A stretch of DNA of 36,437 nt, taken from positions 1 through 36,437 of IMG/VR virus record IMGVR_UViG_3300042382_000422. One strand, given 5' to 3'. A model generated the notes under the pieces. That model had not been told where the DNA came from. It saw only the letters and a program-made list of their open reading frames with translations, and made no database searches. Source of the DNA: a virus. Each line of letters opens with the position of its first letter. Positions within the stretch are counted from its first letter, which is position 1. Below, piece by piece: positions 1 to 36,437 of this stretch. The position numbers and the translations under genes are program-made.

Positions 1-3000
1 CACCAGAAGGTCTGGTAATAGTTGCACTTCCCCCACCAACCACACCGCCCCTTGCCATATGAGAAACACCGCGTTTTTTGTAAGCCCCTAACGCTGCCAT
101 CATGTAAGGCACATCTTTTTTGGCGGTTATGTATTCTCCCTCTTGTGCCCAAACAGGAGTTTGATCTAAACCTTTAGGCTTTCCAGGAAATGAGTTTTTA
201 CCTCCTACAAATCCACCTAGAAAATGATGTTCTGGCCGTCTTCCACTTCCAGCTTCTGGATCAACAGCAGGTTTGTTTTTTATTAAATCATTTAATATTT
301 CTGTTAAAGCTTGTAGTTCTTGTTTGAGTTTTTCTATAGCATCTGCACTAGCTTCAATTGCTTTTTTTTGTTTTTCAACTGCTATATCAATGTCTGCATC
401 TGAAATTTCTGCACCGCTCATTTTTTGAGCTTGCAGTTCTTTTTCTAAATCTTCCGGAGATTTCATATTCTCTAGATCATATTTTTGAGCTTCTTTTATT
501 TCTATTTCATTTCTTTTTTCTTTTATTTCGGGAGTGTCTGTAGCATCTTCTTTTTGTTTACTTCTTTCTTTTTGTCGATGTTTTTTTTCTTCTTCTCTTT
601 CCTCAAATCGTTCAGCTCTTTCAGTATTAAAACGATTAACTAAAAGACCTCCACCTAGTTTACCTAAAAATCCCCCTATAAGAGATCCAATAATTCCTCC
701 TATAGGTCCAACTGCTGCTGTACCAAATGAAACACCAACCGCAGCGCCAAAAGCTGCACCCATAACACCTATACTTGTTTCAGCTTGAGGAAGAACTTTT
801 GAAGGTTTATCATCTGCGGTGTTTTCTATATATTTAATTTCGTACTCAGGGTATTTTTTCTGAATTTGTTGAAAGGCTTCTTCTTCACTACTTGCGTATT
901 CGTGACCTTCTTTTTCACGAGTAAAATCATTTACGTCTTTATTTGGATTAATTATGTTGTAGTAAAATTCTTTTTCTTTAGAATCATCTTCGGGTTTATT
1001 GTTTTCTAGTTCTTCATATACAGGCGGTTTATTTGATTTAGTTATTTTAGTAAGAGCATATCCTAGTTCTTTAACTTTTTGTTGAGCTTCTTCTTCTGAA
1101 CTAGCATTAATAGAATCTTTAACTTCTGTGCCTGTAGAATCCATTGCTTCGTAGTCATATCTAAACTTTGATTTTTTTTCTTTTGTTTCTTCTGTATTAG
1201 GAATTGCATTAACAATAGAATCTACGTCAATAGTGTCGTGATCTTCGTAAGCATTTCCACTGTAACGGTTAAGAGTTTCGGCTAATACTTCTGCCCAACC
1301 TGCTGGTACTTCTTCTCTAAATCGAGGAATAGCTTGTTTAGATTCTGCATTAATCTTTGTTGTAGCTTCTTCTTTTTTTTCTTCTTGTTTTTCTTCTTTT
1401 GTTACGTCTGGATTTTTAGTAACTTCTGGTTTTGTATCCTTAGCATCTTCTGTTGTTGCATCACTAGGTTCTGAAATAATTAACGGTTCGTCATCATCTT
1501 TTTTTACTTCGGTAGTTGTTTCAGCGGTGCTGCGTTTAATATCATTAAGTCGGTTTAATTGATTTTGAACAATAACCAGATTGGCTCTAGCGATCTTTTG
1601 AAAGATCGGGTTTGCCATTGTCTTAAGATAAGCTTCTATTTTTTTCTGTTCTTGTTCTAAAGATCCTCTTCCGCTTTCATCTATTCTTTTAACTGCGGTA
1701 GGATTTAATGGTTTTACTTCTTTATCTAAATCGCCTCTGTCTGCACCCGTAAAGTTGTCAACTTCTTTTTGAAGTAAATAAGCAACAGTAGCAGGGTCAA
1801 AGTTAGAGGTCTTATCTTTAAATGCTTGATCTCCAGACAAAGAGTGACCCATTAATGCTGCAAGAATCATATGGGAGTTTAATCCCCCAGATCGACCTAT
1901 CAATCCATCAACAGCAGACATACCGTTAAACGCTCCATGATTTTTTTCAAGTTGAGCATTTACTTGTGGAGTTTGCATTAACTCCATAGGTACTTGTATT
2001 TGTGAAGCAGCACTACCGTATAGATCGCCATCTCCCATTTTTCTAGGAACAAATTTAGCTGCTTTATTAGAAGGACGTGCTGGCTCTTTTGTTGGTTCGG
2101 AAACAATTTCTGGTTCGACTACTGGTGCAGCATTTTCAATGCTTTTGTCATAAGCAGCTTGAGCATTTTTAAGTTCTTCTTCTGCGTTTTCAAAAGCTAA
2201 AATTTCAGCAGGCGGTTGATTTTCTCTTAATAAAAATGCACGATCTTTTAATTTTTTTTCTTTTTCAAAAGCTATTCGTGCATTAACTAAATCTGCTTTT
2301 AAATTTTTATTTTTGGGTTTTAAAGGATTTCTATCTGTAGGTTTTATTTTTGGAGTTTCAGCAATGTCGGGGTCAACATCTCCACTTTTAGCGTGTCGAG
2401 TATCAATTTCATTAGCATTTTCATCGTATCGATAATAACTTCCATTTTCTCCTATATATACTAAATCACTATTTATATTTTTAGATATTGTTCCAGGGAT
2501 TCCGGGTTTGAAATTTTTTCTTCTTTCTATTTCAGAATTGATTGTATTTCTTTTTTCTTGTTCTTCTAAAGTATATCCCTCTTCTGATGGCTTCATTTCA
2601 TCAAGAACATCCTTGAGTGTTTGAAAACCCCAGTGTTTAATCATTTCTGTAAAATTTGAATATTCGTCAGACTGCTCATTTGTTGGTAAACTTATTGGTT
2701 TTTCTGGTGGTACTACTGGTTTAATAATTGAAGGACGTGGCTCGGGATTTAAATCAATCGGTGGAGTTTTAGGGGTGATACTAATAGTAGGATCAGCGTG
2801 TCCTGTTACACCAAAGCTTGTATGAATTTTGCCATCTTGATAAAGATACTGTAATCCATTCTCTCCAGTATAAACTTCTTCGTTATCTTTATTTTTAGAT
2901 AAAGTTCCAGGAATGCCAGGTTTAAAATTGTCTCTTCTTTCTATTTCTTTATCTACGTTAGCGTTATCTTCAATTTCAAAATCTTGCCAATTTGGACTTC

Positions 3001-6000
3001 CATCTGAGTTGTAACCTTTTCTAGGTTCTCGAAATTCTTGCTGTTCTTTTAATTCAGAATACCTATAGTCTAGAAAACGATTTTTCTTTGGTGCTGTTGC
3101 TGAAGAAGTAGTTTCTGGTGCTAATTCTATTTCTAATTCAGCTATAGCTTTATCTATCTCTTTGATTTCGTCTTCGCTTAATGGAGGAGCAGTTGCAACT
3201 TTAGGTTTTGATTTTGCAACATCTTTTGGTGTATTGTTTTCTTTTTCTTTTTTCTTTTTATTTAAAACTCTAAATAACGTTGCTCCCGCTACTCCAGCAG
3301 TTCCTAAAGCAAGAGCTATTAATCTTCCAAAATTTGAACTAGGCTTTTCTTTTGGATTTTCTGAAACCTCTGGGGTTGCTATTTCAGACTCCATTGGAGA
3401 AGGAGTAGGTGCTGGGGATGGAGGTTGGTTTAAAGTGTTGTTTGGAGTTTGTATGTCTCCCGAAGCTTCAACGTCTTTAATGTGTGCTTCTTTTTGAGCA
3501 CGGGAAAACTTTCTCCATTTACTAGGATCAATAGATTTTTTAGAAAACAAACCTTTTTTTAAACGAGCAGCTCCTTTCATTAAAGAAAGAGGTTTTTCAT
3601 TTCCTTCTATATCTGCAACATGAAGATGACCTTCAGCAGCAAGTTTTTCAGTTAGAGATTCACCGTCTACTAAAATGTCCCCAAGAAGTCGTTGATATTT
3701 ATCTAACTTTGGTTTTCCTTCACTATCTACTAAAACTTTTGCTTCAATTTTTTTTGCATTAGCTAATATATTTCTTGCTGCATCTTCTGCTTCTCGTCCA
3801 CCTGGCTGATCAAGTTCTCCTGGTCCATGAGCAACTTCCGGAGCATCTCCTTTATTAAGTCTTAATTTACCTTTACCCGTGTCATAAGTATCAGCATCTT
3901 TAATAAGATTACTAGTAAGAGGATTTTTAACGTTCATTGGAAACGTTACGTATTTTTCTTCTTTTATAGAAGCCGGTTTTTTATTTGTTGAGGTAGGTTT
4001 TGAATTTACCGGAATAGTAGGTAAAGATAAAGCAGGGGTTGGTTTAGCCGTAGGAGCTGTAGAATAAAACGGAGCTTGTGACCCTGATATAATACTGTCA
4101 GGTGGAACATTTGTTGAGCCTTTAATTCCAACTTTAGGAGCATTAGGATTAGTAGATCGTAACAATGGCGGGTTATTTTTACTGGATTGTTCAATTGCTG
4201 ATGGTATAGCTACAATAGTATCTACAACATTTTTAACTATGTTATCAAGATTTTTTTGAGGATCTTCGGGTTTAGGTTCTAAAGGCAGTATTCCACCTTG
4301 GCTGTAAAGACCTCCAGCAGCTAACCAAGCTTGTTCTTTTTTATCTTTTTCTTCTTTTTCTTTTTGATTTTTTTCTTCTAAAGCTGCTGTTTCCTCAGCC
4401 GTCGGTGGAGGGCCTGCAAGTTGTGCTGCTTTTGCATCTTCTTTTTGTTTCTTAAGTGCTGCTACTCTAGCAGCTTCTTTTTCTTTTTCCGCACGGATTT
4501 GTTTAATATCTTCAACAGCAGAAGATGGTTTAGCAGCTTCTTCTGCTTTTCTTTCACGGTCTGCATAAATACTTAACTCTGCTGCATTTGGACTTTTATC
4601 TTTACGACGATCTTCAATTCCTTTTTGGAAAAAGTTTTCACGGGCTCTTGGGTCGCCTATTACACTTCCTTCAACACCGTTATTTTTATTTACAAATCCC
4701 GCGGCTCTTTCGTCTTCTAATGTTCCAGCCCCTGCCATAGAAGCCATTAACATTGGAACAATAGCTGCTGCTAACATTGGTCCAGATAAAGAGTTTTTAA
4801 TTGCAGCTACAATAGAATATTTAAAATCACCTGCGGGAAGGTTTTGATCTTTTAATCCAGAGACATCATGGCCTGCAATACCTTTTAAAACGGCTGCAAG
4901 AAGTTCTTCAAAAGAAGATAAGTATTTGCCAGAGTCAAAAGCACCTGCTAAATCTCCCGATTTCTGGTTGCTAATTGCTCCGTATGCACCTTGAAGCTCT
5001 CCTCTAGCTTGAGCTAAGTCGGCTCCTTCTGCAAATAAAGCGGGTATCTTATTAGAAAGACCATGAATAAAAGCTTCTTCCATAATTAAAGCTATTACTT
5101 TGGCTCTTGCTTCAGCATCATTTCCTAAAATAGCAGCGTCAGGAATTGCAAGAGTAAGTGATTGTTTTAAGTTATCACCTTCACCTTTTGTTCCTACACG
5201 ACCTTGATATTCTCCATCTTTTCCTTTTATGCTTTCACTACGAGATATTTTTATTTTGTCAAATATTTTGTAGATGTTTATGCCCATTTCATTTGAAATG
5301 GTTTTTAATAGGTTTTTTACCCCTTCAACATAAGAAGCATCAGTGACAACTTTATTACCTTTATTTATTCTTAATTCTGCATCGCCTTCTTTTTGATTGA
5401 TGTTTTGTATGCTTGAATCTTTTCCGGAATAAAACTTTTTGATAATAGAAGAAACTGTTTCAACAACAGATATTAAATTTTTATCTGGAGTTTTACCAGA
5501 GTCGTTAGCTAGGTTTTTTACTATGCTTGAAACGTTTTCGCTAGGGGGTGTAATTGAACTTTTAAGTTTTTGAAATTGAGAAGCTAACGCTCTAAATATT
5601 TGATCTTGAATTTCAGTATCAACACTTGCGTCATGTGCTGTACCTTCTGTAATTATTCCAAAAGCTTCTTTTTGAACTTCAATTGTAAATATTGTTTTTC
5701 CATCTTCAGAAGCTTCTTGTTGTTTTATAGAATCAACAATACCTGATCTGTTTTCTTTTTCTTCTCTTTTTTTTGCTTGATCTAAAGCAATTTTTGTAAG
5801 CTTTGTCTGAAGATCAGAAGTTTTAAAATGTTTTTTTTCTATTTCTATTAATTGTTTAATTATGTAATCAGTGTTTACATTTGCATATGAAGCGGAACCT
5901 ATTTCATTTTTTCTTTTATCAACATTTCCAACAATTTTTAACATTGCATTTTTTATTTCGTCATTATTAGCATTAGCTAAATCGTCTTCATATGTTCCTT

Positions 6001-8101
6001 TTCGATTAATTGTTGCTGTAGGATCTTTCTCTAACATTTCTGCAATTTTATCTGTTATACGTTTTGCAGCATTTTCTGGAGTTAAAGTATTTCCAGCGTC
6101 ATCTTCTTTAAGATACGTTTCATTAAAATCTTTAAATTTTGGGTCTTTGTTTAAATCGAGAGTTTCATCTGCCTTAATAAAAATGTTTAAAGGTTCAACT
6201 AAATTTTTTCCTAAAGCATCTTTCATAATCATGCTTAATTGAACAATCTGAGCTTCAATTGCATGATTTTCAGAATTAACAGGGGCTGTTGGCGGTGATA
6301 CTGTCTCAGCATCTATTGTTATTACATTTTTATTTTTAAACAGATTTCCAATATTGTTTAAATCTAAAAGTATTGAAGATAAGTTTTCATTTGAATCAGA
6401 ATTAGAGTCGGAGTCATTATTAGCGTCTATAAGCTTAGTAACTAAATTTTCTGTCTCTAATGTTTTTTGACCTCTTGCTAACGCTTCTTGTGTGCTTTGG
6501 GTTAATGTTGAAACAGGAGCAGATGTATTAGTTGCAGAAGCATCTTTTACTCCATAAACTGAATCTCTTGCATCTTGTTTTTTTTGTCTTCTTGTTTTAA
6601 AAAGATTATCTTTGTTATCAATACCAGCAGCAATTAATGCAAGCTCGGCATCTTTAAACCACTTTTCTATTCCAAGTCGTTCTAAATAATAATTTTTAAG
6701 CTGTTCTAGTTTTTTAAGATACCAGTTATTTTCTTCTGGAGGTTCAATCTTTGCTATTTCTTCTTTAGACAAACCTTTTATTTTTTCTTGATATTCTTTT
6801 TCTGCTACATCATCTTTTTCTTTTTGTCTTTTTTGACGAGGAGAAAGATCCGCATTTTTAATTGCTGCCATAGCTTTTTTATGAGCAGCAGTTACGTTTT
6901 CTTTTTCAGTTAAATAGTTAACATAAGACCGTAAAGGTTTTTGATAATGCTCCCCAAATTTGTTGATGTCTTCAGCTAAAGAGTCGGGTTGATCTAAAAA
7001 GCTTTCGTAAGTTCTCTTATTAAAAGGCTCTAACGGCTTTTCATCATTTTTGTGATTATCTTTGTTAGTTTGCCGTATTGCTTCTAATCTTTCTTGATGG
7101 GCTCGATACTCTATTTCTTTGGCAACTAAATACTCAACGTAGTTGTTTAGAGCACCAGCAGATTCTGTTTGTTCTTTTTTATAAGTATTTACAGCGTTTG
7201 CTTGTTTATAAGCATCAACATTCCCTGGCATGGGAAAGTCTTGTTTTCTTTGTACATCTTTTTCTTCTTTTTTCTTTTCATTTGCTATTCGTTTAGCATC
7301 TTGAAATTTTTCGTATAGCTCAGATTTTGTTTCTAAAAAAGCTTTGTACTTTGCTAAATTTTCTTGATTCCTTTTTACTTCATTAGCATTTCGTTCTGCT
7401 ACTACTTGCTTGCTTTCGTTATAAGATTTTGTCCATTGAGCTTTCTTTTTTAAATATTCAAGGTGTTTTTTTTCACTCTCAGCGTCTTTTGGGCTGGAAA
7501 CTTTTGGATCTTCATTAAACGCTTTGGTCCATTGAGCTTTCTTTTTTAAATACTCAATATGATCTCGTTGATCTTGAGTCATACCACTACTGTCAACAGC
7601 TTCTCGTTTAGCTTTTTCTTCTTCGTAAAATTTTGTAGATGCTTCAGATTTCCTTTTAAGCATTTTTACGTAATCAGCTAATATTTCGTCATCGTTAAGA
7701 GTGGGATCTTTTACGTTGTTTTTTGCAGCGAGTTGTTTACGAATAAGAATCTTTGCGTTTTCACGCATAGCAAAACTTGCAAGAATTTCAGCGTCAGATT
7801 TTTCACCACCACCACTACTACCACTTCTAGCAAAGTGACTAGCAAGACCGCCTCGTTGCCCACCGCCTTGATTGTCGTTACTAAACAGGGATCGAGATGC
7901 TCTCATTTGAAATGCAAGAGCGTGGAATTCTACTGCAATGTGCTTGGCAGAATCTTGAATAGATTCTAATTGAATACTAAAACGGTTTAAAGAAGCGGTC
8001 ATTTGAGAGAACTGCTCAAATATTTTTTTGACCGCTTCTGCACCGGTGTAAGGTACTTGTGATAGTTTTGGACGACCGTGTTCTTGTCCTTGACCGATCA
8101 T
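1..8101 (-). CDS. Tail tape measure protein with internal SNase-like domain (partial, C-terminus beyond window)
   Basis: Reading from the ATG at 8101 the frame stays open to the window edge, giving at least 2700 residues. AAGGAG lies 7 nt before the start. It follows the tail chaperone gene, the usual tape measure position. The protein is Lys/Glu-rich with long helical stretches. A segment at about 1384-1497 matches the staphylococcal nuclease fold: DADT (D1402, D1404), LRL (R1414), GDAPE (D1419, E1422) and YQR (R1471), with R-to-E and D-to-E spacings as in the Staphylococcus enzyme. Hydrophobic stretches lie near 1100, near 1589-1613 and at about 2441-2488, the last a glycine-zipper. Near the open end, residues such as QTPVWAQEGEYIT resemble the C-terminal motif common in tape measure proteins. 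Two internal duplications are listed separately. Tape measure proteins set tail length and help DNA delivery. The role of the nuclease domain is inference. Confidence 0.87.
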   Translation of the reverse strand, partial: MIGQGQEHGRPKLSQVPYTGAEAVKKIFEQFSQMTASLNRFSIQLESIQDSAKHIAVEFHALAFQMRASRSLFSNDNQGGGQRGGLASHFARSGSSGGGEKSDAEILASFAMRENAKILIRKQLAAKNNVKDPTLNDDEILADYVKMLKRKSEASTKFYEEEKAKREAVDSSGMTQDQRDHIEYLKKKAQWTKAFNEDPKVSSPKDAESEKKHLEYLKKKAQWTKSYNESKQVVAERNANEVKRNQENLAKYKAFLETKSELYEKFQDAKRIANEKKKEEKDVQRKQDFPMPGNVDAYKQANAVNTYKKEQTESAGALNNYVEYLVAKEIEYRAHQERLEAIRQTNKDNHKNDEKPLEPFNKRTYESFLDQPDSLAEDINKFGEHYQKPLRSYVNYLTEKENVTAAHKKAMAAIKNADLSPRQKRQKEKDDVAEKEYQEKIKGLSKEEIAKIEPPEENNWYLKKLEQLKNYYLERLGIEKWFKDAELALIAAGIDNKDNLFKTRRQKKQDARDSVYGVKDASATNTSAPVSTLTQSTQEALARGQKTLETENLVTKLIDANNDSDSNSDSNENLSSILLDLNNIGNLFKNKNVITIDAETVSPPTAPVNSENHAIEAQIVQLSMIMKDALGKNLVEPLNIFIKADETLDLNKDPKFKDFNETYLKEDDAGNTLTPENAAKRITDKIAEMLEKDPTATINRKGTYEDDLANANNDEIKNAMLKIVGNVDKRKNEIGSASYANVNTDYIIKQLIEIEKKHFKTSDLQTKLTKIALDQAKKREEKENRSGIVDSIKQQEASEDGKTIFTIEVQKEAFGIITEGTAHDASVDTEIQDQIFRALASQFQKLKSSITPPSENVSSIVKNLANDSGKTPDKNLISVVETVSSIIKKFYSGKDSSIQNINQKEGDAELRINKGNKVVTDASYVEGVKNLLKTISNEMGINIYKIFDKIKISRSESIKGKDGEYQGRVGTKGEGDNLKQSLTLAIPDAAILGNDAEARAKVIALIMEEAFIHGLSNKIPALFAEGADLAQARGELQGAYGAISNQKSGDLAGAFDSGKYLSSFEELLAAVLKGIAGHDVSGLKDQNLPAGDFKYSIVAAIKNSLSGPMLAAAIVPMLMASMAGAGTLEDERAAGFVNKNNGVEGSVIGDPRARENFFQKGIEDRRKDKSPNAAELSIYADRERKAEEAAKPSSAVEDIKQIRAEKEKEAARVAALKKQKEDAKAAQLAGPPPTAEETAALEEKNQKEKEEKDKKEQAWLAAGGLYSQGGILPLEPKPEDPQKNLDNIVKNVVDTIVAIPSAIEQSSKNNPPLLRSTNPNAPKVGIKGSTNVPPDSIISGSQAPFYSTAPTAKPTPALSLPTIPVNSKPTSTNKKPASIKEEKYVTFPMNVKNPLTSNLIKDADTYDTGKGKLRLNKGDAPEVAHGPGELDQPGGREAEDAARNILANAKKIEAKVLVDSEGKPKLDKYQRLLGDILVDGESLTEKLAAEGHLHVADIEGNEKPLSLMKGAARLKKGLFSKKSIDPSKWRKFSRAQKEAHIKDVEASGDIQTPNNTLNQPPSPAPTPSPMESEIATPEVSENPKEKPSSNFGRLIALALGTAGVAGATLFRVLNKKKKEKENNTPKDVAKSKPKVATAPPLSEDEIKEIDKAIAELEIELAPETTSSATAPKKNRFLDYRYSELKEQQEFREPRKGYNSDGSPNWQDFEIEDNANVDKEIERRDNFKPGIPGTLSKNKDNEEVYTGENGLQYLYQDGKIHTSFGVTGHADPTISITPKTPPIDLNPEPRPSIIKPVVPPEKPISLPTNEQSDEYSNFTEMIKHWGFQTLKDVLDEMKPSEEGYTLEEQEKRNTINSEIERRKNFKPGIPGTISKNINSDLVYIGENGSYYRYDENANEIDTRHAKSGDVDPDIAETPKIKPTDRNPLKPKNKNLKADLVNARIAFEKEKKLKDRAFLLRENQPPAEILAFENAEEELKNAQAAYDKSIENAAPVVEPEIVSEPTKEPARPSNKAAKFVPRKMGDGDLYGSAASQIQVPMELMQTPQVNAQLEKNHGAFNGMSAVDGLIGRSGGLNSHMILAALMGHSLSGDQAFKDKTSNFDPATVAYLLQKEVDNFTGADRGDLDKEVKPLNPTAVKRIDESGRGSLEQEQKKIEAYLKTMANPIFQKIARANLVIVQNQLNRLNDIKRSTAETTTEVKKDDDEPLIISEPSDATTEDAKDTKPEVTKNPDVTKEEKQEEKKEEATTKINAESKQAIPRFREEVPAGWAEVLAETLNRYSGNAYEDHDTIDVDSIVNAIPNTEETKEKKSKFRYDYEAMDSTGTEVKDSINASSEEEAQQKVKELGYALTKITKSNKPPVYEELENNKPEDDSKEKEFYYNIINPNKDVNDFTREKEGHEYASSEEEAFQQIQKKYPEYEIKYIENTADDKPSKVLPQAETSIGVMGAAFGAAVGVSFGTAAVGPIGGIIGSLIGGFLGKLGGGLLVNRFNTERAERFEEREEEKKHRQKERSKQKEDATDTPEIKEKRNEIEIKEAQKYDLENMKSPEDLEKELQAQKMSGAEISDADIDIAVEKQKKAIEASADAIEKLKQELQALTEILNDLIKNKPAVDPEAGSGRRPEHHFLGGFVGGKNSFPGKPKGLDQTPVWAQEGEYITAKKDVPYMMAALGAYKKRGVSHMARGGVVGGGSATITRPSG
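2310..2950 (-). repeat. Two diverged copies of a ~70-residue module inside the tape measure protein
   Basis: Two blocks in the tape measure reading frame, at about residues 1718-1790 and 1857-1930, share IERR(D/K)NFKPGIPGT(L/I)SKN, then V(Y)xGENGxxYxY, a DxDP/DADP-like stretch and a proline-rich end. They begin near 2949 and 2533. The pattern indicates an internal duplication of a small globular module separated by a linker of about 65 residues. Its function is unknown. Confidence 0.7.
7425..7562 (-). repeat. Short direct protein repeat near the tape measure N-terminus
   Basis: The peptide EYLKKKAQWTK occurs twice, about 32 residues apart (near residues 181 and 213), each time followed by a polar segment. 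The underlying DNA repeat is also clear. This fits a helical, repeat-built rod. Confidence 0.7.
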
Positions 8102-8110
8102 AAGGGCTCC

Positions 8111-8805
8111 TTACAATTTAGGGGAAGGCTCACTATTTTGTTTGTTCCAAAGTTTTTGAGTCTCTTCTTCTGAAAGACCTCTCCAATCTTTGTTAACTTT
8201 CCAAAATAGTTCTTTAGCCGATTGATATTGACCAACTGGTTCGTCTGCCGATTTTGGTCTAAAATACAAGTTTTTAACTTGATAGGGGGTGAGCTTACTT
8301 ATCTGCTCAATACTCAAGTTATATGGGTCACGTAATAACGTCGCAAAGATCTCTGAGATACTTATCCGGCGGCCTGGTTCTGAGCTGCCTCCGGACCACT
8401 CGGGTTTGGGTCGGTGTTCGCCTCTCCAACTTTTTCCATCATTTCTTCTAATCGTGTTTGAACAAGATCATCAATCGTATCAATTTCAATCTCAGGATGA
8501 TTAGGAAGAAGACAAATATGAAGAATTTTTTTAAAGTGAGTAAGCGTTTGCATAGCTCTCATACAAGGAGCAGATCCAAATGCGTAATACCCTTCTGCAA
8601 TATCTTTTTGAGTTTGAGCAATTAACTCTGCGTACTCTGTTTGTGTTAAATACTGACGCATTCTTTTTGCAGTCTTAACCGCAGTGTCTTCTAAATACTT
8701 TTCAAAATCACCTTGAATTTTGTATGTCCAAGGAGAGCATGTATACTTTACACCGTTGTGCTCAAAGGTACTACCAAGCCCCAGTGCTTTAGAAATCTCA
8801 GCCAT
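8111..8805 (-). CDS. Tail assembly chaperone, frameshifted long form (G-T type)
   Basis: Ribosomes that shift by -1 at the slippery heptamer 8404-8410 leave the 147-residue frame after codon 134 and continue in a frame that stays open to the stop at 8111. The predicted fusion is about 231 residues. The added 97 residues start PEWSGG and continue through EIFATLLRDPYNLSIEQISKL. Position (after tail tube, before tape measure), gene size and frameshift sign all match the lambda G/GT chaperone arrangement, where the long form links tail tube subunits to the tape measure. A TTG at 8317 could start the second part alone, but it lacks a convincing ribosome binding site and the frame is open well upstream, so the fusion is preferred. 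Confidence 0.8.
8362..8805 (-). CDS. Tail assembly chaperone, short form (G type)
   Basis: This 147-residue protein starts MAEISKALGL with an AGGAG-like site upstream (AGGAGAATGAT before the ATG at 8805). It is mainly helical in the middle (about residues 45-125) and has a flexible, Pro/Ala/Gln-rich end (DPNPSGPEAAQNQAAG), in which the frameshift site lies. It sits 9 bp after the second tail-tube-like gene. By analogy with lambda gpG it would coat the tape measure protein during tail assembly and be absent from the finished virion. Sequence similarity to named chaperones could not be tested here. The assignment rests on context and on the frameshift signal. Confidence 0.78.
   Translation of the reverse strand: MAEISKALGLGSTFEHNGVKYTCSPWTYKIQGDFEKYLEDTAVKTAKRMRQYLTQTEYAELIAQTQKDIAEGYYAFGSAPCMRAMQTLTHFKKILHICLLPNHPEIEIDTIDDLVQTRLEEMMEKVGEANTDPNPSGPEAAQNQAAG
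8365..8410 (-). promoter_or_regulatory. Programmed -1 ribosomal frameshift signal
   Basis: The heptamer C CCA AAC (8410-8404) is in the correct zero-frame phase and fits X XXY YYZ. Eight nucleotides later a stem-loop begins: TCCGGAGGC (8395-8387) pairs with GCCGCCGGA (8373-8365) in eight pairs with one A-G mismatch and a 13-nt loop. The zero-frame stop TAA follows directly at 8364-8362. The -1 frame is open from before the heptamer to 8111. Confidence 0.82.
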
Positions 8806-8814
8806 ATCATTCTC

Positions 8815-9357
8815 CTAAATGTTATAAACTTCATAATCCGGACTATTGTTTTTGCCTGAAAAAGTAATTTTTGTAATGCCTTTAGCTTCAGCAGTCTGAG
8901 TACATTGTGTAATTAAAAAGCTGTTAAAAAGCCAATAAGCATTACTACTACCTAAAGCAGGCAACGTTGAAAAATTAGGCGAACTTCGATATTTATCTGG
9001 GTATAAAGCAAGAGCTATTGTTCTCCCTGCTGTTAATTCAAAGCCACCCGAAAACCAAAATTGAACTCCACCAGAAGTTGAAGCTGTATCATAAAAAGCT
9101 TCTACATTTACAATAATTTCAGATACAGTTGGAATAGCATACTTAGTGTTTATTTTTTTAGGATTGTTTCGAATACCAGCAGCAATTTGAGCACCTTGAG
9201 TGCTAGTAAGATCTGCTGTTTCAATTGACATGTCAACAGACCATTTATTTGCTTTTATAACTTGCCAAGGTCCGGGAGTTGCTGCTGACGCATGAAGTGG
9301 TAAAGCTGCATAAGTTGCCATAGCAACTCGACCACCCCACCCTGCAATTACTGCCAT
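8815..9357 (-). CDS. Tail tube-like protein, second copy
   Basis: This is a 180-residue protein. It aligns over most of its length with the 159-residue product of the gene just upstream (9418-9897). Shared landmarks are an N-terminal GFRGRV/GWGGRV motif, KWSV followed by a beta strand, VEAFYDTA versus VDAYYDAV, and a closing strand KITFSGK versus KYTLAGK. The fold is predicted to be mostly beta. A tail tube or tube-like major tail protein fits the order connector, closure, terminator, tube, chaperone. One copy may form the tube and the other a decorated tube, a tail tip ring or a baseplate hub. Which is which cannot be told from sequence. Confidence 0.6.
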   Translation of the reverse strand: MAVIAGWGGRVAMATYAALPLHASAATPGPWQVIKANKWSVDMSIETADLTSTQGAQIAAGIRNNPKKINTKYAIPTVSEIIVNVEAFYDTASTSGGVQFWFSGGFELTAGRTIALALYPDKYRSSPNFSTLPALGSSNAYWLFNSFLITQCTQTAEAKGITKITFSGKNNSPDYEVYNI

Positions 9358-9376
9358 AATACATTCCTATTTATAA

Positions 9377-9402
9377 AAGGAGAGCTTAAGTAAGCTCTCC
9401 TT
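9377..9402 (-). terminator. Inverted-repeat terminator between the two tail-tube-like genes
   Basis: The arms AAGGAGAGCTTA and TAAGCTCTCCTT form a perfect 12-bp inverted repeat with a 2-nt loop. On the minus strand it is followed by TTAT, giving only a short U tract. It could work partly in either direction and would lower expression of the downstream genes relative to the first tube gene. Confidence 0.6.
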
Positions 9403-9417
9403 CTATTAAAATTAAAA

Positions 9418-9897
9418 CTAAGCTATTTGAATACCTGTACCACCGGAAACTTTTCCAGCTAAAGTATATTTAATAACTCCGCGAACTTCTGTATCAACGG
9501 TAAGGTTTTCTACAAAAGCATTAAACATAAACTTTTTAGTGTCACCAGCACCTGCGTAGTCAACACCAGAAGCCACGCCTTTGTTAGTAAACAATTGCAA
9601 TTTGATATAAGCACCGGGCTTAAGCAGAGGAATAATACCATCAACTGCGTCATAATACGCATCAACGTTAAATTCCAAGTCGGACATAGATTGAACATAA
9701 CGGCTAATTGGAGTGTTAGCTCCGTCAGCACCACCAGTTGTTTCTTCAAAAGAAGAAGCATCTTGCAGTTCGGTTTTGTAAGTTACAGACCATTTGGTTG
9801 CAAGTAAAGCAATCGCGTTGCCAACACCTGCACCAGTAGGACCAACAGCTTGAACTAGTACACGACCACGAAAACCGGAAATTGCTGTAGCTGGCAT
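9418..9897 (-). CDS. Tail tube-like protein, first copy (probable major tail protein)
   Basis: This 159-residue beta-rich protein begins MPATAISGFRGRVLV and has KWSVTYKTEL and VDAYYDAVDGIIPLLKPG in the middle. It ends with a strand (GVIKYTLAGKVSGG). It is paralogous to the next gene. The terminator directly behind it (9377-9402) suggests that its transcript is the more abundant one, as expected for the main tube subunit. The family assignment comes from gene order and general fold, not from a matched motif. Confidence 0.62.
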   Translation of the reverse strand: MPATAISGFRGRVLVQAVGPTGAGVGNAIALLATKWSVTYKTELQDASSFEETTGGADGANTPISRYVQSMSDLEFNVDAYYDAVDGIIPLLKPGAYIKLQLFTNKGVASGVDYAGAGDTKKFMFNAFVENLTVDTEVRGVIKYTLAGKVSGGTGIQIA

Positions 9898-9949
9898 TTA
9901 GAAACTCCTTAATTTTTTATAAACAGGGGGATAAATAAACAACGCTGGA

Positions 9950-10471
9950 TTACTCCCCAGCAAAGCCTACACGAACAATGACAGGGTTTGATCCGTCATT
10001 ATTTTGAATTTTAAGTATGTCAGCGGTAGTTAAAGTTACTGGATAACCAGTAGAATCGTTGCAAGAAAGCTGCATACAACCGCCTAAACGAATTCTAATT
10101 TTATCGGTTGCGTCACCAAAAAAACTTGAAAACGCAGCAGTAGCGTGACCGCCTACATAAATAGATGATCCCGTGCTAAGTGTAGAAGATAGTAATTCAA
10201 TATACATAAGACGGATTTTAGTAAAAGCAATGCTTGCTCCAAATACGTCTGTAAGTGCTCCAGAAAGATCTAAGTTTGCAGTTGCACCTGCTGCAATAGA
10301 AATCTCATCTACATAAAATACACTGCACTTACCTTCACCAGTTCCATTTGCAAGAGAACTAGAAAAGTTAAAAGATCCGGAATTAGTGGTGTCAGCTCCT
10401 ACAGTAGTAGTTTGGGCTGCACTCCAACCAAAACCTGCTCGAATACCGCTAATTGCTAATGATGTAGCCAT
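9950..10471 (-). CDS. Probable virion-associated beta protein
   Basis: The 173-residue product is small-residue rich and likely all-beta, with phrases such as ANLDLSGALTDVFG, IELLSSTLSTGSSIYVGG and ADILKIQNNDGSNPVIVRV. An ordered row of short strands with Gly/Ser turns suggests a trimeric or ring-forming surface protein. It lies between the tail-terminator candidate and the tail tube genes, so a tail or neck decoration role is plausible. I recall similar proteins near phage structural genes but cannot name the family with certainty. Confidence 0.5.
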   Translation of the reverse strand: MATSLAISGIRAGFGWSAAQTTTVGADTTNSGSFNFSSSLANGTGEGKCSVFYVDEISIAAGATANLDLSGALTDVFGASIAFTKIRLMYIELLSSTLSTGSSIYVGGHATAAFSSFFGDATDKIRIRLGGCMQLSCNDSTGYPVTLTTADILKIQNNDGSNPVIVRVGFAGE

Positions 10472-10491
10472 TTAAAAATCTCCTAAGAATG

Positions 10492-11199
10492 TTAAAGAAC
10501 CCTCGTTATCATAATATCGTATATTACAGATCCACGAAAGATCAAATTTCCATCTTTATACCGAAAATTTTCACTTCGGACATTTTGTTCAATTGGCTGC
10601 ATAGACACGGTTTTGTTGGTTGTTTTTTCAAAAGGCAGGGGTTTCCAGTCAAACGATTCTCTAATTATTTCAAGACATTCATCTATTAAAGCAGCACCCG
10701 GAGCGTAGACTATAAAATCTAAATTAGTGCCTTCAAAATAAGTTGCTTCTGTTGTGAAATTAAAACTACGATCTGAATCTCGAATAATTACATAAGGCAT
10801 AGAAAGCGTTTTGCCTTCTATAGATTCAGGAGCTTCATTGGCAAACATTCCTCCAGTAAACTTGCTCATTAAAGAAGGAGTGGAATACCATTTACTTTTA
10901 ACGGCTGCTAATATCGAATCGGGATTGTTTAAATCAAGTGATGAAAAAAACGGTAAAGAAATATTATTTTGAGCATCTTTACATACAGCATAAACTTGTT
11001 GAAAACTAAAAGCAGGGCGATTGCTTACACGAAGATCACCAGATTGAAGTAATGATCCGTAATATAAATATTGCTCTGTAAAACTATCAGAACTTTTTGT
11101 GTAAATATCTACAGTGTAGTTTTGTGGAAAAGATGTTCTAACAATAAAAGAAGTAGAGCTTTCTTTTATTAAATCAAAAGAAGGACTTGGTATGCTCAT
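10492..11199 (-). CDS. Tail terminator/tail completion candidate with N-terminal Fn3-like domain
   Basis: This 235-residue protein seems to have two parts. Residues 1-85 read as beta strands of an Ig/Fn3-like module (SFIVRTSFPQNYTVDIYTKS, FSFQQVYAVCKDAQNNIS). Residues 90-235 resemble tail completion proteins: a helix (SILAAVKSKWYST), a Gly-rich turn (FTGGMFANEAPES), then MPYVIIRD, a helix (LIDECLEIIRES) and C-terminal strands. It follows the head-closure gene with a shared base at 11199 (ATG overlapping the previous stop), so the two are translationally coupled. Gene order places it at the tail terminator position, capping the tail tube where it meets the head. Confidence 0.52.
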   Translation of the reverse strand: MSIPSPSFDLIKESSTSFIVRTSFPQNYTVDIYTKSSDSFTEQYLYYGSLLQSGDLRVSNRPAFSFQQVYAVCKDAQNNISLPFFSSLDLNNPDSILAAVKSKWYSTPSLMSKFTGGMFANEAPESIEGKTLSMPYVIIRDSDRSFNFTTEATYFEGTNLDFIVYAPGAALIDECLEIIRESFDWKPLPFEKTTNKTVSMQPIEQNVRSENFRYKDGNLIFRGSVIYDIMITRVL

Positions 11200-11540
11200 T
11201 AAAGCACCTGTTCCTTTCCTTCAATCATAAATAGTTTGTTTCTACTAGCAATATTCATAAAACCTGTGACTATGTAATAGGTATTAGTTTTTTCTAAACG
11301 AATCCTGTCACCTCGTTTTGGTTTTAAATCAACATTAGTGTATATCTGATGGGTAATGATTATTTGTCGAGAAGCATACTCTTGTTTTAAAAGAGTTGAA
11401 ACAGGTTGAATAGAAGCTGAAATGTTTTCAGAACCTGTTACTGCTTTCCAGTTTTCTCTTTTTGAACCCGCAGAAGCATCTAAGGTTATAACAGACCTTT
11501 CTAATGTTACCTTTTTGTTTAATAGAAAAGGAGAAAGCAT
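11199..11540 (-). CDS. Head-tail joining (head closure) protein
   Basis: The 113-residue protein has the pattern of the SPP1 gp16/HK97 stopper family: an N-terminal strand pair (NKKVTLERSVITLDASAGSKRENWKAV), a central helix-like segment (ASIQPVSTLLKQEYASRQIIITHQIYT), then LKPKRGDRIRLEKTNTYYIVTGF and a closing strand. The RGDRI...YIV core is typical of this family. It overlaps the connector gene upstream (at 11540) and the next gene downstream (at 11199), each by one base. Confidence 0.72.
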   Translation of the reverse strand: MLSPFLLNKKVTLERSVITLDASAGSKRENWKAVTGSENISASIQPVSTLLKQEYASRQIIITHQIYTNVDLKPKRGDRIRLEKTNTYYIVTGFMNIASRNKLFMIEGKEQVL

Positions 11541-12208
11541 TAAAGAGATTGCTCCCTATAGCGAGTTAGTATTTGATCTACTGAAGATAACAATGGATCG
11601 TTGGTTTTTTGTCGAGGATCAAATATTTGATATTCATAATCACCAAGTTTTTCAGATTGAAGAATACTTCCTACTTCTACATTACGTTTCATAAATGATA
11701 CTAAAAGGCAAACAGCATACTGAATATCCATAGGTATGATGTTATAACCTGCTGTATAGGTGATTTTTAAATTGCCGTAAGTAGGTCCAATCTCAGAAGC
11801 AAGTTTGCCGGGGTAATAAACCCTGCCTGCTTCCATCCAGACTCCACCAATACGAACAAGAAGGCCAGATTTAGATTCTGTTACACCTGCATCAATGTCT
11901 AAGGTGTAGTGCATACCAGCAGTAAGTAATGTTGCAGGCCCAAAAGAATTTGCGTTATATCCATAATATGCTTGATAGTCTTCGTAAACAGATTGAACAG
12001 AAATAACAGGGCGGTTACGAAGAATAATTGATCGTTGTGAATTACCTGCATAGTATTCTGTATAAGAAGCAGGCTCCAAATTACGCTTAATTCGATTGCT
12101 TATAATCGACTCAGCAGCAATTTGGAGCCCTGTTAATTGTGAATTTTGTGTAGCATCAGAACCCGGTATATTGAGAAAGCTCTTTATTTGTGCCAAGCTG
12201 GTAAGCAT
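11540..12208 (-). CDS. Head-tail connector (adaptor) protein, gp6-like
   Basis: This is a 222-residue protein. The N-terminus MLTSLAQIKSFLNIPGSDATQNSQLTGLQIAAESIIS is typical of the HK97 gp6/SPP1 gp15 connector family (short helices, then a long helix ending in a basic patch). A strand region (RNRPVISVQSVYED), GNLKITYTAGYNIIPMDIQYAVCLLVSFM and a C-terminal helix follow. Family members are often 100-200 residues long. The insert with YYGYNANSFGPATLLTAG is a common surface loop in larger versions. The protein forms the ring below the portal. Confidence 0.75.
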   Translation of the reverse strand: MLTSLAQIKSFLNIPGSDATQNSQLTGLQIAAESIISNRIKRNLEPASYTEYYAGNSQRSIILRNRPVISVQSVYEDYQAYYGYNANSFGPATLLTAGMHYTLDIDAGVTESKSGLLVRIGGVWMEAGRVYYPGKLASEIGPTYGNLKITYTAGYNIIPMDIQYAVCLLVSFMKRNVEVGSILQSEKLGDYEYQIFDPRQKTNDPLLSSVDQILTRYREQSL

Positions 12209-12238
12209 GGTATATCCGGGTTCATGGTTTTAATACTA

Positions 12239-12658
12239 CTAAACAACAAGTGCGCCATTACTATCGCCAGCAATTTTCTTGCTTGCAATGATTACAACAG
12301 ATAATGGCAAAGCTACTGGCGAACCTGTTACGGTTGCTACGGCTCTTACATATCGTTTGTTGCGAAGAAGTTTGCCCAAGAACTGGAACTGACCGTTAAG
12401 GTCTGAACCAGAAAGAGTGTCATAACTCTTAAGGTCTACAAAGTTACTGTTGTCATCGCTCTCTTGAACTTTGACAGCAAGGGTTGGGCTTGTTCCACCG
12501 GAAGCAGTTCCGGTTACCAAGAGTGCATTAATAGGGCCATCGGAAAGTTGAAGGTCAATTCCGGTTCCGGTTACTGAAGAAGCAGGAGCTGTTACGGGAG
12601 CGATTGAAGCTGCACCCATTCCTTGATTCTTTAGATCTGCAATAAAAGTAGCTGGCAT
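12239..12658 (-). CDS. Probable capsid decoration protein
   Basis: The 139-residue product begins MPATFIADLKNQGM and looks like one beta-sandwich: GTGIDLQLSDGPINALLVTGTASGG, then LAVKVQESDDNSNFVDLKSYDTL and KRYVRAVATVTGSPVALPLSVVIIASKK. The motif VQESDD...RYVRAV is frequent in small phage structural proteins encoded just after the major capsid gene. Decoration of the capsid is the best guess from position and fold. The gene lies just downstream of the capsid gene and its terminator. Confidence 0.5.
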   Translation of the reverse strand: MPATFIADLKNQGMGAASIAPVTAPASSVTGTGIDLQLSDGPINALLVTGTASGGTSPTLAVKVQESDDNSNFVDLKSYDTLSGSDLNGQFQFLGKLLRNKRYVRAVATVTGSPVALPLSVVIIASKKIAGDSNGALVV

Positions 12659-12689
12659 GAAAAAATTCCTTATATTTGGGTTTTGAAAA

Positions 12690-12712
12690 CCCAGAGGGGT
12701 TTAGCCTCTGGG
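12690..12712 (-). terminator. Terminator after the major capsid gene
   Basis: CCCAGAGG and CCTCTGGG form a perfect 8-bp stem with a 7-nt loop. Read on the minus strand the stem is followed by TTTT (12689-12686). A second small inverted repeat (TGGGTTTT/AAAACCCA) overlaps it. It lies 14 bp after the capsid stop codon. Confidence 0.7.
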
Positions 12713-12725
12713 CAATTACAACTGA

Positions 12726-14138
12726 CTACGCAATGTTGAGGTTGTCGCAAATTACAAATGATGCTTCATGACGAGGAGCTCCGTCACAATACATGATCCC
12801 TCGATACCACGTTTGGTCGGTGGTAAACGGTGTATCACCTTGTGTACTGATTTGGAACTCGATAGCACCAGAAAGAGCAATCATATAATCGCTAAAGTCG
12901 CCACCAAGGATATAGCTCAAGTTAGAAGAGCTACCCTTAGTTCTTGAACCGCTGATCTGGGTAGACTTGTAAACAGGGTTGCCATACAAGTTACCAGGAG
13001 TGGTTCGGCTGTAATCCATGTTCGTGTTTAGTTCACGGAACATGTTGAATACGAATGGACCCTTAGCGTCGTTAGCAACAACAGCATCAGACCTTCTGTT
13101 AGCAATTGCTGCGTAAAGAAGAGGACGCATAAGGAAGGATTTGAACTGTGCGTTCTGTTCTTCCACTTTCGCAATCATGTTTGCAATATCTTCTGGTTGA
13201 ATGGTATCACCATTTGTTCCAGTTACCTTTGCAGTGTGACGGCTAATGTTTGCGTAGTTGATAAGACCTTTAGGTTCATTGCTTGAACCAGTTGCTTCCA
13301 ACAACGACTTGTCCAATCGAAGAGCAAGTACACGGCTGATATCCTCTCGCAAGAACATTTCAACCGAGACAGAGCTAAATCGGAAAAGTTCGTTTGGAAC
13401 TTTGCACAAGATTCCGAGCTTCTTGGCTTGCAAGAGTACGTCACCAGTTGCAGGTGTTGAATCTTGAACTGCGTTGGATTCACCAACCCAGTAAGCTGTA
13501 CCAGCGTTGGTTTGCCTTGGGAAAGTGATTCTGCCGTTTGGTGGCATAGCAATGGTGCGAGCACCAGCACTCATGAACACTTCGTTATTTCTAAGGAGTT
13601 CGATAAGTTCGCCTTGGATTGGAGGGGCAACTAATGCACCGCCTTGACTTTCGTCAATCCACGACATAGCTTTTTGAACACCCCATTGTTTAGCACGAAT
13701 GTTACGAACTTCTTCACGGTCATAACCAGTAATGCCTGCGGTTACAATATCACGGATATCTTTAGCAAAGCCTTCTTCGCCGGGGATTTCAGCAATGTAA
13801 TCGCTGCCAAAAGGAGCCATAATGGTGTTAGTGTGAGCTTTGTTGTAACCAAGACGGTCTACATAAAGCTTTTGAAGAGCTTGAGCGGTTTCCCATTCAA
13901 CTCTTGCATTTTCGGGAGAGAGTTCGCCACGAAGAAGACCAAAAAGTTTTACGAAGCTATAGCCTCGCGAACTCATTGAGTTTTCACCTTTGCGAACTTG
14001 AGGAGCGTTAAGTACCGAGCTGTTCCTTGCGGACTTGCTGGTGCTTTCGATTTCACTCAGTTTGTTTTGAAACTTTGCCTGAGTTTCGGTAATGCTATTG
14101 ATTGCATCAATAACAGGCTTAATGTTTTTCCCGGCCAT
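12726..14138 (-). CDS. Major capsid protein, HK97 fold
   Basis: The 470-residue protein has the order expected of HK97-type capsid proteins: an N-terminal coiled segment (residues 1-40, SITETQAKFQNKLSEIEST), a linker, the SQGGALVAPPIQGELIELLRNN motif near residue 165, then PNGRITFPRQTNAGTAYWVGES, KLGILCKVPNELFRFS and MFLREDISRVLALRLDKSLLEATGSSNEPKGL. The C-terminus carries SYILGGDFSDYMIALSG and a final strand. The N-terminal part (about 1-160) is larger than a minimal delta domain and may be removed by the upstream protease. Strong gene context: protease before, terminator after. Confidence 0.93.
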   Translation of the reverse strand: MAGKNIKPVIDAINSITETQAKFQNKLSEIESTSKSARNSSVLNAPQVRKGENSMSSRGYSFVKLFGLLRGELSPENARVEWETAQALQKLYVDRLGYNKAHTNTIMAPFGSDYIAEIPGEEGFAKDIRDIVTAGITGYDREEVRNIRAKQWGVQKAMSWIDESQGGALVAPPIQGELIELLRNNEVFMSAGARTIAMPPNGRITFPRQTNAGTAYWVGESNAVQDSTPATGDVLLQAKKLGILCKVPNELFRFSSVSVEMFLREDISRVLALRLDKSLLEATGSSNEPKGLINYANISRHTAKVTGTNGDTIQPEDIANMIAKVEEQNAQFKSFLMRPLLYAAIANRRSDAVVANDAKGPFVFNMFRELNTNMDYSRTTPGNLYGNPVYKSTQISGSRTKGSSSNLSYILGGDFSDYMIALSGAIEFQISTQGDTPFTTDQTWYRGIMYCDGAPRHEASFVICDNLNIA

Positions 14139-14149
14139 AGTGTTTTCCT

Positions 14150-14368
14150 TTAAACAGGGGATGGGGAGTTTTTAAATTCACCACAAAAAATTTTCGATTC
14201 CGTTTCGGGAAACACACCAAGTGTTCCCCCTTGTAAAAGATGACTTCCTGGCGATGATTGAATCAAAGTCGGAGGGTATCTTCGGCATTGACCATATTCT
14301 GTCTCTGGAACGTTTTTCCAAAAACAACATTGACGACAAGTGCCAGAGATGTCTTTTGACTTTGCCAT
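14150..14368 (-). CDS. Small Cys-rich protein, probable zinc binder
   Basis: This is a 72-residue protein with C11-x2-C14-C15, then FWKN, C27RRYPP and C62GEF. The pattern CRQCCFW...GQCRRYPP...FCGEF is that of short metal-binding proteins often seen beside phage capsid genes. It lies between the protease and capsid genes with 5-11 bp gaps, so it is co-transcribed with them. The function is unknown. Confidence 0.6.
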   Translation of the reverse strand: MAKSKDISGTCRQCCFWKNVPETEYGQCRRYPPTLIQSSPGSHLLQGGTLGVFPETESKIFCGEFKNSPSPV

Positions 14369-14373
14369 GGTTG

Positions 14374-16488
14374 TTATCGTTTACCTGTCACTTCAAAAAG
14401 ACGCTTGTTTAAGGCATCTTGATTGCTTTTCAAAGCCATCAAAGAATTGATAAGAGTTTTCATCTCATCTTCTTGTTCAGCTTTGTCTTCTTCTTCAGCT
14501 TTAGAAGAAAGAGCGTTGCAGCACTGATCAAGTTTCTCATGGATACCCTTGAGAAGTTCTGTATGAGCAGAACAAGATTCGTGCATAGAGTGTAAAACTT
14601 CGGCCATAGATTTAATAGCAGTATGGGTGGGGTCCTCATTTTCTGCTTTTTCTTCAGATTCATCTTCATCAGAAGCTTCTGCTTTTTCTTCTTCGGAAGC
14701 TTCTTCTTTCTCTTCATCTTCGTCATCGTCTTCAGCAGCTTTTGCTGCTTCTTCAATTTCTTTTTCTTCTTCATCATCTGCTTCGTCAGCATCTTCTGAA
14801 GCTTTTATTTCTTTTTCCTTATCGTCTTCATCTTCTTTTTCATCTTCTTTTTCTTTTTTCTTAGCAGGCTTACCTTGTGCAGGGGGAGGTACAAGATCTT
14901 CCATTGCACTTTTAAACCAGTTTTTTTCTTTTATGCTCACGGTAGCAAACTCCTTAATGTCTAAATCTGGAAACAACGCTTTAACTTCTTCAAGGCCAGA
15001 GATATTGCGATATTCCAGAGGAAGTAAGTATAATACTTTATAAACTTTAGCAAGCTGATTGTAAACCCCTAATTTAAGTTTTTTAGGTATGTCCACACCT
15101 TCTTGCAAAGACAAGAGTACCGCCATGGCCATCTTGACTTCTTTGACACTTGCCTTGACTTTCTCATTTCCTAAACGTTCAAAAATAGAAATGTAAGATT
15201 TTTTCTTTGATCCTTTATTAGGATCGTAAGCCCAATTTTTTAAGGAAATATCTCTTTTAGATATTTTGCACTCTTTAGAAACAGGTTTGCCTTTAGGCAT
15301 CTTTCTCATTCTAGAATTAAAGGCAATAGTTTTATTAGCCCATGTAATATGTTTTTTTGTCCAAGATTCTTTCTTAGTTGAAAGGAGTTCTAAGTTTCTT
15401 TTAATAGGACCTGTACTTAAAGATGCTTTTTTAGAACACTTATTTTCACTCCAAGCTTTTAGCTCTTTGTGTGACATGTTAGTTTCTTTTTTGTACTTAG
15501 CATAAACTTCGTCACGCTCTTCTTTATCTACTGATTCTTTAGTTTCTTCTTTAATAACTTCTTCAATACCAGGAGTTGGACCTTGAGGTAAAACTCCAAT
15601 AATTTTTACAGTGTCATCTGAAGTTAAAGGCAAGATAGGTGCTTTAAAATAAGAAGATTCTAATGCTGCAAGAGATACAGATTTTTTGACAGACAAGGGA
15701 ACGTAAGAAGATAAAGCTTTACGAATAGCAGGCGAAATCTTTTCTCCTTCTACATGACCTCTAGACAAATGAGCTGCAAGAGCTTCTTGATTTGCAGGGA
15801 TAGGAACTACAGACCATTCAATCATATCCCACTCTAAAAACCGTAATGCTGGAACACTGTGAGATTGATTGCCACGAAAGTCTAAAATCTCTTCGCCTGT
15901 TTCTAGGTCTACCATATCTTCGCCTTCATCATCCATAATGATAGAAGCTCTAATAGGTAAAAAACCTATAGAAGACGCTTGTAGTTCTTTACGAGCAATA
16001 AGACGAAATACTATTTCTGACTCACGGGTTTCACCGTGAAAATAAGCGGTAGAATAAATCTTATCGTCAAATATTTCTAAAGTTAAGTTGCCTTCGGGGT
16101 CACGGGCAGATGCAATAGGAAGCTCTTCGGTTTTGTGTCCAAAAAATACGCGGGGATTTCTGCTGTAGTTTTTAAGATGATTAACGCACCCTCTTGGAAT
16201 TACTATGTCTCCATGACGATCACGGGCAGACGTAGTAATGACAAACCTTGCTGTCATTCGAGAAGTATCAATGACTGGTGGTTCAAGATCGTCAGAGTCA
16301 AGGGCTACAAGGGAAGACGGGGATTCGGATAAACAATGGGCCATGTTTCGGGCATATTGTGCGGAGAAGGGCAATACTCCGGCTTTGGCCATAGAAGAAT
16401 TAAAGTGTTTTTTTCGATCTTTAATAAAAGACCGAATTACTTCGGGTGAGGAAACGTCAAGAGATTCGGGAATTTGAAACTTACTCAT
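14374..16488 (-). CDS. Prohead protease with long C-terminal extension (possible scaffold)
   Basis: The 704-residue protein begins with an HK97-type prohead protease domain (about 75-245). Catalytic His is H118 in VFFGHKTEELPIA and catalytic Ser is S173 in ASSIGF; the strand pattern RFVITTSARDRHGDIVIPRG is also typical. These proteases are usually about 200-250 residues. Here a Lys-rich middle part (about 330-500, with CSKKASL and KRDISLKNWAYDP) and a very acidic Glu/Asp/Lys segment (about 540-615) follow, then a helical end with Cys residues. The extension may act as the scaffold or as a capsid-lumen domain removed during maturation. The gene is 2 bp from the portal gene. Confidence 0.88.
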   Translation of the reverse strand: MSKFQIPESLDVSSPEVIRSFIKDRKKHFNSSMAKAGVLPFSAQYARNMAHCLSESPSSLVALDSDDLEPPVIDTSRMTARFVITTSARDRHGDIVIPRGCVNHLKNYSRNPRVFFGHKTEELPIASARDPEGNLTLEIFDDKIYSTAYFHGETRESEIVFRLIARKELQASSIGFLPIRASIIMDDEGEDMVDLETGEEILDFRGNQSHSVPALRFLEWDMIEWSVVPIPANQEALAAHLSRGHVEGEKISPAIRKALSSYVPLSVKKSVSLAALESSYFKAPILPLTSDDTVKIIGVLPQGPTPGIEEVIKEETKESVDKEERDEVYAKYKKETNMSHKELKAWSENKCSKKASLSTGPIKRNLELLSTKKESWTKKHITWANKTIAFNSRMRKMPKGKPVSKECKISKRDISLKNWAYDPNKGSKKKSYISIFERLGNEKVKASVKEVKMAMAVLLSLQEGVDIPKKLKLGVYNQLAKVYKVLYLLPLEYRNISGLEEVKALFPDLDIKEFATVSIKEKNWFKSAMEDLVPPPAQGKPAKKKEKEDEKEDEDDKEKEIKASEDADEADDEEEKEIEEAAKAAEDDDEDEEKEEASEEEKAEASDEDESEEKAENEDPTHTAIKSMAEVLHSMHESCSAHTELLKGIHEKLDQCCNALSSKAEEEDKAEQEDEMKTLINSLMALKSNQDALNKRLFEVTGKR

Positions 16489-16490
16489 AG

Positions 16491-17831
16491 TTATCCTCTG
16501 TTGTCATTGGGCGATGATAAAGGTTGGCTAGAAGGAGGGTGTGTACCGCCCATAGGATTACTTGCAATGTTTACTGGAAGTATTGGGCTATCTCCCCAAG
16601 CAGTTGGGAATGGCTCTCTGCCACGCATAACACGAACTTCATTAGGAGTAATCGCACCACACATAAGATCGGTTTGAATTTGTTTTTCAGTAAGCTCTGG
16701 ATCGTGCGGGGTAATGTCTTCCCACCAAACTTTTAAAGATTCATCATAACGATGAGCAATCTTTTCAGTAATTACTTGACCAAAGTATCGAAGAATAGGG
16801 TTAATAGTTTGCTGCATAAATGCAGCTTGTGAAGCCATTACAGAGCCGTAGGTCATTTCTTTGTTAAGACCTGCTGCGGAAGCGGGTACACCAAACAAGG
16901 CTAAAATGTTATCTCGAATTTCTGTAGCGGTTTCACCAAAAAGCATTTCGTTAATCCCTAAAGACAAGGGGTTAACTGAAACTCCTGGAGGTAAAAACAT
17001 TGGACGGTTAGATCGAGTATCACCAGAGTAACGAGACATAAACTTAGCTTCAATACGGCGAAGATCTTCGTCACTAGGGTCTTGAAACTTTCCATCAAAC
17101 TGTACTGCAACAGTTGGAAACGTTCCGTTTTTATAAGAGTGCCAACGAGAGCGATTAATCATTTCAGCGGTATCGCCCCACTGTGCACCTGCCGTTAAAG
17201 GAGCGTAACCATCAATCTTTGAAATTGGGCTCTTATCTTTAAACACTACTATTTCTTCTATTGGAAGAAATTTCCTAAAGTAATTGCCTTCGATAGGACG
17301 AATTTCATAGCCTTCGATAAGCTTGTCTTTGCCCACAATAGGCCACATCCAATGAGAAGGTACTACCCAGATTGCAGCAGGGAGACCAAGGTCGTTAAGA
17401 GGCATCCACCAGTAAGCTATGCCAGTAAGGTGATGAAACATGATGGTTTCATACCAAAGGTCATAAGAGGTGTCGGGATCGTTAGGGTCTTTAAGGAGCC
17501 GAAGCAGGGGATGCTTGTTAGGTACTGGCTCAAGGTCTTCGTGAGAAAGCAAGGGAATAAGGGCTTTTTGTTTTAGAAAGTTATGACGGGGTGAGTTCAT
17601 AGCGTGATGATAAGTCCACGAAACATTGGGTATTTGAGAAGCTACTTGTCTGGCAATTGCACGAATAGCGATGTAGATCCAATGTTTGAAGTTTCTAACC
17701 TGCTCAATGCGGGAATCTGTCCATGCTGAAACGTAAGGTAAAAAAGAAGGTCCGTAAGACAGCAACGTCGATAGATCCCTGTCTGAAGCTTGGTCAGGAG
17801 GGAGTCGTAATTTGCGTCTACGCTTTGCCAT
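16491..17831 (-). CDS. Portal protein
   Basis: This 446-residue protein matches HK97-type portals: VRNFKHWIYIAIRAIARQVASQIP near the N-terminus, then DPNDPDTSYDLWYETIMFHHLTGIAYWWMPLND, LPAAIWVVPSHWMWP, PLTAGAQWGDTAEMINRSRWHSYKNGT, and LFGVPASAAGLNKEMTYGSVMASQAAFMQQTINPILRYFGQVI near the C-terminus. That last stretch is the long clip/wing helix region with its NEMTYG-like loop. The start follows a basic leader (MAKRRRKLRLP). It is the first gene of the leftward morphogenesis operon. A terminase would be expected upstream but is not there. Confidence 0.92.
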   Translation of the reverse strand: MAKRRRKLRLPPDQASDRDLSTLLSYGPSFLPYVSAWTDSRIEQVRNFKHWIYIAIRAIARQVASQIPNVSWTYHHAMNSPRHNFLKQKALIPLLSHEDLEPVPNKHPLLRLLKDPNDPDTSYDLWYETIMFHHLTGIAYWWMPLNDLGLPAAIWVVPSHWMWPIVGKDKLIEGYEIRPIEGNYFRKFLPIEEIVVFKDKSPISKIDGYAPLTAGAQWGDTAEMINRSRWHSYKNGTFPTVAVQFDGKFQDPSDEDLRRIEAKFMSRYSGDTRSNRPMFLPPGVSVNPLSLGINEMLFGETATEIRDNILALFGVPASAAGLNKEMTYGSVMASQAAFMQQTINPILRYFGQVITEKIAHRYDESLKVWWEDITPHDPELTEKQIQTDLMCGAITPNEVRVMRGREPFPTAWGDSPILPVNIASNPMGGTHPPSSQPLSSPNDNRG

Positions 17832-17912
17832 AGATTTACCCTATAATTAGAATCCTTAATGTATGTATTATGCTTTAAATCTGTAAACGGTTCAATAGGA
17901 AAGGGAAAAGTT
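17832..17912. promoter_or_regulatory. Divergent intergenic region between the leftward virion operon and the rightward 890-aa gene
   Basis: This 81-bp gap must hold control signals for two divergent transcripts. TATAAT is visible at 17842-17847 on the plus strand, and TAATAC/CATAAT-like words occur on the minus strand. No clear -35 box is seen. AGGAAAGGG at 17899-17907 is the ribosome binding site of the rightward gene. No operator repeat was recognised. Confidence 0.4.
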
Positions 17913-20585
17913 ATGCTTGAATCTTATATGGAATCACTTTTTACTCCCAAAGACGGTAAAATTAAATCTTCTGATATACATAAAACTTTAACATCTATTA
18001 TTAATCTTCCTTCTAGTTTTACTCCTGAGTCATGGGATAAATGGCTAACTAGTTATGGAGGTAAAGCTAATATACCTAAACCTCTTTTAAAAATACTTGA
18101 AGGGGATCGTAGTGGTAGTAGGTCTGTAGAAATAAGAAAACTAATTACTGAATATGCAGACAGTATAAGAGTTGGAAGTTTTGAACAGGCTCTTGCTATA
18201 AAAAGTTTAAAAGAAGAAATTATTAAAGCTTTTGAAACAACTTTTAATGCAGAAGCTAGTCGCATACAAAGATACACATTAGCTAGAAAAAATAATTTGT
18301 TGTCTATTGCAGAAGAAAATACCATTTTAGGCACTAGTGTAATGCCTGCCTCTAAAGCAGCGGATCAAATTGCATTAATGGTTAAACGTGGTGATAGTTT
18401 ATCTAACCTTAAATCATTTATAAATAGAGTAGGAGCAGGCAAAGACTTTATAGTAAATGTTATTAAAAAATTAAAAGATGATAAAAAAGAAGATATCGCA
18501 GCTTTGGTAGGACAAATGGATGCCAAAATAGGAGGTAGTTCTGATTACGAACTTAATCAATTATTAAAATCAATTGAAACAAAAGAAAAAGTAAAGGTTT
18601 TTATAAGCACCTATTGCAGAACAGAAAGTATTATGAAGCTTATAGAAATGCTTTCTAGTGAGTCATCTTTTAAAGCTAAGACAGGTTTAGACATTTCTAT
18701 TTTGCCAGGGATTTTAAATAACAGAAAAACATCTCAAAAAATAAAAGATTTAATATCAGATCAAATTCTTCATAACAATGGTTTTGATAAAGTAATAAAA
18801 GAAACGGATATGCGTAATTTTATTTTAAACAAACAACAGGAGTTTATAAAAAAGGCAATTGACACCGGAAAACAACCTAGCATTAGAGTTTTAAAAGAAG
18901 CAATTATTTCAAAAGTTCAATTAAAATTACAAGATAGATATGAAACATTATTGTCAGGGATTGTAGATAAAGGTTTAGTAGGGGCTGAATATTATAGTCA
19001 ATTAACTTCAATGATAAACAATCATGTAATAAATGAGCTTTCTTTTATAAATGATTATGTAACTTATCCTACTAGAAAAATATTAGATAAAAATAATAAC
19101 GAGATAACAATTAATTCTCTTCACGTTGATAATGTTGTTTACCCAGAAAGGTTAAAAAGGTTTGGAGCTCCTAAAAAAACCAAAAAGCAAGAAGAGAGAG
19201 AATCAGATACTGAGTTTTTAAAATTAACTGCTCTTATAAATACCCTGCCCCCAGAAATGAAAGTTGCTCAAAATTTAGTTAAATACAGCATTAAAGCTAA
19301 GACTTTACAAAAATTACAAAGATTAAAGGCTGAAGGAAAACATTTAAATAAAAACTCAGACGATTTAAAAGAAAGCATTTTTAATGAACACGGACACATT
19401 GTAATAGGTTCTTTATTTAAAAAAGCTTTAGAAGAGTTAGATGCAAAAACAAGCAGTCCTTATGCAAGCACTGTTTGCTTAAGAGCTATTTTATTTTTAG
19501 CTAAAGGGTCAGGTACTTGGCGGTCTAAACATGCTTATTTATACAAACAAATTTACGAAATGGCCGACAAGCTTCATGCTGCTGCTAAAGAGTCAGGAGT
19601 CACACTTGATCAGTTATTAGATCGTCGTCGATTAGAAGATAAAGATCCCGATGAAAATAAAGGACGTAGAAACGACGTAACAAGAGGTCATAGAAAAGAT
19701 CCAGATTTTAGTAAAGCAGATTATTTAGACAGGTTACAAATTAGAAATTTGATGAGGGCTATTCCTAAACGGTCAAAAATTATCGGTGAGTATGCTCCAC
19801 CTTATGTTGATTCTAGGGGTAAACCTTTAAGCCCTGCAATTCAAAAACTGTTTGAAAGATACGTTAGTAATATGAAAACTAACGCAGTGTTTCAAAAAAT
19901 GGTAGTTGATAACCCTAACGGTATTCATGGACTGTTTATTAATTATTTAACAAGTAAACACGGACAAAGACTGATTAATGATGAAATAGCATTTCGTTTA
20001 AAAGATGTAGATAAAGATCCAGAAGTAAGCAAAGCAATACTTGGGTATGAAAGAGTTTTGTACGGTTTACGCTATGAAAGAATTCAACAAAGTCTTGAAA
20101 GTTCTCTTGGTCATGTAGATAAAAATACTGGATTTTTCATTCCTCAAAAAAGAAGAAATCTGCTAAGTGGTGAAGCAAATAAAGCTGTTAATAAAACTGG
20201 ACAATTTGATGAAGCTAAAAAACAAGAGCTTATGGAAGCAGATAGCTCTGAAGATTATCTTTTTGGTATATCAAAAGTAATTCCACCAAATGTACAAGAA
20301 AAGTTTCAAGGATATTCTTTATTGGGAATGATACATGCTTCAGAATCAGAAGAAGAGCTTTCTATGGTCATGTCTCATATTCATACGTTAATTCCAAAAG
20401 ATCATTTAGATACACTTCAAGAAAACGCATCTGTAAAAATTAGTGATGTTCATTTAGAAAAGCAAACTGAACTAAACAAAAAAACAGAAACAGACCAACA
20501 AGAATTTTTAAGAAAACAATCTTTAGCAAGGCAACAAGAAATACAGGGGTTAAATAACACTCCCGATGTAACTCGCGGCACTTAA
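17913..20585 (+). CDS. Unknown 890-residue helical protein
   Basis: The frame is open from 17859, but the ATG at 17913 is preferred because AGGAAAGGG lies 5-10 nt before it. The product begins MLESYMESLFTPKD. It is soluble, Lys/Glu-rich and nearly all helical. No catalytic motif was recognised. A more conserved-looking core lies toward the C-terminus (RRLEDKDPDENKGR, LQIRNLMRAIPKRSKIIGEYAPPY, GLRYERIQQSLESSLGH, GFFIPQKRR), followed by a Gln-rich coiled end. Composition resembles the tape measure protein, with many AAA and TTA codons. It points away from the virion genes and is followed by a hairpin. An internal virion protein or an early host-takeover protein are both possible. Confidence 0.75.
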   Translation: MLESYMESLFTPKDGKIKSSDIHKTLTSIINLPSSFTPESWDKWLTSYGGKANIPKPLLKILEGDRSGSRSVEIRKLITEYADSIRVGSFEQALAIKSLKEEIIKAFETTFNAEASRIQRYTLARKNNLLSIAEENTILGTSVMPASKAADQIALMVKRGDSLSNLKSFINRVGAGKDFIVNVIKKLKDDKKEDIAALVGQMDAKIGGSSDYELNQLLKSIETKEKVKVFISTYCRTESIMKLIEMLSSESSFKAKTGLDISILPGILNNRKTSQKIKDLISDQILHNNGFDKVIKETDMRNFILNKQQEFIKKAIDTGKQPSIRVLKEAIISKVQLKLQDRYETLLSGIVDKGLVGAEYYSQLTSMINNHVINELSFINDYVTYPTRKILDKNNNEITINSLHVDNVVYPERLKRFGAPKKTKKQEERESDTEFLKLTALINTLPPEMKVAQNLVKYSIKAKTLQKLQRLKAEGKHLNKNSDDLKESIFNEHGHIVIGSLFKKALEELDAKTSSPYASTVCLRAILFLAKGSGTWRSKHAYLYKQIYEMADKLHAAAKESGVTLDQLLDRRRLEDKDPDENKGRRNDVTRGHRKDPDFSKADYLDRLQIRNLMRAIPKRSKIIGEYAPPYVDSRGKPLSPAIQKLFERYVSNMKTNAVFQKMVVDNPNGIHGLFINYLTSKHGQRLINDEIAFRLKDVDKDPEVSKAILGYERVLYGLRYERIQQSLESSLGHVDKNTGFFIPQKRRNLLSGEANKAVNKTGQFDEAKKQELMEADSSEDYLFGISKVIPPNVQEKFQGYSLLGMIHASESEEELSMVMSHIHTLIPKDHLDTLQENASVKISDVHLEKQTELNKKTETDQQEFLRKQSLARQQEIQGLNNTPDVTRGT

Positions 20586-20767
20586 AAACATTTTAACAAC
20601 TGCCATTCTGGCAGAAAACTTTATTAGCCCCCCGTATTAAAGGGGAGCCCCGCCCTATTTGTACTCCTGTTTGTGTGGATGATTTAACACCCCCTACCCC
20701 TATGTGCGTTATGAGTATGCGTGTTGTGTGCTCAGTGGGGTGTGTTGAATATTTAAAGGAGTCTGAG
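20586..20767 (+). promoter_or_regulatory. Structured leader before the 150-aa membrane protein
   Basis: No gene is seen here. CTGCCATTCTGGCAG near 20600 is a 6-bp hairpin that may end the upstream transcript, though it lacks a U tract. Further on, ATTTAACACCCC near 20684 can pair with GGGGTGTGTTGAAT near 20737-20750 with one bulge. It encloses a hairpin GAGTATGC-GTGTT-GTGTGCTC (20713-20733). This closed structure sits directly before the ribosome binding site AAAGGAG (20755-20761). Confidence 0.45.
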
Positions 20768-21220
20768 ATGAAGAGTAATGTTATTTTGATTTTGGTTTTA
20801 TCTTTCAACATAGCACTCGGCATTTTGGCTGTTCGATACATAAATGAATGTTCAAAAAATATGCCTGAGGTTTGCACTGTTGCTAGTGTTGTAGCTACTG
20901 CTGATTGGAATGATCAATTTAATGCTCCCGGTTGGACAGTATTTAAAACTACAGAGGGTGAAACAGTATTAAAAATTCACGGAAGTTCGGATGGTTATGT
21001 ATGGTTTTATCCTAACAACAGTAGTTGTCCTTTAACTTTAGTGCTTAAAGAGTTAAAAGTAAAAATCACAAAAATTATCTGTTGTCATCCAGCAGTAGTT
21101 AAAGAACGAAGTAATGTTGATGTATCTTTCTTTCAAGAGACTCATCGTTCTTTTGTTTATGCGACTCTTAATATTGTTGAGGGAGAGAATGTTCGGGTTT
21201 ATAACAAAAACCCTAATTAG
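20768..21220 (+). CDS. Small membrane-anchored protein, unknown
   Basis: The ATG at 20768 follows AAAGGAG with a 6-nt gap and is preferred over upstream in-frame ATGs from 20675. The 150-residue product has one N-terminal hydrophobic segment (residues 4-24, VILILVLSFNIALGILAVRY), then a probable extracytoplasmic domain with five Cys (CSKN, CTVAS, SSCP, ICCH) and mostly beta strands. Residues such as AYW/WFYP and KTTEGETVLKIHGSSDGYVWFYP suggest a small beta barrel. The family was not recognised. The following gene cluster also encodes envelope proteins. Confidence 0.7.
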   Translation: MKSNVILILVLSFNIALGILAVRYINECSKNMPEVCTVASVVATADWNDQFNAPGWTVFKTTEGETVLKIHGSSDGYVWFYPNNSSCPLTLVLKELKVKITKIICCHPAVVKERSNVDVSFFQETHRSFVYATLNIVEGENVRVYNKNPN

Positions 21221-21353
21221 CAGAGGACACTCCGAAAAGGGTGTAATGCACTACTTAATCTGATCTAGGTTAGGTAACGGTTCCAAGTCCGAGCATATAT
21301 GGCTATCTCACTTTGAGGTAGCTGTTTTCGTTTCTAGATCAAGGAGTTTAGTT
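21221..21353 (+). ncRNA. Structured leader RNA 1
   Basis: The element abuts the preceding stop codon (TAGCAGAGGACAC). Parts: closing stem GGAC (21225-21228)/GTCC (21287-21290); hairpin ACACTC-CGAAAA-GGGTGT (21227-21244, sharing two bases with the closing stem); conserved GGGTGTAATGCACTA; hairpin ACTTAATC-TGATCTA-GGTTAGGT (21253-21275); conserved TAACGGTTCCAAGTCCG (21275-21291). A terminator-like hairpin follows at 21302-21322. The loop TGATCTA plus the next G (21261-21268) is perfectly complementary to CTAGATCA (21334-21341), which touches the ribosome binding site AAGGAG. It shares its layout and long identical words with leader 2. Confidence 0.65.
21302..21333 (+). terminator. Terminator-like hairpin in leader 1
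   Basis: GCTATCTCA and TGAGGTAGC form a 9-bp stem (one G-U) with a CTT loop, followed by TGTTTTCGTTT. It lies upstream of the gene, so it would act as an attenuator rather than as an end-of-operon terminator. Confidence 0.6.
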
Positions 21354-21497
21354 ATGGATAATAATATCGTTGGTCAAATTGCATACTTCACAGTTTGTTT
21401 TGCAGTTTTGGTGGTGCTGTTTACTCCTGTTAATGTCTGGTTGTTGGAAAAAATGTTTGCGGTATTAGACAAAGTTTTTATGACTCCAAAAAACTAG
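21354..21497 (+). CDS. 47-residue membrane protein
   Basis: ATG at 21354 follows AAGGAG (21341-21346) with a 7-nt gap. The product MDNNIVGQIAYFTVCFAVLV... has a hydrophobic stretch over about residues 8-31 and a short charged tail (EKMFAVLDKVFMTPKN). A single membrane span is expected. The function is unknown. It lies between two copies of the same leader RNA, and leader 2 starts right at its stop codon. Confidence 0.65.
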   Translation: MDNNIVGQIAYFTVCFAVLVVLFTPVNVWLLEKMFAVLDKVFMTPKN

Positions 21498-21622
21498 CAG
21501 AGGACACCTTCGGGTGTAATGCACTATGAAGGCTAGACTTCATAACGGTTCCAAGTCCGGCATATACAGTCATGCTCATGTTGAGTGTGGCTGTTTTTGT
21601 TTCTAGATTAAGGAGTTTTACG
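21498..21622 (+). ncRNA. Structured leader RNA 2 (homologue of leader 1)
   Basis: It starts at the preceding stop codon with the same TAGCAGAGGACAC. Parts: GGAC (21502-21505)/GTCC (21555-21558); hairpin ACACC-TTCG-GGTGT (21504-21517) with a UUCG tetraloop; GGGTGTAATGCACTA; hairpin ATGAAG-GCTAGA-CTTCAT (21526-21543); TAACGGTTCCAAGTCCG (21543-21559). Compared with leader 1, both hairpin stems differ in sequence but keep pairing. Loop CTAGA (21533-21537) can pair with TCTAG (21602-21606), 4 nt before AAGGAG. Confidence 0.65.
21567..21602 (+). terminator. Terminator-like hairpin in leader 2
   Basis: CAGTCATGCTCA and TGAGTGTGGCTG form a 12-bp stem with several G-U pairs and a TGT loop, followed by TTTTTGTTT. 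It is a good intrinsic terminator in form, placed before the gene. Confidence 0.65.
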
Positions 21623-22237
21623 ATGGCTAATGTTAACTTTTGTGTTGTATGTGGTTCTGAAGTTCTTACCGGTGTTGATGCTGGTGAGGCTTTTGCTATT
21701 GGGTATTGCGAGTGTATCGCAGTGCCAGAAGTTGATGTTTTTGTTTTGGAGGATACTGATATGCCTTGTTGTGTTCCAGATAACAAAACATTCATTTTTT
21801 GTAGCGATTGCGGACATGAGGGAAGTAATCCTTGCAACTGTAAGGGAGTTACAATAGAAGACGAAGAATTCATCTACGTCTATGAAGAAGCAGAGGTTCT
21901 TGCTGCTTCTGTTGGTTGTCAATCATGTAATCAAGCTGCTTGTAAAGGGCCTAATGAACGTGGATACTGTCTTGAGTATTACGACTACGAAAACGAAAAA
22001 GCACTTCGGAAGTTTCAAGGATTAGAGGAGGATGACCCAGAACCACAGGTAGAAAAAGTTCGCTCCTTTTATGAAGAAGCGTTTTTAATGTTGGCAATCT
22101 TGACTAGTTTCTTTCGTCTTCTGTATGCCATCTCAACAGGGAAAGTTAATGATCCTTCCTTGGTCATTGCGTGGTATGCGTTTTGCGGTTACTTGATCTT
22201 GTCTTATACCGCAGTCATTCTGTGGTTTGTACTTTAA
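21623..22237 (+). CDS. Cys-rich protein with C-terminal membrane segments
   Basis: ATG at 21623 follows AAGGAG (21610-21615); in-frame starts from 21572 lie inside the leader hairpin and are rejected. The 204-residue protein has a Cys-rich first half with CVVCGSE, YCECI, MPCC, FCSDCGHEG, NPCNCKG and CQSCNQAACKG, likely several zinc sites. An acidic linker follows, then two hydrophobic segments (about 157-172 and 183-204, ending LSYTAVILWFVL). So it looks like a membrane-anchored zinc protein with its metal domain probably on the cytoplasmic side. The function is unknown. Confidence 0.68.
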   Translation: MANVNFCVVCGSEVLTGVDAGEAFAIGYCECIAVPEVDVFVLEDTDMPCCVPDNKTFIFCSDCGHEGSNPCNCKGVTIEDEEFIYVYEEAEVLAASVGCQSCNQAACKGPNERGYCLEYYDYENEKALRKFQGLEEDDPEPQVEKVRSFYEEAFLMLAILTSFFRLLYAISTGKVNDPSLVIAWYAFCGYLILSYTAVILWFVL

Positions 22238-22380
22238 ATAATTTTGACTTAGCTGATAGGCAGCTTGGGAGTTCGACGCTCTCACTAAGTCTTTGATCTG
22301 AACTATCACGGATCTTGCAGTCATCTACGCTCTTGTAGGTGGCTGTTTTAATTGATAGCTACTCTAAAGGAGTATTGGTT
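22238..22380 (+). ncRNA. Structured leader RNA 3, with tRNA-like acceptor/T-arm part
   Basis: GACTTAG (22246-22252) pairs with CTAAGTC (22285-22291), 7 bp. Inside is a small D-arm-like hairpin (GCT-GATAGGC-AGC) and GGGAG-TTCGACG-CTCTC, a 5-bp stem with a 7-nt loop beginning TTCGA as in a tRNA T-arm. There is no anticodon arm and no CCA, so it is not a tRNA gene. Next comes hairpin GATCTG-AACTATCA-CGGATC (22295-22314), then a terminator-like hairpin. Loop CTATCA (22303-22308) is complementary to TGATAG both at 22254-22259 (in the D-like loop) and at 22353-22358 (just before AAAGGAG), so two exclusive pairings are possible. Confidence 0.6.
22318..22353 (+). terminator. Terminator-like hairpin in leader 3
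   Basis: CAGTCATCTAC and GTAGGTGGCTG form an 11-bp stem with loop GCTCTT, followed by TTTTAATT. The outer pairs (CAGTCAT/GTGGCTG) match those of the leader 2 hairpin. Confidence 0.6.
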
Positions 22381-22647
22381 ATGGCTAATTGTATTTGTGG
22401 GTGTAAACGACCAGTTGAGCAACGGTGCGGTACTGAAGAGTATCTTGATGACGTTGGAGCTTGTAACATTTGCAACGCTCCATGTTTCGGTTACATCTGC
22501 ACTCGTTGCGAAACTCTAGAGATAGAGTTGTGTAAAAAACAGGAAGAGGAAATGTTGGAAGTTATGAGAAATGATTTAATTGATCCAATCTTAGATTTTC
22601 TTGATCCTGACAATATTGAAAATCGTCGAATACAAAATAACGATTAA
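22381..22647 (+). CDS. Small Cys-rich zinc-type protein
   Basis: ATG at 22381 follows AAAGGAG (22366-22372). The 88-residue protein starts MANCICGCKRPVEQRCG and continues with GACNICNAPCFGYICTRCE, i.e. two CxxC-like knuckles spaced like a zinc ribbon. An acidic helical tail follows (KKQEEEMLEVMRNDLIDPILDFLDPD). Its start MAN-C resembles that of the preceding Cys-rich gene, so the two may be related. Binding to host proteins or nucleic acid is possible, but nothing specific is shown. Confidence 0.7.
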   Translation: MANCICGCKRPVEQRCGTEEYLDDVGACNICNAPCFGYICTRCETLEIELCKKQEEEMLEVMRNDLIDPILDFLDPDNIENRRIQNND

Positions 22648-22672
22648 TAATTAGTTTAGTTGATTTTTCTAA

Positions 22673-22740
22673 AGCTCATGCGTGTTGCATGGGCTTGTTC
22701 TGTTTATAGCCTCTGCGTGTTGCAGGGGTTTGTTCTTTTT
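22673..22740 (+). terminator. Tandem hairpins with identical loops, terminator-like
   Basis: AGCTCATGC-GTGTT-GCATGGGCT (22673-22695) is followed by TGTTCTGTTT. AGCCTCTGC-GTGTT-GCAGGGGTT (22708-22730) is followed by TGTTCTTTTT. Both have 9-bp stems and the same GTGTT loop, while the stem sequences differ in a paired fashion. They stand between the small Cys gene and the 949-residue gene, 7 nt before its ribosome binding site. Confidence 0.65.
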
Positions 22741-22757
22741 ATACATAGGAGTTTGAT

Positions 22758-25607
22758 ATGTCATTATGGAATTACAGATTGCCAGCAATTGTTTGTTATA
22801 AAGATAAGCAGCACATTGCTTACCGATTTACCAAGGGAGGAGTGAAAGTAAAGCTCCTTTCTTGGAAAGAAAAGTTTTCGGAGTCGTTCTTCAAAGCTGT
22901 TGGTACTCCTGATAAGAACAGTACCAATGTGATGAATGAACTTGAGGTTAAGACCTTCAACGGTCACGACTACTTCAAAGTAGAAGGCATTGTATTCTCC
23001 TGTTCGACAGGAGATGTAATGAAAGATAACAACATCATTAAGTTGTTTGATGGTGTTGAACTTACCGAAGGTACAGCTCTTAGAGAAGACCCTGAGAACG
23101 GGTTTTATAAGGGTATGTACAACGCTCATGCTCATAAGCGTCATTTAGAAGACAAACAAGCAGGTATTGTGCCTGCTGTTCCAACTACTACAGCACCAGC
23201 TTCGGTGTCTGTGGAGGTGTTTACTCAAGAACCTATAAAGGAGGTAGATAGAGTGAAGCAACATATTCAGCACTTGCTTGATACAGAACGGATCAAGGAG
23301 TTGAGCAGTAACACAAAGGTAAAGGGAGTCTACGGCAGGGATTATCATATGATCCGTGCTGTATCCAAAGGTAGGGCCTATAGGGTCTTCACAATGGACA
23401 AGGGCAAAGATTGCAAAGAAATCCTTCACGCTATGGAGGGCTTCTTAATAATTGCAGTCAACAAACCCGATACCGTATTATTTGCAGTGTCTGAAGAACC
23501 CACTACGTTCTTAGCGTGGTTCAAGGATTTCGGCTTTGGGATCAAGAAAGGGCCAAAGCTTAGTAAACGGTTATCGCAATTCATTAGACCCTATCTAATG
23601 TTTGCAAGTTTTGGTCCAAAGATTTTTAACATTAAGATCTTAACCAAAGAAAATTGGTCGGGTGATTTCCGCACTGTTGACGGTGCAAATATCATAAGCA
23701 CAAGAGCCTTTCGGTTTTTACTCGCAGTAACCGTAGGTAATCTTATAAAAGCCGGTGATCAAGAAGCTGCTGATCTCATTCAGCAGATGGGCGAAGAAAA
23801 CGTTGTATTCAACGGCAGGCTTTGGTTGCCAGGATATGGATTCATCAAGGGTCAGTTCTTTGTCTCTCCTTTCATCAAGGAAGATTTTGTTATCCACGAG
23901 GGTAACATCAAGGATGAGATCCGAGTAAATTGTCCATACGCATACCTTGGTATGGACCCACAGCCCGGTAAACTTTCACTCGAGTCAAACGGTCAGGGGT
24001 GTAACAACTTCCCACCACCGTTTGGGATTGGTCACGGTGTAAAAGTTGCTGATAGCTTGTTGTACAAGAATGTTGTCAAAGCTTGTGATAAAGCTTTAGA
24101 ACGTCTTAAGACTGGCAAGCTTGAGACATCTCTCAAAGACCTCTTGATCTTGTTGCAAAACAACTTGATTGAGGAGAGTGAGACTACCAAGGGAAGACTT
24201 AACCTTGCTCACTGGAGTGAGTTTGATTCTCCTAAATCTAACCCTGCATTGTTTGGCAGGGAAGCTAAAGATGGTCTACGTCGCATGGTTGACTTAGATG
24301 AGCTTAACATCAATGTCAAAGTTGATGGTGGCACATATTGCCAAACAGTTTCAGAGTCAGTAATGGCTTTGATTGGTGTGCCTACTATCATTGAGAAGGG
24401 TACTGTCCAATACAATTCTCGGTGGATGGTTTACGTCATGAATGACGAGGACTACATTGCTAACCTCCCCAACCATGGTGGTCCTGACATGGACGATAAG
24501 TTCTGTCAGATACTAATGCGACAAGAAGGTTTTGATGGCATTCGATGCTTTATGTATCGGAATCCATCCGACAGGGGTGAGTACAATGTACTTACCTTCA
24601 AGGGTGAGCCACCTGTTAAAATCAGCGAAGTCATCTTACCAGCTAAGATGCCTCTTAAGCTAACCGAGCGGGATTGGAAGTTGCCAGAAGTTCCATCGGC
24701 TACAAGGCCGAAAGTAGTTTACGTTGATGCAGATTATGCCATCGACGAGTTTTACAAAGAGCTCGATCTAGAGGGTGCAAACCCTGGATTGGGTATCAAC
24801 GTAGGCAGCTTGTGGAACGCTTCTAACCCTGACGTGTCGCTTAGAAATAAGCACATGCCTAGCAATGAAGCTCAGGTTGACTCTACCGTTCAGCTTAAAG
24901 ACGGTGTTGATATCGTCTTTATCAAAGGCTGCATGGTGAAAACTATGAAGGAGGTTCTTCAATCTACTTGGATGGTCGATCACCGCAGGTTGCGCAACGT
25001 CAAGAAGATGTTCAAGGATGACGCTCACTACAACTCTTGGGTTGCAAAACTCAAGAAGCAAGGCCGTCTTCCCGAAGCTGGCAACTGGTGGACTCGTCTA
25101 GTTACTGAGTGTGACAAGGTGGTTAAAACCACTATTGAGAAGATTGACCAGACTATCGAGTCAGTCAGACTTCGTAACAATTACAACCTTATCAGCCCTA
25201 CACCTCTTAATGCTTCACAGCTTGAGATGGTTGCTAGGTATGTCTCCAAGATGATGCGTGTTCAAGGTGCGTGTGGTCGCACACCAGAGACTCGCAACAC
25301 CGGACTTAGAAATGCTAAGGACAGCATCACCCAGAAAGGCCACGAATGGATCGCCAAGGGTATGAAAGAACACTTCAACACCCTGTGTGATAAATTCGCA
25401 GCATGGGGACTGGTTGAGCAAGACGGGGTCAAACTCAGCAGAACTCCTGTTCGTGTTGCTATTGCAATAGCGCACGTAGTTAACAACCACTCCTTCGTAG
25501 GTAGAGAAAACCCAATCGTCACGGATTGGCTAATGGATCGTAAGGAATACTTCAACACCTACTTGAGTATCCTTAAGACCTACAAGAAGGTTACTGCTAC
25601 TAAGTAG
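22758..25607 (+). CDS. Unknown 949-residue protein, possible enzyme
   Basis: ATG at 22758 follows TAGGAG. Mixed alpha/beta composition, higher GC than the neighbours. Residues 1-130 look like a separate small domain, followed by a Pro/Thr/Ala linker (VPAVPTTTAPAS) near 140. Candidate functional motifs are FRTVDGANIIS (about 306), VDGGTYCQTVSES (about 525), NLPNHGGPDMDDKF (about 570) and YRNPSDRGEY (about 600). The acidic GGPDMDDKF recalls the metal-binding DxDGD loop of double-psi beta-barrel RNA polymerases, and R-N-P...GEY recalls their R-x-P element, but the order is unusual and the glycine is missing. The final 250 residues are helical and basic. A replication or transcription enzyme is possible but unproven. 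Confidence 0.75.
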   Translation: MSLWNYRLPAIVCYKDKQHIAYRFTKGGVKVKLLSWKEKFSESFFKAVGTPDKNSTNVMNELEVKTFNGHDYFKVEGIVFSCSTGDVMKDNNIIKLFDGVELTEGTALREDPENGFYKGMYNAHAHKRHLEDKQAGIVPAVPTTTAPASVSVEVFTQEPIKEVDRVKQHIQHLLDTERIKELSSNTKVKGVYGRDYHMIRAVSKGRAYRVFTMDKGKDCKEILHAMEGFLIIAVNKPDTVLFAVSEEPTTFLAWFKDFGFGIKKGPKLSKRLSQFIRPYLMFASFGPKIFNIKILTKENWSGDFRTVDGANIISTRAFRFLLAVTVGNLIKAGDQEAADLIQQMGEENVVFNGRLWLPGYGFIKGQFFVSPFIKEDFVIHEGNIKDEIRVNCPYAYLGMDPQPGKLSLESNGQGCNNFPPPFGIGHGVKVADSLLYKNVVKACDKALERLKTGKLETSLKDLLILLQNNLIEESETTKGRLNLAHWSEFDSPKSNPALFGREAKDGLRRMVDLDELNINVKVDGGTYCQTVSESVMALIGVPTIIEKGTVQYNSRWMVYVMNDEDYIANLPNHGGPDMDDKFCQILMRQEGFDGIRCFMYRNPSDRGEYNVLTFKGEPPVKISEVILPAKMPLKLTERDWKLPEVPSATRPKVVYVDADYAIDEFYKELDLEGANPGLGINVGSLWNASNPDVSLRNKHMPSNEAQVDSTVQLKDGVDIVFIKGCMVKTMKEVLQSTWMVDHRRLRNVKKMFKDDAHYNSWVAKLKKQGRLPEAGNWWTRLVTECDKVVKTTIEKIDQTIESVRLRNNYNLISPTPLNASQLEMVARYVSKMMRVQGACGRTPETRNTGLRNAKDSITQKGHEWIAKGMKEHFNTLCDKFAAWGLVEQDGVKLSRTPVRVAIAIAHVVNNHSFVGRENPIVTDWLMDRKEYFNTYLSILKTYKKVTATK

Positions 25608-25817
25608 CAGATAGTCTCTCTCACTTCTAATCTCCTCGCAAGGCTTCGCGGGATAGTCTTTGGCTCGGAACAAGGCCTTCGCTCGGAAGCCTCGCTCAGT
25701 CCAACCAAGCAAAACACACGGACAGTAGTAGTCTCTCTAGCATGGTAGCGGTAGTGGTGTGGGGAATAGAGGCATATGGCTTCTATTCAATTATCTACTT
25801 ATCAAGGAGTATCTATC
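25608..25817 (+). promoter_or_regulatory. Leader with motif copy 1 and 10-bp hairpin
   Basis: No supported gene. The first part holds GC-rich imperfect hairpins (AGGCCTTC-GCTC-GGAAGCCT near 25663-25687). At 25748-25764 is GCGGTAGTGGTGTGGGG, directly followed by GAATAGAGGC-ATATG-GCTTCTATTC (25764-25788), a 10-bp hairpin with one G-U pair. The ribosome binding site AAGGAG follows at 25804-25809, about 39 nt after the motif. The same arrangement recurs in three other operon leaders. Confidence 0.5.
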
Positions 25818-26117
25818 GTGCTAGAAAAATTCGCTTTCATTTCCCGTCACATTCCAACCGAAAGCCAAGTTCGCTTGGCCTTGGAAAAAGGAATTGAGCT
25901 TGTTCATGTTGGTGATCGGGACGGGTTCACTATTAACCCGAAAGAATTTATCGCTGCCGATTTTAGAGGAGTCGTGGTCGTTCACGCTCAAGCAGCCCTG
26001 ACTTGCTTTAAGTACGGATTCTCTGTCGGCGTGTTTAACAATGTTAACAGGGCTCCTCTTGGTGAGAAGCCAGTGTTCGAGACTACTGAGTTATTCATAA
26101 CAGAAAGGAATATCTAA
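25818..26117 (+). CDS. Unknown 99-residue protein
   Basis: The GTG at 25818 has AAGGAG about 8 nt upstream and is preferred over the in-frame ATG at 25776, which sits in a hairpin loop without a good binding site. The product starts (M)LEKFAFISRHIPTESQVRLAL. It is a compact alpha/beta protein with IELVHVGDRDGFTI, FRGVVVVHAQAALTCFKYGFSVGVFNN and R-APLGEKPVFET. The regular strand-helix pattern resembles a small Rossmann-like or ligand-binding fold. No family was recognised. It overlaps the next gene (TAATG). Confidence 0.65.
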   Translation: MLEKFAFISRHIPTESQVRLALEKGIELVHVGDRDGFTINPKEFIAADFRGVVVVHAQAALTCFKYGFSVGVFNNVNRAPLGEKPVFETTELFITERNI

Positions 26118-26353
26118 TGTTCAATTTGTACAAGCCCGTAAGGGCAGGCTCGCATTACGAGTTAGACCTTGATCTTAACTTCATCTGCTTGCATCCATTC
26201 GAGATGCAAGCACGTGAAGAGGCCGCACGGTCTAATGATGATGAATATCACGGAGGGTACTTCACTCTCCGTGACTTAGTAAAATTCCTCGATCATCACA
26301 ACATGAAACTAGAGGATCTCCGTCACTGGAGTCCACCAAAGAAAGGGGCATAA
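26117..26353 (+). CDS. Unknown 78-residue acidic protein
   Basis: The start overlaps the previous stop codon (TAATG at 26115-26119), so translation is coupled. The protein has no membrane segment. Its second half (YHGGYFTLRDLVKFLDHHNMKLEDLRHWSPPKKG) looks like a short helical domain. No function can be proposed. It is the middle member of a three-gene operon. Confidence 0.6.
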   Translation: MFNLYKPVRAGSHYELDLDLNFICLHPFEMQAREEAARSNDDEYHGGYFTLRDLVKFLDHHNMKLEDLRHWSPPKKGA

Positions 26354-26354
26354 T

Positions 26355-26594
26355 ATGGGCATCTACATAGCCCGTTTCCACACAGATTTACTAGTAGAAG
26401 ACTATCCCACTCCTTACGGAGTGGGTGAATACAACGAAGCAGTAGCCTATGTGGAAGACTACTGCAATCGCATAAAAGGAATCGAGCCCCGCTTCGATCT
26501 CGTTCTCTATACCGGAGATGGCAGAGAATATGAACGAGCCAGTATTGAATACTGGAAAAAATACCTTCCTAATCCTCTTCACCCTCAAGGGTGA
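26355..26594 (+). CDS. Unknown 79-residue protein
   Basis: The ATG at 26355 follows the preceding stop by 1 bp, with AAGGGG just upstream. The product MGIYIARFHTDLLVEDYPTP is mixed alpha/beta, with EAVAYVEDYCNRIKG in the centre. It is the last gene of the operon; its last codons and stop form part of the terminator stem. Function unknown. Confidence 0.62.
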   Translation: MGIYIARFHTDLLVEDYPTPYGVGEYNEAVAYVEDYCNRIKGIEPRFDLVLYTGDGREYERASIEYWKKYLPNPLHPQG

Positions 26595-26608
26595 TGGGGA
26601 TTTTTTTT
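26574..26608 (+). terminator. Strong intrinsic terminator
   Basis: CCTCTTCACCC and GGGTGATGGGG pair at 10 of 11 positions with a TCAA loop and are followed by A and eight T (26601-26608). It overlaps the end of the gene finishing at 26594. Confidence 0.85.
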
Positions 26609-26682
26609 AAAAACCCTGTCGCACTTCGTGCCCACTTTATATTATCCGCTCCCTGTCGCTCGCTCCCTCAGGAGGTAAGCCA

Positions 26683-26763
26683 ATGCTGTTAGTGGTACTT
26701 CAAGTAACCGTGCCGGTAGTGGTGTGGGGATACTACCACGCTGTTGTGCGTAAGATCCTATAA
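26683..26763 (+). CDS. Candidate 26-residue hydrophobic peptide
   Basis: ATG at 26683 follows AGGAGGT (26670-26676) with ideal spacing. The peptide MLLVVLQVTVPVVVWGYYHA ends in VVRKIL. It would span a membrane once. Its DNA includes motif copy 2 (26713-26729), so the similarity to other motif copies could be DNA-level rather than protein-level. It could be a leader peptide or chance. Confidence 0.4.
   Translation: MLLVVLQVTVPVVVWGYYHAVVRKIL
26713..26758 (+). promoter_or_regulatory. Motif copy 2 with following hairpin
   Basis: CCGGTAGTGGTGTGGGG (26713-26729) is identical to copy 1 except at its first base. GGAT (26728-26731) can pair with ATCC (26755-26758), enclosing ACGC-TGTTGT-GCGT. AAGGAG starts at 26776, about 46 nt after the motif. 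Confidence 0.5.
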
Positions 26764-26788
26764 CTCATCCTATCTAAGGAGTATTCGC

Positions 26789-27334
26789 ATGTTGACTAAC
26801 GTACAAGGACTTATTAACGAACTAACTACCTATCAGATTAATGAAGGGTACAAGCTCGGGGGCAAGGGCCCTGCTATGAAAAAGCTTGCTGGAACTATCA
26901 AGGAGATCTTTCCAAGCTTATCTGATGCAGACAAAGGAATCTTTCTTGCAACAGTAGGAAGAGGCAGGTTCGCAATCAACAAAGACATATGGGATATGTT
27001 TTGCGAAGCTGTAGGCATCGAAGCCCCTGCACCAACACCTACACCAGCTCCTGCTACACTAGCACCGCAGACAAACAAGGTTGCGGGCGAGATCTTGGAG
27101 CATGTCAAGGGGCACTTGGTAGCCATCAACTTGCTAGACAAGGCTATGGAAGCACAGTTGAATACCATGGATCGTCAAGCTGAAAAACTTGACTCTCACC
27201 AAGCTATCCTACAAAGCTTAGTAGGCATGGTTAGCGACCTACAAAAGCAAGTTGCTGAACTCAAGAAGCCTGCTTCACCCCGAAGAGGAGCAAGAGCTAA
27301 AGTCGAAGACAGTATCGAGCTTGCTTCCGTGTAA
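26789..27334 (+). CDS. Unknown protein with Pro-rich linker and coiled coil
   Basis: ATG at 26789 follows AAGGAG (26776-26781). The in-frame ATG equivalents from 26744 lie in the leader hairpin. The 181-residue product has an N-terminal helical domain (1-80: LTNVQGLINELTTYQINEGY, IFPSLSDADKGIFLATVGRGRFAI), a Pro/Ala/Thr linker (EAPAPTPTPAPATLAPQ), then a coiled coil (about 100-165, LDKAMEAQLNTMDRQAEKLDSHQAILQSL) and a basic patch (RRGARAK). Such a shape suits an oligomeric adaptor. No family was recognised. It stands alone between a leader and a strong terminator. Confidence 0.7.
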   Translation: MLTNVQGLINELTTYQINEGYKLGGKGPAMKKLAGTIKEIFPSLSDADKGIFLATVGRGRFAINKDIWDMFCEAVGIEAPAPTPTPAPATLAPQTNKVAGEILEHVKGHLVAINLLDKAMEAQLNTMDRQAEKLDSHQAILQSLVGMVSDLQKQVAELKKPASPRRGARAKVEDSIELASV

Positions 27335-27340
27335 ACCAAA

Positions 27341-27374
27341 AGCCTCTACCCGAAAGGGTAGGGGTTTCTTTTTT
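27341..27374 (+). terminator. Strong intrinsic terminator with GAAA loop
   Basis: AGCCTCTACCC and GGGTAGGGGTT form an 11-bp stem (with G-U pairs) closed by GAAA, followed by TCTTTTTT. It lies 7 nt after the stop codon at 27334. Confidence 0.87.
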
Positions 27375-27651
27375 AGAAAACCCTGTCCTCGCTACGCTCG
27401 CTCTGGATTCGTACGCAGTCGTTCCTCCTGCGGGCAATTGGCAAACGCTAGTCGCTGTTACCCCCTGTCTTGGTGTGGGGTTTCCAACCTTTGGCAAACC
27501 ACCACGGACTTCTAGCGGAAAAAGAAGACAGTATAAAAGGATCTCAATGTCCTTAATGTAACAAGATGGTGGGGAAAAGGTTATGGGGAACTAACTTCAT
27601 TTCCTAAATTACCTACTTTATCACATCTTTTACGCTGTTTTTCCGTGTGTG
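27375..27651. other. Gene-poor spacer with motif copy 3
   Basis: No supported gene. The first bases (AAAACCCTGTC) repeat the sequence that follows the terminator at 26608. CCTGTCTTGGTGTGGGG at 27464-27480 is motif copy 3, followed by hairpin GGTTT-CCAA-CCT-TTGG-C-AAACC (27479-27500). No ribosome binding site or frame is close behind, so this copy may be a remnant or may serve an unseen RNA. The rest is AT-rich with short G-rich words. Confidence 0.45.
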
Positions 27652-27720
27652 GCGGTTTCGGTGTGGGGCTTTACGTCGATGCGTACTGCCCTTTTTCGTT
27701 TCCAGTTCTTGTAAAGGAGG
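27652..27720 (+). promoter_or_regulatory. Motif copy 4, terminator-like hairpin and strong ribosome binding site
   Basis: GCGGTTTCGGTGTGGGG (27652-27668) is followed by hairpin GGGC-TT-TACG-TCGATG-CGTA-CT-GCCC (27666-27691) and TTTTT. AAAGGAGG (27713-27720) lies 45 nt after the motif and 5 nt before the ATG at 27726. Confidence 0.55.
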
Positions 27721-27725
27721 TAGTT

Positions 27726-27914
27726 ATGCCACGTAGAAAGTGCCCCGTCAGAGATGTCAGGGTGCAGAGCACAGTGTTGATTGATGTCAGCACCAGTGAG
27801 CGATTCAAGGTACTCACAAGTGATGAGTACGCATTATTTCTGGAAGGACTTGTTGTCCAATCAGAAGGTCAGAATCAAATGAAAACTACAAAGGAGATTT
27901 GCAATGTTATTTAG
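27726..27914 (+). CDS. Unknown 62-residue basic protein
   Basis: The ATG at 27726 has the strongest ribosome binding site of the region (AAAGGAGG). The product MPRRKCPVRDVRVQSTVLID begins very basic, then predicted strands and a helix (SERFKVLTSDEYALFLEGLVVQ). A small nucleic-acid-binding protein is possible. It overlaps the next gene by 11 bp, and the next gene's AAGGAG lies inside its 3' end. Confidence 0.65.
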   Translation: MPRRKCPVRDVRVQSTVLIDVSTSERFKVLTSDEYALFLEGLVVQSEGQNQMKTTKEICNVI

Positions 27915-28410
27915 TTCCAACAACAGCGTTAACTTTCGTCAAAAACTGGTAGTCCTCGTAGGCTTCCAAGTATGTCTTATACTAATCGCCAATGTGTTTT
28001 GTGCAAACGAAACAGCGGAGGCAATGGTATATGAACTGCAAATGGATGAAATGGCAGACTACTACGAAGGAAAAGAACGAGTCAAAAATAGACTCGCAGA
28101 ACTTGATCTACAACGATGCTGCTCAGGCAGAGTTGCAGAAGAAAAAGAGTGCAAAGTAGAACACTGCCACTGCATGGGTATGCCAAATGCTGAGTGCCAA
28201 GAGATCTGGTGTGACAACCCAGAGATCATAACTGATGAGATATGGTTCATGGATCAAATGGACATCTCACGGATTAATATTGATCGTAAATACAAGGAAG
28301 GAAAATACCTTCTCTTTGTAGATAAGATCGGAAGGGTATTCAGATTTGATTTGTCCTTAGAATCAGAAGAGTATAAACCCCAAAAAATAAAGGAGTTCAT
28401 ACGTGATTAG
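27904..28410 (+). CDS. Envelope protein with N-terminal signal/anchor and Cys-rich middle
   Basis: The 168-residue protein has a hydrophobic N-terminal segment (about 15-33, LVVLVGFQVCLILIANVFC) after a short basic start, followed by ANETAEA, which could be a signal peptidase site. The mature part is acidic with a Cys-rich stretch (LQRCCSGRV, KECKVEHCHCMGMPNAECQEIWC), likely disulphide-linked if exported. A C-terminal strand region (KYLLFVDKIGRVFRFDLS) follows. Translation is coupled to the preceding gene. Function unknown; it starts a run of envelope-targeted genes. Confidence 0.65.
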   Translation: MLFSSNNSVNFRQKLVVLVGFQVCLILIANVFCANETAEAMVYELQMDEMADYYEGKERVKNRLAELDLQRCCSGRVAEEKECKVEHCHCMGMPNAECQEIWCDNPEIITDEIWFMDQMDISRINIDRKYKEGKYLLFVDKIGRVFRFDLSLESEEYKPQKIKEFIRD

Positions 28411-28513
28411 TACAACACAAGAAGCGTTCCAATTCTTTGCAATCATACTGTCAGGTTTCATACTCTTTGGAACCTGCATACTATTAGGATATAAATTACT
28501 ATGCCTAATCTAA
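28403..28513 (+). CDS. 36-residue single-span membrane peptide (GTG start)
   Basis: GTG at 28403 follows AAAGGAG (28389-28395) and overlaps the end of the previous gene. The peptide (M)ISTTQEAFQFFAIILSGFIL is followed by FGTCILLGYKLLCLI: a short polar head and one long hydrophobic helix. It overlaps the lipoprotein gene by 13 bp. It was too short to be noticed by length alone but has a good binding site and coupled context. Confidence 0.55.
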   Translation: MISTTQEAFQFFAIILSGFILFGTCILLGYKLLCLI

Positions 28514-28839
28514 AAGCAAAGTTATTTCTACTACTCACCGGAGGCATACTATTTGTCTCCGGTTGCAGTAAACCCGATGAAAACCTAACTGATTCTTGCT
28601 TATACATAACACAAAGAGTTCCAAGCACCAAAGAAGTTTGGGATCAGTTAGAAGAATCTGCAAAGATGGAAAGAAAAATCCGTCGTGCAAACGTAAAAGT
28701 AAAACAACTCTGGCCTATGCACCCCACAGATATATCCGAATCAAACATACCAACGTTTCTTAGAGATCCGTACAAATGGTATCTATGTAGAGATAACGAG
28801 TGGGAAGTCTATGCCATATCAACCAACAAAGGAAACTAA
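28501..28839 (+). CDS. Predicted lipoprotein
   Basis: The 112-residue product has a lipoprotein signal: basic start (MPNLKAK), hydrophobic core (LFLLLTGGILF) and lipobox FVSGC with the lipidated Cys at residue 22. The mature part (SKPDENLTDSCLYITQRVPS...) is charged and helical, ending with YKWYLCRDNEWEVYAISTN. Phage lipoproteins often serve superinfection exclusion or, as Rz1-type spanins, lysis. The mature part is not especially Pro-rich, so a spanin is less likely. Confidence 0.7.
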   Translation: MPNLKAKLFLLLTGGILFVSGCSKPDENLTDSCLYITQRVPSTKEVWDQLEESAKMERKIRRANVKVKQLWPMHPTDISESNIPTFLRDPYKWYLCRDNEWEVYAISTNKGN

Positions 28840-28841
28840 CT

Positions 28842-29012
28842 ATGTATAAAGTTCTAAGCTTGCTTATGATTCCAATCACGTTCTTTACCTTCTTCGGCAT
28901 AGCAGACTTCTACGTAGCTAACAACTACACAGAAGGTTCTATGATGGCAGCGTTACTATCTACATTCACTCTAAACTTATGCACACTAGGGTACACCCTT
29001 AGTAGATGCTAA
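28842..29012 (+). CDS. 56-residue protein with two membrane segments
   Basis: ATG at 28842 follows GGAAAC 2 bp after the previous stop. The product MYKVLSLLMIPITFFTFFGI has a first span over about 3-21 and a second over about 34-52 (MMAALLSTFTLNLCTLGYTLS) with a short loop between. The layout would fit a small holin-like or membrane-exclusion protein, but no endolysin lies nearby, so function is open. Confidence 0.6.
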   Translation: MYKVLSLLMIPITFFTFFGIADFYVANNYTEGSMMAALLSTFTLNLCTLGYTLSRC

Positions 29013-29024
29013 TAAGGAGGCTTC

Positions 29025-29300
29025 ATGAGTTTTACCTTAAAAGCAGTGCTAATAACCGCAGCAGTGTCTCTATATTTTTATAACTTCCCTGTCAAAAAAT
29101 ATACGGAAGACCCTGTTAGATTAATGTTGATACCTTACAACGTAATGCCAGATCCTAAACATAGGACGGATTCAATCTTAATGGCAGACGAAACAGGTAA
29201 GAAGTATCTACTGAGTTTTAGAGGAATCATAATGGACTGCGAACATTACCTCACACCTCTACGAAACTTAACAAATAAATTAGACCCCTACTACGAATAA
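29025..29300 (+). CDS. Small membrane-anchored protein
   Basis: AAGGAGG lies just before the ATG at 29025. The 91-residue product has one N-terminal hydrophobic segment (about 4-20, TLKAVLITAAVSLYFYNF), then a soluble domain with strands (VRLMLIPYNVMPD, DSILMADETGKKYLLSFRGIIMDC). It is the last gene of the envelope cluster and is followed by a terminator. No family recognised. Confidence 0.65.
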   Translation: MSFTLKAVLITAAVSLYFYNFPVKKYTEDPVRLMLIPYNVMPDPKHRTDSILMADETGKKYLLSFRGIIMDCEHYLTPLRNLTNKLDPYYE

Positions 29301-29319
29301 GACTCCTATCAACCATTAA

Positions 29320-29357
29320 CCCTGCATCACCCTTGAGGTGGTGTGGGGTTTCTTTTT
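29320..29357 (+). terminator. Strong intrinsic terminator after the envelope cluster
   Basis: CCCTGCATCACC and GGTGGTGTGGGG form a 12-bp stem (with G-U pairs) and CTTGA loop, followed by TTTCTTTTT. Its 3' arm resembles the recurring GGTGTGGGG motif. Confidence 0.8.
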
Positions 29358-29383
29358 GCCCACGGTTTTCCATTTTCGTTTTT

Positions 29384-29459
29384 CCCCTTTTGGTTTGGGG
29401 TTTCGTCATGGGTTCCGGTTTTGGTTTGGGGCTTCGTGGACACATGCGTGTTCAAGCCC
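29384..29459 (+). promoter_or_regulatory. Motif copies 5 and 6 with 12-bp hairpin
   Basis: CCCCTTTTGGTTTGGGG (29384-29400) and CCGGTTTTGGTTTGGGG (29415-29431) are near-identical and 31 bp apart. Copy 6 is followed at once by GGGCTT-CGT-GGACAC-ATGC-GTGTTC-AAGCCC (29429-29459), a 12-bp hairpin with a 3-nt bulge. AAAGGAG starts at 29474, about 43 nt after copy 6. Confidence 0.55.
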
Positions 29460-29489
29460 ACACTCTAGCATTGAAAGGAGATTGCAGAC

Positions 29490-29711
29490 ATGAGCGTAAG
29501 GATTCGCATCATCGAAACCGTGCCAACGAAGGCACATAAACGATCACCGCTCTTAGCAAAACTAAGACGCAAGCTGATCAAACTTCAACACCTAAGAGAT
29601 CAAGGAACACCAGATCGAATAGGCGAAGAAGACGTTATACAAACCTTAGAACGTAAACCCAAAGTTGCCCGACAATTTTGGCAACAAGGAGGATACCAAT
29701 GGGCTGGATAG
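29490..29711 (+). CDS. Unknown 73-residue basic helical protein
   Basis: ATG at 29490 follows AAAGGAG. The product MSVRIRIIETVPTKAHKRSP is rich in Arg/Lys (LLAKLRRKLIKLQHLRDQGT), then more acidic (EEDVIQTLE), ending ARQFWQQGGYQWAG. A small nucleic-acid- or protein-binding helical protein is likely. It overlaps the next gene by 13 bp, which carries its own AAGGAGG. Confidence 0.6.
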   Translation: MSVRIRIIETVPTKAHKRSPLLAKLRRKLIKLQHLRDQGTPDRIGEEDVIQTLERKPKVARQFWQQGGYQWAG

Positions 29712-29893
29712 AAATCCTAGCAATCGGACTCATACCCGGAAGCATCAAAGTTTCCCGTGAGTTCGGCAAATTAGACGTGAGCATTACTCCCGCAGTATTT
29801 ATGCTCATCGAATTTGTATGCAAAAAAGCAAAAGAACTTTTGACTTCACCGTCGAAGCCAGAAGAACCCACCGAAGTTAAGACGGTTTCTTAA
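29699..29893 (+). CDS. Unknown 64-residue membrane-associated protein
   Basis: The ATG at 29699 has AAGGAGG 6 nt upstream and is preferred over the in-frame upstream TTG. The product MGWIEILAIGLIPGSIKVSR has two short hydrophobic stretches (3-15 and 27-42) and a charged tail (KKAKELLTSPSKPEEPTEVK). Membrane association is likely. Function unknown. Confidence 0.58.
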   Translation: MGWIEILAIGLIPGSIKVSREFGKLDVSITPAVFMLIEFVCKKAKELLTSPSKPEEPTEVKTVS

Positions 29894-29922
29894 CACAACA
29901 ACAACAACAAAGGATCATAACA

Positions 29923-30348
29923 ATGGATATCAAAGAAGTAATCGTAAAGTCTAGCCTCAAGCAACGAATCACCGCAGCACTTGTAGCAGGTGCTTTAGGT
30001 GGTGGCTATTACTACAACGCTCACGCAACCGTGTCTCCCCAGCAAGCCGTAACAAGCGGAATGCACAAGGAAAACACAGTTAAGATGACCGTACTTTCCG
30101 GCAAAGATTTCATCGATGGTAAGACTAAAGCACCTAAATCTACAGTGCTTAATGACACAGCAGACTACAAAGCTGCAAGTCTTACTATATACATCGATAG
30201 AACTCGCTGCCCTAACTTAAATTACGCTAGCCTTCAAGGCAAAACCATTAGCGTAAAAGGATTTGTACAAGAGTGGAAAGGTAAGGACGGCAAATCCAAA
30301 CCCGAAATCAAAGTAACTGATCCTTCCCAAATCAGCGTAGTGAATTAA
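29923..30348 (+). CDS. Secreted OB-fold-like protein
   Basis: The 141-residue protein has a basic start, a hydrophobic stretch (about 17-28, ITAALVAGALGG) and a candidate signal peptidase site (YNAHA-TVS). The C-terminal part reads as an OB-fold: LTIYIDRTRC, LQGKTISVKGFVQEWKGKDGKSKPEIKVTDPSQISVV. The strand GKTISVKGFV followed by a lysine-rich loop and IKVTDPSQI is characteristic of small OB domains of the tRNA-anti-like kind. Exported OB proteins bind diverse ligands, so DNA binding should not be assumed. The binding site AAAGGATC is weak. Confidence 0.62.
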   Translation: MDIKEVIVKSSLKQRITAALVAGALGGGYYYNAHATVSPQQAVTSGMHKENTVKMTVLSGKDFIDGKTKAPKSTVLNDTADYKAASLTIYIDRTRCPNLNYASLQGKTISVKGFVQEWKGKDGKSKPEIKVTDPSQISVVN

Positions 30349-30456
30349 TCCCCACTACGAGCACTGAGGAACGAGAGAAGAAGTGCAAGCTAAACCTTCG
30401 CTTCTTCTCTCACACTGTATGACTAACCCAAACACCAAACATTCTAGGAGATTGAT
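30349..30456 (+). promoter_or_regulatory. Intergenic hairpin
   Basis: GAGAGAAGAAG (30373-30383) and CTTCTTCTCTC (30401-30411) are perfectly complementary over 11 bp with a 17-nt loop. No U tract follows, so it may be an RNA-stability or processing hairpin rather than a terminator. TAGGAG for the next gene is at 30445-30450. Confidence 0.55.
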
Positions 30457-30987
30457 ATGAGCAACTTTGAAGCATTTGTAACCGCAAATAGTGCAGCCCA
30501 AATCCGTGACTCTAAAATCGGAGGAAGGTTTTGGAAAAGGCGAGACAGCTTTACCACTGGTAACACGCTAACACCTTCCAAAACCACACCACCTGAGCTA
30601 GAAGGCAAAACCTTACACATTGCCAAACAAGATGAAGGCTTCACCCTTTACATAGCACACACTGTTGACGCACCCTTTAGTGCAGCAGAAGTATTGTGCC
30701 ACTTAAAGGAAACCGAAATCAAAAACAAAGAAGGCCTTGTATCACCAGTCCTTAAAGGGATTGCAATGATCAACGGACAAAGCTCTGAGATTGTTATCAG
30801 AGCCAATAGCCTTCAGCAGAAACAAGACCAAGTAAACAGGGCAATTGCAGATGGTAGAACCAATGCCATCGTAAGCAACCAACCCGATCTTTACATGTCC
30901 ATTGCGACATACAGCACTAGCAAAACCAAGCCAGTCGTACCAGCAATGAACAGTAATGAAATGCCAGACGAAGACTTACCGTTCTAG
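30457..30987 (+). CDS. Possible ssDNA-binding-like protein with SSB-type C-terminal tip
   Basis: The 176-residue protein ends MPDEDLPF, close to the conserved acidic tip of bacterial SSB proteins (DDDIPF) that binds replication and repair enzymes. The tip follows a Thr/Ser/Pro linker (TSKTKPVVPAMNSN), as in SSB. The first 140 residues contain strands (KTLHIAKQDEGFTLYIAHTVDAPF, GIAMINGQSSEIVIRA) but no clear SSB OB-fold signature. It could be a diverged phage SSB or a protein that mimics the SSB tip. It is a single gene between a hairpin and a strong terminator, in keeping with high expression. Confidence 0.5.
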   Translation: MSNFEAFVTANSAAQIRDSKIGGRFWKRRDSFTTGNTLTPSKTTPPELEGKTLHIAKQDEGFTLYIAHTVDAPFSAAEVLCHLKETEIKNKEGLVSPVLKGIAMINGQSSEIVIRANSLQQKQDQVNRAIADGRTNAIVSNQPDLYMSIATYSTSKTKPVVPAMNSNEMPDEDLPF

Positions 30988-31006
30988 TATTTGATCGCCC
31001 AAAGAT

Positions 31007-31053
31007 AGCTCTCTAGTGATTCCTGCAAAGGATGAATTAGAGAGCTTCTTTTT
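31007..31053 (+). terminator. Strong intrinsic terminator
   Basis: AGCTCTCTA pairs perfectly with TAGAGAGCT; further inner pairs (TCC/GGA) close around TGCAAA. TCTTTTTTT follows. It lies about 20 nt after the stop at 30987. Confidence 0.83.
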
Positions 31054-31079
31054 TTCATGTGGGCAAGTGAATATAGACA

Positions 31080-31134
31080 GCACCTTTCTAGTAGTAGTGA
31101 GCAATCACACCCTACTAGATTGGTGCATTTTTTT
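31080..31134 (+). terminator. Second long hairpin with U tract, GNRA loop
   Basis: Stacked stems GCACC/GGTGC, TCTAGTAG/CTACTAGA and GTGA-GCAA-TCAC (a GNRA tetraloop), separated by symmetric TT/TT and small internal loops, cover 31080-31126. ATTTTTTT follows. Seventeen base pairs in total. It stands before the 601-residue gene. Confidence 0.75.
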
Positions 31135-31206
31135 GAAAGGTTTCTGTTTGGATTAGGGTTTCTCATATTAAAAACCGCTAAATACTTAACACAAAAGGAG
31201 CATACG
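31135..31206 (+). promoter_or_regulatory. Leader of the 601-aa gene with a degenerate motif copy
   Basis: AGGTTTCTGTTTGGATTAGGG (about 31138-31158) resembles the recurring motif with a 4-nt insertion. GGTTT then pairs with AAACC across a CTCATATTAA loop. AAAAGGAG follows at 31193-31200, about 35 nt after the motif. The match is weaker than for the other copies. Confidence 0.35.
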
Positions 31207-33012
31207 ATGGCAACACTAGTTCATCCATCCGCAATTGAACAAGACGATAAGCTGCTGCATCGGCTAAAAAACTATAGGCTAGCTCCAATAGGAACACCTC
31301 TAACAAAAGATGACACCTTAATCGTAAGCTGGGATTACAGACACAAGGCTGCAACACTTCTTCCTAGCCGTATGCTAACTGTCATTGTTCTTAATCCCAC
31401 CAACGAAAGCCCAATGATAACTGTCAAAGGTGTGCATGTAGAAAGAAGAAACGGATCTGTAATAATGCAGTCGTATGATAAAAGAGCACAGCAGAATATG
31501 TACCGGCTCTTTAAAACCATGCCAAACACTTGGGGTGGTAAGACTTGGTTTAACATGGGCAAAGTTTATGACATCTCTAGAACACCATACGCATACCTTC
31601 TAGATACCCGCCATGCAACTATCATAAACCCTTTCGGAGAAGAATACGAAAAAGATATCACAAGCTATTGTAGACCTATTGACTGCTTACCCTATGTCAG
31701 GGAAGGAAGAACCCCTCGTTACAAACTAACTGCTAACCAGACACCTCTCTTTAAAAGTCTTGCAGATGCTGTAGCAGGCAACGCTGTATCAACCGTAGAG
31801 TCTTTCTATACCACAGAGCTTGGAGAAGTTTCTTTCACTCTTAAGCAATGCTTAGATTACATGCCAAGAGATACAAGCGTAATGGCAGGGATTGCCAACT
31901 GGCCTTATGAGTTAGTACCACGAGCTTACTTAGAGTGGCTTGTAGCAGACGGAGATCTTGGCGACAGTGTAATGTCCACCGCACTACCTGGACCAAACGC
32001 TTTACGAGATAGCATCTTATCCTTTCTTTCAGAGACTACTATCTTCAAGATGTACAACGGAACACTTGAAGAAGAAGGCAAACTAAAAGTAATCGGAAAT
32101 ACCAATGACAATCCCATGACTCGAAGCCTGCGTAAACAACACGTCAAGATGGATACAGAAGATAGAGATATGGTACACCGAGACTTCTGTACTTTCGGCT
32201 ACTGGATCAAAGACACTTTCGTTCCAGCGGGAACTAGCAGCTACATACCTTTTGAAGCTCACGGGCCTGCAACTTGGCTTGAAGCTCATGATGGTAGAAG
32301 AGATGCAGAGAGTCTTCCTAAACATCTTAAGACAGGACTTACTGAGTTTGAACGGCAAGAGAAATGGACTCCTACAGAAAAGGAAAACTACGATTGGAAG
32401 CCAGTACAAATAAGCACCAACGTAAACAAAGCATTAGAACATCTCTTTAACCTGCACCAAAGGCTAGATCTCTGGGAACAAAGACATGACTTTCTTCTTA
32501 GAAGAACCGAGCTTGAGATGAGTGAACGAGACAGGGAAGAAATGGACTGGGAGTTTAAAGAGCATGAGCTTGAAATGAAAAGAATCAAAAACGAGTATGT
32601 AGGTATCCTTAGCTTGCACAAAGATTCTATTCCCGCAGCTTGGGGAATCAAAGACCGGATTATTAAGCTTAGAACTGTAGCTAGTTATGATGCTAGGAAG
32701 ATGGCAGATCTTATTGAAGACATGCTGGAATATGCAAGCTTAGAAGAAAAGCGTAGCGAAGAAGATCAAATGTACTGGATCTTAGTAACTCAAAAAGTGA
32801 CAGAATGGAGAGAGTTTAAGCAAGAGCTAGATAAAGAAAAAGATAAACACTTAGAAGAAGCAAGGCTTATACGACCTGCTATACCTTGGAACATGATGAA
32901 AGACTTAAACGTAAGCCAGACTGATGACGCTGCATCTTTAAGATGGGCAATTCGATTTGCCAAAACTCAAACCCCTAGCTTATCAAAAAGGAAATCCAAA
33001 TGCTTCCAGTAA
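31207..33012 (+). CDS. Unknown 601-residue protein with C-terminal coiled coil
   Basis: ATG at 31207 follows AAAAGGAG; an in-frame start at 31057 lies in the terminator and is rejected. The first 400 residues are mixed alpha/beta (LIVSWDYRHKAATLLPSRML, GKTWFNMGKVYDISRTPYAYLLDTRH, AYLEWLVADGDLGDSVMS, FCTFGYWIKDTFVPAGTSS). Residues about 440-600 are highly charged helices (HQRLDLWEQRHDFLLRRTEL, RDREEMDWEFKEHELEMKRI) that should form a long coiled coil. No catalytic motif was recognised. It is the first gene of an operon that runs to 34332 and overlaps the next gene by 13 bp. Confidence 0.72.
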   Translation: MATLVHPSAIEQDDKLLHRLKNYRLAPIGTPLTKDDTLIVSWDYRHKAATLLPSRMLTVIVLNPTNESPMITVKGVHVERRNGSVIMQSYDKRAQQNMYRLFKTMPNTWGGKTWFNMGKVYDISRTPYAYLLDTRHATIINPFGEEYEKDITSYCRPIDCLPYVREGRTPRYKLTANQTPLFKSLADAVAGNAVSTVESFYTTELGEVSFTLKQCLDYMPRDTSVMAGIANWPYELVPRAYLEWLVADGDLGDSVMSTALPGPNALRDSILSFLSETTIFKMYNGTLEEEGKLKVIGNTNDNPMTRSLRKQHVKMDTEDRDMVHRDFCTFGYWIKDTFVPAGTSSYIPFEAHGPATWLEAHDGRRDAESLPKHLKTGLTEFERQEKWTPTEKENYDWKPVQISTNVNKALEHLFNLHQRLDLWEQRHDFLLRRTELEMSERDREEMDWEFKEHELEMKRIKNEYVGILSLHKDSIPAAWGIKDRIIKLRTVASYDARKMADLIEDMLEYASLEEKRSEEDQMYWILVTQKVTEWREFKQELDKEKDKHLEEARLIRPAIPWNMMKDLNVSQTDDAASLRWAIRFAKTQTPSLSKRKSKCFQ

Positions 33013-33347
33013 ACCACGGCATCTTTCCACAAGATGAACTCGTTCCGGTAACAACCCTCTGGACATCTAAGAAAGGAACAGGAACTCTCTGGGGCAGACT
33101 CACAGAAACGATGAGAGTCTTTCTGTTCCCAGGACAAGCTGGAATCAAGAAAGCTAGACTGGCAATCATGGAAAAGACAGACATAGCTTGGTACACGCTT
33201 TGCTCTTTAGAAGATCGTCCTTACGGTTGGTGCGGAGGGTTTGGACTTAGCTATGTAAAGATCAAGCTAAACAACAAAGAAAAACCAACAGACAGTGACA
33301 GTTATGGCTTGTACTTTTCGCCATACTATAAGGAGAAAGTAGCATGA
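33000..33347 (+). CDS. Unknown 115-residue protein
   Basis: The ATG at 33000 lies inside the end of the previous gene, with AAAAAGGA before it. The product MLPVNHGIFPQDELVPVTTL is compact alpha/beta, with TGTLWGRLTETMRVFLFPGQAG and YTLCSLEDRPYGWCGGFGLSYVKIKL. Aromatic and Gly content suggests a small folded domain. It overlaps the next gene by 4 bp (ATGA). Function unknown. Confidence 0.65.
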   Translation: MLPVNHGIFPQDELVPVTTLWTSKKGTGTLWGRLTETMRVFLFPGQAGIKKARLAIMEKTDIAWYTLCSLEDRPYGWCGGFGLSYVKIKLNNKEKPTDSDSYGLYFSPYYKEKVA

Positions 33348-33613
33348 ACCGTTATAACTATTTCTGGAATGATAGCTACTGGGATATCTACGCAAAGGAT
33401 ATTGAAGAGGCACAGCAGTTAGTCTTTGACTTGGATAGGATACCTTATGATATAATACATATCCCCACCCTCAATATAAACATGGAGGTAGTTGATGAAG
33501 ACAAAAAAGACACGGCAGCAAAAAGCCAAAAGGATATTAAATCTAACAGCAAGAAGAATGCTAGCAAAGCTACTGGCTATGAAACCTATCGACTTAAATC
33601 CGCGAGCATTTGA
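33344..33613 (+). CDS. Unknown 89-residue protein
   Basis: ATG at 33344 overlaps the previous stop (ATGA) and has AAGGAG 8 nt upstream. The first 50 residues look folded (MNRYNYFWNDSYWDIYAKDI, DIIHIPTLNINMEVV). Residues 51-89 are a Lys/Ser-rich low-complexity tail (KKDTAAKSQKDIKSNSKKNA). This tail is overlapped in another frame by the next gene, so its composition may be imposed by the partner. Confidence 0.6.
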   Translation: MNRYNYFWNDSYWDIYAKDIEEAQQLVFDLDRIPYDIIHIPTLNINMEVVDEDKKDTAAKSQKDIKSNSKKNASKATGYETYRLKSASI

Positions 33614-33716
33614 AAGCTATGAATTCTGCGAAGAAGTTAGAGACATGTATGAAAGAAACAGATTCAAAGCAGATAGACTATTAAAGAACTATGACCTAGC
33701 AAGTATCGTGGTGTAA
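33495..33716 (+). CDS. Unknown 73-residue basic protein overlapping the previous gene
   Basis: ATG at 33495 follows GGAGG with 6 nt. The product begins MKTKKTRQQKAKRILNLTAR and has RRMLAKLLAMKPIDLNPRAFESYEFCEEVRDMY and a helical C-terminus (RFKADRLLKNYDLASIVV). The first 119 bp share DNA with the 3' end of the preceding gene in a different frame. The second half alone is free of overlap and clearly coding-like. Likely a small helical nucleic-acid-binding protein. Confidence 0.6.
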   Translation: MKTKKTRQQKAKRILNLTARRMLAKLLAMKPIDLNPRAFESYEFCEEVRDMYERNRFKADRLLKNYDLASIVV

Positions 33717-33718
33717 CC

Positions 33719-33934
33719 ATGTCAAACATGAAATTGATACGAGAAGGACTGGAAGCTGCGGACGATCTATCAGTATTGTTCCGCAGCATATTAGGTGAAG
33801 TTACTACAGCAAATGATAAGAGAATCAAGAAGCTAGAAAAAATCATCTCTGAAAAAAGAATACTTATTCACATAGCCCTAGCTGAAGCCGTAGCAGCAGA
33901 GAAATTAACAACCAAGAACAGGACCTCTTTATGA
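33719..33934 (+). CDS. Unknown 71-residue helical protein
   Basis: ATG at 33719 is 2 bp after the previous stop. The product MSNMKLIREGLEAADDLSVL is almost entirely helical (SILGEVTTANDKRIKKLEKIISEKRILIHIALAEAVAAEKL), suggesting a coiled-coil dimer. It overlaps the next gene by 4 bp (ATGA). There is no strong ribosome binding site, so coupling is likely. Confidence 0.58.
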   Translation: MSNMKLIREGLEAADDLSVLFRSILGEVTTANDKRIKKLEKIISEKRILIHIALAEAVAAEKLTTKNRTSL

Positions 33935-34332
33935 ACGCAATTCTCTCGCATCCATTATTTGCAAGCATGGTATGCGAACATGCAAGAAAAAGTTTAAACA
34001 AACAAAAACACAAATGTGACTTCTGTTCTTTTACTGGAACAGATTTAGATAACTTTAACGAAGACCTTAGAACCTGTTCTCGCTGCCAAGAGTATATAGA
34101 ATCTATGCGGATTTGTGGAATGGACGTAGATGATATAACAAAAAGGTTTGGCTTACTAGGAAGCATACGAGCTATGGAAAACTGCATTGGATCTTGTGCT
34201 CCCACCAGTGCAATACTTAGTAGTTTTAAAACCTTCTTTAATAAAATGAAAACCATCCCTGAAATACGACAAGCCATTTCAGAAGGAATTGAAAACGAAA
34301 AACGAAAAAGGGAAAACGGAGCTAGCGATTAA
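33931..34332 (+). CDS. Zinc-finger-type protein, unknown
   Basis: The 133-residue protein has HKCDFCSFTGTDLDNFNEDLRTCSRCQEY, a CxxC-x(19)-CxxC arrangement that fits one zinc site. A helical part follows (KRFGLLGSIRAMENCIGS, SSFKTFFNKMKTIPEIRQAISEGIENEKRKREN). DNA binding or protein binding is plausible. It is the last gene of the operon and its end overlaps the convergent HNH gene by 11 bp. Confidence 0.65.
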   Translation: MNAILSHPLFASMVCEHARKSLNKQKHKCDFCSFTGTDLDNFNEDLRTCSRCQEYIESMRICGMDVDDITKRFGLLGSIRAMENCIGSCAPTSAILSSFKTFFNKMKTIPEIRQAISEGIENEKRKRENGASD

Positions 34333-34684
34333 TTCGGTACTGCTTTATACGGGAAAGATAAAGAGCCGCGTCTTTAACTACGTGAGGGTTATACTGTTTC
34401 CAATCACGAAGATGACCCCATGTCAAATGACAATTAGGACCGTCCTCGCAAAGAGACAAAAGATTAGAAGGGTCTAACTCTAAATCCGGTCTAAGATGAA
34501 ACGGTTCGATATGGTGTACAGAAACGTTCTTACTTTTACCACAAGCCTGACAAGTTGGTTGAGTAAGTAAATGCTTTTTCCTAACACCATCCCACTTAGG
34601 TGACCGCAAAGAATCCCTTGGAGGTGAGCTTTCAATTTTAGATTTCGCTGCACCAAAAATCATCTCTCTAATTGCTTGAATCAT
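34322..34684 (-). CDS. HNH endonuclease
   Basis: The 120-residue protein has the HNH signature: CQAC (45-48), VHHIEPFHLRPDLELDPSNLLSLC with H57/H58 and N74, then CHLTWGH (C85, H86, H91). The two CxxC-like pairs bind a structural zinc. The start follows AAAGGAG. Such free-standing phage HNH enzymes either act with the terminase at genome packaging or behave as mobile homing enzymes. No terminase is adjacent here. It is the only minus-strand gene in the right half, which points to an independent insertion. Confidence 0.88.
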   Translation of the reverse strand: MIQAIREMIFGAAKSKIESSPPRDSLRSPKWDGVRKKHLLTQPTCQACGKSKNVSVHHIEPFHLRPDLELDPSNLLSLCEDGPNCHLTWGHLRDWKQYNPHVVKDAALYLSRIKQYRINR

Positions 34685-34848
34685 AGCTTACTCCTTTAAG
34701 TATAATTATATAATACTTTAACTATACCTAAAGTCGTTTATTAGTTCCATACTCCGTAAAGGTTTCCTGTTTAATTTTTGATTATTCGGGGATAAATACC
34801 TGTCCACTTCTGTACGCATTTGTATGATCCCAAAACAAAAGGAGCTGT
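34685..34848. promoter_or_regulatory. Divergent region between HNH and methyltransferase genes
   Basis: No gene. TATAATTATATAATAC (about 34701-34716) is an AT-rich stretch with -10-like words on both strands. On the plus side GGGGATA at 34788-34794 lies about 46 nt before AAAAGGAG (34837-34844), the same distance as the recurring motif in other operons, but the rest of the motif is not conserved. No -35 box is evident. Confidence 0.4.
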
Positions 34849-35751
34849 ATGAAAGTAGTAGACTTATTTGCAGGAGCTGGAGGCTTTAGCACCGGAGCAG
34901 TACAAGCTGGGTGTGAAGTTGTATGGGCTGCTAACCACTGGAAAGATGCGGTGCATGTACATGAGTGCAATCACCCCAAGACTTTCCACAGTTGTCAAGA
35001 CTTACAGCAAGCAGACTTTACTACCTTGCCACAGTACGATGTTCTGTTAGCCAGCCCCTCTTGCCAAGGGCATAGCAAAGCTCGGGGAGCGGATCAACCA
35101 AGACATGATGCAGCAAGGAGTACAGCATGGGCTGTTGTTGCCTGCGTTGAAACCACCAGGCCCAAAGCTTTTGTAGTAGAGAATGTCACAGAGTTTTTAA
35201 GCTGGGAACTATTCCCACAATGGAAAGGCTGCATGGAAAAGCTTGGATATAACTTAGCTTCCAACATATTAAACGCTGCTGACTTTGGTGTGGCTCAATC
35301 TAGGATAAGAGTTTTTATTACCGGATCTAAAGCTCAACCTTTACAAGTTCAAACAAACCCATTTAAAAAACACATACCTTTTAAAGACTTAATTGAAGAC
35401 GGGGATTATAAGTGGTCAACCGTTTCTGATAAAGCTGATAGCACTAAAAGAAAATGGGCTAACGGAATTAAAGACCACGGAGATAATTTCTTAATTGCCT
35501 ACTACGGATCTGAACGTGGGGGTAGAAGTATTAAGAAGCCCCTTGGAACAATAACCACGAAGGAAAAGTTTGCTCTTATCAATAGGGATAAGATGCGAAT
35601 GCTTTCTTTGAGTGAATACAAAAACGCTATGGGATTCCCAGAAAAATACCTATTGCCTAAAAGCAAGAGCCTAGCACTTCACATGCTGGGCAATGCAGTC
35701 TGCCCTCCCGTTGCAAAAGAGATCCTAACCCAAATGAAAGAGTGTATTTAA
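34849..35751 (+). CDS. C5-cytosine DNA methyltransferase
   Basis: The 300-residue protein carries the ordered motifs of this family: motif I DLFAGAGGFSTG (5-16), motif IV SPSCQGHSKA with catalytic C72, motif VI ENV (111-113), motif VIII QSRIRVF (150-156) and motif X GNAVCPPVA (281-289). KKPLGTITTKEKFALI before motif X is the usual end of the target-recognition region. Motif IV reads PSCQ where PPCQ is standard. At 300 residues it has a short recognition domain, typical of phage orphan enzymes. No partner restriction gene is adjacent. It would methylate cytosine in phage DNA, protecting it or preparing it for further modification by the downstream oxygenase. Confidence 0.92.
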   Translation: MKVVDLFAGAGGFSTGAVQAGCEVVWAANHWKDAVHVHECNHPKTFHSCQDLQQADFTTLPQYDVLLASPSCQGHSKARGADQPRHDAARSTAWAVVACVETTRPKAFVVENVTEFLSWELFPQWKGCMEKLGYNLASNILNAADFGVAQSRIRVFITGSKAQPLQVQTNPFKKHIPFKDLIEDGDYKWSTVSDKADSTKRKWANGIKDHGDNFLIAYYGSERGGRSIKKPLGTITTKEKFALINRDKMRMLSLSEYKNAMGFPEKYLLPKSKSLALHMLGNAVCPPVAKEILTQMKECI

Positions 35752-36008
35752 TGTCACGACACAACGTTACAGCACACGGTAAAACTTACACCTACGGATA
35801 CGACAATTGCGTTCCCGAATATTATTTGATGAGTATAGATGATAAAGGACAACGGGAGTTTTTAGTTGGAGGTATGGCAAGCTTTGCTGGAACAGCAGGC
35901 AATCTTTTACAAGAGTTTAAAAGGCAAAAGCTTTTAGGAATCATTCATCCCGAACACATAACCCTTGCAGCACTGGATCTTCCTATTCCCCAAAAGGAGT
36001 TTGTATGA
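35751..36008 (+). CDS. Unknown 85-residue protein in the DNA-modification operon
   Basis: ATG at 35751 overlaps the methyltransferase stop (TAATG), so translation is coupled. The product MSRHNVTAHGKTYTYGYDNC is short alpha/beta: strands YTYGYDNCVPEYYLMSIDD and REFLVGGMAS, then a helix (TAGNLLQEFKRQKLLGI). It overlaps the next gene by 4 bp (ATGA). Tight packing between two DNA-modification genes suggests a related role, but nothing specific is visible. Confidence 0.65.
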   Translation: MSRHNVTAHGKTYTYGYDNCVPEYYLMSIDDKGQREFLVGGMASFAGTAGNLLQEFKRQKLLGIIHPEHITLAALDLPIPQKEFV

Positions 36009-36437
36009 AAATACTTACGCAGATATCACCAGCAAAAGTCCAAAACTTAGTAAGACTTCTATCCGAAAGACTCAAGCTAACCACAGATGTATCCAACTAT
36101 GCGCCAGGTAGAAGAAGGTCTTGGCTACAATACGAAGCACCGCTGGGAGCAAGTATGCCTTGGAGAAAAGCTAACAACGACCAAGAGCTATGGGGCGAAA
36201 TCCTAGAGATAGGAAAAGAGATAGGCTTCATTCCTGAGCTTGGACTAGCTTCTCTTGGAGGAACTATTAAGCCTCATCGAGATGCGTCTTACGCTGACTA
36301 CAAAGCCGTAGGCATTAACTTAGGAGGTACGACTTTTGGATATGAAAAGTCTTATCCAGAATACAAATGGGCTCCTCAAGAACGATTAGTAACACCAGCA
36401 GAAGTAAGTGAGACAGATTTAATAGGCGGGAAAGTGT
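36005..36437 (+). CDS. Probable 2-oxoglutarate/Fe(II) dioxygenase, N-terminal part (runs off window)
   Basis: The first 144 residues are present. ASLGGTIKPHRDASYADYKAVGINLGG contains an HxD pair (H91, D93) flanked by strands, as in the iron-binding core of 2-oxoglutarate dioxygenases. The distal His and the Arg that binds 2-oxoglutarate would lie beyond the window edge. It follows a C5-cytosine methyltransferase in the same operon, the pattern seen for TET/JBP-type 5-methylcytosine oxygenases in phages, so oxidation of 5-methylcytosine is a reasonable inference. A protein hydroxylase of the same fold cannot be excluded. Confidence 0.55.
   Translation, partial: MKILTQISPAKVQNLVRLLSERLKLTTDVSNYAPGRRRSWLQYEAPLGASMPWRKANNDQELWGEILEIGKEIGFIPELGLASLGGTIKPHRDASYADYKAVGINLGGTTFGYEKSYPEYKWAPQERLVTPAEVSETDLIGGKV

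Follow-up and report, generated by a model that had tools for sequence, protein, structure and literature searches.

The window analysed in this study (the whole stretch of 36,437 nucleotides, positions 1 to 36,437 of IMG/VR virus record IMGVR_UViG_3300042382_000422) is a tailed-phage contig with an HK97-type capsid and a portal. Three genes follow one another in it, each behind a structured leader (Table 1). The genes behind leaders 2 and 3 encode small, variable Cys-rich (zinc-ribbon-like) proteins, for which neither Pfam nor PHROG gave a match; homologs of the 204-aa protein were found in L004/L071 (66%) and L007/L067 (37%), in each case behind a twister leader too. Since both the leaders and the flanking large proteins of IMGVR_UViG_3300035663_000003 (L035; 94.7 kb, IMG/VR) are 100% identical to those of the window, the window probably represents part of this virus or of a near-identical one. 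A more diverged relative, L019, has the same gene order with large proteins only about 36-37% identical to those of the window, and carries one twister leader and one tRNA-like leader in the syntenic stretch. In L097/L099, relatives of the window portal were identified (65%). A blastn search against named phages with the window region and L019 as queries gave chance matches only.

All three leaders begin with a 5′ element, followed in the same order by a hairpin with a complementary loop, a terminator-like hairpin, a U-rich stretch, the target of the loop and the Shine-Dalgarno (SD) sequence. The folding energies of leaders 1, 2 and 3 lie below those of shuffled sequences (z = -2.0, -3.0 and -3.4, respectively).

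Table 1. Features of the three leaders and their genes in the window, and copies of the tRNA-like element in relatives
Feature	Position	Strand	Basis and remarks
Leader 1, type-P5 twister	21219-21292	+	cmscan RF02684, 28.1 bits, E 0.0029
Leader 1, P3 hairpin	21253-21275	+	sequence, fold; stem 21253-21260/21268-21275; loop and paired strand TGATCTA 21261-21267
Leader 1, terminator-like hairpin and U-rich stretch	21299-21325	+	
Leader 1, target TAGATCA	21335-21341	+	abuts/overlaps SD AAGGAG 21341-21346; ATG 21354; sequence, covariation
47-aa ORF behind leader 1	21354-21497	+	TAG stop overlaps leader 2 twister
Leader 2, type-P5 twister	21496-21560	+	cmscan RF02684, 27.2 bits, E 0.0048
Leader 2, P3 hairpin	21525-21544	+	sequence, fold; loop GCTAGA 21532-21537; paired strand CTAGA 21533-21537
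Leader 2, terminator-like hairpin and U-rich stretch	21566-21594	+	
Leader 2, target TCTAG	21602-21606	+	SD AAGGAG 21610-21615; ATG 21623
204-aa Cys-rich ORF behind leader 2	21623-22237	+	
Leader 3, tRNA-like element (46 nt)	22246-22291	+	covariation count, covariance model R1
Leader 3, hairpin GATCTG/CGGATC	22295-22314	+	sequence, fold, relatives; loop AACTATCA 22301-22308; paired strand CTATCA 22303-22308
Leader 3, terminator-like hairpin	22317-22346	+	
Leader 3, target TGATAG	22353-22358	+	SD AAAGGAG 22366-22372; ATG 22381
88-aa ORF behind leader 3	22381-22647		ATG 22381
tRNA-like copy, L065	7557-7602	-	
tRNA-like copy, L061	872-918		
tRNA-like copy, L064	11972-12018	-	
tRNA-like copy, L097	4597-4644	-	

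Leaders 1 and 2 contain type-P5 twister ribozymes, predicted from their sequence to be self-cleaving. At the gathering threshold Rfam gave no match anywhere in the window; with the E-value mode, the top two hits within the region were both to the type-P5 twister (RF02684), with a clear gap to the rest. Both scores stand under the Rfam gathering score of 37.6 for this family, which is a curation cut-off and not a structural feature. Positions 1-58 of the model were matched over the full length in both leaders, with the permuted, P1-closed topology and the conserved core, and all the core motifs of the twister are present as in RF02684, namely GCAGAG, UAAUGC and CGGUNCCAAGNCCG, together with the P1 hairpin, P2 and the pseudoknots T1 (GGA/UCC) and T2 (A/U). 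The first hairpin of these two leaders is the twister P3. The window leaders differ from the RF02684 twister in a long P3, the loop of which would pair with the SD region of the next gene, and in their placement on a stop codon: in leader 1 the GCAGAGG motif starts at 21220, its first G being also the last base of the TAG stop (21218-21220) that ends the upstream ORF, and in leader 2 it starts at 21497 on the TAG stop of the 47-aa ORF. From the known chemistry of twisters, cleavage is predicted between 21244 (U) and 21245 (A) in leader 1 and between 21517 and 21518 in leader 2.

A pattern scan of IMG/VR for the twister core gave 33 stretches, and in ten related loci scanned 21 matches to RF02684 exceeded the gathering score; the syntenic leader of L065/L019 reached 47.2 bits and that of G007 38.1 bits. 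The T1 pair, in which the base that follows GCAGAGG meets the N of GGUNCC, is kept in 48 of 49 distinct phage sequences and covaries (A/U in 19, G/C in 29), and T2 is Watson-Crick in 43 of the 49 (A/U in 30, G/C in 12, C/G in one). Of 48 distinct twisters, 34 (71%) have the stop codon of an open frame at a distance of 3 nt or less, against 5.1% for random positions in the same DNA, the commonest placement being a UAG that shares its G with GCAGAGG. Judging from this arrangement, the stop-codon twisters look like cutters of mRNA between genes. In the 82.9-kb phage IMGVR_UViG_3300027896_000024 (G012; L070), at least 11 type-P5 twisters were found within about 9 kb (21695-30796), located between successive genes and mostly placed on the stop of the gene before; G014 carries four twisters and G013 three. 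Comparison of L078 (around 6500-6600) with its near relative L020 (around 1420-1560) indicated loss of the twister in L078 behind the same stop codon, where what is left seems to be no more than a remnant similar to the second hairpin.

The preliminary description of this DNA, which had been made from the sequence of the window, stated that leader 3 is built differently from the other two, and this was borne out: 8 nt after the TAA stop, in the place of the twister, leader 3 begins with a tRNA-like element, so that one probable RNA-processing element has been exchanged for a different one. The element (GACTTAG-CTG-AUAGG-CAG-CU-UGGGAG-UUCGACG-CUCUCA-CUAAGUC) is composed of an acceptor stem of 7 bp (GACTTAG/CTAAGTC), a mini D-arm (CTG-ATAGG-CAG) and a T-arm (TGGGAG-TTCGACG-CTCTCA), and its elbow consists of a canonical UUCGA T-loop and the GG-containing D-loop AUAGG. 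The anticodon arm is absent, only 2 nt lying between the D- and T-arms, and ARAGORN found no tRNA at this place in the window; the element is thus tRNA-like and not a tRNA. No Rfam family matched the copies in the window, L097 and L061.

Relatives of the element were identified in L019/L065 and, within unrelated surroundings, in L061/L064, with a weaker one in L097/L099. Among three sequences, 5 of the 16 helical pairs are changed on both sides, a count reached in one of 500 shuffles, while a register control in which the partners were slid by -3 to +1 columns gave no doubly changed pair. Covariance model R1 detected the diverged copy of L097/L099, which was outside the model set, at the corresponding leader (E 0.065 for L097). 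Every copy comes right after a stop codon, and the copies are spread over several phage groups. Other candidates were discarded: the single match of the tRNA-like pattern in a genome contig (L058, a Puniceicoccaceae MAG) lies in an apparently coding region with a different fold and was taken as chance, and the matches in L059, L060, L062 and L063 are either T-arms of real tRNAs or chance.

RNase P has been reviewed to act on tRNA-like phage RNAs (M3 RNA, C4 antisense RNA) and on polycistronic mRNAs (PMC11143913), and because of this activity the leader 3 element would most likely be a substrate or processing site of RNase P. As in these RNAs, a tRNA-like fold is found within a phage or polycistronic transcript; leader 3 differs from them in that a minimal tRNA without anticodon arm stands in the place of a ribozyme. 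The acceptor of 7 bp stacked on the T-arm is compatible with RNase P, and the 3′ CCA is absent. Alternatively the element could itself be catalytic, a self-cleaving ribozyme from a class not described before that stands in for the twister, in accord with its location, in several phage groups, at the twister's spot right behind the stop codon and with conserved positions that reach beyond the helices (AUAGG, UUCGA). These very motifs, however, are what the elbow of a tRNA needs for its D-loop and T-loop, no recognisable catalytic core is present and the sequences are few, and we give this reading hardly any credence. Inspection by eye for the cores of the hammerhead, pistol and HDV ribozymes in leader 3 recognised none of them.

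The complementarities between hairpin loop and SD-upstream bases noted previously for the three leaders were all found in place (Table 1), with 7 bp in leader 1, 5 bp in leader 2, where five of the six loop bases take part, and 6 bp in leader 3. For leader 1 a pairing of 8 bp had been given, of which 7 bp lie within the loop; the eighth pair (21268/21334) takes up a base of the stem. When considered one by one the complementarities are weak to moderate: the probability by chance, after shuffling of the target, is 0.0005, 0.012 and 0.023 for leaders 1, 2 and 3, respectively, and as a control, 12 of about 108 other gene starts with a hairpin in these genomes showed a match of at least 5 bp, and three a match of at least 6 bp.

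The set of distinct pairs was then taken together. The 7-bp pair TGATCTA/TAGATCA of leader 1 recurs in L004 and in L007/L027, the pair in L014/L020 is ACTAGA/TCTAGT (6 bp), and GCCATA/TATGGC (6 bp) is found alike in the twister leader and in the tRNA-like leader of L019; with GCTAGA/TCTAG (5 bp) and CTATCA/TGATAG (6 bp) of window leaders 2 and 3, the number of distinct pairs is five. Their summed match is 30, whereas 100,000 shuffles averaged 15.4 and never exceeded 25; the true assignment of loops to targets is the single best among the 120 permutations. The duplex energies range from -4.8 to -9.0 kcal/mol. In all five pairs the loop contributes its 3′ side to the pairing, which is required for an H-type pseudoknot, with an L1 of 0-2 nt and an L2 of 0-1 nt, and from this geometry formation of a stacked H-type pseudoknot is predicted. 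The twister leader of L020 and the tRNA-like leader 3 of the window have the sequence ACTCTRAAGGAGTATTGGTTATGGCTAATTGTATTT from SD to start in common and diverge right at the target, each with a matching loop of its own. In L019, the twister leader and the tRNA-like leader have both shifted to one new loop/target pair. The leader module seems, from its sequences, to move as a unit.

Loop and target change and yet stay complementary in the related phages, but not everywhere: the twister leader of G007/L030 has a loop of 4 nt and lacks the pairing, and the leader of L097 carries the tRNA-like element and both hairpins, yet has no target before the SD. Because of these similar leaders, the pairing is not universal. 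In the tRNA-like leader of L061/L064 a match of 4 bp between loop and SD-upstream bases (GAAT/ATTC) was considered too short to count. The long-range pseudoknot originally proposed is supported by the joint change of loop and target in diverged syntenic homologs, and the proposal was incomplete in that the twister and tRNA-like elements had been missed. Likewise, the suggestion that the pairing is the shared functional part agrees with its presence beside the SD in both leader classes, subject to the two unpaired relatives.

One could argue that the leaders are simply twisters and a tRNA relic, and that the complementarity is a by-product or chance without any role. What is conserved in leaders 1 and 2 is indeed mostly accounted for by the twister core, single matches of 5-6 bp are common among the control starts, and two related leaders show no match. 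We nevertheless judge this quite unlikely, considering that the match is present in each of the seven leaders that have the complete module, that the combined match was never reached by shuffling, that tRNA-like leaders without twister show it as well, and that the matched strand lies each time at the same side of the loop.

The terminator-like hairpins lying between loop and target are strong, while their U-tracts are interrupted and eroding in relatives. Hairpins of this family, with stems of 9-14 bp, were observed at 21299, 21566, 22317, 22672 and 22708 of the window and in L019, L094 and L097; their apical loops are mostly RYKTT (GTGTT, ACGTT, ATGTT, ACTTT, GCTTT), the stems being more variable than the loops, and with the U-rich sequence and SD that follow they stand ahead of many genes in the phage group. 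A control of read-through by the pairing, which had also been suggested at first, would make the leaders transcription attenuators, with RNA polymerase halted at the hairpin and its passage governed by the loop-target pairing. Each leader has a hairpin with a U-rich tail, and eight terminator-like sites are located in the region against 1.3 expected. The target, however, lies 3′ of the U-tract, so that RNA polymerase would reach it only after the decision on termination; in L019 the U-rich tail is degraded (ATTTCATTT, TTGTGTTT), and no competing antiterminator pairing was seen. Since the target is transcribed too late, attenuation is very unlikely, and this part of the earlier proposal was dropped.

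We consider it rather probable (about 0.6) that the leaders have their 5′ ends processed, by self-cleavage or by RNase P, and that an H-type pseudoknot beside the SD then sets the translation start. Directly after the upstream stop, the RNA-processing element (twister in leaders 1 and 2, tRNA-like element in leader 3) would cut the polycistronic transcript, thereby providing the downstream gene with a structured 5′ end of its own. The hairpin loop of the downstream piece would then pair with the 5-7 bases just 5′ of the SD, forming an H-type pseudoknot whose long connecting loop contains the terminator-like hairpin. Most likely the loop-target pairing would determine how easily translation of the next gene is initiated; it may, in addition, shield the newly made 5′ end. 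From the sequence conservation, the covariation in twister pseudoknots and tRNA-like helices, the coordinated change of loop and target and the position at stop codons, we infer cleavage, the action of RNase P, formation of the pseudoknot in vivo and a role in activation or repression. Because both leader classes have the pairing beside the SD in common, this pairing appears more likely to act on translation start, or on how stable the freed 5′ end is, than on ribozyme chemistry. In the minimum-energy fold of L019 the loop-target duplex runs into the SD and in that of the window the SD stays outside the duplex; owing to this difference the sign of regulation is not readable from the sequence. 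Sequestration of the SD by the target was predicted for leaders 1 and 3, was inconsistent across the relatives and was not adopted.

The pseudoknot might instead serve mainly to protect the 5′ end made by cleavage, as a stabiliser of the mRNA, its closeness to the SD being incidental. It would stand at the predicted new 5′ end, which both processing elements would generate, and together with the hairpin it would hinder nucleases that depend on the 5′ end. A plain hairpin, however, would serve equally, and the target is fixed against the SD and not elsewhere, which leaves this explanation unlikely. Of similarly low probability is a coupling switch in analogy to repY-repZ control of IncI plasmids, in which the ribosome terminating at the upstream stop, which abuts or overlaps the twister, would disrupt the ribozyme and its hairpin, so that upstream translation decides on both the cut and the pseudoknot. 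The twisters within 3 nt of a stop codon would fall inside the footprint of a terminating ribosome, and the tRNA-like copies are without exception placed right after a stop; the same placement may, on the other hand, only reflect minimal intergenic space. An arrangement that joins such gating to the proposed processing and translation control, a modular 'cut and set' with a swappable cutter behind the stop, be it a twister or a minimal tRNA mimic for RNase P, a pseudoknot to the next ribosome-binding site and ribosomes at the stop codon gating the cut, is put forward tentatively, as possible and less probable than the processing and pseudoknot by themselves.

Phage intergenic regions are known to harbour hammerhead ribozymes (PMC3088659), an association with phages is also reported for pistol ribozymes (PMC4604425), and hammerhead and twister ribozymes associate with certain genes, most strongly with those of Mu-like phages, for a biological reason that is still unknown (PMC10085705). 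In the literature searched (the founding twister papers and one review of ribozyme function lie outside it), twisters placed on stop codons were not found; in the same literature, again with the founding twister papers outside it, neither pairing of a twister P3 loop with the SD region nor exchange of a twister for a tRNA-like element was found. The leaders described here suggest a role for phage self-cleaving ribozymes in one group, that is, cutting between genes at the stop codon, and suggest that a peripheral loop of the ribozyme has been put to a second use in controlling the gene that follows. That a ribozyme has been exchanged for a tRNA-like element at one place argues that the cut itself, and not the class of ribozyme, has been kept.

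Among known systems, the nearest analogue known to us would be the activating pseudoknot of repY-repZ in IncI/IncB plasmids, in which, as in the leaders, a hairpin loop pairs just upstream of the downstream SD and near the stop of the upstream ORF; repY-repZ is controlled by an antisense RNA and, unlike the leaders, is not known to contain a ribozyme or tRNA-like element. The leader of T4 gene 32 likewise carries a phage mRNA pseudoknot that controls translation, but this pseudoknot is bound by protein, is autoregulatory and is not known to involve self-cleavage. The HDV-like theta ribozymes of gut phages resemble the twister leaders as small self-cleaving phage ribozymes with a proposed role in RNA processing, but belong to another class and lie beside tRNA genes, in 3′ trailers, and not in mRNA leaders (PMC10879173).
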